A stretch of DNA of 64,000 nucleotides from Chitinophagales bacterium. Lineage in GTDB: Bacteria > Bacteroidota > Bacteroidia > Chitinophagales > UBA2359. Numbering within the stretch: position 1 is the stretch's first letter; each line of letters starts with the position of its first letter. A model generated the notes under the pieces. That model saw nothing but the letters and a program-made list of their open reading frames with translations, was not told the origin of the DNA and did no database searches. The stretch is from NCBI GenBank assembly GCA_016787295.1, contig JAEUUX010000051.1, positions 1-64,000 on the forward strand, read 5' to 3'. This document shows positions 1 through 64,000 of the stretch, piece after piece. The translations under genes were made by a program, and so were the position numbers.

Positions 1-1
1 G

Positions 2-220
2 TCTGTGTTGGCATTGTTTCCGCACAACCCACAAGCCGACATCACCGAATTGTGTCACCTGCTCAACGAAGTCGATTGGCAAGAGTTGGGCTTTGTCTGC
101 GACGGACGCTATCTGTTTTCCCAAAAAAGTTTAGAAAACGCCCCTTTGCCTGATGTTTTTGAAAAGTTTTTGGCGAATATTGGCAATTTTAGTTTCAAAA
201 CCAAACAGTTATTTGACTAA
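2..220 (+). CDS. 3' end of an unrecognised gene (5' truncated by window)
   Basis: The frame is open back to the window edge and the first in-frame GTG is probably internal, so only the last 72 or so residues are visible. The tail contains a hydrophilic stretch with ELCHLLNEVDW and ends in KTKQLFD. I do not recognise the family and see no motif that fixes a function. About 145 bp separate it from dnaE on the same strand, with no clear terminator hairpin between. Confidence 0.55.
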   Translation, partial: SVLALFPHNPQADITELCHLLNEVDWQELGFVCDGRYLFSQKSLENAPLPDVFEKFLANIGNFSFKTKQLFD

Positions 221-364
221 TTTGTTGTTTAACTGTTTTAACGAAATTATTTTTCGGGAAGGTTTTTCTAAATAAAATGTATAGTTAAAAACAGAAAAAC
301 TCTCAAAATTCGAATTTCCGAAACTCATCATTCTCTCCCCAAAAAACAAAACACACATATAAAT

Positions 365-3300
365 ATGTCTAAATTCTCCCACCTCCACTGCCACACCCAG
401 TATTCACTGCTCGACGGAGCAGCCAATATCGGTGCTATGTTCAAAAAAGCTGCCCAAGACAATATGCCTGCTGTTGCCATTACCGACCATGGCAATATGT
501 TTGGCGTGTTTCAGTTTGTGGCAGAAGCAGGGAAACAAAACAATGCGGTCAAACCCATTGTTGGTTGCGAATTTTATGTGGTAGCTGACCGCCACAAACG
601 ACAATTTTCGGGAGGTGAAAAAGACAAACGCTACCACCAGCTATTCCTCGCCAAAAATCCTACAGGTTACAAAAATTTGGTCAAATTATGCTCGTTGGGT
701 TTCATGGAAGGACTCTACAGCAAATACCCACGCATAGACAAAGAACTCATTCTCCAATATCATGAAGGTCTCATCGCCACCAGTTGTTGCATCGGTGCGA
801 TGGTGCCACAAACCATTTTGCGCAAATCAGAAGCAGACGCACGCAAAGAATTTGAATGGTGGCTCAACCTCTTTGGCGACGACTACTACATAGAACTACA
901 ACGCCACAACTTGCGCGAACAAGAAATCATCAACCAAACTTTGATGAAATTCGCCAAAGAATACAACGTCAAAATGATAGCCACTAACGACTCGCACTAT
1001 GTCGACGAACCCGATTCCAACGCACACGATATTTTGTTGTGTGTCAATACAGGTGAGAAACAAAGTACGCCCAAAATGGACGACCTTTCGGACGAAGCTG
1101 TTTCGCAAAAAGGCAAACGTTTTGCGTTTCCCAACAACCAATTCTATTTTAAAACTACCCAAGAAATGTCGCAATTGTTCAGCGACGTTCCGCAAGCCAT
1201 AGACAATACCAACGAAATTGTAGACAAAGTAGAAAAATTACAACTTAAGCGCGATATTTTACTGCCCAATTTTGTCATTCCACCCACTTTTGTCGACCAA
1301 GACGACTATTTGCGCTACCTCACCTTCGAAGGCGCTAAACAGCGCTATGGCGATGCCTTAACTCCCGAAGTGGAAGAACGTATTAATTTTGAATTGTTTA
1401 CGGTCAAAACAATGGGATTTGCAGGTTACTTTCTTATCGTTGCCGACTTCATCAAAGCGGGACGCGATTTGGGTGTGTTTGTCGGTCCTGGACGCGGGTC
1501 AGCAGCGGGTTCTGCCGTAGCTTATTGTATTGGAATCACCAACATAGACCCCATTAAGTACAGTCTACTTTTTGAACGTTTCTTGAATCCCGACCGAAAA
1601 TCTATGCCCGATATTGATACGGATTTTGATGACGAAGGACGACAAAAAGTAATTGACTATGTTGTCCAAAAATATGGTAAGCAACAAGTGGCGCATATCG
1701 TCACATATGGCACGATGGCAGCCAAAATGAGCATCAAAGACGTTTCGCGCGTCCTTGACCTGCCACTTGCCGAAGCCAACAGTTTAGCGAAATTGGTGCC
1801 AGAGAAACCGGGTATTAAGTTACAGCGTGTTTTTCATGCATCCATATCGGGTGATGGTAGTTTGGCAGACAAAGAAAATTTAGGTGGTGATGATTTAGAA
1901 AACGTTAAAAAAATTCGCGAAATCTACCACGACCGAACCTCTTTTGCTTCACAAGTATTGCACGAAGCCGAAGTGTTGGAAGGTTCGGTGCGCGGCACGG
2001 GTATACATGCAGCAGGTATCATCATCGCCCCTACCGACCTTTCCGAAATCATTCCTGTTTATACCGCCAAAGATGTCGACTTGGTAATTACACAATTCGA
2101 AGGCAATGTTATCGAAGATGCAGGGGTTATCAAAATGGACTTTTTGGGGCTAAAAACGCTTACCATTTTGCGCGATGCTCTCTTGCTTATCAAACAAAAC
2201 CACAACATTGACATAGATATCGATGCTATTCCGTTGGACGACAAAAAAACGTATGAACTCTACCAGCGTGGCGAAACAAATGGTACGTTCCAGTTTGAAA
2301 GTGCAGGTATGCAAAAGTATCTGCGCGACCTCAAACCCGACTGTTTCGACGACCTTATCGCCATGAATGCCTTGTATCGTCCCGGCCCATTGGAGTATAT
2401 CCCCAACTATATCGCCCGAAAACACGGCACCGAAAAAGTGACTTATGACCTGCCCGAAATGGAGGAATACCTCAAAGACACCTACGGAATTTGTGTATAT
2501 CAGGAGCAGGTTATGTTGTTGTCCCAAAAATTAGCAGGCTTCTCCAAAGGCGATGCCGACGTATTGCGCAAAGCGATGGGTAAAAAACAAATTGCAGTTT
2601 TGAACAAAATGAAGGTGCAATTTATGGAAGGTGCCACATCTAAAGGTCTTGATGCCTCCAAATTGGAGAAAGTTTGGACTGACTGGGAGGCTTTTGCCTC
2701 GTATGCGTTCAACAAATCACACTCTACCTGCTATGCCTTTGTCGCTTTCCAAACCGCTTACCTCAAAGCCCACTATCCCGCCGAATATATGGCAGCCGTG
2801 TTGTCGAACAATCAAGGCAACCTCGAAAAAATTACTTTCTTTATGGAGGAAGCTCGCCGCATGGGTATTCCTGTACTTGGTCCTGATATCAACGAAAGTA
2901 ATGTCAAATTTTCGGTCAATAAAAAGGGCGAAATCCGCTATGCTTTGTCTGCTATCAAAGGTGTGGGCGAGGCAGCCGTAGAAGAACTGATTAGAGAACG
3001 CCAAGAAAAAGGACTCTACAAAAGCCTTTTTGACCTCACCAAACGCAGTAACTTGCGGGCTATCAACAAGCGCGTCCTCGAAAGTCTTGCTAAAGCAGGC
3101 GCTTTTGATGGTTTTGATAATATACATCGCGCCCAATACTTCTATGAATATCGCGGCGAACCCAATGTGCTGGAAAAAGCTCTCAAATTTGGCAACCAAT
3201 ATCAATCCACCAAAGCCGATGTAGGTATGTCGCTGTTTGGCGGCGGAGGTAGTGATATGGTTGTTACCGAACCCGAAATCCCGCGTTGCGAACAATGGTC

Positions 3301-3934
3301 GTTGCTCGAAAAACTCAATGCCGAACGCGAAATGATTGGTATCTACCTAACAGGACACCCACTCGACGAATACCGCTCAGAAGTAGAAAGTTATTGTAAT
3401 TGTACCATCGACAAACTGCCACAGTTCAGAAATAAAGAATTTACGATGGCGGGTATGGTCGTCAAAACAGACATCAAAACAGCTAAAAATGGCAATCAAT
3501 TTGGTATTATCACCTTAGAAGACTTCGAAAATACCAAAGAAATTACGCTTTTCGGCAACGATTTTGCGCAATACAATGCTTTTTTCCAAGTTGGTAGTTT
3601 TGTGCATATTCGAGCGCGCTATTTGCCCAATTATCGCGGCGATGATTTTGATATTAAGATACAAGAAGTCAACTTGTTGGCAGAACTCAAGGAGCGAACC
3701 CGCCGAGCCGTTTTGACTACCGAACTATCTACCGTAACCGAAGAATGGGTGAAAAACTTGGAACGAATCTGTCTCAAAAATCCCGGAAAAGTCATATTGA
3801 CTGTGATGGTTAATGACCCCAAAAACAAATACAATGTAGCCCTGACTTCGCGCGCCATCAAAATCAGCAATGACGTAAATATGTACAAACAATTGCGAAA
3901 CATGGGAACAGAACTGAAATTGGTGCAAAGGTAG
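365..3934 (+). CDS. dnaE: DNA polymerase III alpha subunit
   Basis: Replicative DNA polymerase, catalytic subunit of the holoenzyme (family C). It begins with a PHP domain (HCHTQYSLLDG near residue 8; TDHGNMFG near 45). The polymerase core contains GRGSAAGSAVAY and the palm motif MPDIDTDF, whose Asp416 and Asp418 are the expected metal ligands; KMDFLGLKTL near residue 590 supplies the third acidic position. Helix-hairpin-helix segments follow (AIKGVGEAAVEEL), and an OB-fold lies at about 1025-1100 (FTMAGMVVKTD, then ITLFG). The 1189-residue length suits the DnaE1 type, and there is no inserted DEDD exonuclease as in PolC. The start gives the standard N-terminus directly before the PHP domain. 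It has no close downstream operon partner; the next gene starts about 150 bp later. Confidence 0.97.
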   Translation: MSKFSHLHCHTQYSLLDGAANIGAMFKKAAQDNMPAVAITDHGNMFGVFQFVAEAGKQNNAVKPIVGCEFYVVADRHKRQFSGGEKDKRYHQLFLAKNPTGYKNLVKLCSLGFMEGLYSKYPRIDKELILQYHEGLIATSCCIGAMVPQTILRKSEADARKEFEWWLNLFGDDYYIELQRHNLREQEIINQTLMKFAKEYNVKMIATNDSHYVDEPDSNAHDILLCVNTGEKQSTPKMDDLSDEAVSQKGKRFAFPNNQFYFKTTQEMSQLFSDVPQAIDNTNEIVDKVEKLQLKRDILLPNFVIPPTFVDQDDYLRYLTFEGAKQRYGDALTPEVEERINFELFTVKTMGFAGYFLIVADFIKAGRDLGVFVGPGRGSAAGSAVAYCIGITNIDPIKYSLLFERFLNPDRKSMPDIDTDFDDEGRQKVIDYVVQKYGKQQVAHIVTYGTMAAKMSIKDVSRVLDLPLAEANSLAKLVPEKPGIKLQRVFHASISGDGSLADKENLGGDDLENVKKIREIYHDRTSFASQVLHEAEVLEGSVRGTGIHAAGIIIAPTDLSEIIPVYTAKDVDLVITQFEGNVIEDAGVIKMDFLGLKTLTILRDALLLIKQNHNIDIDIDAIPLDDKKTYELYQRGETNGTFQFESAGMQKYLRDLKPDCFDDLIAMNALYRPGPLEYIPNYIARKHGTEKVTYDLPEMEEYLKDTYGICVYQEQVMLLSQKLAGFSKGDADVLRKAMGKKQIAVLNKMKVQFMEGATSKGLDASKLEKVWTDWEAFASYAFNKSHSTCYAFVAFQTAYLKAHYPAEYMAAVLSNNQGNLEKITFFMEEARRMGIPVLGPDINESNVKFSVNKKGEIRYALSAIKGVGEAAVEELIRERQEKGLYKSLFDLTKRSNLRAINKRVLESLAKAGAFDGFDNIHRAQYFYEYRGEPNVLEKALKFGNQYQSTKADVGMSLFGGGGSDMVVTEPEIPRCEQWSLLEKLNAEREMIGIYLTGHPLDEYRSEVESYCNCTIDKLPQFRNKEFTMAGMVVKTDIKTAKNGNQFGIITLEDFENTKEITLFGNDFAQYNAFFQVGSFVHIRARYLPNYRGDDFDIKIQEVNLLAELKERTRRAVLTTELSTVTEEWVKNLERICLKNPGKVILTVMVNDPKNKYNVALTSRAIKISNDVNMYKQLRNMGTELKLVQR

Positions 3935-4081
3935 TTTGCCTTGTCATAAATGGCTGGTTATCAGGCACTTATGAAACTAATTACCATAATTTAGTTGCTT
4001 GTTTAACAATGGTGTTTCTAACCATTTTTGTATCCCAATATCCCAACTGCAAATTTTCATATTCAGAAAAAAACACACAAG

Positions 4082-5305
4082 ATGCTTTGTACGCTTTATT
4101 CCAACAAAATTGGTTTTGACCAAGTACTTGCCACTGTACGGCGAAGTTTACCAACTGCTCAAATTGCCATCGACCAAGAAGACGATTTTACTATAGCTTA
4201 TATTTTGCTCAAAGGTGGCTTTTTTAGCAGCGACAAAACCCTGAAAATAGTGTATAGAGAACGTTATGAGCCTTCCTATTTTTTGCCCGATGAAGATGAC
4301 AGTTCCTTGACTGTCAATCTCAAAGGTTTGTATGGCTATGTCAATAGTTTACCCACCCAAAACGAACGCATAAAGACATTGTTCCTACAAAAAATTGCTA
4401 CCCTGAATAGTGAATTTTCTATCGTTCCTGAAACAGGCACTATCAAAGAATTGCCACAACTAATTAGGACTTTAGCCCAAGAATTTGATGCCATTTTGTT
4501 TGTACAACCCAACACCTTGATTGGCAAAGCAGCAGGGCAGCATTTTTTGGACAAAGACCTCAACTTGTTGCTCGACCAAAACGGACGCAGCGAAGTAGAA
4601 TACTTATCTGTACAAATCCAAAACACTTTTTTTGACCCCGACCCATCAACACTCAACGATGACCAAACGCAACGCAAAACCCAAAGCGAACAACTGTTGC
4701 AACAATACCACATCAAAATCAACCCACATTTGCCGCCTATATATTCCGAACGCATGACCATCATTCGTTCGCCACAAGTCATTGCTGAAAGAATCACAGC
4801 TTTGGCAATCACTAATTTGGTGGCGTTTGACAACCTAAACGAGCAAGAAGCCTTGCAATTGGCACAAGAATATGGTTTGTATGACCTACTTACACCGAAA
4901 GAAAAAGCCTTTTTAGCTAATCCCACCTCCGACCAAAAAATGTTTGAAACATGGAAAGTAGAAGGTATTTGGACTTTGCTATGGGCAATCAACAAAGTAG
5001 AAGACTTGCCTTTTCCCAACGAATTAGCCGACCTTAGCGGCATTGCTTCCGATAATTATCCTATAGTATATGGCAAAAACCCGCGCCATTTCATTGCTTC
5101 TGTCACCACAACACGCCCCAAATCTGCTATTTTATCCGCCAACGACTTGTATTATCGCCTCAATTGGGCGTGTACCGATGCCCGAACCCACCAACAAGAT
5201 ATGACCATTGTGAACGCAAGTGTGGTATATGAAAGACATTATGCACTCAATTGGTTGATTAATTATCAAGGACAGGACTGGGACGAGGTGAGTTGCGATA
5301 CATAG
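4082..5305 (+). CDS. DUF4272 domain protein
   Basis: The C-terminal half matches the DUF4272 pattern as I know it: an Arg-rich start (RSPQVIAERITALA), a helical middle with EQEALQLAQEYGLYDLLTPKEKAFL, then the signature W-x-EG-x-W-LLWA (WKVEGIWTLLWAINKVEDLPFP). The N-terminal ~200 residues are unassigned and look like a separate alpha/beta domain. I chose the ATG before LCTLYSNK; an upstream in-frame ATG at 4028 would add 18 residues of low-complexity character. No signal peptide is visible, so it is probably cytoplasmic. The function of DUF4272 is unknown to me. A small conserved gene follows after 46 bp and may be co-transcribed. Confidence 0.75.
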   Translation: MLCTLYSNKIGFDQVLATVRRSLPTAQIAIDQEDDFTIAYILLKGGFFSSDKTLKIVYRERYEPSYFLPDEDDSSLTVNLKGLYGYVNSLPTQNERIKTLFLQKIATLNSEFSIVPETGTIKELPQLIRTLAQEFDAILFVQPNTLIGKAAGQHFLDKDLNLLLDQNGRSEVEYLSVQIQNTFFDPDPSTLNDDQTQRKTQSEQLLQQYHIKINPHLPPIYSERMTIIRSPQVIAERITALAITNLVAFDNLNEQEALQLAQEYGLYDLLTPKEKAFLANPTSDQKMFETWKVEGIWTLLWAINKVEDLPFPNELADLSGIASDNYPIVYGKNPRHFIASVTTTRPKSAILSANDLYYRLNWACTDARTHQQDMTIVNASVVYERHYALNWLINYQGQDWDEVSCDT

Positions 5306-5351
5306 ATAATCATAATTTTTCTGAAACTTTAGAAACCCAATATTCTATAAA

Positions 5352-5966
5352 ATGTCATTATTGCGCGAATTATTTGGTCCCAGTAAAGCCGAGATTTGGC
5401 AAACATTAAGCGAAAAAATAGCCGCCGACTTTAAAGACGGTGGCTGGTTTGGTACTGATAAAGTGGTGGCAAAACACCGCCAATGGACTATCACTTTAGA
5501 CACCTATAAAGAGGGCAAACGCCACTATACACGCCTACGAGCGCCCTACATCAACCGCGATGGTTTTCGTTTTCGTCTATACCGAAGCAATTTTTTTAAT
5601 GATATGGGCAAAAAAATGGGCTTGGAAGGCGATGTCGAAATTGGTATTCCCGATTTTGACTACGATTTTATTATACAAGGCAACGACCACTACAAATTGT
5701 GGAAACTGTTTGCTAACGAGCGAGTCCGCTATCTGATAGAAGGACAACCCGCAATTAACCTACAAATTGTTCCGGCTAATCACTGGTTTTGGGACGATGA
5801 TTATCCCGAAAACGTGGACATGATAGAGTTTAAGGTGCAAGGTACTATAACAGATATGCGCCAATTGGAAAAACTGTTCAATCTTTTTGCTGAACTATTA
5901 GACCATCTATGCACCATCGGCGCTGCGTATGAAGACGACCCGACACTGAAAAACTATTATCTATAG
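5352..5966 (+). CDS. Conserved hypothetical protein, DUF3137-like character
   Basis: A 204-residue soluble protein with no signal peptide. It opens with MSLLRELFGPSKAEIWQTL, then has a Gly/Trp-rich strand region (GGWFGTDKV) and a repeated 'measure' style segment (TRLRAPYINRDGFRFRLYR). It ends in a helix, LEKLFNLFAELLDHLCTIG. The overall look recalls a Bacteroidota family of ~200-residue proteins resembling DUF3137, but I cannot name a function. It sits 46 bp after the DUF4272 gene on the same strand, which suggests a shared transcript. Confidence 0.6.
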   Translation: MSLLRELFGPSKAEIWQTLSEKIAADFKDGGWFGTDKVVAKHRQWTITLDTYKEGKRHYTRLRAPYINRDGFRFRLYRSNFFNDMGKKMGLEGDVEIGIPDFDYDFIIQGNDHYKLWKLFANERVRYLIEGQPAINLQIVPANHWFWDDDYPENVDMIEFKVQGTITDMRQLEKLFNLFAELLDHLCTIGAAYEDDPTLKNYYL

Positions 5967-6031
5967 CACCACGACAGCCCAAAACAATACAACACTTTAA
6001 AACGAACATAGTTTATTACATTTTTTCTTTG

Positions 6032-6039
6032 TACCTTTG
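6032..6039 (+). promoter_or_regulatory. Promoter -7 element upstream of cysD
   Basis: TACCTTTG matches the Bacteroidota -7 consensus TAnnTTTG. It lies 52 bp before the chosen cysD start. The -33 TTTG box is not clear. Confidence 0.5.
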
Positions 6040-6091
6040 CCCCAATTTTTGACCAAAGCTATATAGCTTATAACCAGTGCCTTCCCTAAAT

Positions 6092-6997
6092 ATGATTTCT
6101 TACAACGTAACCCACCTCAAAGAATTAGAAGCAGAAAGCATCTATGTCATCCGTGAAGTGGCAGCGCAGTTTGAGCGCCCCGTCCTACTTTTTTCAGGTG
6201 GGAAAGACTCTATCACCATGCTCCATTTGGCAAGAAAAGCATTTTTTCCTGCCTCATTGCCTTTCCCTATCTTGCATATAGATACAGGACACAATTTTCC
6301 TGAAACTATCGCTTATCGTGACGAAATGGTCGAGCGTTTAGGCATAAAATTATTGGTTGGATATGTTCAGGACTCTATCGATAAGGGAACTGCCATCGAA
6401 GAAAAAGGACCCGAAGCCAGCCGAATCCGTTTACAAACCGTCACATTGCTCGAAATGTTGGAAAGCTACAAGTTCGATGCTGCTTTGGGTGGCGCTCGAC
6501 GTGACGAAGAAAAAGCCAGAGCCAAAGAGCGCTTTTTTTCTCATCGCGACGACTTTGGGCAATGGGATCCCAAAAACCAACGCCCCGAATTGTGGAATCT
6601 GTTCAACGGACGCAAGCATCAAGGCGAACATTTTCGTGTATTTCCTTTAAGCAATTGGACAGAAATGGACATTTGGCAATATATCATGCACGAAAAAATA
6701 GATATACCTTCGCTTTATTTCAGCCACCAACGCCCTTGTATTGACCGCGATGGTATTCTTTTGGCAGAATGCCCTTTCTTACAGTTGCGCGAAACCGAAA
6801 AATACGAAACCTACACTGTTCGCTTCCGTACCATCGGCGACATGACCTCTACCGGTGCCACCCTTTCAGATGCTTCCACTTTGGAACAAATCATCGAAGA
6901 AGTTGCCTCGGCACGTGTGACCGAACGCGGCGGGCGCGCCGATGACCGTCGTTCGGAAGCCTCTATGGAAGAACGAAAAAAAGAAGGATATTTCTAA
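6092..6997 (+). CDS. cysD: Sulfate adenylyltransferase small subunit
   Basis: CysD carries the adenylyl-transfer active site of ATP sulfurylase, making APS from sulfate and ATP. It has the PP-loop SGGKDSITMLHLARKAF near residue 35, the region GGARRDEEKARAKER, and the typical end RRSEASMEERKKEGYF. I chose the ATG that gives MISYNVTHLKELEAES, the usual CysD N-terminus; a GTG 15 bp upstream is possible but adds residues not seen in the family. At 301 residues it is full length. CysD normally works with the GTPase CysN, and the two genes are nearly always adjacent. Here the next gene is an unrelated amidohydrolase, and no cysN, cysC or cysH is present in the window. Confidence 0.95.
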   Translation: MISYNVTHLKELEAESIYVIREVAAQFERPVLLFSGGKDSITMLHLARKAFFPASLPFPILHIDTGHNFPETIAYRDEMVERLGIKLLVGYVQDSIDKGTAIEEKGPEASRIRLQTVTLLEMLESYKFDAALGGARRDEEKARAKERFFSHRDDFGQWDPKNQRPELWNLFNGRKHQGEHFRVFPLSNWTEMDIWQYIMHEKIDIPSLYFSHQRPCIDRDGILLAECPFLQLRETEKYETYTVRFRTIGDMTSTGATLSDASTLEQIIEEVASARVTERGGRADDRRSEASMEERKKEGYF

Positions 6998-7043
6998 CTG
7001 TTGTTATTCTATATCACCATCGTCCAATACCCAAAATACCACC

Positions 7044-8360
7044 ATGAAACAATTAGTAGCCATCTTTTTATGGAGCATAGCCTGCACAACATGGGCGCAA
7101 AAACCTACTGTTCCCACACCCGCAACCGCCCAAACACAAGCCATCGCCATCACCAACGCCACAATACACATCGGTGACGGTACGGTATTGGAACAAGCCA
7201 ACATCGTGTTTGAACAAGGCAAAATTACCCAAATAGGCAAAAATATAAACTTGCCGCCCAACGCACAAACCATCGATGCACGAGGCAAGCAAGTTTACCC
7301 CGGCTTTATTGCAGTCAACTCTACCATCGGTTTAACCGAAATTGGCGCTATCCGAGCCACTAACGACCGAAACGAAGTGGGCGAACTGAATCCCAATGTC
7401 CGTTCTATCATTGCCTATAACACCGATTCGCATGTCATTCCAACCTTGCGGTCTAATGGTTTGTTGTTGGCACAAGTCGTACCACAAGGCGATGCCCTCA
7501 TCACTGGCACCTCATCTGTTGTGCAGTTAGACGCTTGGCGCTGGGAAGATGCTGCCTACAAAACCGATGATGCTATCTACATGAATTGGTCGCGTATGTA
7601 CAAAACCGAAGGCTGGGATTCGCCCGAAGGTCCCCGAACAGTTCAAAACGAGGAATACAACCAACACTTGGCACAGGTGAAAGACCTATTTGACCAAGCC
7701 AAAGCCTATTGTAACGAAAATCAGCACAACCCACAGAACAACAAGTTAGCGGCAATGTGTGGATTATTTGATGGTAGCAAAAAATTGTATATTCGTTGCA
7801 ACTATTCACGCGAAATTATAGATGCAGTAACTTTTGCACAACAATATGGTGTAAAAATGGTATTAGTAGGTGGCGATGATGCATGGAAAGTGACTGATTT
7901 ATTACGAACCCACAATGTCTCTGTCGTTATCAATCGCACCCACAATCTGCCAAACCGTACTGACGAAGACGTAGATATAAGTTTCAAATTGCCCAAATTG
8001 TTGCAAGATGCGGGTGTTGGCTTCTGTCTCACAAGCGGGTCGGGCTGGGACGCTTTTTGGGACGTGCGAAACTTGCCTTTTGAGGCAGGTACAGCCGCTG
8101 CGTATGGTCTAACCAAAGAACAAGCATTGTCTAGCATTACCCTCAATGCTGCCAAAGTATTAGGTATTGATGCTACTGTAGGCTCACTTGCAGTCGGAAA
8201 AGATGCCAATATCCTCGTTTCCACAGGTGACATATTGGATATGCGCACTTCCAAAGTAGAAAAAGCTTTTATTCAAGGGCGTGAAATTGATTTGGATAAC
8301 AAACAAAAAGCCTTATACCGCAAATTTGCCGCTAAATATGGTATTGAGGTTAAAGAATAA
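7044..8360 (+). CDS. Secreted amidohydrolase-superfamily protein lacking the HxH motif
   Basis: A signal peptide (MKQLVAIFLWSIACTTWA, then QK) precedes an amidohydrolase fold. The N-terminal beta-sandwich (ITNATIHIGDGTVLEQANIV) is present, as is the C-terminal return to it (LSSITLNAAKVLGID, VGSLAVGKDANILVSTGD). At the position where active enzymes have PGFIDxHxH, this protein reads PGFIAVNSTIGLTEIGA, so the first two metal-binding histidines are missing. The conserved stretch LNPNVRS followed by YNTDSH and TLRSNG is one I associate with a Bacteroidota subgroup. I started at the ATG giving the signal peptide; the open frame upstream overlaps cysD. Catalysis is doubtful or uses other ligands; a structural or binding role is possible. 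Confidence 0.8.
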   Translation: MKQLVAIFLWSIACTTWAQKPTVPTPATAQTQAIAITNATIHIGDGTVLEQANIVFEQGKITQIGKNINLPPNAQTIDARGKQVYPGFIAVNSTIGLTEIGAIRATNDRNEVGELNPNVRSIIAYNTDSHVIPTLRSNGLLLAQVVPQGDALITGTSSVVQLDAWRWEDAAYKTDDAIYMNWSRMYKTEGWDSPEGPRTVQNEEYNQHLAQVKDLFDQAKAYCNENQHNPQNNKLAAMCGLFDGSKKLYIRCNYSREIIDAVTFAQQYGVKMVLVGGDDAWKVTDLLRTHNVSVVINRTHNLPNRTDEDVDISFKLPKLLQDAGVGFCLTSGSGWDAFWDVRNLPFEAGTAAAYGLTKEQALSSITLNAAKVLGIDATVGSLAVGKDANILVSTGDILDMRTSKVEKAFIQGREIDLDNKQKALYRKFAAKYGIEVKE

Positions 8361-8383
8361 AATTTGCTTCATTTTTTTAACTA

Positions 8384-8428
8384 AAAAATAGCTATATAGG
8401 TCACAAATAGGCTTATATAGCTATTTTT
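8384..8428 (+). terminator. Hairpin terminator after the amidohydrolase gene
   Basis: A 15-bp A/T-rich perfect stem (AAAAATAGCTATATA against TATATAGCTATTTTT) with a 15-nt loop, ending in a T run. It starts about 24 bp after the stop codon. Confidence 0.75.
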
Positions 8429-8510
8429 CTCAAAAAAATACCCATTATGAGCTAATCCTGCTTTTCGAATAACAAAAAATAATGCAAGAAATAATTTTTT
8501 ATAGCTTTTG

Positions 8511-8543
8511 TTTGCAATTTTGTTGCAAAAAGCCGTAACTTTG
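8511..8543 (+). promoter_or_regulatory. Promoter for the merC-like operon
   Basis: TTTG at 8511-8514 and TAACTTTG at 8536-8543 are separated by 21 bp, matching the Bacteroidota -33/-7 arrangement. The -7 box lies 27 bp before the MerC-like start. Confidence 0.65.
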
Positions 8544-8570
8544 TGGCAAAAATACAGGTTTTTATTAGCG

Positions 8571-8966
8571 ATGAAAAAAAATGTTTCGCACTTTGTTCAA
8601 AATTCTTTGCGGTGGTTAGGTATTAGTGCCTCATTGTTGTGCGCGGTTCATTGTGCTGCCATGCCCATTATGTTTATGGTGGTAGCCACGCACCAAGTAC
8701 AGCACCAACACAGTAATCCTTGGTTAGAAGCAGGAGTTTTATTATTTTCTTTTTTAGTGGCTGTACCTATAGTATACAACAACTATAGACAGCACAAACA
8801 CCCTTTGCCTTTGAGTTTGTTAGTATTGGGATTGGTGTCGATGGCAGTTGCATTATTTTTTGATGCACATTGGTTGTCTGCTGTGGGTGGTTTGTTATTG
8901 GCAGTGGCACAATTATTGAATTGGCATTTTTATCGCAAAGTCAAAATTTGTTGCACCCATGCTTAG
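8571..8966 (+). CDS. MerC-family small membrane protein
   Basis: A 131-residue protein with four predicted membrane segments. The N-terminal motif SLLCAVHCAAMPIM matches the Cys-containing first helix of MerC-type mercury and metal transporters, and a Cys pair (KICCTHA) closes the C-terminus. The start is the ATG giving MKKNVSHFVQ, just downstream of a good -33/-7 promoter; an upstream in-frame start would lie inside that promoter. There is no merR, merA or merT nearby, so a dedicated mercury operon is unlikely. MerC-domain proteins of this sort are often stand-alone in Bacteroidota. The stop overlaps the next gene by 8 bp, so the two are translationally coupled. Confidence 0.8.
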   Translation: MKKNVSHFVQNSLRWLGISASLLCAVHCAAMPIMFMVVATHQVQHQHSNPWLEAGVLLFSFLVAVPIVYNNYRQHKHPLPLSLLVLGLVSMAVALFFDAHWLSAVGGLLLAVAQLLNWHFYRKVKICCTHA

Positions 8967-9366
8967 AAAAGATGGACTTACCATAATTCTTTTTGGCATA
9001 TTGGCAAGTTTTTTTGCTATATCCTCTTGCTATGCACCGCTTTGTGAAGTCTACCTACAAGCCTACAACGCCCAAGATAAAGCCATCGAGGATAGAAGTA
9101 GCATTAAATTTTATTGTCTGACTCCCAAAGAATTCGTAGCTCGCAATGGAATGGCTTGCAGCGATATGAACCAATTAGACACCTGCTCACCCAAACCACT
9201 TTTGGCAAATTTAAGAAGATATCGAGCAGGCAAAAATGAAATTCCGCCCAACGAATACCACCTTTTTGCGGTTCGCTATCGTGGCGATACACCCCAAATT
9301 GTAGGCTACCGCTATACAACTATCCAACACTCGGGTGATACCGTTAAAATTCGTTGCCATTTTTAA
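8959..9366 (+). CDS. Small secreted or membrane-anchored hypothetical protein
   Basis: 135 residues with a hydrophobic N-terminus (LTIILFGILASFFAISSC) that could be a signal peptide with a lipobox-like SSC, or an anchor. The remainder is polar, contains several Cys residues (PLCEV, FYCLT, MACSD, DTCS, IRCHF) and no motif I recognise. Its first codons overlap the end of the MerC-like gene by 8 bp and a methyltransferase gene follows 13 bp after its stop, so the three probably form an operon from the promoter at 8511-8543. Confidence 0.6.
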   Translation: MLRKDGLTIILFGILASFFAISSCYAPLCEVYLQAYNAQDKAIEDRSSIKFYCLTPKEFVARNGMACSDMNQLDTCSPKPLLANLRRYRAGKNEIPPNEYHLFAVRYRGDTPQIVGYRYTTIQHSGDTVKIRCHF

Positions 9367-9379
9367 TCCAAAAAATATA

Positions 9380-10099
9380 ATGACTCCCAAAACTCAAAAA
9401 CCCTATTCTCATGCTTTCTGGTATGATTTGACGTATGAATGGAAAAATTATGCCCACGACAGTCAAATTTTGCAAGATATTATAGCCCAATATCAACAAA
9501 GTAAGGGCAATAGCATCTTGGAAGTAGCTTGTGGAACAGGAAATTATATATCTCACTTTTTGCCCAAATATCAAATGACAGGTGTAGACCTTAGCGAAGA
9601 TATGCTGGCAGTAGCTCGTCAAAAATTCCCAAATGTGGAGTTTTATCAAAATGATATGCGCAATTTTTCGTTGCCCCAAGAGTTTGACGTTGTGATGTGT
9701 TTGTTTAGTTCAATTGCCTATTTAGGCGAAGCTGATTTGTTGCCGACCATTGCCAATTTTGCAAAACACACCCGCCAAGGTGGTTTGGTCATTGTAGAAC
9801 CTTTTGTAGATCCCGACAAAGTGAACCCCAAACACCTGCATTTTTTGAAAGTGGAAAAACCCGATGTATTGATTTCCCGTCATTCTGTTGCACAAAGAGA
9901 AGACAATAAACTTATTCTTAATTTTCATTTTTTGGTAACAACAGAACAATCAACCTCATATTTCCAAGAAAAACACATCACTACTTTGTTTGAGCCACAA
10001 GTCATGCAACAGACTTTTGAGCAATGTGGCTTACAAACTTATCGATTTGAAAACGGATTAATGCCCGATAGAAGTTTGTTTGTGGGCGTTAAGTTGTAA
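9380..10099 (+). CDS. Class I SAM-dependent methyltransferase
   Basis: A 239-residue Rossmann-fold methyltransferase. Motif I is ILEVACGTGNYISHF, followed by the acidic ribose-binding loop GVDLSEDMLAVA, then NDMRNF and the post-motif DVVMCLFSSIAYL; these together are typical of UbiE/BioC-like class I enzymes (Methyltransf_25/11). The substrate cannot be told. I chose the ATG giving MTPKTQKPYSHAFWYDLTYEW; the upstream in-frame start would overlap the previous gene. It is the last gene of a probable three-gene operon and ends at a strong hairpin. Confidence 0.85.
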   Translation: MTPKTQKPYSHAFWYDLTYEWKNYAHDSQILQDIIAQYQQSKGNSILEVACGTGNYISHFLPKYQMTGVDLSEDMLAVARQKFPNVEFYQNDMRNFSLPQEFDVVMCLFSSIAYLGEADLLPTIANFAKHTRQGGLVIVEPFVDPDKVNPKHLHFLKVEKPDVLISRHSVAQREDNKLILNFHFLVTTEQSTSYFQEKHITTLFEPQVMQQTFEQCGLQTYRFENGLMPDRSLFVGVKL

Positions 10100-10120
10100 A
10101 TAGCTTACATTTGCCATAAA

Positions 10121-10158
10121 AAAATCCCCCAAAAACCTATGTGTTTTGGGGGATTTTT
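10121..10158. terminator. Bidirectional terminator between convergent genes
   Basis: AAAATCCCCCAAAAAC pairs with GTTTTGGGGGATTTT across a 6-nt loop. The A run on one side and T run on the other allow it to work in both directions; it lies between the methyltransferase gene and the large minus-strand gene. Confidence 0.85.
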
Positions 10159-10226
10159 CGTGTTATTCAGAAAGCATTAGCTCCCAAATTTTTACTATAT
10201 TTTTTGTTGGTCTGTATAATTTTGTA

Positions 10227-13200
10227 TCAAAAAACAGCCCTAATACCCATTCGCCCCACGTTGCTCATTTTGTTGCTGCCTGCTTTTCTACCATCATAGA
10301 TGATATTGAGCTGCATGTTGTTGGAGAGGCGCGTATCGTAGGAGATGTTCCACAAAAAATTGCTACCTGTTCGCAAACCTTCGAGCAAAGTATAAGCAGC
10401 GGCTGAGTTATTGTCACCCGAATAGCTGACTTGCGCCCAAGAAAATCGCACCGATACGCTTCTTTTAGCAGCACTACCAAAGCGGGTATCCACTGCAATT
10501 TGGTGTGTTTGTGCTATTTTTCGGTCGGTCAAAAGGGTGTCGTAGCTGTATTTAAAACTATAATTGAGCGCAAGTTTCCAATTTTTGGTGGGCATATAAC
10601 TCAAAACGGGCGTGGCTTGGTAGTAGCGAATGACAAAGTTTTGGGCGGTGTTGGGCATAAAAATAGAACTATTGCTGCCCATGAGGGCGGTGAGGTCTAA
10701 AGTGAATTTTCGGTCAAAACTAATTTTATGTGTCGTGCCGTATTCGTTCTTTTGGCGAGCGGTACTGCCGGTTACCAACAGATTTTTGTTGAGGTTGCGA
10801 AACCAATATAGCGAACTTTCATATTTGGCACCGTTGCGGTTGAAATACAAAGTGTGACGGGTGGTGGTGTTGGCACTCACCAAAAGTGAGTCGGCAATGG
10901 GAAGCAAGTTGGTAACGAGCGGCACAAAGTTCCAAAATGTAGCACCTTTTTGCTGAAATTCGCGGCGATTTTGCATGGTACTTTGCAAAGACCAATATGC
11001 CACTATTTTCTGCCAACCTTTGTTTTTTTGCCACAAGGCTTTGGGTTGTATCGCAAGACTATAGCTGATTTGCAACTGTCGGGTAGGCTCGTAGGTGTTG
11101 GTGGGTAGTGCCAACTGCACATAGTTGGCACGCAAAACATCGTTTATACCTGCGGGCAAAAACTCCTCTATTTCCTCAATGCCGTTTTGGTTAGCATCTT
11201 GCCAAACGTAGTTGCCGCGTCCGGGTTCTGTTTTTTGATAATAGATTTGGGTGATTTGTCGCTGTCCGTTGTTGAGTTGGTATTGCATAGTTTGGCGCAC
11301 AAGTCCTTTCCATCGCACAGCAGTTTGGTTGAGTTCTGCCAAAAAATTGTTAAGATTTCGCTGTGTTGTGGTAAGGGTGTCTGCCACTGCTACACGTCGG
11401 TAGGTGCCACGAAAATTGTATTGGTTGTTGGGATTTAGCGCCCAATTGATTTGTAGATTGGCTTCTTGGCTAAAAATGTTGGGCGAAAAACGTTGCTGTT
11501 GGGGGGTGTGGTCTTGTCTTTGTTCGTAGCGAAGTTGTATTTGTCGGCTTTTTGCAGAGTCGATAACCCAATTGTTAAACACTTCCCAGCGGTAGAAATA
11601 AAACGCTTGTCGGCTAAGGCTATCTGTTGCGAGCCAAATACGGTTTTGTTCCATTTCGGCTTTTGCTCCAATTTCGCAATTAGCTTTTTTCCGAATGCTA
11701 AAAGTTTTGGATACAGCAGCATTGGGGCGCAAAAACTCGCTGCTATTTTGCGCTACAAAATTATTGGCTTTTAACCAACTATTTTGACTCACAATTTGCC
11801 AGCCTTTGTGTTTGTATTGGTAGGAGAGTTGGTGTTGTATACCTTCGTATTGATGTTGTTCGCGTTGCAAAAGTCCTATTTTGTATCGCAATTGCCAGTT
11901 GTTTTGTGGGTTTTGTATTTGCACAAAAGCATTGCCCAAATGTTCGTTAGCAGGAGCAAAAGTATTGTTTTGGAGAGACCAATCGCGCACAAATTCCACA
12001 TTTCGGTAGATTTCTAAGGGCAGGAAATTTTTTTGTCGCCATTCATATTGTCCGCCTATTTGTAGTTGTATTTGTTTGTTGAGCGAGACCGTGTTTTCAT
12101 AACCTGCCCAAGTTGCCACGCCACCATTGTCGCTATTGCCGATGTCGGAGAAAGTATTCGGGTCTTGTTGGCTTAGGGCTGCTTGTACGAAAACTTTTTG
12201 GTTTTTGGTAGGTTGCCATTGCCCGCCCGCCGACCACAAGAGTTTGCTTTTGGGCGTAACCAAAGGCGTGACAGGTGCATAACTTCCCTGCAAATTGCCT
12301 TGTTCGTCGGGAGGCAACCATCGATAAATGCGTCCGTTGGTGCTGGTGTTGGACAGTTCATAAAAGCCACGCCCTTTGCCCACGAAACTAAAGGTAGCGA
12401 TGAATTTCGCCGAGTCGGGATTGTTGGATTGTTCTAAAAAAACAAAAGGTATACCGTATACTATAGTATCTGCCAAACGATAATAAATACGGCTGTCGAC
12501 GGCAAAAGTAACGGTGTCAATTGCCAACACAAGCGCTTGCGAAAGACTATCACCCACTTGTTTGAGTACATTAATTTGTTCGTCGGACAAAGAACCGTTG
12601 ACAAGTGGTTGATTTTTGGCATCTTTTTCGGCAAAAAAATCGGTAAAAAACGTCCATTTGGGCGATTCATAGCGTATATTGGCAGCAATAGTAGCGCGCA
12701 AATAGTTGCGGTCGGCATATTGAAACTCAATAACGATGCGTTTGTTGGCGGTCATTATTTGGCGTGGAGTAAAAACAATTTCTGCCGTATTATAGTCAAT
12801 CACATAATCGTTGTCGTAGCCGCGTGTGAGGAGTTGTCCGTCAATAAACGCCCTTTCGGAGCCTGCCAACACCATGATAAACGTTTCTCCATTGTTGCCG
12901 TTTAATTTATAGGGACCTTGGTTGCCCTCTATGCCATTGAACGTTTGTCGGCTGAAATTGCCTTTGGCGGCTGCTCCACTTGCCATTATTTTAATGTTTC
13001 GGTCTTTGCTGCCCAAATTTTGTTCATGTTGCACTTGTGCGCCTTGTAGTCGTCTGTTATAGCGCGAAAAATAGTTTTGTTGGGTGTTTTTTAGGTCATA
13101 ATCGCCGAGCAAAACGCTGGTTTTTTTGCGTTTTATTTGCACAAAAATGCGGTCAAAATCTTGCAATTGTTGCGTATTGCCTTCGGGCTGGAAAGGAATA

Positions 13201-13790
13201 TTATTGTCTGTTATCGCCCCCAAGACTTCTATATCTTCGGTGATTTTTCCCGACAATTGGAGATTAAAATTGGCATCGGCGCTTAGGTCTTGGTTGTTTC
13301 CGACCGATATGCTTCGCCCGAAAGAACCGCTATATTGCAACCCGCTTTGTTTGTCCCAAATTTGCTCATCCAATTCGCGCTCTTTTTTGATTTGGTATTG
13401 ATAGTAGGCAGAATAGTCGTTCTGGCGGTGCAAAATTTGTTGTGGGCTTTTGTGGGTTTTGCTTTCTTGCCAAAGAAAAGGAAAACAACGATAAGTCACC
13501 ATTATGGAATCGGTAGGCAAAGGTTTTTTGAGCCAAAACAAACGCGCACTTGCCCATTCCAAACGGTAATCGTTGGTATCGATACTGCTGGTCAGTTGCG
13601 CGTTTTTGTATTGGAGGTGGAATGTTTCGGGAACAATAGAAAGCGTGTCTATTTGCAAAGAATCGGTAGCCATTAAAAAAGTTTTTGTCCGCACATTTTG
13701 GGCGCACAATAGCGTGCCGACTATCCAAAATAGTCCGCCAATGAATAAAAAACGCCAAAATCTGTATTGGAACAAAAGAAATGATGTCAT
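10227..13790 (-). CDS. Large cell-envelope protein, probable outer-membrane beta-barrel
   Basis: About 1187 residues. The chosen ATG gives a signal peptide (hydrophobic run FLFIGGLFWIVGTLLCA, then QN); a TTG 51 bp upstream is open but less likely. The N-terminal third has IDTNDYRLEWASARLFW. A conserved segment follows, with GSERAFIDGQLLTRG and then DNDYVIDYNTAEIVFTPRQIM, reminiscent of SprA-type and related Bacteroidota surface proteins. The rest is rich in alternating aromatic and polar residues (for example RYEQRQDHTPQQQ) and ends in a phenylalanine (GIRAVF), as outer-membrane barrels do. There is no T9SS sorting domain. Function is unknown; export, assembly or adhesion roles are all open. 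It is transcribed alone. Confidence 0.7.
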   Translation of the reverse strand: MTSFLLFQYRFWRFLFIGGLFWIVGTLLCAQNVRTKTFLMATDSLQIDTLSIVPETFHLQYKNAQLTSSIDTNDYRLEWASARLFWLKKPLPTDSIMVTYRCFPFLWQESKTHKSPQQILHRQNDYSAYYQYQIKKERELDEQIWDKQSGLQYSGSFGRSISVGNNQDLSADANFNLQLSGKITEDIEVLGAITDNNIPFQPEGNTQQLQDFDRIFVQIKRKKTSVLLGDYDLKNTQQNYFSRYNRRLQGAQVQHEQNLGSKDRNIKIMASGAAAKGNFSRQTFNGIEGNQGPYKLNGNNGETFIMVLAGSERAFIDGQLLTRGYDNDYVIDYNTAEIVFTPRQIMTANKRIVIEFQYADRNYLRATIAANIRYESPKWTFFTDFFAEKDAKNQPLVNGSLSDEQINVLKQVGDSLSQALVLAIDTVTFAVDSRIYYRLADTIVYGIPFVFLEQSNNPDSAKFIATFSFVGKGRGFYELSNTSTNGRIYRWLPPDEQGNLQGSYAPVTPLVTPKSKLLWSAGGQWQPTKNQKVFVQAALSQQDPNTFSDIGNSDNGGVATWAGYENTVSLNKQIQLQIGGQYEWRQKNFLPLEIYRNVEFVRDWSLQNNTFAPANEHLGNAFVQIQNPQNNWQLRYKIGLLQREQHQYEGIQHQLSYQYKHKGWQIVSQNSWLKANNFVAQNSSEFLRPNAAVSKTFSIRKKANCEIGAKAEMEQNRIWLATDSLSRQAFYFYRWEVFNNWVIDSAKSRQIQLRYEQRQDHTPQQQRFSPNIFSQEANLQINWALNPNNQYNFRGTYRRVAVADTLTTTQRNLNNFLAELNQTAVRWKGLVRQTMQYQLNNGQRQITQIYYQKTEPGRGNYVWQDANQNGIEEIEEFLPAGINDVLRANYVQLALPTNTYEPTRQLQISYSLAIQPKALWQKNKGWQKIVAYWSLQSTMQNRREFQQKGATFWNFVPLVTNLLPIADSLLVSANTTTRHTLYFNRNGAKYESSLYWFRNLNKNLLVTGSTARQKNEYGTTHKISFDRKFTLDLTALMGSNSSIFMPNTAQNFVIRYYQATPVLSYMPTKNWKLALNYSFKYSYDTLLTDRKIAQTHQIAVDTRFGSAAKRSVSVRFSWAQVSYSGDNNSAAAYTLLEGLRTGSNFLWNISYDTRLSNNMQLNIIYDGRKAGSNKMSNVGRMGIRAVF

Positions 13791-13854
13791 TGTAAATAAT
13801 ATGACTGCCAAAATCCCCAAATCGTTGCTTTTTAAGAACAAATGAGTGATAATA

Positions 13855-13886
13855 TTTGTTGTTTTTGCAAAAAAACGCTAATTTTG
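13855..13886 (+). promoter_or_regulatory. Promoter for the Kazal lipoprotein gene
   Basis: TTTG at 13855-13858 and TAATTTTG at 13879-13886 are 20 bp apart. The -7 box is 60 bp before the start codon. Confidence 0.6.
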
Positions 13887-13946
13887 ATGCAAAATAGCTG
13901 TATTTTCGCTTGCCATTGTGTTGATTAACTTAAAAAATTATGCGTC

Positions 13947-14654
13947 ATGTCAAAAATTATTTTGAGAAAATTGTGGGTAGTAGTTTTGTTGGTGTTGGTG
14001 TATTCATGCAAACCGCCGGGCAATAACGAATGTCAGGGTAAGGCAAAAAAAGAGTGTGTTTGTGCCCAAATTTATGCGCCCGTTTGCGGTTGTGATGGCA
14101 AGACATATAGCAACGAATGCGAGGCACAATGTGCTGGCATCAAACAATCTGTGAAAGGTGCTTGTGGAGACACTTCGCAAAGCGACAAAACACCACCTGA
14201 CCAAGTGTTGCAAGAAGATACGACCGCAAAAGCCGTAGCCGATGATGGTTGTTTATTGCCAAATCCACCCGAAAATTGTCCTTGTACGCGCGAGTATGCG
14301 CCTGTGTGTGGTTGTGACCGAAAAACGTATCCCAATCCTTGTACTGCTAAATGCAAAGTAAAATCTTTTATTCCGGGTACTTGCGAAAGTCATCAGAAAG
14401 GTGAAAACACCCCATCAAACGAAAAAACAAACACACCACCACCACCCAAAAAACAAGTTGAACCAAACAAAGAAAAACCTGCTCCACAAAAACCGACACC
14501 TCCCAAATCAGACTGCAAAAAAACTCAAGACAGCAAAGACTGTGTTTGTGCGCAGATGTATGAACCTGTTTGCGGTTGTGACGGCAAGACGTATAGCAAT
14601 GCTTGTGTGGCTTCTTGTCATGTCAATAGTTTTAAACCGGGGGCTTGTAAATAA
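13947..14654 (+). CDS. Lipoprotein with three Kazal-type protease inhibitor domains
   Basis: The signal ends in a lipobox (LVLVYSC, Cys21), so the protein should be lipidated. Three Kazal-like domains follow at about residues 37-73, 111-146 and 199-234. Each has the CVCA or CPCT start, the core APVCGCDGKTYSN (or a close variant) and a terminal Cys. Domains 2 and 3 are joined by a ~50-residue Pro/Lys-rich linker. Kazal domains inhibit serine proteases by a substrate-like reactive loop; the loop residues differ between the three copies, so the targets may differ. A protective role against external or self proteases at the cell surface is an inference. The gene is alone with its own promoter. 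Confidence 0.88.
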   Translation: MSKIILRKLWVVVLLVLVYSCKPPGNNECQGKAKKECVCAQIYAPVCGCDGKTYSNECEAQCAGIKQSVKGACGDTSQSDKTPPDQVLQEDTTAKAVADDGCLLPNPPENCPCTREYAPVCGCDRKTYPNPCTAKCKVKSFIPGTCESHQKGENTPSNEKTNTPPPPKKQVEPNKEKPAPQKPTPPKSDCKKTQDSKDCVCAQMYEPVCGCDGKTYSNACVASCHVNSFKPGACK

Positions 14655-15029
14655 ATTAGGAGAAGTATAATAGGTTTTAGTGTTTGTATTGTGGTGGAGG
14701 CTTGTTGGGCAAAATAGGCAGCAAATATAGCGCAAAAAAACAAACAAAGCAAACCTTTAAAGGATTGTAAACATAAACACCCTATATTTGGTTGTATGTA
14801 ACCATTTTTTGAAGATTTGGTTCGATATATCAAACGCTTTATTTGGCATTATGCAGAATACTTAGGTACAAAAAAACACGCCAATTTGTTGTTAGAAGTA
14901 ATAAAATCAAAGCATTTGTCATTCCGATGTCTCAACCTGCACTATTTCGGGCAACGAAAATGGTGTAAGCGTGCGCGTTTTTTAGAACAGCGAGTGCGTA
15001 ACAGGAGGTGCTAAGAAAAAACGATTCAC
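14655..15029 (+). other. Long intergenic region, possible small ORF
   Basis: Between the Kazal gene and the next promoter I see no convincing gene. A 65-codon frame runs from a TTG at 14817 to 15014, preceded by TATATTTG at 14783-14790, which fits the -7 consensus. The predicted peptide is very basic with several Cys and aromatic residues and matches nothing I know. AGGAGGTG at 15003-15010 is a perfect Shine-Dalgarno core but has no start codon at useful distance. Confidence 0.3.
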
Positions 15030-15057
15030 TTGCAAAAGAAAAATGTAGTTATCTTTG
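15030..15057 (+). promoter_or_regulatory. Promoter for the lipoprotein gene at 15196
   Basis: TTG at 15030-15032 and TATCTTTG at 15050-15057 are spaced 17 bp apart. The leader to the start codon would be about 135 nt, unusually long for this window. Confidence 0.55.
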
Positions 15058-15195
15058 CACCTAAATTTGTTTAACTGTTTATCATAACAAGATGGTTACT
15101 TGAGAAACAAAACAGACAGAAACAAAATTATATCTGTTTATCCACTCCAAACAACACATGCACATTTTTTATCATTCAAAAACGTATTAACAAGC

Positions 15196-15786
15196 ATGAA
15201 CACACCAAAAAAAAATTACGCTATCGTATGGTTCATTGTACTTTTACTCTTGACATGGGGGCAAAGTAGTTGCAAAAAAGACGATGACGACACCGACACC
15301 CCAGTCGATACTTCTAATGTGGTACAAGACAACAGCAGTGTGAGTTTTAAGGTCAATGGCGGACCATCGAGCCTCAATAACAAACATGTTATTTTTTCCA
15401 ATTTTTTTGTAGACGAAACCTTTGCCGGTTATGACGATAGTATACAAGGTACACAAATCAGAGCGGTAGCTTTGTGGAACAACAGTCCTGTTTATTTAGA
15501 CATGCGCCTGCCCGACACCATTGCCAAGTTCTACCAATTTGTAGAACCCACCGACCTCAACAATCCTTCTTATCCCACCATCAACAACTATTTTGAACTT
15601 CGCTTGCCGGGCATTGCGCCTTTGGTATTACCCAAATTTGTCAATATCAAAGTCACACAATACGATGCCATTGGCGGACGAATCAAAGGAACTATTGGTG
15701 GTACTTTTTATGACTATAGCATGAATGGCGAAGAAATGCTTATTACCTTGTCTGAAGGCATGTTTGACATTAAACGTAGTCAATAA
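15196..15786 (+). CDS. Lipoprotein of unknown function
   Basis: 196 residues. The chosen ATG gives MNTPKKNYAIVWF, a hydrophobic core and the lipobox GQSSC followed by KKDDDDTDT; the acidic run after the lipidated Cys resembles surface-export signals of Bacteroidota lipoproteins. An upstream in-frame start adds 32 residues before the signal peptide and is unlikely. The mature part is beta-rich (VSFKVNGGPSSLNN, YFELRLPG, GRIKGTIGGTFYDYS), a pattern common in small Bacteroidota lipoproteins of the DUF6252 type; that resemblance is an impression only. The gene ends at a strong hairpin. Confidence 0.7.
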   Translation: MNTPKKNYAIVWFIVLLLLTWGQSSCKKDDDDTDTPVDTSNVVQDNSSVSFKVNGGPSSLNNKHVIFSNFFVDETFAGYDDSIQGTQIRAVALWNNSPVYLDMRLPDTIAKFYQFVEPTDLNNPSYPTINNYFELRLPGIAPLVLPKFVNIKVTQYDAIGGRIKGTIGGTFYDYSMNGEEMLITLSEGMFDIKRSQ

Positions 15787-15814
15787 AAACATCACAGAAT
15801 GGTATTATCAAAAA

Positions 15815-15851
15815 AAAACGGTAGTACGCGTTTATTGCGCACTACCGTTTT
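15815..15851 (+). terminator. Hairpin terminator after the lipoprotein gene
   Basis: AAAACGGTAGT (15815-15825) pairs with ACTACCGTTTT (15841-15851), with an inner CGC/GCG extension. A-rich before, T-rich after. Confidence 0.85.
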
Positions 15852-15873
15852 ACTTATTATTTTACATTGAATT

Positions 15874-16740
15874 ATGAAAAAAATAGCCTTACTTACTTGC
15901 GAAGTTGTTCCCGAACTAGTTGACTTCAAAAATGCTTATGACGACCGTCCTTTGATAGACCTTTTGCGATATGATGGTGTTGTGGCAGAACCCGCCATTT
16001 GGAGCGATGCCAACATATATTGGGAGCAATATGATGCTGTAATTATTCGCTCGCCTTGGGACTATATGTATCGTTTTGCTGATTTTTCGGCATGGCTACA
16101 GCAACTATCTATTCCTATTTTCAATTCCCCAGATGTAGTTCGCTACAATATCCACAAATTTTATTTGCGCGATTTTGAACAGCAGGGCATTCCAATTGTT
16201 CCGACTGTTTTTATTGATAAAAATACTGTTTGTTCATTGGCACAAATAGCCGAAGAAAAAGAATGGAGCGAACTTATTGTCAAACCTGCTATATCAGGCG
16301 GAGCCTATCATACTTATCGCATAGCAGCACACGAAGTTGGCAATTATCAGCCGTTGATTGACAGATTATTGCTCGAACATGATTTGCTGGTACAAAGTTT
16401 TTTGCCCGAAATCATGGAAAAAGGCGAATACTCTCTTATTTTTTTTAACCAACAGTATAGTCATACAGTTCAAAAAATAGCCCAAAAAGGCGATTTTCGC
16501 GTACAACCCAAATTTGGTGGATCAATAAAAAACGCTGAACCGTCAGAAACTTTATTATCCGTAGCCCAAAACATCATTGACCAACAAGGTGATTTGTTGT
16601 ATGCACGTGTTGATATTGTCGAAACCGAGCAAACACCTTTGTTAATGGAATTGGAACTAATAGAACCTCATTTATTTACGTTTGAAAAGCGTGAACAAAA
16701 CCTTTTTGCACAAGCCATAATTGACAAGGTGTATGGGTAG
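15874..16740 (+). CDS. ATP-grasp family ligase (DcsG/RimK-like)
   Basis: 288 residues with the layout of small ATP-grasp enzymes. It has an N-terminal substrate domain (AIWSDANIYWEQYDAVIIRSPWDYM), then KPAISGGAYHTYRI for ATP binding, LVQSFLPEIMEKGEYSLIFF, and the metal-binding end ARVDIVETEQTPLLMELELIEPHLF, where the Glu residues are the expected Mg ligands. The RSPWDY motif is shared with the O-ureido-serine cyclo-ligase (DcsG) group, but no cycloserine genes are nearby, so the substrate is unknown. The start follows the upstream terminator by only 22 bp, so it probably uses leakage or a promoter I cannot see. Confidence 0.75.
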   Translation: MKKIALLTCEVVPELVDFKNAYDDRPLIDLLRYDGVVAEPAIWSDANIYWEQYDAVIIRSPWDYMYRFADFSAWLQQLSIPIFNSPDVVRYNIHKFYLRDFEQQGIPIVPTVFIDKNTVCSLAQIAEEKEWSELIVKPAISGGAYHTYRIAAHEVGNYQPLIDRLLLEHDLLVQSFLPEIMEKGEYSLIFFNQQYSHTVQKIAQKGDFRVQPKFGGSIKNAEPSETLLSVAQNIIDQQGDLLYARVDIVETEQTPLLMELELIEPHLFTFEKREQNLFAQAIIDKVYG

Positions 16741-16808
16741 TGATATTTTTTGCGATGATATAAGGTTGTTGTGGTTTGTTTTTAATTGGGCAATAAGACA
16801 AAAAAAGA

Positions 16809-16837
16809 AACGAGACTACCGTATGGATAATCTCGTT
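16809..16837 (+). terminator. Hairpin terminator after the ATP-grasp gene
   Basis: AACGAGA (16809-16815) pairs with TCTCGTT (16831-16837), followed by a pyrimidine-rich tract ending in CTCTTTTT. Confidence 0.65.
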
Positions 16838-16883
16838 GTCCTCTTTTTACTAATTACAAAACCTATTTTCTTTAATTAATCCC

Positions 16884-16937
16884 TTGGCAACGACCTCTCG
16901 TCGTGGCAACTATATGATTATACGGTGGTGTTGCCAA
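16884..16937. other. Intergenic inverted repeats with competing pairings
   Basis: TTGGCAAC (16884-16891) and TGGCAAC (16904-16910) can both pair with GTTGCCAA (16930-16937), while CGAC/GTCG (16891-16894, 16900-16903) forms a small hairpin between the first two. It lies in a ~500-bp gap with no gene, upstream of the promoter of the next gene, so it is not that gene's leader. It could be a small RNA, a factor-binding site or chance. Confidence 0.3.
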
Positions 16938-17085
16938 AAAGTTGCAGTTAGCACAATTTTTTTTTGTTTTTTGACATTTTTTCATTTTAGGGTTTTGTAG
17001 TGAACGCCTTGCCAAATCAAACAAACCCCCTTTTTAATTACTTTTGGTCATGTAAATGAGTTTTAAGCACAAATTTAAAAAATAA

Positions 17086-17118
17086 TTTTGTTCGAATTGT
17101 AAAAAATAACTACCTTTG
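17086..17118 (+). promoter_or_regulatory. Promoter for the large T9SS cargo gene
   Basis: TTTTG at 17086-17090 and TACCTTTG at 17111-17118 are 20 bp apart, a near-perfect Bacteroidota promoter. The leader is about 115 nt. Confidence 0.7.
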
Positions 17119-17236
17119 CCGCCATGTTGAACCCCCACCTAATTCTTAAACCCCTTTGACATTCCTACTGTATATACATCTTTCAAATATTTTAACTAGT
17201 AATGGTTAATTCAAAACAAACTTTACTAACTAAATA

Positions 17237-20200
17237 ATGATCATGAAAAAAAATCTTACTGTATTTTTGTTGTTAGCCATGATATCAATGGCATGGAATA
17301 GCAATGTATTGGCGCAGTGCGGTGTGGGTAGTGCATATTTATCACGCAACTTACCGTCTGTTCCTAATTTTGCTGTCGCAGGTCCTTGTGACTATGCAGG
17401 AGAACATACTCCTTGGACAGAAACTGCTACTGCTCCCCAAACTTACAATGTGGTAGTGTGTAACTCTGGTGGTACTGCCAATCCCTCTTTAACCAATGGT
17501 CCTTACGTAGAAGTGTATGACAACACCAATGCCCTAATCGCTTCGGGACCAGCAGATTGCTTGGGCAATGGTGTCAATTTTACAACTGCTGCTGGCACAG
17601 GTCCTTATAGAATTGCTACGTGGGACGGTGTTACTTGTGGAACATTAAACACTTGTACGTATGCCTATGTTGAATGTGTATCTTGCGCTACTGTGGCTTG
17701 TAATGTAGATTATACGCTTAATGGTGCGGGCAACATATCAGGTACTACTGCGGGTGCAGGAGATAACTGCATTTTGAAGGTGGGTGAAGATATACAAGTG
17801 CAAGTAGAAATCCCAACTGCGGGCGCTTGGACATTCTCTTTGTGTGGTTCAACTTTTGATACCTACTTATACCTAACTGATGATTGCTGTGGTGGAACTA
17901 CCTTAGCTTCTGATGATGATGAGCCTACTTGCTCTCCATCTACTTTGGCTTCCTTGATTGCTTATAATATTGCCACTCCCGGCACCTATTATCTTACCAT
18001 AGAACCATTTAGCTCAACAGGATCTGGAGACTTTGTTTTGACAGTTACAGGACCTCCACCTGCTGTGGCTAATGACAACTGTTTGACTTCTGAATTTTTG
18101 TCACAAAATACCAGCTATGTTGGTACGCCCGGTACCATTGCAGGTTCTAGCGATTCTGGTATAGCTGCTTGTTCGGGTACTGCCGACGACGATGTTTGGT
18201 ATAGTTTTGTGGCAGCAACCACCGACCCTATCGTACAAACTACTACTGTTTTTGATGGTGTATTAGAATTGTTTAGTGGTAGTTGTGGAGGATTAGTATC
18301 TATTGGTTGTGCTGATAATGCTTTTACCAATGGTACTGAATTTATTACCACAGAAGGTTTAACTATTGGACAAACCTACTATGTACGAGTACATAGCTGG
18401 TCAAGTGCGCTTCAAGCAAATGGTTCATTCGAAATTGGTGTATACAACAACGTTTGTACCGTAGATGAAAGTATTACAGCTCCCGGTACTTGGACAGGTA
18501 CGACCGTAGGTGCAGGCAATGGCTGTATCTTATATAGTAGTGAAGATTATATTTATGAAGTAACTATTCCAACGGCGGGCGATTGGACATTCTCTTTGTG
18601 TGGCTCAGGCTATGACACGCGCATTGTTATTGGTTCAGACTGTTGCACTGAAGACTTGGGTATGAACGATGATGCTTGTGGTTTGCAATCAGAAGTTGTT
18701 TTGACCGATTTGACAGCAGGAACATACTATGTTATGGTAGAAGGTTTTGGAACAGCAAGTGCTGGTGACTATACACTTACTATTAGCAACTTTGTACCTG
18801 CGGAAAATGATGAATGCTCTGGTGCTATTGCTGTTCAACAAACAGTAGAAGAATGTGGTTCTCCTGTTTCGGGTAGTGTAGAAAATGCCACAGACTCTTT
18901 TGCTCCAAGCACATGTGATGGTTATACTGCTGTGGCTGCCAAAGATGTTTGGTTTAGCTTTGTTGCAACAACAGACAACCCTACTATAGAGCTAACTGCA
19001 CCATTTGATGCCGTAGTTGACCTTTGGAGCGGTACTTGTGGTGGTGGTGACTTCGCATCGGTGACTTGTGCCGATTTGGTAGAGGCCATTGCTGCAACAG
19101 GCTTGACTGTAGGCGAAACCTATTATGTGCGTGTTTATAATTACTCTACATTTACACCCACTGACCCAACTTTTACACTTTGTGTATACAATAGCCCCAA
19201 CCCTCCAGCTAATGATGAATGTTTGAATGCAGAGGTTATTAGCCAATCAAGTGCTTGTAACCCAACAAACGGTACTGTTGCTGGCTCTACACAGACTAAT
19301 GCACCTATTACTTGTGATGGATTGACTGCTATTACTGCTAACGATGTTTGGTATAGCTTCGTAGCAACTTCCACCGATCCATGGGTTATTGTAGACCCTG
19401 CTTTTGCTGCCCAAGTAGAAATACTTGCAGGTACTTGCGGTGGTGCTTCAATTGCTTGTGGCAACAATTATACAGGTGTTGTTACCATCGAAAATGCTGG
19501 ACTAACCATAGGACAGACCTATTATGTGCGTATTTGGCATTACTACAATTTCTTGCCTGTGGATCCAAGCTTCACCATTTGTGTACAAGACGCTCCTTCG
19601 GCTCCTGCTAATGATGAATGTACTGGTGCTATTAGTGTTACCCAAAATGCTACTTGTGTAGCTACATTAGGTTCGGTGCTTGCCTCAACACAATCGCAAG
19701 CTGCCGTTACTTGTAGTGGTTTTACGGGTACTGCTGATGATGATATTTGGTTTAGTTTTGTAGCTACTACCAACAATCCTGTCATCGATGCCAATATGGC
19801 TTTTGATGGTGTATCGGAATTGTTTAGTGGTAGTTGTGGTTCGTTGGTGTCTATTGGTTGTGCTGATGCCAATTTCTCCACAGGTGTAGAGTCTATCGAA
19901 GCAAGTGGCTTGACCGTAGGACAAACTTATTATGTGCGTTTGTATAGCTACTCTTCAATAGCTCCTGCCGATCCAAGCGTGGCTATTTGTGTACGCGATT
20001 TCCCACCTCCACCGGCTAATGACAACTGTTCGGGTGCTACTGTATTGACCCACACCGAAATTTGTGAGCCAACAACAGGTACTGTCGAAATGGCAACCAA
20101 CTCGGCTCCTGCTATCTCTTGTGAAGGTTTTACGGGTAGTGCTGACGACGATGTTTGGTATAGTTTTGTGGCGGGTGCCGCAGACACTACTTTCATCGAT

Positions 20201-21226
20201 GTTAATGCTAACTTCGACTCTGTGGTTGAATTGTTGAGCGGTGCTTGTGGCAGTGGTGCTACTTTGGATTGTGCTGATGCTAACTTTAGTTTTGGATTAG
20301 AGCAAATTCAGTATATTGGTTTAGTTGAAGGTCAAACCTACTATGTTCGTGTTTATAGCTATAGTTCAGTTCCTCCAACTAATGCCACTTTCAATATCTG
20401 TGTATATGGCGTGGATCCTGTTGATACAAGTACGGAACTTAACTGTGGCTTAACTTTAGACATCGTTAATACAGGCGAAATAGCTGGTACAGGCTATTGG
20501 GCAAACTTCAATGTGTATGAAATCAACATTAGTGGTGCAGGTATGCCAATTGAATTGGACTGGAACAACGAAGGTTATGTGCGTTATGATGTAGATTATA
20601 CCACAAACATCATTACTGTTTATACGGCTGCTAACGCAACTTTTGCTGTGACTATCACTGATGATAATGATTGTACAGAAGTGGTAACGAACGATAACAA
20701 TGCCGAAAATGACATTATGGCAATTGTTGAATATACTATTACCGACGACGATGGTTCTATGAACGGAGCTATCAATATTACTGTATCTGGTGGTACTTCG
20801 AGCTATAGCTATGAATGGTCTAATGGCGCAACAACCCAAGATGTTAGTGGTTTGGAAGGCGGTTGGTATAGTGTAACAGTTACGGACAATGGTACTGGTC
20901 AAGAAGAAGTGGGTTGGTATTGGGTGGCTACGGAACGTCGTGGTCGTGGTAAAGAAGACCTTACGGCTGCTATGCAAATTGCACCTAATCCAACTGCTAA
21001 TAATACCAACATTAGCTTTGCGGTATCTAATAGCGACTGGGCTACGGTAGAAATTTTTGATATGACTGGCAAAAATATTGGCAATGTGTTTACGGGTGCT
21101 ATCCAAGCCAACAGAATTGTTAATATTCCTATAACAACTAATGGCTTCCCTGCTGGTATGTATATTGTGACTTTGAAAACTAATAATGGTGTTGTGAAAC
21201 AAGAAAAATTGGTGATTGCCAAATAG
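17237..21226 (+). CDS. Large secreted repetitive protein with T9SS sorting domain
   Basis: 1329 residues. A signal peptide (ending NVLAQ; ATG codons at 17237 and 17243 are both possible) leads into two pre-peptidase C-terminal-like beta-sandwich domains (TAGAWTFSLCGSTFDTYLYL near 200 and TAGDWTFSLCGSGYDTRIVI near 455). Between and after them lie five copies of a ~135-residue module starting near residues 279, 523, 659, 792 and 928. Each has A-N-D-x-C, then DDVWYSFVA or similar, and TYYVRVYSY. A SprB-like repeat (near 1175-1225, SYEWSNGATTQDVSGL) and a type A T9SS sorting domain (APNPTANNTNISF to the end) close the protein. It is probably exported and attached or released at the surface; adhesion or binding of polymers is an inference. 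Confidence 0.85.
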   Translation: MIMKKNLTVFLLLAMISMAWNSNVLAQCGVGSAYLSRNLPSVPNFAVAGPCDYAGEHTPWTETATAPQTYNVVVCNSGGTANPSLTNGPYVEVYDNTNALIASGPADCLGNGVNFTTAAGTGPYRIATWDGVTCGTLNTCTYAYVECVSCATVACNVDYTLNGAGNISGTTAGAGDNCILKVGEDIQVQVEIPTAGAWTFSLCGSTFDTYLYLTDDCCGGTTLASDDDEPTCSPSTLASLIAYNIATPGTYYLTIEPFSSTGSGDFVLTVTGPPPAVANDNCLTSEFLSQNTSYVGTPGTIAGSSDSGIAACSGTADDDVWYSFVAATTDPIVQTTTVFDGVLELFSGSCGGLVSIGCADNAFTNGTEFITTEGLTIGQTYYVRVHSWSSALQANGSFEIGVYNNVCTVDESITAPGTWTGTTVGAGNGCILYSSEDYIYEVTIPTAGDWTFSLCGSGYDTRIVIGSDCCTEDLGMNDDACGLQSEVVLTDLTAGTYYVMVEGFGTASAGDYTLTISNFVPAENDECSGAIAVQQTVEECGSPVSGSVENATDSFAPSTCDGYTAVAAKDVWFSFVATTDNPTIELTAPFDAVVDLWSGTCGGGDFASVTCADLVEAIAATGLTVGETYYVRVYNYSTFTPTDPTFTLCVYNSPNPPANDECLNAEVISQSSACNPTNGTVAGSTQTNAPITCDGLTAITANDVWYSFVATSTDPWVIVDPAFAAQVEILAGTCGGASIACGNNYTGVVTIENAGLTIGQTYYVRIWHYYNFLPVDPSFTICVQDAPSAPANDECTGAISVTQNATCVATLGSVLASTQSQAAVTCSGFTGTADDDIWFSFVATTNNPVIDANMAFDGVSELFSGSCGSLVSIGCADANFSTGVESIEASGLTVGQTYYVRLYSYSSIAPADPSVAICVRDFPPPPANDNCSGATVLTHTEICEPTTGTVEMATNSAPAISCEGFTGSADDDVWYSFVAGAADTTFIDVNANFDSVVELLSGACGSGATLDCADANFSFGLEQIQYIGLVEGQTYYVRVYSYSSVPPTNATFNICVYGVDPVDTSTELNCGLTLDIVNTGEIAGTGYWANFNVYEINISGAGMPIELDWNNEGYVRYDVDYTTNIITVYTAANATFAVTITDDNDCTEVVTNDNNAENDIMAIVEYTITDDDGSMNGAINITVSGGTSSYSYEWSNGATTQDVSGLEGGWYSVTVTDNGTGQEEVGWYWVATERRGRGKEDLTAAMQIAPNPTANNTNISFAVSNSDWATVEIFDMTGKNIGNVFTGAIQANRIVNIPITTNGFPAGMYIVTLKTNNGVVKQEKLVIAK
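18071..20420 (+). repeat. Five tandem ~400-bp coding repeats
   Basis: Coding modules starting near 18071, 18805, 19211, 19610 and 20018. The first is separated from the second by one inserted beta-sandwich domain. Nucleotide similarity is clear in short blocks such as those encoding DDVWYSFVA, but divergence is too high for a very recent expansion. Confidence 0.7.
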
Positions 21227-21268
21227 TCTTGTTGCAATGCGCTTTATTATTGAATGAATAAAAAAATG

Positions 21269-21303
21269 ATTGGCTGTCTCGCTTCGTGGTGGAGACAGCC
21301 AAT
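21269..21303 (+). terminator. Hairpin terminator after the T9SS cargo gene
   Basis: ATTGGCTGTCTC (21269-21280) pairs perfectly with GAGACAGCCAAT (21292-21303), followed by TATTTTT. Confidence 0.88.
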
Positions 21304-21331
21304 TATTTTTGCGGTTATTTGAATTGTGTGA

Positions 21332-21482
21332 GAGCAGGCGTTAGCCGCTCAAAAAAAATAGGTAGGGGTGCCATATTCGAGTGGCGAAGCGCGTTAGGGA
21401 TTGTAGGGGCAGCCGTTAGGCTGGTGCTTGCACCGAAGCGTAGCGAAGCCCCGTAAAGCCCGACCCCAACGGGGAAACGCCC
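21332..21482. repeat. Structured dispersed intergenic repeat, copy 1
   Basis: A non-coding element shared with 48281-48436. It begins with a hairpin GAGC-A-GGC / GCCGCTC around a GTTA loop (21332-21350). The block GGCGAAGCGCGTTAGGGA (21383-21400) is followed by a second GTTA-loop hairpin, CAGCC/GGCTG (21410-21423), and by GGTGC-TT-GCACC (21423-21434). The distal block CCCGACCCCAACGGGGAAAC (21459-21478), then GCCC, is identical in both copies and contains CCCC/GGGG. GC content is much higher than in the surrounding intergenic DNA. No open reading frame is shared between copies. Confidence 0.85.
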
Positions 21483-21545
21483 AAAAAATATTTTTTATTG
21501 TCTTGAGAACTCAAGTATTGATTATTGGGCGAAACGGAGGGACGT

Positions 21546-22412
21546 TTATGGCATCACTAAGTCGCCGTAAGCATCAGGACGGCGGTCGCGGAAAAACTGC
21601 CATGTGGAACGGACTTCGTCTATAAGGTCTAAGTCGAAATCGGCAATGAGCAGTTCGTCTTGGTCTTCGGAGGCTTGGGCAAATATTTGTCCGCGCGGGT
21701 CAACGAAGTAGGACGTGCCATAAAATTTGCCGAGGTTCCAAGGTTTTTCTGTACCAACACGGTTGATACAGCCCATGAAATAACCGTTGGCGGCGGCGTG
21801 TGCAGGTTGTTCCAGTTTCCAGAGGTATTGCGACAAGCCTGCGACGGTGGCAGAAGGGTTATAGACAATTTCGGCACCGTTTAAGCCCAAGGCACGTGCG
21901 CCTTCGGGAAAGTGGCGGTCATAGCAGATGTATACGCCGATGGTGGCATATTGGGTTTCGAAGACAGGATAGCCCATATTGCCGGGACGGAAGAAAAATT
22001 TCTCCCAGAAACCCGATGTGTGTGGGATATGGGTTTTGCGGTACTTGCCGAGATAGGTGCCATCGGCATCAATGACGGCAGCGGTGTTGTATAGAAAACC
22101 TGCTTGTTCGCGCTCATAGATGGGTACAATGATGACCATGTTGTACTTCTTGGCGTATTCTGCCATGAGGTCGGTGGTGGGACCTGGTACCGATTCGGCA
22201 GAGGCATACCACGCCTTGTCTTGTCCGGGACAAAAGTAGGGGGTATTGAAAATTTCTTGCAAACACAAAATTTGGACACCCTTGCGTCCTGCTTCCTCTA
22301 TGTAAGGAATGTGTTTTTGCACCATAGCGGCTATGATTTCAGGTATAGAGCCTTCGCCTTCTGAAATGGGTAAGCTCATCTGAATTAAGCCCGATTTTAT
22401 CATTCTTGGCAT
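21546..22412 (-). CDS. Beta-ureidopropionase-like carbon-nitrogen hydrolase
   Basis: 288 residues of the nitrilase superfamily. The catalytic triad is visible: Glu in CLQEIFNTPYF, Lys in KYRKTHIP, and Cys in GVYICYDRHFPEGARALGL. These sequences are close to N-carbamoyl-beta-alanine amidohydrolase (beta-ureidopropionase) and N-carbamoylputrescine amidase; the phrase NRVGTEKPWNLGKFYGTSYFVDPRG also fits the former. It would release ammonia and CO2 from an N-carbamoyl amine in the last step of pyrimidine breakdown. The usual partner, dihydropyrimidinase, is not in the window. It is divergent from queA with a ~110-bp shared promoter region. Confidence 0.82.
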   Translation of the reverse strand: MPRMIKSGLIQMSLPISEGEGSIPEIIAAMVQKHIPYIEEAGRKGVQILCLQEIFNTPYFCPGQDKAWYASAESVPGPTTDLMAEYAKKYNMVIIVPIYEREQAGFLYNTAAVIDADGTYLGKYRKTHIPHTSGFWEKFFFRPGNMGYPVFETQYATIGVYICYDRHFPEGARALGLNGAEIVYNPSATVAGLSQYLWKLEQPAHAAANGYFMGCINRVGTEKPWNLGKFYGTSYFVDPRGQIFAQASEDQDELLIADFDLDLIDEVRSTWQFFRDRRPDAYGDLVMP

Positions 22413-22453
22413 ACGATATGATTAAAACTAAAAAGGTTTTGAGAAAAATCGAA

Positions 22454-22461
22454 CAAAATTA
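22454..22461 (-). promoter_or_regulatory. Promoter -7 element for the nitrilase-family gene
   Basis: On the minus strand this reads TAATTTTG, with a TTG 18 bp further upstream (22480-22482). It is arranged back to back with the queA promoter. Confidence 0.55.
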
Positions 22462-22469
22462 CTACTATT

Positions 22470-22501
22470 TTTGTTATACCAAGCGAAACTTAGTAATTTT
22501 G
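22470..22501 (+). promoter_or_regulatory. Promoter for queA
   Basis: TTTG at 22470-22473 and TAATTTTG at 22494-22501 are 20 bp apart. The -7 box ends 21 bp before the queA ATG, giving a short leader. Confidence 0.7.
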
Positions 22502-22522
22502 CCCCAAAAATAACAACAATTG

Positions 22523-23578
22523 ATGAAATTATCCGATTTTAATTTCGAATTACCCAAAGAATTAATTGCGCAATACCCTGCGGAAAACCGCCACGAGTCG
22601 CGCTTAATGGTTGTTCATCGTGATACAGGCAAAATCGAACATCGTATTTTCAAAGATGTTTTGGAGTATTTTGATGATGGCGATGTGATGATTGTGAACA
22701 ACACCAAAGTATTTCCCGCACGCTTATTTGGGCGCAAAGAAAAAACAGGCGCTAAAATAGAAGTGTTTATGTTGCGCGACCTTAGTGTGCGTCCGGGCGA
22801 AAGACTTTGGGACGTATTGGTAGAACCTGCCCGCAAAATTCGGGTGGGTAACAAATTGTATTTTGGCGACGACGACGAGTTGGTTGCCGAAGTGGTGGAT
22901 AATACTACCTCGCGTGGGCGTACTGTTCGTTTTTTGTATGATGGTGACGACGATGGCTTTCGCGAGATTTTAGCCAAGTTGGGACACACCCCTTTGCCTA
23001 AATATATCAAACGCCCTGCGGAGGACTTTGACCGCGAACGTTATCAAACGGTATATGCCAACAACGAAGGCGCAGTAGCCGCCCCTACCGCCGGTTTGCA
23101 CTTTAGTCGCGAACTGATGAAGCGTCTGGAAATCAAGGGTGTTGAGTTTGCAGAGCTTACTTTGCATGTAGGTTTGGGAACTTTTCGCTCCATCGAGGTG
23201 GAAGATTTATCGAAACACAAAATGGATGCCGAATACTATCACATTCCTGAACGCGCCGCCGAATTGGTGAACAAAGCCAAAGAAAACAACCGCAAAATTT
23301 GTGCTGTTGGTACTACTTCTATGCGCACCATCGAATCGTCGGTGTCGGCGACCAAAACTTTGAAATCGGGCGAGGGTTGGACTAATTTGTTTGTGCATCC
23401 TCCCTACGATTTTAGTATTGCTAATAGCATGATTACTAATTTTCACCTGCCCAAAACCAGCCTCATTATCATGATTGCGGCTTTTGCGGGACACGATATT
23501 ACGATGAAAGCCTATCGTGAGGCAGTCAGAGAGAAATATCGTTTTTACTCCTACGGTGATGCTATGTTGATTGTATAA
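22523..23578 (+). CDS. queA: tRNA preQ1(34) S-adenosylmethionine ribosyltransferase-isomerase
   Basis: QueA transfers and rearranges the ribosyl part of SAM onto preQ1 at tRNA position 34, making epoxyqueuosine. Family signatures run through the protein: [23 protein letters not shown] at the start, [41 protein letters not shown]-like [25 protein letters not shown] and the C-terminal [18 protein letters not shown]. The 351-residue length is standard. The ATG giving MKLSDF is chosen over a TTG one codon earlier. The gene ends at a hairpin and stands alone; other queuosine genes are not in the window. Confidence 0.97.
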
Positions 23579-23617
23579 CATAACGATTTTGGTAATACAT
23601 TGTTTATGAAAACAAAA

Positions 23618-23649
23618 ATGCCTGTATAACTTTTGGGTTATACGGGCAT
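23618..23649 (+). terminator. Hairpin terminator after queA
   Basis: ATGCCTGTATAAC pairs with GTTATACGGGCAT (one G-T pair) across a 6-nt loop; a T-rich stretch follows. Confidence 0.75.
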
Positions 23650-23731
23650 TGTGTTTCCATTATTAACCCATGGGAAGAGATTAATTTTAGCTCAACTATT
23701 TGTAGTTTTCTTTTGCGATTGAGAGGTAGAG

Positions 23732-25339
23732 CTACCACCCTTTTATCAAAAAAACATAATTTTCTAAACGCTTCACTAGCTCTTTGAGTTGTGGAGCTTC
23801 TTCTTGTTTGGGGGTTGTTTTGAGGAGGCTTTCGGCGGGAACTTGGCGCAGCAAAAAATTGTAAATCACCGATGATTTGATGCTATAGGTTACACTTTCG
23901 GCTTTTGAGTGGCGCGATTTGATAATGCCAATTAGGTTGCCATAAGAATCGAACAAGGGACCACCGCTATTACCGGGACTAACTGGTGTCGAAATTTGAT
24001 AGGTATTAATATCGCCTTTGAACCCTGTTTGAGAGCTAACAATACCTGTGTTGAGTTTTACATTATCACCCATGCTTTCGGTGAGAGGATAACCCAATGT
24101 AAATACATCTTCGCCCATGTCTACCAAATTTGTTCGGAATTGGAAAGGCAAAGCCAAGCTACCTTTTGTGTTTCGGTCGGCGATTTTGAGCAATGCCAAA
24201 TCATTTACAGTGTCATTTTTTATCAAAACGGCTTGGAAACGCTCTTTTTGGGTGCTATTGTTAATTTCTACCCAAAGTTGTTTTGCTCCATCTACTACAT
24301 GGTTGTTGGTAACAATATAGCCTGTTGAGGCAACCATAACGCCTGTGCCTGTGGTTATGGGCGGTGTGGTAGGCATGTTGGGCGATATGGATTGTATTGC
24401 TTGCATTTTGCGGTACTGCAACACATTTGGGTCGTTCAGCTTAACAATCAAATCGCTTTCGGTGAGTGTGGCAATGGCATTGACATCGCGTGTTTTGTTT
24501 GCCAACACCCATTTGGTCGTAAAAACATTAGGGACATTGGTGCGGGCTAATTCTCCTATTTTCTCGCCCAATTCCCAATCCTTAAAATTTTCTGCTCCTG
24601 TGAGGTATAAGGCATCATAGCCGCCTGTGGCATTGCTCATTAGTGCTAATTTTGCTTTTTTGTTTATATTTGCATCGGCAACTAATTCATACATGCCCTC
24701 GAAAGGTAGCAAATCAACTGTTTTTCGAAGATAGTTGTCTATACTTTCCAACGTCCAACTGGTGGTATAGGAAGGCAAACGTAGACGGTTTGTCTCAAAG
24801 TAGGGAACTTTGTCGCGTTGCATTTTTTTCCAGACCGTAAATAATTTGTCTATCAAAAAAGCATCTTTATACAAAGTATCGTTATTGCGGTAGCGAAATT
24901 CACTACCCACACATGTTGTAATGTCGATGGAATGGTGTGTAAAAAACTTATTGGAAACCTGCATATCTATTTTGACGTATGCAATATCACAATAAGATTC
25001 GCTTTGCTCCAACAGTTGCAATTTTTCGGCGGTGCTGATGCCTACACCTGCAAACCCAATACTACGCAGATAGTTTGCAAAATTGTTCAGCAAAACACTA
25101 TGATGATTTTGGTCGATTTCGGCTTGTTCGTTGGGAGCTAATACCAAAAAAGCATATTTCACCCCACTCAAAAAAGTAGGTAAATCCAAGTTAGGGTCGG
25201 TCGATTCCAAGCGCCCATTGTCGGCATAGTTTTTTGTGGTGGAAAATAAACACACAACAAAGACTATGTTTAAAAAAAATAGGTAAGGAATTGTCCTTAA
25301 TGTATTGCTAACGAATAAATATATATTTGTGAATGGCAT
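23732..25339 (-). CDS. Secreted or anchored trypsin-like serine protease
   Basis: 535 residues from the ATG giving MPFTNIYLF; the hydrophobic run TIPYLFFLNIVFVVCLFST is a signal peptide or anchor. A GTG 63 bp upstream is also open. Residues from about 325 form an S1C (DegP/HtrA-like) protease domain with the triad His in TGYIVTNNHVVDGA, Asp in NDLALLKIAD and Ser in VSPGNSGGPLFD. No PDZ domain follows; only ~50 residues remain, ending in a helix. The N-terminal ~280 residues are a domain I do not recognise, with SIDNYLRKTVDLLPFEGMYEL and TEKLQLLEQSE-like helices. The site is likely periplasmic or surface. Confidence 0.78.
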   Translation of the reverse strand: MPFTNIYLFVSNTLRTIPYLFFLNIVFVVCLFSTTKNYADNGRLESTDPNLDLPTFLSGVKYAFLVLAPNEQAEIDQNHHSVLLNNFANYLRSIGFAGVGISTAEKLQLLEQSESYCDIAYVKIDMQVSNKFFTHHSIDITTCVGSEFRYRNNDTLYKDAFLIDKLFTVWKKMQRDKVPYFETNRLRLPSYTTSWTLESIDNYLRKTVDLLPFEGMYELVADANINKKAKLALMSNATGGYDALYLTGAENFKDWELGEKIGELARTNVPNVFTTKWVLANKTRDVNAIATLTESDLIVKLNDPNVLQYRKMQAIQSISPNMPTTPPITTGTGVMVASTGYIVTNNHVVDGAKQLWVEINNSTQKERFQAVLIKNDTVNDLALLKIADRNTKGSLALPFQFRTNLVDMGEDVFTLGYPLTESMGDNVKLNTGIVSSQTGFKGDINTYQISTPVSPGNSGGPLFDSYGNLIGIIKSRHSKAESVTYSIKSSVIYNFLLRQVPAESLLKTTPKQEEAPQLKELVKRLENYVFLIKGW

Positions 25340-25402
25340 AAACAATAGGTATTTGGAGCGGGTTGTTGGTAATAAAACTTGGTGATTTTTAATTGTTGGC
25401 AC

Positions 25403-25755
25403 AAATTTTATTCCATTTCTTTCATTTGTGATATATTAGACGGTCGAAAGGCTAAATAAGCCACAAAAAAAGCAAACTTATACAAAAAAAGCAACATTTC
25501 TTATCTTAAAAAGACAAGAAGTGTTGCTTATAGCATACAATTATTGTAGTGTTTTTGGTGATATTATCAAATGGCATGAAACAACAACCTTTGGTGTCAC
25601 AGACAAAAATGTTGTTTTTTTGAACAATAGTGTCTTTTTTTTGTTTTATCGTTTTTGTGTATGTTGTTGTCAAGTGCTACGGCATTGGATTATTAATTTG
25701 GGTTGTTTTTATTGTCTTTGTCCTTGTCTGTATATGGTTCGTTGGTTTGTATAAG
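25403..25755. other. Intergenic region with one hairpin
   Basis: About 350 bp between two minus-strand genes. It holds the hairpin at 25489-25529. A 77-codon plus-strand frame in the second half encodes a Cys/Phe/Trp-rich peptide with no start signal and is probably not real. Nothing else is visible. Confidence 0.5.
25489..25529 (-). terminator. Hairpin, probable terminator
   Basis: AAGCAACA and TGTTGCTT form the base, with inner TTCTT/AAGAA and TCTT/AAGA pairs, giving a long imperfect stem. It could end transcription of the minus-strand LamG-like gene, although it lies ~230 bp beyond that stop. Confidence 0.5.
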
Positions 25756-27063
25756 TTAAGGCTTTGTATTGTCTGATAGGGTCAACTTAATGGCTTCGCT
25801 ATTTCGCAAGTCAGAGGTCAAAATAATGCGACGCGCCACAATGCCATCATTAATAATTACAGCCGCTGTATTGGGTGGTCTTTGTCCCTCATTGTGGGCA
25901 TACATCAAGAAATAATTGTCGGCTTCGGGATCTATGTATAGCTTGAACGAAAGTGGGTTTTTTTGTAGACGATAATTGCTCAAAATCCATTTGCCATTAA
26001 AGAAAATAGAAATTGTATCGCCGTCGTCATACTCCTCGTCCCAGACACTTACTGTTACATTTCGGTGGTCTAATTCAATGTATCTATCCATCGTTACACG
26101 CCTATCCGCAAACTTGACAGGGATTTTGCGATTGCCCAATTCCAATGCAAATTGACTTGCTACTACAATAGTATCAGCAGCTCGGACAATAGGTTGGTTT
26201 TTGTTAAAACTCTGTTGTACGGGAGCATAGGTAACACTTTTCTGTTTGGCTTTGTTTACCAAAGGGGGCAGTTCGGGTGGCGAGGCAGTGGTGGCTTTGT
26301 TAGGTTGGGCATTGGAGACGGTGGTAGGAGGAGGAATAGGCGAGGGAGGAGCAACTGCCACAATGGGAGCAGCCGCTACTGTGGGTTGCCCAATAACTGC
26401 CAAAGGTTGAAGGCTTTGTTCAGGATTGTCGGGCAGATAGGTAATGCGCAAATAATCTACTGCGATGGCAGATTCTACATCGGTCATAAAACCAATGCTA
26501 TTGACCAAAAAGTATTTGAAGGACATGCTATGCACCAGATTTTCGTTCAAAAAGAAATAAAAATTAGTGCCAACTTTTCGCACGGTTAGGGTATTGTATT
26601 CAGTAGGAATGATTAGCTCGGAGGGCATATTAGGCACTCTTTCGCAGATGGAAGTTGCATTTTGGTTGATGCTATAACCATTGCGACTAATGCCAAAGGT
26701 GAATTTTTCATAGTTGAGCGAAGACCCCCAAATCAAACCGTTATTTTGTTTAGTATCGCCTTTGAGTAATTTGATTCGGGTTTCGATTTCATAATTTTTT
26801 TGTTGTAAAATATAAACATTCCGTACACTTGATTCGCCATGTGCAGGACTAAGACTGCTCAAATAGAAATTGCTGTTTTCTATTTTTTGTACTGCGCTAA
26901 TGCTCGATTGTAAATTCCAATTGAAGTGGTTGTCTACAAAATCATCAAAAAAAACTAAGGTCTTGGCATTTGTAGGGATAGCCTCATATTCCCAAACATG
27001 TTGGGCTTGAAGCGAACAAAAGGTAATTGTTAGACAAAAGAACAATAGGGTATAATGCTTCAT
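25756..27063 (-). CDS. Secreted protein with LamG/concanavalin-like domain
   Basis: 435 residues with a clear signal peptide (MKHYTLLFFCLTITFCSLQA, then QH). Residues 35-210 resemble a concanavalin-A/LamG beta-sandwich as in 3-keto-disaccharide hydrolase-like and exported lectin-like proteins (FFDDFVDNHFNWNL, LLKGDTKQNNGLIWGSS, VDYLRITYLP). A Pro/Ala-rich linker (~215-275) follows. The C-terminal 110 residues hold a segment with VSVWDEEYDDGDTISIFFNG and NYFLMYAHNEGQRPPNTAAV, which I associate with a recurrent Bacteroidota surface domain. There is no T9SS sorting domain. It lies 44 bp after the GMC oxidoreductase gene on the same strand, so co-transcription is likely. Confidence 0.72.
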   Translation of the reverse strand: MKHYTLLFFCLTITFCSLQAQHVWEYEAIPTNAKTLVFFDDFVDNHFNWNLQSSISAVQKIENSNFYLSSLSPAHGESSVRNVYILQQKNYEIETRIKLLKGDTKQNNGLIWGSSLNYEKFTFGISRNGYSINQNATSICERVPNMPSELIIPTEYNTLTVRKVGTNFYFFLNENLVHSMSFKYFLVNSIGFMTDVESAIAVDYLRITYLPDNPEQSLQPLAVIGQPTVAAAPIVAVAPPSPIPPPTTVSNAQPNKATTASPPELPPLVNKAKQKSVTYAPVQQSFNKNQPIVRAADTIVVASQFALELGNRKIPVKFADRRVTMDRYIELDHRNVTVSVWDEEYDDGDTISIFFNGKWILSNYRLQKNPLSFKLYIDPEADNYFLMYAHNEGQRPPNTAAVIINDGIVARRIILTSDLRNSEAIKLTLSDNTKP

Positions 27064-27107
27064 AGTAGAAAGTTTTTTAAAGAATAACTACACAAAAGGT
27101 TGAGACA

Positions 27108-28721
27108 TTAATGTTGGTTGGCAGCTATAAGTTGGTCTAGGTTGGGTTGTGTGCTTTGACTAAGAATGTGCGACATGGCATATTCGCTAAGGGCAGTGAT
27201 AGTAAGACTTGGGTTCACTCCCAAATTGGCAGGAATAATAGAACCATCAAGGATATACATATTGGGATAATTATGTACCTCAAAGTATTCGTTGACCACC
27301 CCTTCTTGGGCTGTTGCTCCCATTGGGCAACCTCCCAAGATGTGTGCTGTTGTAGACATCTTGAACATGATTTCGGTAATAGCATTTAAGGGAGTACCAT
27401 TCACTTTTTGGGCATAACGTTGCATGACTTCTTGCCCCAACGGAATATATACAGGAATAGGTGCATTATTGTTGTGGGAATTGTCCATTGCCATTTTGCC
27501 ACCCCAAGCCGTTGGTTTCCAGACCATTTTCATGGCGTTGTCGAGGGTTTGCATCACCAAAATAATGACCGAATTGGAGCCAAACTCTACATTGAGCGTT
27601 GCTTTGAGAAAACGAATAGGATTCAATAGGATATTGCCTATCAATTTGGCGGTACGCACCATTGCCGAGCCATCGCCTACTGCCAATGTTCCCAATTTGC
27701 CCATAGCTCCCGAACCATTCGGAAATTTTACCACCTCTATGTGTGTGGTGTCATCGGGACAAAAAATGGAACTGATAGCCACACCATGATTTAGTTTTTG
27801 GTTGGCATTCGTTACGCCACAAATGGATTCGGAGTTGGTCCGCAAATTAGCACCCAATTGTTCCGACAGATTGGGTAGGGTTTTGTAGTGGTATTTTTGG
27901 CGCAGCAACAAGTCCAGCGTTCCCAAAACACCACCACTCACCACCAAACCTTTGGAACGATAGGTGGTTCGTTTTTTTTGCCACCAATTTGTACTCGATT
28001 CGGTGCTGATTTCATACATGCCGTCTATATGGCGAATCGTGATAGCTTGGGTTTCGGGCAAAACTTTGGCTCCAAAAACTTTCTCGGCTAAATAAAGATA
28101 GTTTTTGTCTAAGGTATTTTTTGCATTATGCCTACAGCCCACCATGCAAGCCGCACAACTCGTACAACCTGTTCGGTCGGGTCCCAAACCACCAAAATAT
28201 GGGTCGGTCGGGCGCTGTGTATCGCCATAATATACGCCAACCTTGACGCTTTTGAAAGAGTTATCCTTGCCCATGTCGGCGGCAACCTCCCGCAAAATGT
28301 GGTCTTCGGCACTATTATTGTGTGCTTTTACACTGCCCAGCATTCGTTCTGCCAAATCATAAAAAGGCTCAAGCACCTTTTTCCAATCTTTGAAAGCTGC
28401 CCAAACAGCGTTTTTATAAAACTTTTCGTCGGGTCGCATATGTGTATTGGCATATACTAAACTGCCACCACCTACTCCCACACCGCTAATGACAAAAACT
28501 TGTTTGAAAAAACTCAACTTTTGTATGCCGAACCACCGCAAAGACGGTAGCCAAAGATATTTGTTCAGTTTCCAATTGGTGGTGGGGAAGTCTTGAGCTG
28601 CATAGCGTTTGCCTTTTTCGATAACCAATACGCTATATCCTTTTTCGGCAAGGCGTAAGGCAGACACACTCCCACCAAAACCCGAACCAATAATAATGTA
28701 GTCATACACTTTTTGTGTCAT
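27108..28721 (-). CDS. GMC-family FAD oxidoreductase (cholesterol oxidase-like)
   Basis: 537 residues. The N-terminal dinucleotide-binding motif is DYIIIGSGFGGSVSALRLAEKGYSVLVIEKG. It contains VGGGSLVYANTHMRP, the Cys cluster DRTGCTSCAACMVGCRHNAKNTL near residue 200 seen in bacterial cholesterol oxidase-like and sugar/alcohol dehydrogenase-like GMC enzymes, and the C-terminal catalytic region STTAHILGGCPMG with NMYILDGSIIPANLGVNPSLTI. There is no signal peptide. The substrate is likely an alcohol (sterol-like substrates are possible). It leads a probable two-gene operon with the secreted LamG-like protein at 25756-27063. Confidence 0.85.
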   Translation of the reverse strand: MTQKVYDYIIIGSGFGGSVSALRLAEKGYSVLVIEKGKRYAAQDFPTTNWKLNKYLWLPSLRWFGIQKLSFFKQVFVISGVGVGGGSLVYANTHMRPDEKFYKNAVWAAFKDWKKVLEPFYDLAERMLGSVKAHNNSAEDHILREVAADMGKDNSFKSVKVGVYYGDTQRPTDPYFGGLGPDRTGCTSCAACMVGCRHNAKNTLDKNYLYLAEKVFGAKVLPETQAITIRHIDGMYEISTESSTNWWQKKRTTYRSKGLVVSGGVLGTLDLLLRQKYHYKTLPNLSEQLGANLRTNSESICGVTNANQKLNHGVAISSIFCPDDTTHIEVVKFPNGSGAMGKLGTLAVGDGSAMVRTAKLIGNILLNPIRFLKATLNVEFGSNSVIILVMQTLDNAMKMVWKPTAWGGKMAMDNSHNNNAPIPVYIPLGQEVMQRYAQKVNGTPLNAITEIMFKMSTTAHILGGCPMGATAQEGVVNEYFEVHNYPNMYILDGSIIPANLGVNPSLTITALSEYAMSHILSQSTQPNLDQLIAANQH

Positions 28722-28874
28722 TTGTTAGAATTTATTATTGTGCCAAACATTGCGCAATATTACGGACTTTAGTGCGTTTTTTGTATAGTTTTATTTTTTT
28801 GAAAAAAAAATGCTTCTCGATGCAACACCAAATCGATTTTTTACGTCTAAAGAAAAACAGATTATATTCGAAGT

Positions 28875-29276
28875 ATGACCGCTAAAAAAGACCTTCAAAA
28901 CAAGCAAGATATCTGCTTATTGGTAGATACTTTTTATCAAAAGGTGCGTCAAAACCCCACAATTGGCTATATCTTTATTGATATTGCCCAAATAGAATGG
29001 GAAAAGCATCTGCCCAAAATATATGCCTTTTGGGAAACGGTATTGTTGGGCGAAAATACCTATAAAAACAATGTGATGGAGCCACATATCTTGCTTAATC
29101 GAAAAATTAAGTTAGCAGACGAACATTTCGAAACATGGCTTAACTTGTGGCAAAGCACTGTTGACGAACTATTTGTGGGCGAAAATGCTACAGTTGCTAA
29201 ACAAAAAGCCAATACTATGCAGCTATTAATGCGCTACAAAATTCAAGAAAGCGAAAAACCTTATTTTATACATTAA
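28875..29276 (+). CDS. Group III truncated haemoglobin
   Basis: 133 residues of the 2-on-2 globin fold. The group III features are DTFYQKVRQNPTIGYIF (Tyr21 at the B10-like position), FWETVLLGE (Trp53), EPHILLNRKIKL (His71) and the proximal-His motif ADEHFETWLNLW (His84). It would bind O2 or NO through haem; group III globins are linked to growth under low oxygen or nitrosative stress in other bacteria. It stands alone between the divergent GMC gene and the sigma factor genes; a shared transcript with the first sigma gene (119 bp downstream) is possible but not shown. Confidence 0.9.
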   Translation: MTAKKDLQNKQDICLLVDTFYQKVRQNPTIGYIFIDIAQIEWEKHLPKIYAFWETVLLGENTYKNNVMEPHILLNRKIKLADEHFETWLNLWQSTVDELFVGENATVAKQKANTMQLLMRYKIQESEKPYFIH

Positions 29277-29395
29277 CCACGTTTTTTATATTATTACTCT
29301 TTATTAGTTAAATCAAACTATAGTCAAATAATCAATATTTTCTTTGTTTAAACAACCATTATTAATTGGCATGACAAAAATCTTTACCCAAACTT

Positions 29396-30256
29396 ATGAA
29401 AGAATTCAAAATAAGCACCTTAATTACTTCACGCGAAAGCCATGTATTAGATAGATATTTTAACGAAATTAGCCGTATCAAGCTGCTATCAGTTGAGCAA
29501 GAGGCTGTTTTGTTTGAGCGTATCAAAAAGGGAGACGAAAAAGCCCTTGAACAAATCATTAAAGCCAACTTGCGTTTTGTTGTATCAGTTGCCAAAAGTT
29601 ATCAAAACCAAGGCATGTCGTTGAATGATCTTATTAACGAAGGCAATTTGGGCTTGATGAAAGCTGCCCGCCGATTTGATGCTACACGCGGTTTCAAATT
29701 TATATCTTATGCTGTTTGGTGGATTCGCCAATCAATTTTGCAGGCTATGAGCGAACAAGGGCGCTCTATTCGCTTACCCATTAACCGAGCTAACGAGTAT
29801 GCACAAGTCCAAAAAGCCTTAGCCGACTATTTGCAGAAACACCAAATACAGCCAAGTATTGAAGAATTAGCCACTATTACAGGCTTGAACGAGCAAAACA
29901 TCAGTGAAGCCATTGTGGACTATCGCCCACTTTCCTTAGATGCCCCTATTAATGGAGGCGACGACACAAGCGAAAGTCACGCCAATACATTAGTAGACGA
30001 AAATATGTTGCCCGACTATGACCTACACCGCGAATCGCTCCGCAACCAAATCCAACAAGCCATTCAAACCTTGACTAAACGTGAAGCAGATATTCTGGGC
30101 TATTTTTATGGTCTTAATGGCAAGCCCGCTATTCCCATAGAAATCATAGCAGAACAAATGTCTTTGTCCGTTGAACGTGTTCGCCAAATCAAAGAACAAG
30201 CTATCAAACGTTTGCGGCGCAATAGTATTAGTAATAGCTTAAAAATTTATTTATAG
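29396..30256 (+). CDS. RpoD-like sigma-70 factor, first of a tandem pair
   Basis: 286 residues. Region 1.2 is RYFNEISRIKLLSVEQE, region 2 contains LIKANLRFVVSVAKSYQ-type sequence with LNDLINEGNLGLMKAA, and regions 2.3-2.4 read TRGFKFISYAVWWIRQSI. Region 4.2 has the helix-turn-helix SVERVRQIKEQAIKRLRR. It lacks a long region 1.1, as Bacteroidota RpoD proteins do. The region 3.0 stretch is EQGRSIRLPINR, whereas the principal Bacteroidota sigma as I know it has RIVRLPLNK, so this may be a group 2 paralogue. The next gene, 196 bp downstream, is a close homologue. It ends in IYL where the other ends in KYL. Confidence 0.88.
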   Translation: MKEFKISTLITSRESHVLDRYFNEISRIKLLSVEQEAVLFERIKKGDEKALEQIIKANLRFVVSVAKSYQNQGMSLNDLINEGNLGLMKAARRFDATRGFKFISYAVWWIRQSILQAMSEQGRSIRLPINRANEYAQVQKALADYLQKHQIQPSIEELATITGLNEQNISEAIVDYRPLSLDAPINGGDDTSESHANTLVDENMLPDYDLHRESLRNQIQQAIQTLTKREADILGYFYGLNGKPAIPIEIIAEQMSLSVERVRQIKEQAIKRLRRNSISNSLKIYL

Positions 30257-30452
30257 CGCTTAATATCTTTTTAGTGTAATTGTTATCTATATCACTATTT
30301 TTTTTCTGCATCCAACTAAATGGCAGACCTATTATTACATTTTTTTTGCGATTTGGGAACTTTTTACCTCCTTTTGTTGTTATATCATTAATCGAAGTGC
30401 TATCAACCTTAGTCTAAACCTAAACAAATACTACCCCAAAATTTTATCTGCC

Positions 30453-31319
30453 ATGATGAAACAACTAAAAATCACCCCTTCTATCACATCGCGTGATGGA
30501 GTGGCATTGGAGAAATACCTCCAAGAAATCAGCCGCTTAGATATTCTTACACCTGAACAAGAAGTGCAATTGGCACGCTTGATTAAGCAAGGAGACGAAA
30601 AAGCCGTAGAGAAATTAGCCAAAGCTAACCTACGCTTTGTTGTTTCGGTGGCTAAGAACTACCAATATCAAGGCATACCTCTCAATGACCTCATTAATGA
30701 AGGCAACTTGGGCTTAATCAAAGCCGCACGCCGATTTGATGAGACACGTGGCTTCAAATTTATATCTTATGCTGTTTGGTGGATTCGTCAATCTATCTTG
30801 TTGGCATTGGCAGAACACTCGCGTTCTATCCGATTGCCACAAAACAAAGTGGAGGCTTATCAACGAATCCAGAAAGCTATTAACGAATATCTACAGGTAC
30901 ATGAAAATATGCCTGATGTTGATGATATAGTAGCACTTACAGGTTTGCCACGAAAAGAAGTAGCAGACTTAATAGAAACAGACTATAAGCCACTTTCTTT
31001 GCATGCTCCTATGGACGAAAGCGATGAATCGAGTAGCGCTCGTTGGGAGATGCTTGCCGACCAAGACCAATCACCCGACATGGAAGTTAATCGCGAATCG
31101 TTGCGCAACGAAATCAATATGGTATTGTTGTCATTGCCACAGCGCGAATCACAAATCGTTGCTTGTTTTTATGGATTGAATGGCGAACCAGCTTTGTCAT
31201 TGGAGAATATCGCTCAAAAATTTGACCTTACTCCCGAACGCGTTCGCCAGATTAAAGAACGAGCAATTAAACAATTGAGACGTACTACCTTAAGTAAAAA
31301 ATTGCAAAAATACTTATAG
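30453..31319 (+). CDS. RpoD-like sigma-70 factor, second of a tandem pair
   Basis: 288 residues, colinear with the preceding gene. It has region 1.2 KYLQEISRLDILTPEQEV, region 2 FVVSVAKNYQYQGIPLNDLINEGN and TRGFKFISYAVWWIRQSI, identical to its neighbour through the -10 recognition helix. Region 3.0 is EHSRSIRLPQNK. Region 4.2 is TPERVRQIKERAIKQLRR. The identity in 2.4 but divergence in regions 3 and 4.1 suggests both recognise the same -7 box but differ in upstream contacts or regulation; this is an inference. Start codons at 30453 and 30456 (MM) are equivalent. A hairpin follows. Confidence 0.88.
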   Translation: MMKQLKITPSITSRDGVALEKYLQEISRLDILTPEQEVQLARLIKQGDEKAVEKLAKANLRFVVSVAKNYQYQGIPLNDLINEGNLGLIKAARRFDETRGFKFISYAVWWIRQSILLALAEHSRSIRLPQNKVEAYQRIQKAINEYLQVHENMPDVDDIVALTGLPRKEVADLIETDYKPLSLHAPMDESDESSSARWEMLADQDQSPDMEVNRESLRNEINMVLLSLPQRESQIVACFYGLNGEPALSLENIAQKFDLTPERVRQIKERAIKQLRRTTLSKKLQKYL

Positions 31320-31589
31320 GATATCCTACCACAAAGGTTTTGCCACACCGAGCAAAGCCAATGTGTAATACTTCCCTTAGAACATCACCAACAATAACTG
31401 CTTCATGCTAATATATAGTATGGAGCAGTTGCTGGTTTTGGAGGCAAGGTATGACAAGATACATCGAAAACATCACACTTGAAAGGTAAATTGTTTTTTT
31501 CGTGGCTAAAGTTTTAATCCTTGATGGGTTTTGTTAGGAATATCTTTTCGCTAATGCCTCATTTTTATTGCCCTAACTTATGCAATGTA
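31320..31589 (+). other. Intergenic region after the sigma pair
   Basis: About 270 bp up to the tpiA promoter. It contains the hairpin at 31396-31430 and no supportable open frame. Confidence 0.5.
31396..31430 (+). terminator. Hairpin terminator after the second sigma gene
   Basis: AACTGCTTCATGCTA (31396-31410) pairs with TAGTATGGAGCAGTT (31416-31430) with few mismatches; GGTTTTGG follows. The stem can extend outwards imperfectly. Confidence 0.6.
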
Positions 31590-31621
31590 TTTGTCAATTT
31601 TGTTTTTTTGCAGTATCTTTG
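31590..31621 (+). promoter_or_regulatory. Promoter for tpiA
   Basis: TTTG at 31590-31593 and TATCTTTG at 31614-31621 are 20 bp apart. The -7 box ends 16 bp before the ATG, so the leader is only about 13 nt. Confidence 0.7.
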
Positions 31622-31637
31622 CACAAAAAATTAAGTC

Positions 31638-32414
31638 ATGCGAAAAAAAATTGTAGCAGGTAATTGGAAAATGAACAAGACCTTGGGCGAGGCTATCGAT
31701 TTAGCCGAGCAAATAGGAGTTCATTTAAGTGCCAATTCTTTGAGTAGCGATGAGGCGGTGGTGCTGTGTGTGCCGAGCCTCTACCTCACTACTGTCCGTA
31801 ACCGCATCCGTCAGTCGGGTGTTGCCAATTGGTATGTGGGCGCACAAAACTGCCATTGGCAAAATTCGGGTGCTTTTACGGGCGAAATTTCTGCGGCAAT
31901 GCTGCAAAGTGCGGGTGCCGATTGTGTTATTTTGGGACATTCTGAACGGCGAGAATACTTTGGCGAAACCGACGAAATGTTGAAAAACAAAGTTAGCCAT
32001 GCCGCTGATAATGGTTTGCCTATTATTTTTTGTTGTGGTGAAAGTTTAACAATTCGCGAAGCTGACCAACAATTGGACTGGATTACAAAACAACTCCATG
32101 CTAGTTTATTTCACCTCAACGACGAACAAATTCAAAATGTGGCTATTGCATACGAACCGATTTGGGCAATAGGCACGGGCAAAACGGCTACTCCTGACCA
32201 AGCTCAAACTATTCATGCCCACATTCGTCAACTGTTGCAAGCGCGTTATGGCGAGTTGGCTACCGAAGTATCTATTTTATATGGCGGTAGTTGTAATGCA
32301 CAAAACGCTGCAACCCTTTTTGCTCAAAAAGATATTGATGGTGGTTTAATTGGTGGTGCATCGCTCAAAGTGGAAGATTTTGTAGCTATTATTCAAGCCA
32401 TGATGCAAAGCTGA
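31638..32414 (+). CDS. tpiA: Triosephosphate isomerase
   Basis: Interconverts dihydroxyacetone phosphate and glyceraldehyde 3-phosphate in glycolysis. The active-site Asn and Lys lie in VAGNWKMNKT at the start, the electrophilic His in ILGHSERREYFGE, and the catalytic base Glu in IAYEPIWAIGTGKTATP. The phosphate-binding loops are ILYGGSCNAQNA and GLIGGASL. At 258 residues it is full length. It is a single-gene unit with its own promoter and a strong terminator shared with the convergent dsbD gene. Confidence 0.98.
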   Translation: MRKKIVAGNWKMNKTLGEAIDLAEQIGVHLSANSLSSDEAVVLCVPSLYLTTVRNRIRQSGVANWYVGAQNCHWQNSGAFTGEISAAMLQSAGADCVILGHSERREYFGETDEMLKNKVSHAADNGLPIIFCCGESLTIREADQQLDWITKQLHASLFHLNDEQIQNVAIAYEPIWAIGTGKTATPDQAQTIHAHIRQLLQARYGELATEVSILYGGSCNAQNAATLFAQKDIDGGLIGGASLKVEDFVAIIQAMMQS

Positions 32415-32462
32415 TTTCGTCAATAATACAGACAAAAAAACATCATTTGGAATACTCCTAAA

Positions 32463-32525
32463 TTTCCTTTCAAAAGGAAAATCCACCAAATTTCTCGTCC
32501 TTTGTGACGGTGAAATTTGGTGGAT
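32463..32525. terminator. Double hairpin between convergent tpiA and dsbD
   Basis: A small hairpin TTTCCTTT/AAAGGAAA (32463-32480) is followed by a 14-bp perfect stem ATCCACCAAATTTC/GAAATTTGGTGGAT (32481-32494, 32512-32525) with an inner CGTC/GACG. It probably serves both strands. Confidence 0.85.
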
Positions 32526-32550
32526 TAGTTTTTAATATACGCTGTATGAA

Positions 32551-35220
32551 CTACAATTGTTTAGCTGTAAACAAAGTGTTATAGTCACAACTTGGGCGAC
32601 CTTCGCTTTTGCCTGCTTTAAAATTATCTATACCTTTTTGCAAATAGGTAGCAAAATTTTGTACAGATACCAAGTTCCCCATGGGTGGATTAACCAATAC
32701 ATTTTCGTTGGGGTCGAGCAAAGGATAGTAGGGTTGTGAATTGGTTTGATAGCAAGAAGTTTGCATATATGCCCAATGGTCTCCTACGGTCTTAAACTGT
32801 TTGGTGCGACCTCTAAAGTCGGTATATTCTGTTTGTTTTTCGGTTGGCAAATCCACTTTTTCGTCTACATACAACGAAATTAAGACGAAATCGTTTTGTA
32901 ATTTTTCCAAAACACCGGGCTGATTCCACACATTTTCCTCCATTTTGCGGCAGTTAACGCACGCCCAACCTGTGAAGTCGATAAAAATTGGTTTCTTAGC
33001 GGCTTTTGCGGCTGCCAAACCTTCGGCATAATCATGGTAACAATCCAAGCCATGCGGACAATGTGATTTGGTTTTGTTGCCATGCGAATTGGTTTGGTGA
33101 CCATAACTATAGGTAAGGGGCGGTGGAAAACCTGCCATTAGACCCACAGGCAAAGGTTTGCCCATCAATCCGGGTACCAAAGAAATGCCTATCAAAAGAA
33201 ACACCGCTGCAAACGTCAAACGCTGCCATGACCAACGGTTTTTAACAGGACTATCGTGCGGAAAGCGGATGAAACCTAAGATGTAGATGGCTGTAAGGAA
33301 GAACAAGGCTATCCAAAGTATCAAGAAGGTTTCGCGTTTGAGCAAGCCCCATTGTTTAACCAAATCGGCATTGGAAAGGAATTTGATGGCTAAAATAATT
33401 TCTAAAAAACCTAACACTACTTTCACGCTGTTGAGCCAACCACCTGACTTGGGCAAGTTACTTAGCCAACTTGGAAACAAGGCAAATAAGCCAAAAGGCA
33501 ATGCCAAAGCAGTTGCGAAACCTGCCATACCCAAAGCAGGGTGCCACCAAGCACCTTCGGCAGCTTTCACCAACAAAGAGCCAATCAAAGGTCCTGTGCA
33601 GGAAAAAGAAGTCAAAGACAAGGTGAATGCCATGAGAAAAATGCTCGTCAAACCACTTGTTTTATCCACCGCAGCATCAGCGCTTGTGGTCATCCAACTG
33701 GGGAGCGTTATTTCGTAATAACCGAAAAACGAAAAGGCAAAGAACAAAAATAATACGAAAAAAGCGATATTCACCCAAGGATTAGTAGAAAATTCGTTGA
33801 GTGCCGCAGCTCCAAAAATAGCAGAGACCAACATGCCTAATGTCACATAAATCACGATGATAGAAAGGGCATAAATCAAGGCATCGCGCACGCCGTTAGA
33901 ACGGTTTTGAGCTCGTTTGGTGAACATACTCACCGTTAAAGGCACCATTGGAAAAATACAAGGCATGATAAAAGCCGCTAAACCACTCATAAAACCTAAC
34001 AAAAATATCCACAACCCAAAGGCATCGTCTGCTACTGTTTTAATGCTTTTGGCGGCTACTATAGTGGTGTTGGCGGTGGCTGTAGGTACGTCAAAAGTGT
34101 CTTCGAAAGGCGTACAACGTACAGCATCGCATATCATATAGCTCATCGTGCCGCTCAATTTATCGCTGGGCGACTCCAATTTGATTTTTTGTTGGAAAGT
34201 CACCATATCGCTATATTTCACCACTTCCATGTTGAACAAAGAGTCGAAAGCGGCTTTGCGGTGTTTGCTAATTTCTTCCATTTCACCCAGAGGCGTGCTA
34301 CCTTGGTCAAAGGTGAAGCTTGTCGGCAACGGACCGCCCGCAGCTATTTTGTTTGAATAGATATAGTGTCCCGCAGGTAAAGTGGCAGTAAATTTGACCA
34401 AATAGGTATTATCACCCAAATTCTCGATGGTTTTTTCCCATGTTGGAGGGCTTTGAATGCCACCACTTTCGGCAATTGGCGCTACATCGGTTGTTGGTGA
34501 GGTAGGTGCTTTGATATTTTTGCCTTGTTCCAACGAGTTCGATGTGTTAGTTGTTGTAGCGTCTGATCGGGGTGCAACAATGCTACTGCCGGGCAAATGT
34601 TTGGCAGTTTCGGTAGTATTATTGCTTGGATTTAATGGAGCTGGTCCCCTACGTATTTGTTCGGCATTATTGCCATTTCCACTTGGAGATACAACATTAT
34701 TATTAGCGGTTGATGTAATAGTAGGTGTGGCTTTATTAGGCGCTTCAGTTTTTTTCTCATACATCAATTCAAATGTCAACTCGTCGTCCAACTTTACACA
34801 TTTTTCATCGTTACAAGACATATAGTTGACCGGTACTTTGCATTTAGTGGTTGTTTTATTGAGTTTTACTTTGGTTTCGAATGTAACCTCTTCCGCAAAT
34901 TTTTTGACATTCATCTCAAACATAGGATCCATACCCTCTTTGACATGACTGCTTTTTTCTGAGGTTTTTCCGATAACTGTTATATCTTTAGCTTGACTAA
35001 AATCAAACTCGGTGGGCAGGGGACCGCCATCGCCTACTGTTTGGGAATAGATATAGAAACCTTTATCTATATGGGCTGTAAATTTTACCAAAAATTCACC
35101 CTTGTCTAACGATTGTACATTGGTTTTCCATTTTACAGGTTGCACCATTTGTTGGGCGAGCAAAGTTGTTGTCCCAAAAACAACCAAAGTCCAGCACAAT
35201 AATAAAGTAAGTTTTTTCAT
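32551..35220 (-). CDS. dsbD: DsbD-like thiol:disulfide interchange protein with two N-terminal domains
   Basis: 889 residues from the ATG giving MKKLTLLLCWTL and a signal peptide ending LLAQQ. Two DsbD-alpha-like domains come first (about 25-165, with MSCNDEKCVKL; and 265-390, with MICDAVRCTPFED), separated by a ~100-residue Asn/Thr/Pro-rich linker. The membrane part follows: its redox Cys residues lie in IMPCIFPMVPLTVSMF and SFSCTGPLIGSLLV, and eight or so helices are predicted. The C-terminal thioredoxin-like domain has FTGWACVNCRKMEENV (CVNC). The protein would carry electrons from cytoplasmic thioredoxin to periplasmic thiol proteins. A second stand-alone alpha domain is encoded immediately upstream. 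Confidence 0.88.
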   Translation of the reverse strand: MKKLTLLLCWTLVVFGTTTLLAQQMVQPVKWKTNVQSLDKGEFLVKFTAHIDKGFYIYSQTVGDGGPLPTEFDFSQAKDITVIGKTSEKSSHVKEGMDPMFEMNVKKFAEEVTFETKVKLNKTTTKCKVPVNYMSCNDEKCVKLDDELTFELMYEKKTEAPNKATPTITSTANNNVVSPSGNGNNAEQIRRGPAPLNPSNNTTETAKHLPGSSIVAPRSDATTTNTSNSLEQGKNIKAPTSPTTDVAPIAESGGIQSPPTWEKTIENLGDNTYLVKFTATLPAGHYIYSNKIAAGGPLPTSFTFDQGSTPLGEMEEISKHRKAAFDSLFNMEVVKYSDMVTFQQKIKLESPSDKLSGTMSYMICDAVRCTPFEDTFDVPTATANTTIVAAKSIKTVADDAFGLWIFLLGFMSGLAAFIMPCIFPMVPLTVSMFTKRAQNRSNGVRDALIYALSIIVIYVTLGMLVSAIFGAAALNEFSTNPWVNIAFFVLFLFFAFSFFGYYEITLPSWMTTSADAAVDKTSGLTSIFLMAFTLSLTSFSCTGPLIGSLLVKAAEGAWWHPALGMAGFATALALPFGLFALFPSWLSNLPKSGGWLNSVKVVLGFLEIILAIKFLSNADLVKQWGLLKRETFLILWIALFFLTAIYILGFIRFPHDSPVKNRWSWQRLTFAAVFLLIGISLVPGLMGKPLPVGLMAGFPPPLTYSYGHQTNSHGNKTKSHCPHGLDCYHDYAEGLAAAKAAKKPIFIDFTGWACVNCRKMEENVWNQPGVLEKLQNDFVLISLYVDEKVDLPTEKQTEYTDFRGRTKQFKTVGDHWAYMQTSCYQTNSQPYYPLLDPNENVLVNPPMGNLVSVQNFATYLQKGIDNFKAGKSEGRPSCDYNTLFTAKQL

Positions 35221-35241
35221 GATACAAGATTTTATTGGGTG

Positions 35242-35249
35242 CAAAATTA
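35242..35249 (-). promoter_or_regulatory. Promoter -7 element for dsbD
   Basis: Reads TAATTTTG on the minus strand, 21 bp before the dsbD start. A good -33 box is not seen. Confidence 0.5.
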
Positions 35250-35483
35250 CAAAAAAAACGCCAACGCTATGATAGTTAAGGTTTGCACAAAGCGTTTTTT
35301 AAGATTTTTTAAGGAATATTATCTTTTTATGTCATTTGCCGCTTGAAATGGTGTTATAAAACGGCTAAATGGCTAAAAAAATACCATGAATTGGTGATAG
35401 AATCAAAAAACAAGACTTACTAATTTTGCAGATACAGCAAAGTGAGCAAGTCTTGTTTAGATATATCAGTTTTTTTTAGACAA

Positions 35484-35975
35484 CTAATCCATTGTTTTAA
35501 TAGCTGGCGTGGGTGTTAATAATACTTCTAAATTGTCGTCCAATTTGATACAACTTTTTTCGTTACATACCATATAATCGACAGGAATCTGGCAAGTACC
35601 TTTGGTGCTGTTAAGTTTTACTTTGGTCACAAAAGTTACCTCTTCGGCAAATTTGCGAACGTCCATTTCAAACATTTGGTCGTACCCTTCTTTGATGTGT
35701 TCGCTAACTTCTTCGGTTTTTCCGAGTACGGTCAGTTGTTTGGCTTTGCTAAAATCAAATGCTGTGGGCAATGGACCACCTTCGGGCATTTCAACCGAAT
35801 AGATATAATAGCCTTTGTCTAAATGGGCGCTAAATTTTACTACATACTCTTGCTCGCCAAGTGTTTCCAACTTGGTTTGCCATTTGACAGGAGCCAATGT
35901 TTGTTGTGCCATTAATGAGGAGGTAATAAAGATACCGATGAGGCTGCATAGCTTTAAAAGAAAGATTTTTTTCAT
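35484..35975 (-). CDS. Stand-alone DsbD-alpha-domain secreted protein
   Basis: 163 residues: a signal peptide (MKKIFLLKLCSLIGIFITSSLMAQQ) followed by one domain strongly similar to the first domain of the adjacent DsbD-like protein. Shared phrases are PVKWQTKLETLG, YVVKFSAHLDKGYYIYS, GGPLPTAFDFSKAK, FAEEVTFVTKVKLN and a Cys pair MVCNEKSCIKLDD. The ATG at the signal peptide is chosen over an in-frame start 63 bp upstream. It could be a soluble electron acceptor from the membrane DsbD, or a decoy left after duplication. It has its own -7 box, so it is not strictly co-transcribed with dsbD. Confidence 0.82.
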   Translation of the reverse strand: MKKIFLLKLCSLIGIFITSSLMAQQTLAPVKWQTKLETLGEQEYVVKFSAHLDKGYYIYSVEMPEGGPLPTAFDFSKAKQLTVLGKTEEVSEHIKEGYDQMFEMDVRKFAEEVTFVTKVKLNSTKGTCQIPVDYMVCNEKSCIKLDDNLEVLLTPTPAIKTMD

Positions 35976-35996
35976 ACAAAATGCTTTTTGGTGGGG

Positions 35997-36004
35997 CAAA
36001 GTTA
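35997..36004 (-). promoter_or_regulatory. Promoter -7 element for the solo DsbD-alpha gene
   Basis: Reads TAACTTTG on the minus strand, 21 bp before the start, the same spacing as in front of dsbD. Confidence 0.5.
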
Positions 36005-36089
36005 CTGCAAAAATCTGAATTGTTGCCTTTGAGAACAAGGTTAAGGTATAAATCTTAAGTTTTTTTAAGAATTAGGCAAGTCGATAGGC

Positions 36090-38126
36090 TTATTTATCGC
36101 CAAATTTATCTTTGAAAACTTGTTGAAGGGCATACATTTCGTCGCGCAGGCGGGCAGCTTCGATAAAGTCTAAGGCTTTAGCGGCTTTTTGCATATCTTT
36201 TTTGGCAGCTTCGATGGCTTTTTCCAATTGCGCTTTGCTCATGTACTGCACAACGGGGTCGGCGGCAAGACTTGGCAGACGGTCTTCTGGTTCGGCATAC
36301 ACTTTGGCATTTTCCTTGATGTTTAGTACCGATGTTTGTTCCAAAATTTGTTCTTTCGACTTAAAAACAGTGGTCGGTGTAATGTTGTGGTTGGTATTAT
36401 AGGCTATTTGTCGGCTACGGCGGCGGTCGGTTTCGTCGATGGTTTTTCGCATCGAATCGGTAATTTTGTCGGCATACATAATCACCAAACCGTTGGCATT
36501 TCGGGCGGCGCGCCCTGCTGTTTGGGTCAAAGAGCGCACATTTCGCAAAAAGCCTTCTTTGTCGGCATCTAAAATTGCTACGAGCGATACTTCGGGCAGA
36601 TCCAAACCTTCGCGCAACAAATTTACGCCAATTAACACATCAAATTCGCCCAAGCGCAAGGCTCTAATGATTTCTACACGGTCTAAGGTATCAACGTCGG
36701 AGTGAATATAGCGACAGTTGATGCCAATGCGCGCAAAGTATTTGGTGAGTTCTTCTGCCATGCGTTTGGTGAGGGTGGTCACCAAAATGCGTTCTTGTTG
36801 TGCGATGCGCTCGTTGATTTCACCCACCAAATCGTCAATTTGGTTCAGGGACGGACGCACCATGATGGGCGGGTCTAATAAACCTGTCGGACGCACCAAC
36901 TGTTCTACTACCACGCCTTCGGTTTGTCGCATTTCGTAATCGGCAGGCGTAGCAGACACATAAATTACTTGGTTGAGGAGGTGTTCAAACTCTTGAAAAT
37001 TCAAAGGACGGTTGTCAATGGCAGAAGGCAGGCGAAAACCGTGTTCCACCAAATTGAGTTTGCGCGATCTGTCGCCACCGTGCATACCCGATATTTGTGG
37101 GATAGTCGCATGGCTTTCGTCGATAAACATCAAGTAATCGGTATCAAAATAATCCAACAAACAGAAAGGACGCGTACCCGGTTCGCGGCGGTCAAAAAAA
37201 CGTGAATAGTTTTCAATACCCGAACAATAACCCAACTCGCGAATCATCTCCAAATCAAAAGTGACACGTTCTTCGATGCGTTTAGCTTCCACGTCTTTGC
37301 CAATTGACGTGAAATAGCGAGCTTGTGCCATCATTTCGTCCTGAATTTCGTGGATAATCGTAATCAGTTCTTCTTTGGGAGTCATGTATAGATTGGCAGG
37401 AAAAATAGGCACATCGCTCAAAGTAGTGATATATTTACCCGATGAAGGCTCTATTTTTTCTATTTCCTCCAATTCATCGCCCCAAAAAGTGAGTCGCAAC
37501 GCATAATCTTCATACGGCAGATTGATGTCAACTGTGTCTCCTTTGACGCGAAAAGTGCCGCGCTCAAATTCGGTTTCGGTGCGGGCATACAAGGCATTGA
37601 CCAAACTAAACAAAAATTGGTTGCGCGACAAAGTTTGCCCTTTCGCCAAGCGAATGACACTCTCTTTGTAGGTTTCGGGATTGCCCATGCCATATATACA
37701 CGACACTGATGCCACCACAATCACATCGCGCCGTCCCGACATCAAAGCTGAAGTGGTGGCTAAACGCAATTTTTCGACCTCTGCATTTATTTGCAAATCT
37801 TTTTCGATATAGGTATCTGTGGCAACAATGTAGGATTCTGGTTGGTAATAATCGTAGTAGGACACAAAGTATTCTACCAAATTATTGGGGAAAAATTGCT
37901 TGAACTCACCATACAACTGCGCCACTAAGGTTTTGTTGTGGCTCAAAATCAGTGTTGGGCGCTGCACTTTGGCAATGACATTTGCCATCGTAAAAGTTTT
38001 ACCCGAACCTGTAACGCCCAGCAACAATTGATTTTTTTCGCCTGCTAATACAGCCTGCACCAATTGCGTAATGGCAGTAGGTTGATCGCCTGTAGGTTGA
38101 TAATCCGAAATCAGTTCGAAAGCCAT
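36090..38126 (-). CDS. uvrB: Excinuclease ABC subunit B
   Basis: 678 residues. UvrB is the damage-verifying helicase-like subunit of nucleotide excision repair. It has the Walker A LLLGVTGSGKTFTMANV, the beta-hairpin region YYDYYQPESYIVATDTYIEKD, the DEAD-like FIDESHATIPQI, motif V/VI (GVNLLREGLDLPEVSLVAILDADKEG, QTAGRAARN), and the C-terminal UVR domain (LEKAIEAAKKDMQKAAKALDFIEAARLRDEM). Full length. uvrA and uvrC are not in the window. It is divergent from the GTPase gene with ~205 bp between. Confidence 0.98.
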   Translation of the reverse strand: MAFELISDYQPTGDQPTAITQLVQAVLAGEKNQLLLGVTGSGKTFTMANVIAKVQRPTLILSHNKTLVAQLYGEFKQFFPNNLVEYFVSYYDYYQPESYIVATDTYIEKDLQINAEVEKLRLATTSALMSGRRDVIVVASVSCIYGMGNPETYKESVIRLAKGQTLSRNQFLFSLVNALYARTETEFERGTFRVKGDTVDINLPYEDYALRLTFWGDELEEIEKIEPSSGKYITTLSDVPIFPANLYMTPKEELITIIHEIQDEMMAQARYFTSIGKDVEAKRIEERVTFDLEMIRELGYCSGIENYSRFFDRREPGTRPFCLLDYFDTDYLMFIDESHATIPQISGMHGGDRSRKLNLVEHGFRLPSAIDNRPLNFQEFEHLLNQVIYVSATPADYEMRQTEGVVVEQLVRPTGLLDPPIMVRPSLNQIDDLVGEINERIAQQERILVTTLTKRMAEELTKYFARIGINCRYIHSDVDTLDRVEIIRALRLGEFDVLIGVNLLREGLDLPEVSLVAILDADKEGFLRNVRSLTQTAGRAARNANGLVIMYADKITDSMRKTIDETDRRRSRQIAYNTNHNITPTTVFKSKEQILEQTSVLNIKENAKVYAEPEDRLPSLAADPVVQYMSKAQLEKAIEAAKKDMQKAAKALDFIEAARLRDEMYALQQVFKDKFGDK

Positions 38127-38143
38127 CGACTATGAATTTGGGG

Positions 38144-38151
38144 CAAAGATA
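38144..38151 (-). promoter_or_regulatory. Promoter -7 element for uvrB
   Basis: TATCTTTG on the minus strand, 17 bp before the uvrB start. No LexA-type operator is evident around it. Confidence 0.5.
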
Positions 38152-38286
38152 AGGTTTTTTACTAACAAAAATAGTATTTTGTGGGAAATAATGGGGTTTG
38201 AGGGGGTGTTTTTGGACAAAAATAGGAGATGCAGCAAATTCACACACTTTTTTTACCCAAAAAAAATTTTTTCGCCCAAAATAACT

Positions 38287-38294
38287 TATCTTTG
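38287..38294 (+). promoter_or_regulatory. Promoter -7 element for the GTPase/membrane pair
   Basis: TATCTTTG, 37 bp before the GTPase ATG. It marks the start of a probable two-gene transcript. Confidence 0.55.
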
Positions 38295-38331
38295 CGGCAT
38301 CTTTTTTATCCAAATAAACAAAATTGCTGTG

Positions 38332-39171
38332 ATGGACATCGAAAAATGGAGCGATATTGTTCCTTCGGCTATTAAAACACCTATTACCATCTATCAAAAT
38401 CGTAGCTCTATACATTATTGGTATAAAAGAGCTTTGGCAGCTATCGATAAAGGTTCTACCAATGTGGTAGTAGCTGGACGACCGGCAGTAGGCAAATCTG
38501 TTTTGGTGGCAAATCTATATGGTGCTGTTAACGAATTGGCTTGGGAACTACCCGAAACGTCACTAAGTGTCGAGACAAGTGCAATACAATTAGGTGAATG
38601 GACAAAATTGGTTCGAGTGATACCAGGGCAAAACAGTTTACAAAGATTAAAAGGTTTATCAAATGCTTTTAACGAAAATAAGGGTTTAGAAGGTGTGATA
38701 TATGTTACAGATTTTGGTTATACTAATGTGCGCGATAAATCCATCAAACTTCGAAAAATACACGAAGAACAGATTACTACAATAGAAGCATTGCGCCAAT
38801 ACAATTTGCGTGAGGAGTTGGAAGATTTTAAAATAACTTGCCATAAAATAGCCGAAGCCGTAGCCACAGGTTCGCCCAAATGGTTAGCAATAGCCGTTAA
38901 CAAAGCCGATTTTTTTTTTCACGAATTAGATAAAGCTCAAGCATACTATCATCTCGAAAGCAATAGCGATTTTGCAAAAATTCTTAAAAATACGCTCAAT
39001 ACAGTAGGTAGTCAACACTTGCATTGCGTAACAATGCCTATCTGTTCATACGAAACCGACTTAGAATGGAACGGAGAAATCATTAAAACGAATATCGGCG
39101 GCACAGACAATCGCCGAATCCTACACAAATACTTTATCAAACAATTAGCTAACATTTCTGATAACCTTTAA
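38332..39171 (+). CDS. MglA/Ras-like small GTPase of unknown role
   Basis: 279 residues, soluble. The P-loop is VVVAGRPAVGKSVL (Gly49-Ser56). The G3 region reads LVRVIPGQNSLQRLKG (residues 93-108); this lacks the classical Asp and resembles the TVPGQ motif of MglA/COG2229-type GTPases. The next strand is GVIYVTDFGYTN, and G4 is IAVNKADFF (Asn190-Asp193). An ~80-residue C-terminal part beyond G4 contains HLHCVTMPICSYETDLEWNG. It is larger than MglA itself (~195 residues). The ATG at the family-like MDIEKW start is chosen; the open frame upstream covers the promoter. A two-helix membrane protein follows 10 bp after the stop, so the two form an operon. The process served is unknown. Confidence 0.72.
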   Translation: MDIEKWSDIVPSAIKTPITIYQNRSSIHYWYKRALAAIDKGSTNVVVAGRPAVGKSVLVANLYGAVNELAWELPETSLSVETSAIQLGEWTKLVRVIPGQNSLQRLKGLSNAFNENKGLEGVIYVTDFGYTNVRDKSIKLRKIHEEQITTIEALRQYNLREELEDFKITCHKIAEAVATGSPKWLAIAVNKADFFFHELDKAQAYYHLESNSDFAKILKNTLNTVGSQHLHCVTMPICSYETDLEWNGEIIKTNIGGTDNRRILHKYFIKQLANISDNL

Positions 39172-39181
39172 CAAAAATATT

Positions 39182-39733
39182 ATGATAGAAGAAAGTACTC
39201 AGATTGATGATGCGCTATTTAATGTAGAGCAACACTATAGACGTTTTATTGACTCTATTACTGAGGCTGAACAATACGAATCTGCCATTAAACGACAGTT
39301 AAGGATTATGTTCGCAGAAGTATTAGCAGGTATTTTGGTTAGCACAGTTATGGGTATGTTTATTGTTAGCCTGTGGGCAAATAACAATTTGATACCTATG
39401 TATATAGTTAGCACTTTTTTAGGTGTAGTAATTATCTTGCTTTGGGTTTTTTATAAAAAAGAAAATGAAACTTTGAAAAACGAGTGCGAACGACTGAAAA
39501 ATTCTATAGATGTACCTCCTAATAGACTTTCGGTTTTACGTGGAGCAGAGCATAACTATCAGATGGAAGTAGGGAGAAGTAAGGAACATAATTTCTACAA
39601 TAGCAAGTGGTCGCATGCACATTTTTTATTAGAAGATGCAAAAATAGTATCCGAAAAACGTTTGTCGCGCATCGATTTTTCTTTGGCAGAAAATACCTCA
39701 TTTTTCAAGTTCATCATCAAATCTTTGTTCTAA
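39182..39733 (+). CDS. Two-helix membrane protein paired with the GTPase
   Basis: 183 residues. An acidic N-terminal ~40 residues predicted helical (EEAEQYESAIKRQL-like) leads into two adjacent membrane segments at about 43-66 (MFAEVLAGILVSTVMGMFIVSLW) and 72-91 (MYIVSTFLGVVIILLWVFY), separated by a very short loop. The C-terminal ~90 residues are charged, start with a coiled-coil-like stretch (KKENETLKNECERLKN) and should face the same side as the N-terminus, probably the cytoplasm. I do not recognise the family. Close linkage to the GTPase suggests a membrane partner or effector. Confidence 0.65.
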   Translation: MIEESTQIDDALFNVEQHYRRFIDSITEAEQYESAIKRQLRIMFAEVLAGILVSTVMGMFIVSLWANNNLIPMYIVSTFLGVVIILLWVFYKKENETLKNECERLKNSIDVPPNRLSVLRGAEHNYQMEVGRSKEHNFYNSKWSHAHFLLEDAKIVSEKRLSRIDFSLAENTSFFKFIIKSLF

Positions 39734-39754
39734 GTTGTTGTGTTAAATTGTTCC

Positions 39755-40693
39755 ATGAAACCCACCATCATCACCATCATTGCTGCTATTTTGTTGCTCT
39801 CTTTTTTCTATTACATAGCGGATACAGGACTTCGGCGCTACCACCAACACAGCTACCATCGTTGGCAGGCGGTTTTGTCCGATACTACTTATTATGACTG
39901 TTTGTTCATCGGTTCGTCGCGCACCCACGACCACCTTAACCCGCGCATTTTTGACAGCATTTTGCACACCAACGCGTATAATGCGGGCATTGATGGTGCT
40001 AATTTGTTGGAATTTGCAACCATTTGGGAAGCGTATTTAGAAAACCATCGCCCGCCGAAATACCTGCTCCTCAACATGGAATCAACTTGTTTTGCCAACC
40101 ATACACGCTTCCTGAATCCGCTACAATACTATCCTTTTTTGCAAAACAAAACACTCCGCCGCGCCCTCGCACAACACAACAATCCTTTAATTGCCTTTTT
40201 TCCATATGCACCTTTCTTAGCCCTGACCACCTATAACGACCGCACCCGAACGGAGGTGGTAAAAGGTTGGGCAGGACAAAATGACTTGGAAAATAGCTGG
40301 GAATATAAAGGCTACAGAGGTATCGACAACGATACTATGAGTGATAATTTTCCTCCCGAAATTCCTATTGACCTTAACAATATTGACGAATCGGCACAAT
40401 ATCTTCGCCAAATAGCTAACCAATGTCGCCAAAATAACACCCAATTGATTTTAGTTTATCACCCCACTTTTGAGGACTATTTTCGACAGCATATTGCTCA
40501 AAATGAACAAGTTTTGGACACCATTTATAGCATTGTGCGCCAGTATCAACTACCTTATTTGCGCCACGATAGCCTGCAACAATTTCAAAAAAGACAGTAT
40601 TTTTCTGACCGAATACACTTCAATCAAACAGGAGCTAACCTATACAGTCGGTATTTAGCGCATAGTTTACAACCTATATTTCAATCTAAATAG
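39755..40693 (+). CDS. SGNH/DltD-like membrane-anchored hydrolase
   Basis: 312 residues with one N-terminal membrane anchor (IITIIAAILLLSFFYYIA). The following domain has the SGNH block I pattern CLFIGSSRTHDHLNPRIFDS and the C-terminal block V FSDRIHFNQTGANLYSRYLA, where Asp and His complete the triad. YNAGIDGANLLEF and ILVYHPTFEDYF lie between. Similar proteins (DltD-like or DUF1574-like) act on acylated surface polymers; the actual substrate is not known. I took the ATG giving MKPTIITI; it is 21 bp after the two-helix membrane protein gene, so it may belong to the same transcript. Confidence 0.7.
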   Translation: MKPTIITIIAAILLLSFFYYIADTGLRRYHQHSYHRWQAVLSDTTYYDCLFIGSSRTHDHLNPRIFDSILHTNAYNAGIDGANLLEFATIWEAYLENHRPPKYLLLNMESTCFANHTRFLNPLQYYPFLQNKTLRRALAQHNNPLIAFFPYAPFLALTTYNDRTRTEVVKGWAGQNDLENSWEYKGYRGIDNDTMSDNFPPEIPIDLNNIDESAQYLRQIANQCRQNNTQLILVYHPTFEDYFRQHIAQNEQVLDTIYSIVRQYQLPYLRHDSLQQFQKRQYFSDRIHFNQTGANLYSRYLAHSLQPIFQSK

Positions 40694-40944
40694 GCTGTTC
40701 CATAAAACAAAACTATACAATACGAGGTAAATAATAGAAGGTTTTTTAAAAAAAATAACATATCACATTGAATTAGTTTTTAATCATAAATCCTTGATAT
40801 TCAGGGGTTTATGATTATTTTTTTTGCTTTTTAGCAGATTCAGCAGAATTTGAGTAGTCAAAAAAAACAATGTAGCACAATTTTTGTAAAACAATTGCTA
40901 TAGTTTTTCGTACAACTATCTCTTTTTTTGAAAATTTTTTCACA

Positions 40945-43900
40945 ATGACATCTAATAAATTACTTTACACCATGGCTGTTGCCTGCCTGCTCATTATGTT
41001 GAGTATTACAACAGTTGGTGCCAACAATTTTGGGGCGAATTATTTGAAGCATTATTTGCGCGCCCTATCTTCCTCATCAACAAGCAAAACAGAACCCAAT
41101 GCTTGCCAAATCACAGGTGCCAGCCGCACCAATATCTCGGCGTGTAACAACAACGGTACAACTGTAGAAACTGATGATTTTTATACTGCCAATGTGGTAG
41201 TCAGTTTTACAGAACCACCCACGTCGGGCAACTTGTCTTTGACTGGAACTTCCTTGTCACTCAACAATCCGCTCCCGACCGTGCCTGTAAGTCAATTGAC
41301 AGGCACCACTTATACGTTTACCAACGTTAAATTTCCTGCCAATGGTGCAACACAACAACAAATGACTATTGGCTTCACGGCAATTACTTGTGGTGCGAAT
41401 ATCACCTTCAATAATATTGCCTCTTGCTCTGCTCCTGTTTGTAGCATTTCTTCGGTTAGTCTATCCAACTTGGTGGGCTGCAATAGCAATGGTACGATGG
41501 GAGGTAATGCGAGCGATGATTATTACACCCTCAACGTAACGGTTAATTTTACTAACCCACCCACAACAGGCACATTGGGTTTAACCGGTGCGAGTTTGTC
41601 ACTCAACAGTCCTTTGCCTTCAGTGCCTGTATCTTCTTTGACAGGTACCAGCTATACGTTCCAGAACGTTAAATTTCCTGCCAATGGACAAGCATCGAGT
41701 TTTACGGCACAATTTTCTGCCAATACTGCTTGCCAAAAACCAGTGAACAACAACACCATTGTTCAGTCATGTTCTACGCCTCAATGTGCTATTACCAACG
41801 TCAACTTGCTTAACACGCAAGCTTGTAACTATAATGGTACGTGGGAGAATGGAACAGATGACTATTATTTAATTGACGTAAAAGTTGATTATCAAAACAT
41901 CCCAACTACTGGTACATTGAACCTAAGTGGTGCTGGCATCCTAAACAGTCCACAACCATCTGTAGCGGTAAGTGCTTTGACTGGTACTACATCGTATACT
42001 TTTACCAATGTGAAATTTCCTGCCAATGGACAAACTGTGCCTTTTACAGTTAGCTTTTCCGCTTTAAGCACTTGTGCAGTTAATGTAAACAATACGACAA
42101 GTATGCCAAGTTGTTCTACGCCTCAATGTTCCATCACAAGCGCGTCTTTGACCAATGGTGTGGCATGTAATAATAATGGTACGATTGGCGTTCCTGGTGA
42201 CGATTATTATATGGGCGATGTTGTGGTTACATACGTAAACCCACCCGCTACGGGCAATTTAGCCATTACAGGTACGCTCAACAACCCTTCCGTACCTGTT
42301 AGTTCGCTTTCGGGAGGTACATATACGTTTCCCGGCGTGCGTTTTGCTGCCAATGGTTTACCGAGTACTTTCCAAGTTGCTTTTACGGCTTCGCCCAACT
42401 GTACGCGTACTGTACAAAATAGTACTATTGTACAATCTTGTTCTGAAGCACAATGCGCTATAACAAATGCCGAATTTTTGCTTTCCACTGTTAGTTGTAA
42501 TAACAATGGAACTATCAATGTTCCGGGTGATGACTATTATGTTCAAAACATTAAAGTCTATTTTAGCAATCCTCCCACAACAGGCAATTTGGTTATAGAA
42601 GGAGCTTTGAATCCCAATGTTGTGCCAGTGAGTAGTTTAGTAGGTGTAAATAACTATACATTCAATAATGTTATATTTGCTGCCAATGGACAGACTTCTC
42701 AAATTACCATTCGTTTTAGTGCCAATACCACTTGTGCTTTGATATTGAATAATACCACAACCGTACAACCTTGCTCTGCACCACAGTGTACCATAGGTAA
42801 TGTTAGTCTTGCTAATGTAGTTGGTTGTAATAACAATGGTACAATGAACGGCAACGCAAGTGATGATTATTATACCGCCGATGTGGTAGTAAACTTTACT
42901 AACCCACCCACTACAGGCACTTTAAACCTTAGTGGCAATAGCATTCTGAACAGTCCGCAGCCTTCTGTGGCTGTTAGTTCTTTGACTGGCACAAGCTATA
43001 CCTTCACGGGTGTTCGCTTCCCTGCCAACGGTCAGGCTTCTTCTTTTGTTGTATCTTTTTCGGGAGCAAGTTGTTCTTCTACGATAACTAACAATACCAT
43101 AGTACAGTCTTGTTCTGTGCCACCTTGTAGTATCACCAACGTACAGTTGACCAATGCCGACCCTTGTAACAACAATGGTACTCCTACCAATACCGCCGAC
43201 GATTTCTATACCGTTGATGTGGTAGTGACTTATGCCAATCCGCCAGCTACGGGCAATCTTCAATTAACTAATGGAGCATCAGGTTCTGTACCTGTTTCGT
43301 CATTAACAGGCACTACCTATACTTTCCAAAATGTTCAATTCCCAGCTAATGGACAGATTATTCCTTTCAAAGTAAGTTTCTCTGCATTGTCTACTTGTGC
43401 TATCAATGTCAATAATACAGGACAAATTCCTTCTTGTTCCACAGGTTCAGCTAATTGTAGCATCACAGCCGCCACTTTGAGTAATGTTAGCACTTGTAAC
43501 AACAATGGCACTAGCACCAATGCTGCTGATGATTACTTTACTGCCAATGTGACTGTTACTTATACCAATCCCCCTACATCGGGCAATCTTATCTTAACAG
43601 GTACTGCCAATCCGACTGTTCCGACTGTATCGGTAAGCTCATTGACTGGTGGTAGCTATACCTTTACTGGTGTTCGCTTCCCTGCCAATGGACAAAATGT
43701 GAGCTTTACAGCAACTTTTTCTGCACAAACCACTTGTACTTTGGGAGTAAATACTACCACAAGTGTCGCTTCTTGTTCAGCTCCAGCATGTAGCATATCA
43801 GGTATAACGATTAGCAATGTGAGTGCTTGTAACAACAACCTAACTACTACCAATGCTGCCGACGACTACTATACTGCCACTATTACAGTTACCTATAGCA

Positions 43901-46167
43901 ACCCTCCTACAACGGGTTCTTTAGTTCTTTCAGGAAGTGCTTTGAACAGCCCTTCTGTATTGGTAAGTAGCCTTACAGGTACGAGTTACACTTTCACAGG
44001 TGTGCGTTTTGTTGCCAATGGTCAATCAAGTACCGTAATAGCAAGTTTTACATCTTTACCTTCTTGTTCTTATACCATAGTCAATCCCAATGCTATTCCT
44101 TCTTGTTCGAATGCACAATGTGCTATTACATCTACACAAATTGCCAACGTGAGTGCTTGTAACAACAATGGCACACTTGCTAACAATACTTCTGATGACT
44201 ACTATACTGCTAACGTATCGGTGATTTTTAGCAATCCGCCCACCACAGGCACTTTGAATTTGAGCGGAGCAGGCATTGTTAGCAGCCCATTACCGTCTGT
44301 TGCGGTGTCTTCTTTGTCGGGCAATAGTTATACTTTTAGCGGTGTGCGTTTCCGTGCCAATGGACAAACCAGCACATATACTGCAAGTTTTTCTGCACTA
44401 AGCAATTGCTCCTATACTGCCACCAATACTAATGCTGTACCGTCTTGTTCAGCCCCTGTATGTGCTATTTCGGGCATAAACCTTACCAATGTTGGTACAT
44501 GCAATAATAATGGCACCACTACCACCACCACCGACGATTACTATACTGTTAATGTAGTGGTAAACTATACCAATCCACCTACTACGGGTACTTTGAATCT
44601 AAGTGGAGTAGGTATTGTTAGCAGTCCATTGCCATCTATTGCTGTGGGTTCGCTTAATAGTAGCACATCGCACACTTTTGTTGGTGTACGTTTGGCTGCC
44701 AATGGACAAGCCTCTCAAATTGTAGCTGCATTTTCTGCTGTTAGTACTTGTGGTTTCCAACTCAACAACAACACCACTGTCCAGCCTTGTTCTGCTCCAC
44801 AATGCAGCATTACCAATGCACAACTAAGCAACATTAGCACATGTAACAACAATGCTACTACTACTAATGCCGCCGACGATTATTATACTGCCAATGTGAC
44901 CATTACTTTCTCTAATCCTCCTACCACAGGTACTTTGAACTTGGGAGGCACTGGTATTATCAGCAGTCCATTACCGTCTGTTGCGGTATCTTCTTTGTCG
45001 GGTAATAGTTATACTTTCACAGGTGTTCGCTTTCGTGCCAACGGACAAGCAAGTAGTTTCACGGCTACTTTCTCTGCCCTAACAAGTTGCACTACCAATT
45101 TTACCAACAATACTATCGTGCAGTCTTGTTCATCAACAACAGGAACTTGCTCTATTGGTTCGGTATATGTTTTGGCTCCGAGTATTTGTAACAACAACGG
45201 CACCCCAACCAACCCTGCCGATGACTATTATACCGCCAGCGTAAAAATATACTTTACGAATCCGCCCACAACAGGTACTTTGAATTTGAGTGGAGCAAAT
45301 GTTTTAAACAGTCCTGCACCTTCTGTAGCAGTTAGTAGTTTGACAGGTTTAACATCATATACTTTCACAGGTGTTCGTTTCCCAGCCAATGGGTTAGCTA
45401 CAACATTTACGGTTTCGTTTAGTGCTTTGCCCACTTGCACCAAAAATGTTACCAATATTACTGCTGTTCAATCATGTTCTAGTGGTACTGCCACTTGTAG
45501 TATTACCAATGTATCGGTCAATAGCTTTAGCGGTTGCAACAACAATGGCACCACTACTAACAATACCGATGACTATTTTACGACCAATGTAGTAGTCTCT
45601 TTCACCAATCCTCCTACTTCGGGCAACCTTACCTTGTTAGGTACTTTTAGTGCCACTGCTCCAACAGTAGCCGTCGGTGCTTTGACAGGTGTAACAAGCT
45701 ATACTTTTACAGGTGTTAGATTCAAAACAGGACAAACCAACACCTTTACTGCACAATTTACAAACAATACAAGTTGTTCAAGAACCACTACCATTTCTAC
45801 AATAGTACCAGCTTGCTCTACACCACAATGTTCTGTGGGGTCGGTGTATCTGCTCAATGTATCAGGTTGTAACAACAACGGCACGCCGACTAATCCTGCT
45901 GATGACTACTATACTGCCACAGTAAAAGTGTATTTCTCAACACCACCAGCCACAGGCACTTTGAACTTAAGTGGTGCAAATATCCTCAATAGCCCACAAC
46001 CTTCGGTAGCTGTTAGCAGTTTGACAGGACTTACTTTCTATAGTTTTACAGGTGTTAAATTTCCTGCCAACAACCTGTCTTCGGTATTTACGGTTTCGTT
46101 TTCCGATGCTCCCGGTTGTGCTAAAACTGTAACCAACATCACCAAAGTTGCTTCTTGCTCACAATAG
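40945..46167 (+). CDS. Giant secreted protein of 15 Cys-containing repeats
   Basis: 1740 residues: a signal peptide (MTSNKLLYTMAVACLLIMLS, ending TTVGA) and 15 repeats of about 112 residues from residue ~54 to the end. The repeat pattern is C-x-I-x-N...C-NNNGT...DDYYTANV...NPPTTG-x-LNLSG...VAVSSLTG-x-SYTF-x-GVRFPANGQ...FSA...C...V-x-SCS. Each repeat therefore has four Cys residues (at the start, before NNNGT, mid-repeat, and at the end), suggesting disulfide-stabilised Ig-like beta-sandwiches. It ends immediately after the last repeat (ASCSQ), without a T9SS sorting domain, transmembrane helix or lipobox. A long fibrous adhesin or matrix protein is the simplest guess. The gene is alone, with a strong terminator. 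Confidence 0.82.
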   Translation: MTSNKLLYTMAVACLLIMLSITTVGANNFGANYLKHYLRALSSSSTSKTEPNACQITGASRTNISACNNNGTTVETDDFYTANVVVSFTEPPTSGNLSLTGTSLSLNNPLPTVPVSQLTGTTYTFTNVKFPANGATQQQMTIGFTAITCGANITFNNIASCSAPVCSISSVSLSNLVGCNSNGTMGGNASDDYYTLNVTVNFTNPPTTGTLGLTGASLSLNSPLPSVPVSSLTGTSYTFQNVKFPANGQASSFTAQFSANTACQKPVNNNTIVQSCSTPQCAITNVNLLNTQACNYNGTWENGTDDYYLIDVKVDYQNIPTTGTLNLSGAGILNSPQPSVAVSALTGTTSYTFTNVKFPANGQTVPFTVSFSALSTCAVNVNNTTSMPSCSTPQCSITSASLTNGVACNNNGTIGVPGDDYYMGDVVVTYVNPPATGNLAITGTLNNPSVPVSSLSGGTYTFPGVRFAANGLPSTFQVAFTASPNCTRTVQNSTIVQSCSEAQCAITNAEFLLSTVSCNNNGTINVPGDDYYVQNIKVYFSNPPTTGNLVIEGALNPNVVPVSSLVGVNNYTFNNVIFAANGQTSQITIRFSANTTCALILNNTTTVQPCSAPQCTIGNVSLANVVGCNNNGTMNGNASDDYYTADVVVNFTNPPTTGTLNLSGNSILNSPQPSVAVSSLTGTSYTFTGVRFPANGQASSFVVSFSGASCSSTITNNTIVQSCSVPPCSITNVQLTNADPCNNNGTPTNTADDFYTVDVVVTYANPPATGNLQLTNGASGSVPVSSLTGTTYTFQNVQFPANGQIIPFKVSFSALSTCAINVNNTGQIPSCSTGSANCSITAATLSNVSTCNNNGTSTNAADDYFTANVTVTYTNPPTSGNLILTGTANPTVPTVSVSSLTGGSYTFTGVRFPANGQNVSFTATFSAQTTCTLGVNTTTSVASCSAPACSISGITISNVSACNNNLTTTNAADDYYTATITVTYSNPPTTGSLVLSGSALNSPSVLVSSLTGTSYTFTGVRFVANGQSSTVIASFTSLPSCSYTIVNPNAIPSCSNAQCAITSTQIANVSACNNNGTLANNTSDDYYTANVSVIFSNPPTTGTLNLSGAGIVSSPLPSVAVSSLSGNSYTFSGVRFRANGQTSTYTASFSALSNCSYTATNTNAVPSCSAPVCAISGINLTNVGTCNNNGTTTTTTDDYYTVNVVVNYTNPPTTGTLNLSGVGIVSSPLPSIAVGSLNSSTSHTFVGVRLAANGQASQIVAAFSAVSTCGFQLNNNTTVQPCSAPQCSITNAQLSNISTCNNNATTTNAADDYYTANVTITFSNPPTTGTLNLGGTGIISSPLPSVAVSSLSGNSYTFTGVRFRANGQASSFTATFSALTSCTTNFTNNTIVQSCSSTTGTCSIGSVYVLAPSICNNNGTPTNPADDYYTASVKIYFTNPPTTGTLNLSGANVLNSPAPSVAVSSLTGLTSYTFTGVRFPANGLATTFTVSFSALPTCTKNVTNITAVQSCSSGTATCSITNVSVNSFSGCNNNGTTTNNTDDYFTTNVVVSFTNPPTSGNLTLLGTFSATAPTVAVGALTGVTSYTFTGVRFKTGQTNTFTAQFTNNTSCSRTTTISTIVPACSTPQCSVGSVYLLNVSGCNNNGTPTNPADDYYTATVKVYFSTPPATGTLNLSGANILNSPQPSVAVSSLTGLTFYSFTGVKFPANNLSSVFTVSFSDAPGCAKTVTNITKVASCSQ
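41104..46164 (+). repeat. 15 tandem ~336-bp coding repeats
   Basis: The in-frame repeats encode the CNNNGT...DDYYT...NPPTTG unit. Later repeats (about 7 to 15) look more alike than the first five, and small unit-to-unit length changes occur around the variable loop between SCS and the next unit. No loss of frame is seen anywhere. Confidence 0.8.
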
Positions 46168-46191
46168 GCAATAACATCTTAACAAGATGAT

Positions 46192-46226
46192 AAAAGCCGT
46201 GTCTTACCTTTAAGACACGGCTTTTT
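46192..46226 (+). terminator. Hairpin terminator after the giant repeat gene
   Basis: AAAAGCCGTGTCTTA pairs with TAAGACACGGCTTTT with a 4-nt loop, ending in T5. A second smaller hairpin CATCTT/AAGATG precedes it (46175-46189). Confidence 0.9.
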
Positions 46227-46526
46227 GTTGCAATATATATCAAATACATAGATGTATGAAAAATGCAGAACTATTTTGAGAATAAAATTCTATCATAATT
46301 ATTATTACCAACTTTCCTCACCCATAAAAAAAACAGTATGTTAGCTGATTCGCGGTTAGCTGTAAAATGAAATTAAAACGATTTATTTTTATTAAGTTTT
46401 ATAAAGCTTTGATAATCATGTAGTTTATTTGGACTATGAGAGATGTTGGATTAAAAATGCTATAATGGTTAATATTGTTTTGAATTTTAATGAATAAAAT
46501 TTACAGCATGAATTCTTAACACCAAA
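46227..46526. other. AT-rich intergenic region
   Basis: About 300 bp, very AT-rich, between the two terminators of convergent genes. I see no open frame, repeat or promoter in it. Confidence 0.5.
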
Positions 46527-46561
46527 AGGTGATTCTATCATATTAATAGATAGAATCACCT
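46527..46561 (-). terminator. Hairpin terminator for the gene at 46584-47630
   Basis: AGGTGATTCTATC (46527-46539) pairs with GATAGAATCACCT (46549-46561). For the minus strand the stem is followed by TTTTGG. It is just downstream of the stop of that gene. Confidence 0.75.
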
Positions 46562-46583
46562 CTATTTTTTTGTTAAAGATGGG

Positions 46584-47630
46584 TTAATTATTTTTTTTCT
46601 TGGCTTTTTTAGTCTTTTTTACGCCGCTTTTTTGTGCTTTGCTTGCATTGCGTCCTTCACCCAATACAGGTTTAACAACAGGAGCCGATTGCATATATTC
46701 GCGCAATACTTGTCCAACTTCTTTCCACACACCGTTTTCATAACGGAAACCATAATACATGCCATCAGGCATCATTTCGGCATGTTTTTGTGTGAATCCT
46801 TGTTCTTTTTCGTCGTCGTTGCTTAGGTGGTCATAAATAATTAGGTCTTGCTCGGGTTCGTAGCGCAGATTAACGGCTGCTGATTTTCGGTATTCCAAAA
46901 AGAAACGGTGTTGTATTTTGAAGGCGTTAGCAACGTCGTCATAGACATTGAAAACAGGCGCTCCAAAGGTAGGTTTGTCTCCTTCGAAGGTGACTACTTC
47001 GGCAATTTTTCGGTTGCTTCGGGTAGTATTGCCGTCCCAGCCGAATAAGAAATAGTATTTTTTGCCATCAAATTCTTTGATGGTGCTACCATAGTACAAA
47101 CAACCATACCAATTGTCGGGTGCGCAACTTTGCATTTGTGGCGATGCCATGCTTACCGATTTATCTTTTAATCCTACCAATTTGAGTTCTGGAGCATTAA
47201 TTTGCATGGCACCATAGTATTCATACGTTTCGTTGGCGTTTTCGAAAGTTCCTGTGATGTTGATGATGGGCCAACTAAAAATTTTGAAACTTTGGTCTGA
47301 TGGTTCTACAATGCTAATGTAGTTTTTAATGCTATCAAATGGATAGTAAAAAGAGTTTTCGGTTTTTAGTGCTTTGATCAACATGCGAGCAATTTGTTGA
47401 CTAATTTCGTAGCGAGCCAGATTGTCTTCGGGTTTGCGGTGATATATCCTACCCAGTGTGTCGCGAATAGATTTTTCGGACAAATCGGCAAACAACATTT
47501 TTAGTGAGTCTTCATACGGACGAATCGTTGCTATGGCGGCGGGACTAAGGGCTACAGGTGCTTTTTTTTGCGCCCACAGCAAATTGCTTGCCATTGATAA
47601 ACCAACGAGCAAAAAAAGCATTTTTTTCAT
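46584..47630 (-). CDS. Secreted hypothetical protein of Bacteroidota
   Basis: 348 residues from the ATG giving MKKMLFLLVGLSMASNLLWA (signal peptide, then QKK); upstream in-frame ATGs at 47636 and 47651 add a few residues. The mature domain has SIRDTLGRIYHRKPEDNLARYEI, NYISIVEPSDQSFKIFSWPI and YYGSTIKEFDGKKYYFLFGWDGN, a pattern I know from uncharacterised Bacteroidota exported proteins. The C-terminus is strongly basic (SGVKKTKKAKKKNN). No catalytic motif is recognisable. It stands alone with its own terminator. Confidence 0.65.
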   Translation of the reverse strand: MKKMLFLLVGLSMASNLLWAQKKAPVALSPAAIATIRPYEDSLKMLFADLSEKSIRDTLGRIYHRKPEDNLARYEISQQIARMLIKALKTENSFYYPFDSIKNYISIVEPSDQSFKIFSWPIINITGTFENANETYEYYGAMQINAPELKLVGLKDKSVSMASPQMQSCAPDNWYGCLYYGSTIKEFDGKKYYFLFGWDGNTTRSNRKIAEVVTFEGDKPTFGAPVFNVYDDVANAFKIQHRFFLEYRKSAAVNLRYEPEQDLIIYDHLSNDDEKEQGFTQKHAEMMPDGMYYGFRYENGVWKEVGQVLREYMQSAPVVKPVLGEGRNASKAQKSGVKKTKKAKKKNN

Positions 47631-47732
47631 GTTCATCTCTATTTTTGACAAAATAACGAAAGAAATAAAAGAATATTGTTAGTTTAGACTGTATATAGAC
47701 AAAAAGAGAACACAAGTGTTTATGATTTAACA

Positions 47733-48152
47733 CTATTTAACGGTTAACTTGCCCATCTGAACGATGGTGTGAAACTCGGCGGTTGTGACAGGCATGACCG
47801 ATAAGCGACTTTGGCGCAATAATAACATGCCTGCCAATTCGGGTTGTTGTTTGATGCTTGCCAAACTGACTTTTTGTTCTAAGGCTTGTTCGGGTGCTAA
47901 ATCTACTACTACCCAGCGAGGGTCGTCGGGCGAGGTGGGGTCGGGATAGTGGGTAGACACTACCTTAGCAATACCCACAACACCGGGATTTTTGACACTG
48001 TGGTAGAATAGTACTAAATCGTCCAATGTCATTGCCATAAGATTGTTGCGGGCTTGATAGTTGCGAACACCGTTCCACATATCACGCCCTAATGTTACTA
48101 AATCGTTCCAACTAAAGGTGTCGGGTTCTGATTTTACTAACCAATAATTCAT
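47733..48152 (-). CDS. EVE domain protein
   Basis: 139 residues, the full EVE fold. MNYWLVKSEPDTFSWNDLV is the diagnostic start (hence the choice of this ATG, 22 codons inside the longer frame), followed by WNGVRNYQARNNL, DLVLFYHS, VVGIAKVVSTHYPDPTSPDDPRWVVVDLAP and LLLRQSRLSVMPVT. EVE proteins are PUA-related modules that bind modified bases in DNA or RNA and are widespread as single-domain proteins of unknown cellular role. A -7 box lies at 48218-48225, which gives a leader of ~65 nt. Confidence 0.92.
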   Translation of the reverse strand: MNYWLVKSEPDTFSWNDLVTLGRDMWNGVRNYQARNNLMAMTLDDLVLFYHSVKNPGVVGIAKVVSTHYPDPTSPDDPRWVVVDLAPEQALEQKVSLASIKQQPELAGMLLLRQSRLSVMPVTTAEFHTIVQMGKLTVK

Positions 48153-48217
48153 TATTGTAGGTGTGTTAATCGGGTTTATGTATTGTTTGAGGATTGGGTA
48201 GTGTTGATTTGGGCGCA

Positions 48218-48225
48218 CAAAAATA
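48218..48225 (-). promoter_or_regulatory. Promoter -7 element for the EVE gene
   Basis: TATTTTTG on the minus strand, matching TAnnTTTG. The -33 box is unclear. Confidence 0.45.
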
Positions 48226-48280
48226 CGCTTTATTTACTGATAAAGCAAATTTGATGTTTGGTTGCGATGATATAGGATAG

Positions 48281-48436
48281 TTGGGCGTTAGCCCAATGAA
48301 GCAAAAAAAAGGTCAAAATGGTTGAAAGGCGAAGCGCGTTAGGGATGCGGAGGGTGGCGTTAGCCAGTGCGTAGCTTGCGAAGCACCGTAGCGGCAGCGA
48401 AGCCCGTAGCAGCCCGACCCCAACGGGGAAACGCCC
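48281..48436. repeat. Structured dispersed intergenic repeat, copy 2
   Basis: Second copy of the element at 21332-21482. It begins with TTGGGC-GTTA-GCCCAA (48281-48296), then the shared GGCGAAGCGCGTTAGGGA (48329-48346), a GTTA-loop hairpin TGGC/GCCA (48355-48366), a GTGC/GCAC stem (48367-48370, 48383-48386) and the shared distal block beginning CCCGACCCCAACGGGG. The loops and flanking blocks are conserved while stem sequences differ from copy 1 on both strands of the stem. It sits between the divergent EVE promoter and the 3' end of galT, in a ~500-bp gap without genes. Confidence 0.85.
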
Positions 48437-48650
48437 ACAAAAAAATAAACTTGCCTTGGGTTTATTTATGTTTTTGTCTCAAAAATTGGTTCATCGCGAA
48501 ATTTAGTTATTTATAAAATGCTGATTTTTATGGTTTTATAAATAATTTTTTTGGAACAATGAAATAGCGGCTTTTGAGATAATTTTTGTGTATTATTGTT
48601 TTAGAGTCAATGGGGTTGTTTGTTGGTTTCTGGAAGTGCTTGTTCGAGTG

Positions 48651-49634
48651 CTAACGGTTTTGGAAACGGGCTAAGGCTTGTCGCAACATGTCGGCGGAGG
48701 TTTCTACTTCGACGACATTGGCGGCTGCCCATGCTCCCATTTCGGACGAGGCATACCATTTTATTTTGTGACGGTCGCGCAGAGGAGGATAAAACTCTAT
48801 ATGAAAATGATAGTATTGGTCGGCATTAGGATAGTCGGCATGGGCATTGACAGGGGTTTGGTGGATACACATCATGTAAGGAAATGGGCGGTCATATAAT
48901 TGGTCGAAAGCCCCGGTGATGTTGCGTAAAATGTCCGCTAAATCCTTGCAATGTTGGGGTGAAAATTCGGCAAAAGTTCCCAAATGTTGGCGGCTACTAA
49001 TAAAAACACCAAAAGGATAGTCGGTAAAGTGGGGAATGTAGGCAACAAAAGAGTTGTTTTGGGTGATGAGACGAACTTTTTGCTCCATTTCGGTGCGTTG
49101 TAAGTCACACAACAAGCAACACGAATGCTCGGCATGATATTGGGCGGAGCTATCTAATTCGGTTTTGATTTTGAGTGGCACAAATGAATAACCGTAAATT
49201 TGTCCGTGTGGGTGTGGCATGGTTACGCCTACCTCCTCGCCGCGATTTTCGAACACAAATACATATTTTATTCGTTTGTCGGCGGTTAAGGCATTGTGCC
49301 GTTGCTGCCACAATTGCACCAATTCGGTTAGATGGTCAAGGGATAGTTCGTAGAGTTTTGCGTTGTGGTCGGGCGAATACAAAATAACTTCACAATGCCC
49401 ATACGCAGGGGCAATATGGTAGAGATGTTCGGCAACTTCTTGCTGTTCGGCATCGTAGGCAGGAGACAAAACTGGAAAATCGTTGGGGTAGGCATAAACA
49501 CTATAGTTTTCGGGAACACTAGGGCTGCCTTTGCAAAAAGGACACCAGTCGGAAGGCATTTGAGGACGGTGCTGACGGTTAGCGGCTACCATTGTATAGG
49601 TTCGCAAAAGGGGATTCCAGCGCAATTCGGGCAT
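48651..49634 (-). CDS. galT: Galactose-1-phosphate uridylyltransferase
   Basis: 327 residues. GalT swaps UMP between UDP-glucose and galactose 1-phosphate in the Leloir pathway. It opens with MPELRWNPLLRTYTMVAANRQ, has the zinc-site Cys pair WCPFCKGSP near residue 32, and the catalytic HxHxQ motif in VTMPHPHGQIYGYSFVP (the middle His is the UMP-carrying nucleophile). The C-terminal half repeats the HIT-like fold (FHIEFYPPLRDRHKIKW). galK, galE and galM are not in the window, so this galT is detached from a gal operon. It has no same-strand partner. Confidence 0.95.
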   Translation of the reverse strand: MPELRWNPLLRTYTMVAANRQHRPQMPSDWCPFCKGSPSVPENYSVYAYPNDFPVLSPAYDAEQQEVAEHLYHIAPAYGHCEVILYSPDHNAKLYELSLDHLTELVQLWQQRHNALTADKRIKYVFVFENRGEEVGVTMPHPHGQIYGYSFVPLKIKTELDSSAQYHAEHSCCLLCDLQRTEMEQKVRLITQNNSFVAYIPHFTDYPFGVFISSRQHLGTFAEFSPQHCKDLADILRNITGAFDQLYDRPFPYMMCIHQTPVNAHADYPNADQYYHFHIEFYPPLRDRHKIKWYASSEMGAWAAANVVEVETSADMLRQALARFQNR

Positions 49635-49728
49635 AAGAAACGATTGTTAAAGATGGATTACAAATGATGTTGGTGAATGCAAATACAGAGTGTGGAATGA
49701 CGCGTAGTTCATTGGATATTCGTTGTTT

Positions 49729-50202
49729 TTATTCGTGATGATAAGGCTCGTTGTTCAAAATGGTGAAAGCTCTATACAGTTGCTCCATAAATACCAAACG
49801 CACCAATTGATGCGAAAATGTCATGGTGGACAGAGACAAGAGGCTATTTGCCCGACTGTATACTGCCTCACTGAAGCCATAAGCCCCGCCGCACACAAAT
49901 TTGATGTGGCGCACATTGCGATTAAACAATTGTTGTAGGTGAGTGGCAAAGCCTGTGGACGGGAAAGTTTTGCCTTTTTCGTCCAGCAGTACCACCCAAT
50001 CGGTCGGAGCAAAACATTTGAGTAAATTTTTTCCTTCGCGCTCTTTTTGTTCCTCAATAGAAAGATTTGCCGTATTTTTGAGGTCAGGTAGGTATTGTAG
50101 GTCAAAAATAGTGTATTTTTGTACCCTTTTTTCGTAAATTCCAATGCCTTCGGACAAATAATTGGCATCAGTTTTACCAATAACAATAAAAGAAATTTTC
50201 AA
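49729..50202 (-). CDS. rlmH: 23S rRNA pseudouridine1915 N3-methyltransferase
   Basis: 157 residues from a TTG codon, giving (M)KISFIVIGKTD, the exact family N-terminus; the in-frame ATG 51 bp upstream would add a basic tail not found in RlmH. SPOUT-fold signatures are VVLLDEKGKTFPSTGFA, KFVCGGAYGFSEAV and the end LSTMTFSHQLVRLVFMEQLYRAFTI with NNEPYHHE. The enzyme methylates pseudouridine 1915 in helix 69 of 23S rRNA in assembled 70S ribosomes. It is divergent from floA. Confidence 0.95.
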   Translation of the reverse strand: MKISFIVIGKTDANYLSEGIGIYEKRVQKYTIFDLQYLPDLKNTANLSIEEQKEREGKNLLKCFAPTDWVVLLDEKGKTFPSTGFATHLQQLFNRNVRHIKFVCGGAYGFSEAVYSRANSLLSLSTMTFSHQLVRLVFMEQLYRAFTILNNEPYHHE

Positions 50203-50227
50203 AATAAAATTTTTCGTTTTTTTTGTG

Positions 50228-50235
50228 TATTTTTG
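50228..50235 (+). promoter_or_regulatory. Promoter -7 element for floA
   Basis: TATTTTTG, 71 bp upstream of the floA start and ~25 bp upstream of the rlmH start in the divergent direction. Confidence 0.5.
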
Positions 50236-50306
50236 CCGCAAATCCCAAGACAAAGCCTCGTTGCTATAAAATCTTTGTCTGTATTAAGTAATTAAAAAAA
50301 ATTATT

Positions 50307-51377
50307 ATGTTATATGTTTTTATTTTCATACTAATTGTTATCATAGCGTATGCTGTTTATGCTCGTTTAGATAAATGGGTAGAAGCTCGCTCCAACGAAG
50401 TGCCAATAAGCATTGCCCAGATGGGTTTAATGCGTTTTCGCGGTGTGCCAATAGACGAAACTATTGCAGCGCTTACCAAAACCACTAAAGCAGGGATCAA
50501 TATCAGTTATGATCAATTAGAAAACCATTTTTTACAAGGTGGTAGAGTAACGCCTGTGGTGAATGCTTTGGTGACAGCTCACAATGCCTTCAAACATATG
50601 TCGCCCGATAGTCGCCCTAATTTTGATTTTGCAACAGCCGCCCGTATCGACCTATCACACAAAGATCCCGTTGATGCTGTGCGTTCGTGGGTCACACCAC
50701 GCGTCTTAGAGTCCGAAACCATTACGGCTGTTGCCAAAGACCGTATCCAACTCATCATGCAGTTGCGGATCACAGTGCGCACCAATTTTGACCGTTACAT
50801 TGGCGGTACTACCGAAGCCACCATTTTAGCTCGCGTATCCGAAGGAATTATTTCGACTGTTGGCGAATATGACCATGAATATGCCTTGGAACACCCCAAC
50901 GAAATTGCCGATAAAGTGGAGGAAATCGAGCTTGATTATGACAAAGCCGCCTATAAAATTGTATCTATAGATATAGATGAGATAAAAGTAGGCAAAAACA
51001 TTGGTGTAGAATTGGATATGGAGCGCGCCCTCGCCGATAAAGTAATGGCACAAGCGCTTGCCGAGCAGCGCCGTTCTATGGCGGTGGCTTATGAACAAGA
51101 GATGCGCGCCAAAGCCGAAGAAGCTAAATCAAAATTATTACAAGCAGAGTCGGAGATTCCCAGAGCTATTGCCGAAGCGTTTCGCACAGGCAAGTTGAGC
51201 ATTATGGAATACTATCAATATAAAAACCTTAAAGCAGACACCGACATGCGAGAATCGGTATCTAAAAGTGTTTTGCCCCCTGCCACAGGCAACAAAGACC
51301 AACAAAATGTCAATACGGCTTTGTTGTATAGCAACTTAGAAGACCCTAAAACACAACTTCCTCCGCCAGCACAATAA
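50307..51377 (+). CDS. floA: Flotillin-like protein FloA
   Basis: 356 residues. A short N-terminal membrane hairpin (MLYVFIFILIVIIAYAVYA) leads to the family-specific IAQMGLMRFRGVPIDETIAALTKTTKAGI, NALVTAHNAFKHM and AARIDLSHKDPVDAVRSWVTPRVLES. The SPFH-like domain continues with ILARVSEGIISTVGEYDHE and IVSIDIDEIKVGKNIG. A long Ala/Glu-rich helix (EQEMRAKAEEAKSKLLQAESEIPRA) then promotes oligomerisation. It forms functional membrane microdomains that scaffold membrane proteins. The NfeD-type partner often found beside floA is not here. A SUI1 gene follows 43 bp later and may share the transcript. Confidence 0.95.
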   Translation: MLYVFIFILIVIIAYAVYARLDKWVEARSNEVPISIAQMGLMRFRGVPIDETIAALTKTTKAGINISYDQLENHFLQGGRVTPVVNALVTAHNAFKHMSPDSRPNFDFATAARIDLSHKDPVDAVRSWVTPRVLESETITAVAKDRIQLIMQLRITVRTNFDRYIGGTTEATILARVSEGIISTVGEYDHEYALEHPNEIADKVEEIELDYDKAAYKIVSIDIDEIKVGKNIGVELDMERALADKVMAQALAEQRRSMAVAYEQEMRAKAEEAKSKLLQAESEIPRAIAEAFRTGKLSIMEYYQYKNLKADTDMRESVSKSVLPPATGNKDQQNVNTALLYSNLEDPKTQLPPPAQ

Positions 51378-51420
51378 GTAGAAAAACAACATAGAAAAAC
51401 ACAAGAATAACACAATTGCA

Positions 51421-51765
51421 ATGCCAAAAAATAAATTATCCTTTTCTGATTTGGGTAGCTTGGTCTATTCAACCAATCCCGAAGCTATGCGTGTAGAAGA
51501 AACACCCATAGAAACCTTACCTGCCGAGAAGCAAAAATTGATAGTTTTGTTAGACAAAAAACAACGAAAAGGCAAAACCGTTACGCTCATACAAGGTTTT
51601 GAAGGTGAAGAAGAAGCACTGAACGACTTAGCTAAAACCTTGAAAACTAAATGCGGTATTGGCGGATCGGCAAAAGATGGCGAAATTATTTTGCAAGGTG
51701 AATGTAAAGACAAAGCCATAAGCATTTTGCAACAATTGGGTTACATTAAAACAAAAGCAAAATAA
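51421..51765 (+). CDS. SUI1/YciH family translation factor
   Basis: 114 residues. The N-terminal 35 residues are variable (FSDLGSLVYSTNPEA), then the SUI1/eIF1 fold: RKGKTVTLIQGFEGEEEALNDLAKTLKTKCGIGGSAKDGEIILQG and DKAISILQQLGYIKTKAK. In E. coli the homologue YciH affects start-site fidelity. The gene follows floA closely and its stop is only 3 bp from the stop of the convergent glycosyltransferase gene. Confidence 0.93.
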   Translation: MPKNKLSFSDLGSLVYSTNPEAMRVEETPIETLPAEKQKLIVLLDKKQRKGKTVTLIQGFEGEEEALNDLAKTLKTKCGIGGSAKDGEIILQGECKDKAISILQQLGYIKTKAK

Positions 51766-51768
51766 ACA

Positions 51769-52917
51769 TCAATGCACACGCCGCCCTTTCCATTCATAGC
51801 GCTTGAAATTGGCTAAAATGCCCACACTGCCAATATACCAAACATGCAACAATTGAGCAGGCAAAAAATAGCGCAACCAAACCGTTTTGCCCAGAAAACG
51901 ACAAGCTGTGTTGAGATAAACAGCATCTGCCGATATTTTTAGCGTCCAACAAAACGCCATTGCTCCCAAATGGTAGTGCGTACTCATCGCCCAAAAACTA
52001 CCTATCAACAAAGCTACATTGCTGCACCAAACCCACAACAAAATAAAAGGCAAAAGTGCTTGTGAATAGCTACTTGTTTTTGATGCCCAACGAATACGCT
52101 GTTGTACAAAATCGCGCCAACGCACTGGCGCTGGCGTACTAACAAGCGTATCATAAGACTTGAGAAAATGAATTTGGGTTGGAAAATGGTGGCGCATTTT
52201 TCCCATCAACAACATATCATCGCCCGAAGCCAAATGGTCTATGCCTGAAAAACCATCTACCGCCTCAAACGCCGACCGAAGGTAGGCTAAGTTGCCGCCA
52301 TTACACATATCTCCCAATCGATAGCGCAGGCTGGCTCCGGTGGTGAGCATCATGCCCGCCAAATCCAAAGCTTGGAAAATGCTGAAAAAATTGTTTGTAG
52401 GTGCTACCATTACGCCCGACGTAACAAAAACGGCTTTTTTTTCATTTATAAAATGCAACACTTTTGCTAACCATCGTGACGAAAGTGGTACGCAATCTGC
52501 ATCGGTCGTAACGATAATATCGGCAGTAGTATGGGCAATGGCAAGGCTAATTGCTTTTTTCTTGTAACTGTTCAAGGTTTCGTCGGGTGAAACAAAATCT
52601 GCCAAATATAGCAACAAAACAGACAAATGGGGCTGTTGCTTTGTCCATTGGCGCACAATTGCTGCTGTGGAATCGGTGGAATGGTCATCTACTACAATAA
52701 TTTGCAACTGTTCGGCAGGAAAATCTTGGCGAGCTATGCCATTTAGACACTGCTCGATATGTGCTGCTTCGTTGCGGGCAGGAATGATGACCGCTACTTG
52801 TTGTTTCGGGAGTGCTTGGGTGCTTGGTGGTGCATAAATAGGCATTGTTTTCCACGCCCAACTATAGAACAACAACAAAATAGCATAGCCCAATAATAAA
52901 AAAATAGCCAAAAACAT
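51769..52917 (-). CDS. Membrane-anchored family 2 glycosyltransferase
   Basis: 382 residues. One N-terminal membrane helix (FLAIFLLLGYAILLLFYSW) precedes a GT-A domain: VAVIIPARNEAAHIEQCLNGI, IIVVDDHSTDSTAA, the metal-binding TTDADCVPLS, LASGDDMLLM and the processive-type motif QQRIRWASK. Three or so C-terminal helices follow. This is the pattern of processive or lipid-linked GT2 enzymes that make polysaccharides or glycolipids. The donor and acceptor are unknown. Its -7 promoter box ends only 4 nt before the ATG, so the message is probably leaderless. It is convergent with the SUI1 gene. Confidence 0.88.
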   Translation of the reverse strand: MFLAIFLLLGYAILLLFYSWAWKTMPIYAPPSTQALPKQQVAVIIPARNEAAHIEQCLNGIARQDFPAEQLQIIVVDDHSTDSTAAIVRQWTKQQPHLSVLLLYLADFVSPDETLNSYKKKAISLAIAHTTADIIVTTDADCVPLSSRWLAKVLHFINEKKAVFVTSGVMVAPTNNFFSIFQALDLAGMMLTTGASLRYRLGDMCNGGNLAYLRSAFEAVDGFSGIDHLASGDDMLLMGKMRHHFPTQIHFLKSYDTLVSTPAPVRWRDFVQQRIRWASKTSSYSQALLPFILLWVWCSNVALLIGSFWAMSTHYHLGAMAFCWTLKISADAVYLNTACRFLGKTVWLRYFLPAQLLHVWYIGSVGILANFKRYEWKGRRVH

Positions 52918-52921
52918 GGCA

Positions 52922-52929
52922 CAAAAGTA
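52922..52929 (-). promoter_or_regulatory. Promoter -7 element abutting the glycosyltransferase start
   Basis: TACTTTTG on the minus strand, then TGCC and the ATG. In this promoter class transcription begins about 4 nt after the box, which would place the first transcribed base at or next to the start codon. Confidence 0.55.
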
Positions 52930-52951
52930 CTAAAAATTCCCCATAAACCCT

Positions 52952-52959
52952 TACCTTTG
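52952..52959 (+). promoter_or_regulatory. Promoter -7 element for the gene at 53009
   Basis: TACCTTTG, 49 bp before the start. It forms a divergent pair with the glycosyltransferase promoter. Confidence 0.55.
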
Positions 52960-53008
52960 TCTGCATATAAAGCTCCAAAATAATTTTTTCATCTCAAACT
53001 TATTAATT

Positions 53009-53494
53009 ATGGCACAAGGTATTACTCCATTACAGGTTCATCAATACATTGAACAGTATTTTTTAGGTGTTGGACTTACCAAAGACCAAGTGTATGACGC
53101 AAAAAATGAAACCTACTATTGGCGGCGTGGGTCTGCCAATTTAGAGATGTTTATCACGCGTTTTGAGGTCACTCCGAATCATGTGCGCTATTATTTGCGC
53201 ATTTTTTCGCCCCTAATGCTCATGCCTGCCACACAGCATGAACACGTTTATCGTACTTTGTTGCAAATTAGCCACAATAGTTTGTGTGTGAAAATGACGA
53301 TGCGCGAAGGCTCCGAATACATTTTTGCAGCATACGAACGCGACATCGAAGGCATGGACTACATCGAGTTCTACAATATGATAGCAGATATGGAATGGTG
53401 GGCAGATAGCTTGGACGACCGCCTCAAGACTATGTTTCCTGACCAAACAGCAGGTGTGCCGCCAACAGGTGGTGGATCGCCGCCACAATTGTAA
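53009..53494 (+). CDS. YbjN / type III chaperone-like fold protein
   Basis: 161 residues, soluble. The layout (an amphipathic helix QVHQYIEQYFLGVG, then strands ETYYWRRGSANLEMFITRFE and VRYYLRIFSPLM, then helix VYRTLLQISHN and strand KMTMREGSEYIFAAYERD, with a final helix IEFYNMIADMEWWADSLDDRL) matches the YbjN/CesT-Tir chaperone-like fold seen in many Bacteroidota single-domain proteins. It ends in a Pro/Gly-rich tail. No secretion genes are nearby, so a role in type III secretion is not implied. It has its own promoter and a strong terminator. Confidence 0.68.
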   Translation: MAQGITPLQVHQYIEQYFLGVGLTKDQVYDAKNETYYWRRGSANLEMFITRFEVTPNHVRYYLRIFSPLMLMPATQHEHVYRTLLQISHNSLCVKMTMREGSEYIFAAYERDIEGMDYIEFYNMIADMEWWADSLDDRLKTMFPDQTAGVPPTGGGSPPQL

Positions 53495-53520
53495 TGGACA
53501 TTCAAAACAAATTTATTTAA

Positions 53521-53565
53521 AACAAGCCAGCGTTCGGTATTAAGCGTACCGAATGCTGGCTTGTT
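53521..53565 (+). terminator. Strong hairpin terminator
   Basis: AACAAGCCAGC and TTCGGTA pair with TACCGAA and GCTGGCTTGTT, giving a 19-bp stem with one wobble pair and a 7-nt loop. Confidence 0.9.
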
Positions 53566-53685
53566 CCATTTTGAGAAAATGGGCTTGTATTTGGGTTGTT
53601 TGTAATTATGTTTAGGTTTTAAATCTAAAAAAGCTAATTTTTGAGAAATTTTCACAAAAAAAGCAACAATATCGCAAACTTATCG

Positions 53686-53693
53686 TAATTTTG
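53686..53693 (+). promoter_or_regulatory. Promoter -7 element for the AAA ATPase cassette
   Basis: TAATTTTG, 17 bp before the ATG. It has the host-type consensus even though the cassette is far more AT-rich than its surroundings. Confidence 0.6.
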
Positions 53694-53710
53694 CGCCAAA
53701 TTTTAAAACA

Positions 53711-55096
53711 ATGTTTATTCAATTTAGCGTCGGAAATTACTTATCTTTCAAAGATACAGCCACTTTCAGTATGGTTGGCTATGCCCCAATCAAGGAACAC
53801 GAAAGTGAAACGGCATCTATTAACGTTTTTTATGACTCAACAGAAAAGCTCAAATTATTAAAAAGCAGTGTGTTTTATGGTGCTAACGGTAGCGGTAAAA
53901 GCAACATGGTATCTGCTATAGGCTTTTTCAGAAATTTCATTTTAACATCATCTAATGAAAAACAAGCTGATGATATAATTAATGTAATACAATTTTTATT
54001 GTCCTCAGAAACCGATGATAAACCGTCATTTTTTGAGATGATTTTTTATATTAATAACATTCGATACAGATTTGGGTTTGAAGCAGACCAAGAAAAAATT
54101 CATGCTGAATGGCTGTTTTCCTTGAATCAGGCTATTTCAGTAAAGGAATCGAAACTTTATACGCGCGAATTTCAAAAAATTTCTATCAATCGCCAATCCT
54201 TCAAAGAAGGCAAAGGGTTGGAGAGCAAAACACGCCCTAATGCTTTGTTTCTTTCCACTGTAGCTCAACTGAATGGAGAAATTGCCACGAAAATTTTAAA
54301 GTGGTTTAAAACTGATTTCAATATTGTATCGGGCTTACAAAATCATACAACATCATATACAGTTGCTAAATTTCAAAAAGATATCGAATTCAAAAAAACT
54401 GTTATTGAATTTTTTAAATCTATTCAAATTGGTTTTGACGATATAGAAATTGTAGAAGAAAACAATATTTTGGGCAAATCATTGAGTATAGTGCCAGATG
54501 AACTTTCAGAAGAAGTAGATAACGTTATACTTGCTTTAAGGAGCTTACAAGCGAAGGCAAGGAAATCGGAGAATGTTGATAGTGACACTAAGCAAATCTC
54601 TATTAATACGTTCCACAAAAAATATAATAATATTGAAGAATTTGTTGAGTATGCAATAATAGATTTTGGCTTGGAATCAAAAGGGACGCGAAAACTTTTT
54701 AGCCTCCTTGGTCCCATTATTGACACCATAAGGAACGGAAAAATATTAATTGTTGATGAGTTAGACTCCCAACTTCACACCCTTTTAACGATGGAACTAA
54801 TAAAATTCTTTCATTCAAAAGCGAATAAAAAAGCACAACTTATTTTTGCCTCGCATGATACAAATCTATTGCGAAAAGATATTTTTAGGAGAGACCAAAT
54901 TTGGTTTACAGAAAAAAATAAAATCGGAGCAACAGAATTGTATTCACTTGTAGAATATAAAATAAATCAAGCAACGGTAAGAAACGATGCTTCTTTCGAA
55001 AAAGACTATTTATTGGGTAAATATGGTGCAATTCCCTTTTTGGGAGACATTAACAAATTTAAAAACGATTTTTTAGATGAACAAGAAGAACAATAA
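53711..55096 (+). CDS. AAA_15 / COG1106-type ATPase, probable conflict-system component
   Basis: 461 residues. The start is MFIQFSVGNYLSFKDTATFSM, typical of COG1106 ATPases. The Walker A is FYGANGSGKSN (Gly57-Ser64), then a long helical insertion. The Walker B is ILIVDELDSQLH (345-356), and the D/H-loop is LIFASHDTNLLRKD (His382). The end has LGKYGAIPFLGD, also a family feature. ATPases of this group power several two-gene defence systems (AbiL-type AbiLi with an RloB/TOPRIM partner). Here the partner is a different small protein, whose gene overlaps the last 20 bp of this one. Local GC is clearly lower than in flanking genes, so lateral acquisition is likely. Confidence 0.83.
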   Translation: MFIQFSVGNYLSFKDTATFSMVGYAPIKEHESETASINVFYDSTEKLKLLKSSVFYGANGSGKSNMVSAIGFFRNFILTSSNEKQADDIINVIQFLLSSETDDKPSFFEMIFYINNIRYRFGFEADQEKIHAEWLFSLNQAISVKESKLYTREFQKISINRQSFKEGKGLESKTRPNALFLSTVAQLNGEIATKILKWFKTDFNIVSGLQNHTTSYTVAKFQKDIEFKKTVIEFFKSIQIGFDDIEIVEENNILGKSLSIVPDELSEEVDNVILALRSLQAKARKSENVDSDTKQISINTFHKKYNNIEEFVEYAIIDFGLESKGTRKLFSLLGPIIDTIRNGKILIVDELDSQLHTLLTMELIKFFHSKANKKAQLIFASHDTNLLRKDIFRRDQIWFTEKNKIGATELYSLVEYKINQATVRNDASFEKDYLLGKYGAIPFLGDINKFKNDFLDEQEEQ

Positions 55097-55538
55097 AAAC
55101 ACTAAATTTATTCCACTTGGCTCATCTGTTGAACGCAAAGCCAATAACAGAATCGAACGCCAAGTAGCAGAAGAAAAACCTTTAATGTTGTTCAGTTTTA
55201 AAGATTTTCAATATAACGCCCAAATCCCGCCCGGTCAGTCATATACAAAATGGCAAACAGATGAACTGCTTGCCTATATGCTCGAAAAATTTGGGTATAT
55301 CTGTAATGTCAATAGAATTGAAGCAGAGCAAAAGAAGTTCATAAAAGTGTATGGAGCATTTCCTGAAAATTCCGAATTTGATAACCCATTTCCTGACCGC
55401 GATGTAGAGTGGGCAATTATCATGAAAATATCGGGACAAAAGGGGAGAGTAGCAGGGCATATTATTGGACACATTTTTTATGTTGTTTTTTTAGATTCTG
55501 AACATTTGTTCTACCCCACCGAAAAACGAAATACATAA
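55077..55538 (+). CDS. Small partner of the AAA ATPase, possible toxin or effector
   Basis: 153 residues. The N-terminus is basic and polar (NKKNNKNTKFIPLGSSVERKA); then come LMLFSFKDFQYN, WQTDELLAYMLEKFGYI, YGAFPENSEFDNPF, and a C-terminal beta-rich segment VEWAIIMKISGQKGRVAGH followed by IIGHIFYVVFLDSEHLFYP. The last part recalls the strand pair with FYVVxLDxxHxxYP in a group of small uncharacterised bacterial proteins and some RelE-like toxins. It is not RloB, the usual companion of COG1106 ATPases. Its ATG lies inside the ATPase gene (20-bp overlap), indicating coupled translation. The function is unknown; an effector role is an inference from context. Confidence 0.6.
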   Translation: MNKKNNKNTKFIPLGSSVERKANNRIERQVAEEKPLMLFSFKDFQYNAQIPPGQSYTKWQTDELLAYMLEKFGYICNVNRIEAEQKKFIKVYGAFPENSEFDNPFPDRDVEWAIIMKISGQKGRVAGHIIGHIFYVVFLDSEHLFYPTEKRNT

Positions 55539-55579
55539 AACAAGTCCACAAGAGTCAGCACAACCTAATAAAATTAGTC

Positions 55580-55616
55580 AAATACCCCAAAATAGTTATA
55601 CTATTTTGGGGTATTT
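55580..55616. terminator. Bidirectional terminator between the ATPase cassette and the GH18 gene
   Basis: A perfect 17-bp stem, AAATACCCCAAAATAGT and its complement, around a TAT loop. It lies between convergent genes and suits either direction. Confidence 0.9.
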
Positions 55617-55683
55617 TGAGCATTATAAACAGTTTTTTCAAAATTTGGCAATCTTTTTATACAGCCACTATAAAGAACAACAA

Positions 55684-58365
55684 TTACTGCACCACCAACA
55701 ACTCACTCCAAACAAAATCACTAGCTTGCAAACGAACAATATATTGTCCCGCAGGCAAATACTGAATCGGGAGGCTAATAATATCTCCGTTGGGTTGCAA
55801 ATACAATTGCGGTTGTTGTTGTACGATTTTGCCTTGTAGGTCGATGATTTGCAGTTGAGCTTGTGTCGGTTTTTCCAACTGTACCCGCAAATTTAGCCAT
55901 ACATCGGCGGGATTTGGATAGAGAGTAGCATTTATAGCAGGTTCGGTGGTTGGTGTGGCGGACAACCAAATGTCTATATTCGTGTCGCGAAAAGCCATAT
56001 TTGTCCAACGGTTGCCATTGTCGCGCAAAATGCTCACCACGCGCGCTGGCAACACCCCGTTGCCATAATACAAAATATCATCATTGTTGGCGTTGCCCAC
56101 TTTGATGGAAAGATTATTATTGGTGCGGCTTTTGAGGGTGCGCACAAAATCGTACATTGCCTCGCAGTTTCCTGTTCGCAACGAGATAAAACTGCCCGTT
56201 GTTAGCGGATTGGGGTCTGTCCAAGTGGCGACTTGTTGGTTGTTGCTATAAACTCGAATTTCGCCCAAAGCAGGACTATAGCTCACCTTGATGTCATACC
56301 ATTCATCAGCATTGACCATAAGTGCATTATCTGCTACCAAATCAAACACATTGTTGGTCACTTTATAGATTTGGGCTTTGCTACCGTCTACCCTAAAAAA
56401 TACAAAATAACTATTGCCCCGATTTTCGGCATCGCCATCGTCTGCAAAAAAATGAAAACCTGCTCGACGGTTGGTGCCACTGCCCATGATTTTGAGGCGA
56501 AAATTATAGAGATAGTTCACGCCATTGCTTTGGGTGAGTTCGGCATAAAGGTTGGTATTGTCTTCGGCGGTGTTGATTTGATACACCACACCTTCGTCGG
56601 CAATCCAAGTACCTGTAGCTGCTCCCCAGTCGGCGCTTAATATGCCGTTATCAAATTCATCGTTGAAAAAACCCGCTTTGCCGTTGGCTCGCCAATCACT
56701 GTTGGTTGGTTCATAGACAACTTGGTAGAATTTGCCATTAAAACCATTCCCGCAAGCATCAATATCTTCAAAAGTTGCTGTAAAATCATTGTTGTAGTAG
56801 GGCAGCAAAGTTTGGATATTGGCGCTCGGAAAACAACTGCCACACGCCCAATTGACTGTAAAACCCGGTCGCACGGTCGCATTGTCCGATGTGAAGCGGA
56901 GGGTGAGGCTGTTATTGGTGGAGGTGATGGTGCCGGGATTTGCTGTACCGGTGTATGTGCCAATGAGGGGAGCAGCAGTGTTGCTGCCGTCATATATTCG
57001 CAAAAAATCAAAATTGTTTTCTATATCAAAACTTGGAAAAGAGATGGTCACAGGCAGCGAAGGTTCGGGCGAAGTGAGGGTGTAGGTATAGCTTTCGTTG
57101 TTTTGATAGTTGCCCAAACTACCACCAGTGTCGTGAAGCTCAATACCCGTGCAAGGATTATAGCAGTCGGTAAATTTTGTTTCGAGCAAATTCCAAAGTT
57201 GGTTATAGCCCGCATCGTAGCCGAGCGCCCAAATGCCTGTGCCTGCCAATTTTTTTGCCAAAATCATGTCGTAGCGTTGTGCCAAACTAATTTCGTCTTC
57301 GTACCAACATTGGCGCGTTTCGCCGCCTGATAGGTAGATGAAATAGGGCGAGGCACTGTGGTTGTCCCATTGGCGCGTATAGGTATTGTAAAAATTGTCG
57401 CGCACATATTTGTAGGTGCGCGAAACGCCTGTTGCAGTTGTGTTGGAGGGAATATTAGCGGACTGGGTCGTCCAATCATAACCGTAATAAGGCACTGCCA
57501 AAATCAATTTGCTGGCAGGTACGCCTTCGTTGAGGTAGTAGTTGACCGAGCGGTTGAGAGTATACATATTCCAAGCCGTGCCAGAATAGAGTGGAGCAAC
57601 AGGTCCTGCTTGTGCGTCGCCTGTATAATGATAATCGTAGCCCATGATGATAAAACGGTCAACGTGTGGCACCAATTCGCTGACATTGAACGCTCCCGCC
57701 CAGTCTACGGCAAAAACATCGATAGAAATGCTGGTATTGGGGCGTTCGGCATTGAGGCGTGTATCTAAATAGGTGATAAAATCGACAAAATTATCGTCTT
57801 GTGACGAAGGAATACCCTCGAAATCAATATTCACCCCATTAGCTTGCCGATAGTTGAGCAAAGGAATTAACGAATCTACCAGCGTTTCCCAAGCATCGGG
57901 ATTACTCAAAAAAGTGGTATTGTTGCTATTTCCAAAATTCACTACCGCTAAATCTATTTTGCAGCCCGCGGCGCGAGCTAAATTGATGGAAGTCGTGGTT
58001 TTCCAACTATGAATGTCTGTATATTGTCCTGTACTGGGGTTGAGTTCATACGAAAAATAACACAAAGTGGACAAAAGGTGGTAGTCATAGTTGTTATACA
58101 CCGACGAACCTACCCAATAAGGTTGAAAACCGTAGACTTCTTTTTGGAGCGTACAAGTAGAACGGTCGGAGGTTGTAAGATGGGAGGTGGGGAGGTTAGC
58201 AGTATTGCCCAAAACAGTTTGTAACGAATCGTATTGGGCTTCGGTTTGGAGGTTAAATTGACGATAAAAGTCGTTTTCGGCATGATGAATTGAAGTATAT
58301 TGCGCCCAAATCGTTGTCGAAAAACAACAAAAGCATAGTATCAAAAATAGGAAGGGCTGTTTCAT
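55684..58365 (-). CDS. Secreted GH18-family protein with CUB and T9SS sorting domains
   Basis: 893 residues with signal peptide MKQPFLFLILCFCCFSTTIWA. A GH18 barrel spans about 75-395: VYGFQPYWVGSSVYNNYDY and LVDSLIPLLNYRQANGVNIDFEGI. The DxxE catalytic part is at Asp181 to Glu183 (IDFEG, as in YaaH-type peptidoglycan and chitin-active members). FIIMGYDYHY and TGIWALGYDAG follow. A CUB domain is at about 415-510, with Cys residues and FDFLRIYDGSNT. A LamG-like region is at about 560-760 (FFNDEFDNGILSADW). The end (NATLYPNPADVWLNLRVQLEKPTQAQLQII to VVQ) is a type A T9SS sorting domain. It probably acts outside the cell on chitin or peptidoglycan. Confidence 0.88.
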   Translation of the reverse strand: MKQPFLFLILCFCCFSTTIWAQYTSIHHAENDFYRQFNLQTEAQYDSLQTVLGNTANLPTSHLTTSDRSTCTLQKEVYGFQPYWVGSSVYNNYDYHLLSTLCYFSYELNPSTGQYTDIHSWKTTTSINLARAAGCKIDLAVVNFGNSNNTTFLSNPDAWETLVDSLIPLLNYRQANGVNIDFEGIPSSQDDNFVDFITYLDTRLNAERPNTSISIDVFAVDWAGAFNVSELVPHVDRFIIMGYDYHYTGDAQAGPVAPLYSGTAWNMYTLNRSVNYYLNEGVPASKLILAVPYYGYDWTTQSANIPSNTTATGVSRTYKYVRDNFYNTYTRQWDNHSASPYFIYLSGGETRQCWYEDEISLAQRYDMILAKKLAGTGIWALGYDAGYNQLWNLLETKFTDCYNPCTGIELHDTGGSLGNYQNNESYTYTLTSPEPSLPVTISFPSFDIENNFDFLRIYDGSNTAAPLIGTYTGTANPGTITSTNNSLTLRFTSDNATVRPGFTVNWACGSCFPSANIQTLLPYYNNDFTATFEDIDACGNGFNGKFYQVVYEPTNSDWRANGKAGFFNDEFDNGILSADWGAATGTWIADEGVVYQINTAEDNTNLYAELTQSNGVNYLYNFRLKIMGSGTNRRAGFHFFADDGDAENRGNSYFVFFRVDGSKAQIYKVTNNVFDLVADNALMVNADEWYDIKVSYSPALGEIRVYSNNQQVATWTDPNPLTTGSFISLRTGNCEAMYDFVRTLKSRTNNNLSIKVGNANNDDILYYGNGVLPARVVSILRDNGNRWTNMAFRDTNIDIWLSATPTTEPAINATLYPNPADVWLNLRVQLEKPTQAQLQIIDLQGKIVQQQPQLYLQPNGDIISLPIQYLPAGQYIVRLQASDFVWSELLVVQ

Positions 58366-58435
58366 ATTATAATTTTTAGGGTTTGACTACCAAAAACTCG
58401 CATAGTTACAATGGGTTTTGTTTTTCACAAAAAAT

Positions 58436-60688
58436 TTACTCCAACTCCTGCCCCGGTCGCCAAATGGTGTATTTGTCTTTCTGAATTTCGGCAATAAAGC
58501 GCGAAGGTTGTGTAAAATAGTTATCCCATGCCGAATAGTAGGCGGGCATGGTGAGATACAGTTCTTCTTCGGCTCGGCTACATGCCACATAAAACAAACG
58601 GCGTTCCTCCTCCAATTGGTCTAAGGATTTGAGGCTGCGCGACGACGGAAATAAACCGTCCAAAAGATGTGGCAGAAAAACGCAATACCATTCCAAACCT
58701 TTGGCAGAGTGGATAGTGGACAGCGTGACAGGTTGGTCTTCGGACTCGTCGATGAGAGGCTTAACGGCATCTTGGTATTTGTTGGACGGCGGGTCTAAGG
58801 CAAAATCGGTCAAAAAATCTTGCACTTCTTGGTATTTGTACGCAAGTTGATGTATGACTTCGATGTCTTGCAAACGCAACTCCCAATCAGGTTCGCGTGA
58901 TTTGAGAATGGGACGGTAGTAGTCGCGCAAAACATCTATTTTGGTGGGCAAATTCAAATCGTTGCGCCCCAAATTGTTCAGCATATCTCCCAAAGTTTCG
59001 AGGTCTTTGCCAAATTTTTTGTTTTCATAACTACCAAACTGAATATTGCTATGGTTGTTGTGGACATAGTCGATAATTTTGCTGGCGGTTGTTTGACCAA
59101 TGCCCGGCACCAATTTCAATATCCTATTCCAAGCAATAGCGTCTAAGGGATTGACACTAATGCGCAGATAAGCAATAAGGTCTTTGATGTGGCTGCGCTC
59201 AATAAACTTGATACCGCCCACCATAACATACGGAATACCGCGCTTGAGCAGTTCTGTTTGGATAAAATTGCTGTGATATGACGAACGATATAAGACCGCA
59301 ATTTGGTTGAGTGGGATATTTTTTTCGCGCAACGCAATGATGCGCGACACAATGAACGCTGCCTCTTCTTGTTGGTCGTTGAATTTGGCAATAAGTGGTT
59401 TATGGTGCTTGGGGTTGTTGGAATACAGTTGTTTGGGATAAGCAATTTTAGCGTTTCGAATAATGTCGTTCACAAAAGCCAAAATAGGTTGGTTGCTTCG
59501 GTAGTTATGTTCCAATTTCACCACTTTGCAAGTTGGGTAGGTTTCGGGAAAGGTGAGAATATTCTCGAAATTTGCTCCGCGAAAAGCATAGATACTTTGC
59601 GAATCATCGCCCACCACCATAATATTTTTTGAGCCGCCCGCCACCAAATCAACAATATCTTTTTGTACTAAGTTGGTATCCTGAAATTCATCGACCATAA
59701 CATATTGGTAGGACTGCTGCACCAAGCGGCGAAACTGCTCGTGGTCGCGCAACTTGTCGCGCAGCGTTTCCATCAAGTCGTCATAATCCAAAATTTGGTT
59801 GGTCTGTTTGTATTGTTGATAGGTTTTGGCGATGAGTTCAATGTCGTTCATGAAATCCATAACGCCCGAAAATTCGTTCATAATCGTTGTGCGAACAGAT
59901 TGGCTACAGTTGCGCGATTTTGAGATGATTTCAAAAATGCGCGATTTTCGGGGGAAAGCCTTATCCTTGGAGCCTAATTTAAATTCGTTGCGAATCAAAT
60001 CGATAATATCTTCCGAATCTATGGGGTCTATGATAGTAAAATTGGCTGCAATGCCAATCATGTTGGCATGACGACGCAGTAAATAGGAGGCAAAAGCGTG
60101 ATAGGTGCCGCGCATAATGCGGTCGACATCGTAGGTTTTGAGCAGTTGTTTGGTGCGTGTAACCATTTCTTGCGCGGCTTTTCGGGTGAAAGTGAGCAGC
60201 AAAATTTGTTCGGGCGAAATACCGTTTTCCAGCAGATAGCTTACCCGATAAACGATGGTGCGCGTTTTGCCGCTACCTGCTCCTGCAATGACCAAAAGCG
60301 GTCCTTGGACGGTAGTAACAGCAAGGTATTGTGCTTCGTTGAGTTCGGCGATATAGTTAATTTTGTAGTCGCGCTTAGGAAAAAGTGCCAATTGTTCGGG
60401 TTTGGTGACCACTTTTTTCTCGATAGATTTCGCAATTTTGTTCAATCTTTCTAAGCGTTCATACATTTCGGGTTCTATGCGCACACCCGAATACTCTCTA
60501 ATGTTGAGTCTATCCAACTCGTTGGAGTCATAAAAATCACCTCCACCTGACCTATGACCACCGCCAAATTCTTGTTCGTTGTAGGTGTTTGGGGAGGTGT
60601 TTTTGTTGGCAAATTTTTTGAGAAAGAGCGATATTTTTTCGTCAACAGAAAGGTTATCTATATCTGGTTTGTTGTCTTCGGGCTTCAT
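58436..60688 (-). CDS. UvrD/PcrA-family ATP-dependent DNA helicase
   Basis: 750 residues. Superfamily 1A motifs are clear: LNEAQYLAVTTVQGPLLVIAGAGSGKTRTIVYRVSYLL (Q motif and Walker A), LLTFTRKAAQEMV, VDEFQDTNLVQKDIV (Walker B), VVGDDSQSIYAFRGANFENIL, LEHNYRSN, and LSTIHSAKGLEWYCVFL near the end. It has an unusual N-terminal extension of ~115 residues before the Q motif, containing a Gly-rich stretch (EFGGGHRSGGGDFY). It lacks the C-terminal Tudor-like domain of PcrA. The ATG giving MKPEDN is chosen over a TTG three codons earlier. It lies upstream of a -7 box at 60728. It may act in repair or replication restart. Confidence 0.92.
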   Translation of the reverse strand: MKPEDNKPDIDNLSVDEKISLFLKKFANKNTSPNTYNEQEFGGGHRSGGGDFYDSNELDRLNIREYSGVRIEPEMYERLERLNKIAKSIEKKVVTKPEQLALFPKRDYKINYIAELNEAQYLAVTTVQGPLLVIAGAGSGKTRTIVYRVSYLLENGISPEQILLLTFTRKAAQEMVTRTKQLLKTYDVDRIMRGTYHAFASYLLRRHANMIGIAANFTIIDPIDSEDIIDLIRNEFKLGSKDKAFPRKSRIFEIISKSRNCSQSVRTTIMNEFSGVMDFMNDIELIAKTYQQYKQTNQILDYDDLMETLRDKLRDHEQFRRLVQQSYQYVMVDEFQDTNLVQKDIVDLVAGGSKNIMVVGDDSQSIYAFRGANFENILTFPETYPTCKVVKLEHNYRSNQPILAFVNDIIRNAKIAYPKQLYSNNPKHHKPLIAKFNDQQEEAAFIVSRIIALREKNIPLNQIAVLYRSSYHSNFIQTELLKRGIPYVMVGGIKFIERSHIKDLIAYLRISVNPLDAIAWNRILKLVPGIGQTTASKIIDYVHNNHSNIQFGSYENKKFGKDLETLGDMLNNLGRNDLNLPTKIDVLRDYYRPILKSREPDWELRLQDIEVIHQLAYKYQEVQDFLTDFALDPPSNKYQDAVKPLIDESEDQPVTLSTIHSAKGLEWYCVFLPHLLDGLFPSSRSLKSLDQLEEERRLFYVACSRAEEELYLTMPAYYSAWDNYFTQPSRFIAEIQKDKYTIWRPGQELE

Positions 60689-60727
60689 AGAAAGCAATTA
60701 TTTTACGATAGATGGCAAAACGAACAG

Positions 60728-60735
60728 CAAAATTA
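60728..60735 (-). promoter_or_regulatory. Promoter -7 element for the UvrD-family gene
   Basis: TAATTTTG on the minus strand, 39 bp before the start. Confidence 0.5.
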
Positions 60736-60811
60736 CGCTATTTGTGGCAGAAAAGCAATTTTTTGTGTGAACAAGTCAAAAAATGCTATACAAAATGCTT
60801 ATTGCGAATAA

Positions 60812-60846
60812 AAAAAGCAGAATCTATCAAAGATTCTGCTTTTTTT
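60812..60846 (-). terminator. Hairpin terminator after the DUF349 gene
   Basis: AAAAGCAGAATCT pairs with AGATTCTGCTTTT around a short loop, with A and T runs on the two sides; it sits just beyond the stop of the minus-strand DUF349 gene. Confidence 0.88.
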
Positions 60847-60867
60847 ATGATGATTTTCGAATAAACA

Positions 60868-62697
60868 CTATGCTTCTGCTACTGTTTCGTCGGCATTGTT
60901 GCTGTTTTCTTCGGTATTTGTGGTCACTTCTTCTGTTGCTGGTGTTGCAACAACAGGAGCTGGACGGGTAGCTGCTTTTAGACTATCTTCCAAACCTTTT
61001 AGCTCGTCTTTCAGTTTTTGCAATTTGCTTTTGAGGTCTGTGATAATAGGGCTTTCCTTTTTTGAGGCAGAGGTCAAGAAACCGAGGTTGTTTTCATATT
61101 GTGCGATTTCTTGTGCTTTGCGTTCGATACGTTCGCGCAAAGCATCTTCTTTGCCACCGCCACTGTTGTTATTGTTACCGCGATAAACACGTGTATTTTC
61201 GCTGCGTGGTGTGTTTCGGAAAGATTTGCCAGATTCGTTACGAAGTTTGCGGGCGGCATTATATTTTTGGTCTAAAATGCTGTTGTATTCTTTTTGCAAA
61301 CGATCTTTGTCGGTCAAAGGTACAAAACCGATAGCTTTCCACTCTTTGGTAAAAGTATCTAAGGTATCGAAATCGTTACCGTCACCGCTTGGTTCAAAAA
61401 CTTTTAGGCGTTCAATCAGGTCATTTTTGGCTTGCAAATTGGCGGACTGTTCGGTGTCCATCGAATCGAAATGCACTTTTTTGGCTTGGAAAAAGGTGTC
61501 ACATGCCAAACGGAAACGTTCCCACAATTTGTGTTCTTCGTTGCGTTGTGCGGGACCCACTTTTTTCCATTCTTTTTGTAATTGTACCAAATAGTTGGAA
61601 GTGCGCGCCCAGTCGGTATCGAAACGAACAGCTTCTGCTTTTTCACAAAGCTCGATTTTGTGGTTTTTGTTGTCCTGGCGAAATTTGTCTAAATCACCAT
61701 AGTATTCTTTCTTTTTCTCAAAAAAGATGTCACAAGTGGCGCGGAATGTTTGCCAAGTGATTTCGTTATCGTTAGAAAAACCGATGGTTTTCCACTCTTC
61801 TTGCAACGCCATCACATCTTTGGTTTTTGCTTCCCATTGCTCATGTGTGGTACAATCTTCGGCAACCAAATTTTTTGTGCGCTCAATAAGGTCAAGTTTT
61901 TTATTCAAGTTTTCTTGTGTTTGTACGCGTTTTTCGTCAAAGAAAACTTGGATTTTTTCATACACTTGGTCACTCAATTGTCTAAATTGGCTGTAGACTT
62001 CGTCTTTTTTGTCCCATGCTACCTGACCGATGGTTTTCCACTCTGCTTGTAGTTTTTTCATAGCATCGGCTACTTCGTTCATGTTTTCTTCGCCAAGCAA
62101 ACCTTCTATTTTAGAGATGATTTCTTGTTTTGCCGACATGTTGCGTTGCTGCTCAATGCCTTGCATTTCCTTGGCTAAGTTTCGCTGATGGAAATAGAGA
62201 TCAACTTGGTGACTATATTTGGAGAGTTGTTCTTTTCCTTCGGGCGTGTTGATTCGTCCTGTGGTGTTCCATTTGGACTGAATGTCTTTAAAACGTTGGA
62301 AGCCGGCTGTACTCACATCGCCTTCTTGTACAAAAGCGGTAAGTTCTTCAATAACCGCTTGTTGTTCTTGGAGGCGAACTTTTTGTTCTGCTTCGCGTTT
62401 TTTACGTTCTTCTTCGCGTTGTTGCTGTTCGGCTTCGCGTGCGGCTTGATAGGCTGCCTTTTTTTCGTTGAAGAAAGCGATAAGACGGTCATATTTTTCG
62501 TCTTGTTCATCTTTGCTTGCTTCAAAATTAGCTTCTTCGCCACCTTCGGCTTTAAAAGCATCTAAGGCTTCCTTACGGATAGCATCGGTGATTTTTCTGA
62601 ACGATGCTCTGATGTTACTGACTTCGGCTTGGATTTCTTTGAAGTTGTCTTTTTGCAAAACTTCTTCAAATTGTGCGATGATGGTTTCCTTATTCAT
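60868..62697 (-). CDS. DUF349 repeat protein, coiled-coil rich
   Basis: 609 residues. Several DUF349 units are visible, each with W-x(n)-W around KELQAEWKTIGQVAWDKKDEV, ALQEEWKTIGFSNDNEITW, QLQKEWKKVGPAQRNEEHKLWERFR and TFTKEWKAIGFVPLTDKDRLQ. An N-terminal helical region with EAEQQQREEERKKREAEQK is a strongly charged coiled coil. The C-terminal ~40 residues are Thr/Glu/Asn-rich and acidic (EENSNNADETVAEA). The function is not known; DUF349 proteins are common in Bacteroidota and Gammaproteobacteria. The ATG giving MNKETII is chosen over a TTG two codons earlier. Confidence 0.92.
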   Translation of the reverse strand: MNKETIIAQFEEVLQKDNFKEIQAEVSNIRASFRKITDAIRKEALDAFKAEGGEEANFEASKDEQDEKYDRLIAFFNEKKAAYQAAREAEQQQREEERKKREAEQKVRLQEQQAVIEELTAFVQEGDVSTAGFQRFKDIQSKWNTTGRINTPEGKEQLSKYSHQVDLYFHQRNLAKEMQGIEQQRNMSAKQEIISKIEGLLGEENMNEVADAMKKLQAEWKTIGQVAWDKKDEVYSQFRQLSDQVYEKIQVFFDEKRVQTQENLNKKLDLIERTKNLVAEDCTTHEQWEAKTKDVMALQEEWKTIGFSNDNEITWQTFRATCDIFFEKKKEYYGDLDKFRQDNKNHKIELCEKAEAVRFDTDWARTSNYLVQLQKEWKKVGPAQRNEEHKLWERFRLACDTFFQAKKVHFDSMDTEQSANLQAKNDLIERLKVFEPSGDGNDFDTLDTFTKEWKAIGFVPLTDKDRLQKEYNSILDQKYNAARKLRNESGKSFRNTPRSENTRVYRGNNNNSGGGKEDALRERIERKAQEIAQYENNLGFLTSASKKESPIITDLKSKLQKLKDELKGLEDSLKAATRPAPVVATPATEEVTTNTEENSNNADETVAEA

Positions 62698-62761
62698 TAC
62701 CAAAAAAAATTAATGCGGATTAGGTACAAATCGTGTTGAGACGTGTGTATTTTTGCGGCTG

Positions 62762-62769
62762 CAAAGTTA
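62762..62769 (-). promoter_or_regulatory. Promoter -7 element for the DUF349 gene
   Basis: TAACTTTG on the minus strand, 64 bp before the start. Confidence 0.5.
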
Positions 62770-62866
62770 CATGTTTATTAGGAAATTGTATAATTTTAGT
62801 GCTTGTTCAGCTATTTTTTTGTTAATTTTGCCCAAAAAACTACTAAAAAAAGTTATACAATAATGA

Positions 62867-63751
62867 TTATGGCAATAAAAGAGCAAATGGAGTCAATTGT
62901 TGGGCGGTATAAGACAAACTTTTGCTGCGTTTAAAGGCATGATTAGTTTGGTAGGTAATTGCCAAGTTTTCTATTATCAACTGCAACAAACGGACATGAT
63001 TGATGGGCAAATACACATCGCTGTTGCGCAAAAGCACTGCGTCGGGAGTGATTTCGGAGAGTAGGTAGCGCCTGCCTTCTTGTGGAGGATAGAGGTAGAA
63101 CCCTATTTTGTAGTTCTTTTCAAGTGATGAAGTAAATTTATATTGACGCGTATTTTCGAAGCCCAACATAACAACATTGTTGTCCAATTCGAACAACCAC
63201 GAACGAAGTTGCAAGCGACGTGCCAACAAATAATATAAAGCGGTAATCAGCAAATCGGAGCCTAAATGTCCTGATATAACATCGCTCACAAAATAAAGTT
63301 GTGGATTGCTGCGGTCGGTTTGTGCCTTATATTGTTGTTCCTTAAAAAAAACCTCGTTCATATAACACACCGCTTTGTTGGGCGTATGAAGTGGTGTAAT
63401 TTTGTTGTGCATGGTTTGGTAGATAATATCGAGCATCTTTTTGGCATTATAGAAGCTCAATTCAGGACAGATAATATTATTTACCAAACACAAACCTTCC
63501 CACAAATCGTTGTTGCGGAAGGTTGCCCAATGTTCCAAGTGGCGCAAAATTTTGTTGAGATGAATATCAAAAATAACATCTTCGACCAACTCCTGCTCCA
63601 TGGTAGAGATGTCGGTGGCATGGTCGACATAGCGTTGCAAATCGGGCAAGATACGCCCCCCCATACCTACCAAAGCCTGATAAGCATTTTCGGACACAAA
63701 ACTATCTGTATCGAACAACAATACCAATAATGCTTCTAACTGTGAATGCAT
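62867..63751 (-). CDS. SirB1/transglutaminase-like protein
   Basis: 294 residues, no signal peptide. The N-terminal ~110 residues are helical (EALLVLLFDTDSFVSENAYQALVGMGG). The middle resembles Transglut_core2 (SirB1-like): LWEGLCLVNNIICPELSFYNAKKML, YMNEVFF, NPQLYFVSDVISGH and LGSDLLITALYYLLARRLQLRSW, then LFELDNNVVMLGF. In other members the domain reads N-x-x-S-x-L-P-x-VL-xRRxGxPISLS, and the position equivalent to the catalytic Cys is not evident here, so activity is uncertain. Related proteins have regulatory or tetratricopeptide-linked roles. Upstream spacing shows no good -7 box. Confidence 0.68.
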   Translation of the reverse strand: MHSQLEALLVLLFDTDSFVSENAYQALVGMGGRILPDLQRYVDHATDISTMEQELVEDVIFDIHLNKILRHLEHWATFRNNDLWEGLCLVNNIICPELSFYNAKKMLDIIYQTMHNKITPLHTPNKAVCYMNEVFFKEQQYKAQTDRSNPQLYFVSDVISGHLGSDLLITALYYLLARRLQLRSWLFELDNNVVMLGFENTRQYKFTSSLEKNYKIGFYLYPPQEGRRYLLSEITPDAVLLRNSDVYLPINHVRLLQLIIENLAITYQTNHAFKRSKSLSYTAQQLTPFALLLP

Positions 63752-63913
63752 AATTTGTACCTTTTACTAATAAAAAAATATCAGTTAAGGGGTATTTGAG
63801 AAGGGTAAAAAGGGGGTGCTATATTATCGAATTCCAAAATTTGGGAAATATCATTTGCTAATAAAATAGCGCAGATACATGACTTTCGGAACACGGTCTA
63901 CAAGGTAATGTGT

Positions 63914-64000
63914 TTATTTTTTGGTAGTGCGCGAAGTAGTTTTGGTACTTGTTTTAGTTGTGGTGGTTTTGGTGGTATTAGTTGTTTTTTTATTGCCTTT
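63914..64000 (-). CDS. Lys/Thr-rich C-terminal tail of a gene running off the window
   Basis: The minus-strand frame, read from the window edge to a TAA stop, gives 28 residues composed almost only of Lys, Thr and Ser (GNKKTTNTTKTTTTK, then TSTKTTSRTTKK). Such tails end several DNA-binding proteins of Bacteroidota, including DNA topoisomerase I and histone-like proteins. The identity cannot be fixed from this fragment. The preceding ~160 bp, towards the gene at 62867, shows no other feature. Confidence 0.45.
   Translation of the reverse strand, partial: KGNKKTTNTTKTTTTKTSTKTTSRTTKK

Follow-up and report, generated by a model that had tools for sequence, protein, structure and literature searches.

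How would a large secreted protein built from a single repeated domain reach, or stay on, the cell surface of a T9SS bacterium if it ends without a sorting domain? The question is raised by a gene for a 1740-residue protein in a 64,000-nucleotide stretch of a Chitinophagales draft genome (assembly GCA_016787295.1, contig JAEUUX010000051.1), which we refer to as the window. The product is most likely a lineage-specific, Sec-exported, disulphide-stapled rod. For the fuller reading, a beads-on-a-string protein that would serve the cell envelope as a spacer or adhesive rod, with an extracellular location slightly favoured over a periplasmic one, we put the probability at about 0.5.

The description of the protein as a signal peptide followed by 15 four-Cys repeats holds, with the signal peptide a probable one (Table 1). 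The units are 109 to 116 residues long and contain four Cys each, so that 60 Cys lie in the repeats and, with one in the signal peptide, 61 in the whole protein. The mature sequence fits the strict spacing of these Cys at 15 places, whereas 1000 shuffles of it averaged 0.004 matches and contained at most one. The N terminus has a hydrophobic stretch with an A-x-A-like site at its end, as judged by eye, and the highest 15-residue hydropathy windows begin at residues 6 to 12, reaching 2.4 in the signal peptide versus a maximum of 1.6 beyond residue 40. The signal-peptide Cys, C14, falls inside the hydrophobic stretch (AVAC); further hydrophobic residues come after it, with no acidic export signal, and neither a lipobox nor an LES was apparent by eye. 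The mature chain is poor in charged residues (K+R+D+E, 4.4%, versus 12.6% and 15.6% in two T9SS proteins from the window) and rich in S+T+N (41%), the make-up we would expect of an inert extracellular spacer.

Table 1. The 15-repeat gene, the parts of its product, and the flanking hairpins, in positions of the window.
Feature	Position	Strand	Basis or remark
Terminator-like hairpin, between the gene and the preceding + strand genes	40781..40817	+	
ORF, secreted 15-repeat protein, 1740 aa	40945..46167	+	
Probable signal peptide (aa 1-26), cleaved most likely behind VGA	40945..41022	+	By eye; hydropathy
Linker, aa 27-53 (27 residues), signal peptide to repeat 1	41023..41103	+	
Repeat 1	41104..41439	+	
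Repeat 2	41440..41784	+	
Repeat 3	41785..42126	+	
Repeat 4	42127..42453	+	
Repeat 5	42454..42786	+	
Repeat 6	42787..43125	+	
Repeat 7	43126..43455	+	
Repeat 8	43456..43788	+	
Repeat 9	43789..44118	+	
Repeat 10	44119..44460	+	
Repeat 11	44461..44802	+	
Repeat 12	44803..45147	+	
Repeat 13	45148..45495	+	
Repeat 14	45496..45828	+	
Repeat 15 (last), protein C terminus ...VASCSQ	45829..46164	+	
Intrinsic-terminator hairpin after the stop, 15-bp stem, 4-nt loop	46192..46225	+	Folding energy

The protein was also said to stop right after its last repeat, and it does: the C terminus lies immediately past Cys 4 of unit 15, a few residues before the point where internal units meet the next unit. A second in-frame stop follows five codons beyond the first. 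Of the two findings that, according to the original prediction, would overturn it, one was a downstream sorting domain set apart by a sequencing error, but all three frames of 46151-46600 are stop-broken and none contains a sorting-domain-like or CTD-like stretch. The hairpin downstream begins 25 nt past the stop codon and is T-rich on its 3' side, and the stretch 46168-46235 folds at -29.9 kcal/mol versus -8.2 for shuffles (z -9.1). Because the downstream frames hold no sorting domain and a hairpin terminator follows the stop, the gene end looks native and not like a sequencing error. With terminator-like hairpins both upstream and after the stop, the gene is probably transcribed by itself. 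Elsewhere in the window, the minus strand encodes an 897-aa DsbD-like protein a few kb from the Cys-rich gene (32551-35244; PRK00293, E 2.9e-40, under the model's cut-off) and a 1204-aa protein (10227-13841) that has no Pfam or NCBIfam match and whose C-terminal F, judged by eye, is as in an outer-membrane barrel.

The absence of a T9SS domain was confirmed by several searches. Pfam returned no family at E<=10 for the full protein, NCBIfam none for its last 119 residues (TIGR04183, TIGR04131 and NF033708 all absent), and the comparison with CTD profiles was negative. The full sequence drew a single, spurious NCBIfam match (E 0.0084). The last 119 residues contain no short tail of the IPTL-CTERM or CVP-CTERM type; the same kind of scan finds such tails elsewhere. 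We also considered the last repeat as a disguised CTD and rejected it: against profiles built from the CTDs of relatives (19 type A, 6 type B), hhalign gave probabilities of 0.9% (type A) and 0.2% (type B), versus 52% (E 1.5e-4) for type A against type B as positive control. T9SS CTD structures were not among the best 50 fold neighbours of the single or triple model (VIA), a result that excludes nothing.

As claimed, T9SS domains do occur in other large secreted proteins of the window, in two of them as type A (17237-21226 and 55684-58365). The latter, on the minus strand, combines glycosyl hydrolase family 18 and a CUB domain with its sorting domain. In the genome as a whole, at least 150 type A matches (with scores for 150 of the 465 candidates) stand beside 40 type B matches above the cut-off, counts that indirectly indicate that the host possesses a T9SS. 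Since T9SS sorting domains number at least 190 in this species, an absent tag would most plainly mean that the protein is not T9SS cargo.

To place this among relatives, the last 119 to 120 residues of 40 complete repeat-bearing proteins were scanned against NCBIfam. These were what remained of 48 frames after one duplicate-contig frame (L070 = L076) was dropped together with seven that ran off the end of a contig or of the fetched sequence (L064, L025, L074, L079, L083, L089 and L033); a 365-aa protein of genome G191 (L050/L126) was left out of the scan. Among the 36 C termini from other genomes, 19 matched type A and 6 type B over the cut-off, i.e., 25/36 have T9SS domains. The rest comprise one type B match below the cut-off (L068), two IPTL-CTERM matches over it (L026, and L078, whose frame continues beyond the domain) and eight with nothing. 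None of the four complete repeat proteins of the source genome has a T9SS domain. One of the four, at locus L104 on contig C230 (3081-9797), is a 2239-aa protein ending CPPAKCIPITVTKQ, with a sub-threshold NCBIfam match to the CVP-CTERM putative sorting domain, and the C-terminal end of locus L028 resembles it.

What is the repeated domain? The original prediction asked for a prediction of the repeat fold; AlphaFold, run on unit 13 with 63 aligned repeats, gives a confident model (pLDDT 96.9, pTM 0.86) with seven strands (residues 2-9, 27-37, 44-48, 59-61, 70-79, 85-91 and 94-103), so that each repeat is confidently predicted to be an Ig/FnIII-like beta-sandwich. In the model of the C-terminal three-repeat piece (pLDDT 88.2, pTM 0.44), the beads are confident and their mutual placement is undefined. 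The closest single-domain neighbour is 6kzb, a transglutaminase C-terminal sandwich (Z 8.4, rmsd 2.6 over 92 residues), and those of the triple model include fibronectin fragments as well as 6xi3, from the extender of an adhesin (Z 8.2, rmsd 11.3 over 262), although a Z near 8 may reflect no more than a common arrangement. We call the fold match generic because no Foldseek match of the single domain reached E 0.001; a viral fold library likewise gave nothing at E<=0.001.

At the sequence level, the domain appears to be uncatalogued. Of 23 single units of the source genome searched against Pfam, the first gave no family above the gathering score and the remainder scattered weak matches, one member each. 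PHROGs gave no family, PDB sequence searches gave no significant match, Rfam had no match within the 64-kb window, and a literature search of partial coverage returned no paper on the four-Cys domain or on CTD-less Ig arrays. For this four-Cys Ig-like module, neither Pfam nor NCBIfam offers a relative, and the PDB offers no close one. Conservation across the same 23 units falls on the four Cys, on core residues, and on a polar cluster that follows Cys 2 (N-x-N-G-T...D-D), and 50 of the 59 domains scoring over 60 bits have exactly four Cys (the duplicate locus L070 counted). Since four Cys are conserved in an exported protein, we infer two disulphides per unit; the polar cluster is a possible metal site.

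The domain also occurs in other Bacteroidota. Counting the source genome each time, repeat profile A1 has matches in 75/298 genomes of the order and 13/20 of the family, and profile A7 in 44/395 genomes of the class at E<=1e-5; named carriers include Saprospiraceae, Chitinophagaceae and Croceivirga. With about a quarter of the sampled order genomes carrying it and our searches of Pfam, NCBIfam and PHROGs giving no model, the domain merits a family model. Proteins of other genomes have at most six units among the frames read from the matches listed. The source genome has 27 matches: 15 in the query, 9 on contig C90, and one each on C219, C70 and C230. The C90 paralogue (locus L021, 6324-11192, minus strand) is a 1622-aa protein with a signal peptide, nine repeats and other regions; it has no T9SS sorting domain and ends ...FGTFPGNHN, with a hairpin downstream of its stop (folding energy of the stretch -30.8 kcal/mol, z -7.6). 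Adjoining it on the same strand (2860-5493), an 877-aa signal-peptide protein ends ...TCACGALPGTW, with no CTD by eye.

Mobile elements were examined as a source and rejected: phages gave no match, plasmids a single weak one, beneath an Aureibacter gene annotated as a metalloprotease, and viral contigs 20 pattern matches but no relative. Two further occurrences stand apart, namely three repeats (L069, 817-4593) on a contig binned as a Verrucomicrobiales MAG, reflecting either horizontal transfer or misbinning, and a 16,143-codon open frame with repeat-profile matches at about 2112852-2114882 of G148:C14.

The later repeats had been described as near-identical and taken to suggest copy-number change by recombination. 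Neither point survives closer comparison. Mean pairwise identity is 55% in amino acids and 58% in DNA, the most similar pairs reach about 75% in amino acids (r13-r15) and about 70% in DNA (r10-r12), and exact DNA repeats within the gene reach at most 23 nt, between r1 and r2. Codon identity at shared residues is about 25-58% per repeat pair versus 38% expected from the gene's codon usage, i.e., synonymous codons are near random. As the later repeats are not near-identical, nothing in them points to a recent change in copy number, and from their divergence a constant repeat number within the genus would be expected. In a tree built from 57 repeat domains, with 30 of 54 inner branches unresolved, one weak branch splits the query's 15 repeats from the paralogue's nine; this split, which concerns the repeats of these two proteins, is supported at 74/96 on the reduced set and present in 93% of bootstrap trees. 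Because the repeats are diverged, their codon identity is near chance, and they group apart from those of the paralogue, the array is probably an old, lineage-specific expansion. We found no orthologue of the 15-repeat architecture among 60 relatives or 395 genomes of the class; the 20 genomes of the family search include none of its genus except the source genome itself.

As a general sorting tag we considered a short tail that several proteins share at the C terminus, C-x-x-[ND]-x-G-[TA]-W with the stop directly behind it. It ends the secreted proteins of L103 (2812-5451 and 5455-6144), L065 (937-1764), L106 (593-2026), L126 and L117, and the three of these scanned against NCBIfam (the 880-aa protein of L103, L065 and L106) matched no family. 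As a DNA pattern, the tail occurs at 15 places in 13/298 genomes of the order, versus 6 for the backward control; 3 of the 15 end a frame longer than 300 aa, 10 end an unsupported frame shorter than 40 aa, and 2 run past the motif. Searching with a 13-column profile turned up 11 matches (E<=0.05) in 9/298 genomes, four of them (in 2 genomes) the known tails. Clear cases thus amount to 2/298 genomes of the order, plus L065 and G412. The tail is genuine in few proteins, rare, and absent from the 15-repeat protein, and we rejected it as a general tag. The C termini of L035 and L077, ending CG-x-FPW-x-G..., may represent a further shared tail; one of these two frames bears repeats and the other adjoins a repeat gene.

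Where, then, does the 15-repeat protein end up? One competing answer is that it is a periplasmic structural or binding protein, which uses Sec export only and never crosses the outer membrane. This is possible, at well under even odds. It accounts directly for a signal peptide combined with no type A, B or C CTD, IPTL-type tail, lipobox or LES. It conflicts with the very low charge, with the placement of the domain's relatives mostly in T9SS cargo, and with length: 15 extended domains of FnIII size span tens of nanometres and would exceed the width of the periplasm. In its favour, the CTD is the established T9SS signal, and one study has a signal-sequence-mCherry fusion without a CTD as a control (PMC10994853). 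Another possibility, that the protein is carried over the outer membrane by the T9SS or another route on an undescribed signal, such as the terminal repeat or a short C-terminal tail that serves a class of CTD-less Ig-repeat proteins in this order, strikes us as unlikely. It would fit the four of four complete repeat proteins of the genome that have no T9SS domain, the several secreted proteins without a recognised CTD that share the tail above, and the description, in PMC11285876, of T9SS CTDs as themselves Ig-like sandwiches. However, the repeat profile does not match either CTD type (against 52% for the control), and the tail is both missing from the query and clear in so few genomes of the order.

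The remaining alternatives concern the history of the gene and its assembly. A former T9SS cargo might have lost its sorting domain by truncation, leaving a relic or a gene with a periplasmic function; a terminal CTD is common among relatives that carry this domain, and the last unit halts just before the internal junction point. We nevertheless regard this as improbable. The open frame runs for 1740 codons through diverged repeats that retain 60/60 of their Cys, and the stop is followed by a hairpin terminator and no CTD remnant. The C90 paralogue likewise lacks a CTD and has its own hairpin, and simple truncation would not readily account for two arrays that both end cleanly with no CTD. An assembly artefact, either a wrong repeat number or a frameshift concealing a sorting domain, is very improbable: the genome is a draft in 296 contigs, but with no exact internal repeat beyond 23 nt a collapse or expansion is unlikely, and the downstream frames show no CTD.

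We therefore return to the Sec-exported rod. This reading starts from the architecture, the gene end, the absence of a sorting domain, and the occurrence of the domain in T9SS cargo elsewhere, and joins to them a predicted fold; oxidation, rod function, and final location are proposals. Other Bacteroidota mostly have between one and several copies of the module as parts of surface proteins that the T9SS exports. One copy would have been amplified long ago in this lineage until the array became the whole protein, with no T9SS sorting domain. After Sec export and removal of the signal peptide, folding and oxidation would take place in the periplasm, with two disulphides per unit, and the folded 15-bead chain may serve the cell envelope as a long, flexible, nearly uncharged spacer or adhesive rod. 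Placed end to end, 15 beads of this size measure tens of nanometres. Composition, length, and the placement of the domain in relatives tip the balance slightly towards a final place outside the cell and away from a periplasmic one, which is nearly as good; the route across the outer membrane would then be one that no recognisable sorting domain encodes, by way of vesicles or release, or with the help of a partner protein or an unrecognised signal. It is tempting to go further and propose, in this order, a class of Sec-exported, Cys-stapled Ig-array proteins that reach the surface without a known C-terminal sorting domain although the genome abounds in T9SS tags, with the 15-bead protein and the C90 paralogue as its largest clients, though we think such a class doubtful. 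The two CTD-less arrays offer a simple case in which to ask whether large repeat proteins of T9SS bacteria can arrive at the surface without a CTD or whether Ig arrays also work in the periplasm.

Among known systems, the SprB gliding adhesin of Flavobacterium johnsoniae is comparable as a giant repetitive secreted protein of the Bacteroidota; SprB is exported by the T9SS, while the query lacks a CTD and gave no Pfam match that would relate it to the SprB repeats. Fibronectin type III tandem arrays are the top Foldseek neighbours of the three-domain model, but the match is generic (TM about 0.2 over the triple) and there is no sequence relation. The extender regions of giant adhesins (5irb, 6xi3 and SiiE 2yn5) are fold neighbours that also consist of tandem Ig-like beta-sandwich beads; the query differs in that no sequence relation to them was found, and in having four Cys per domain and no distinct adhesive tip domain. 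From T9SS type A and type B surface proteins (TIGR04183 and TIGR04131), it differs in lacking the sorting domain and in having a mature part made of one domain type 15 times over. It shares with them a probable signal peptide and a multi-domain extracellular architecture, and many of them contain the same four-Cys domain.
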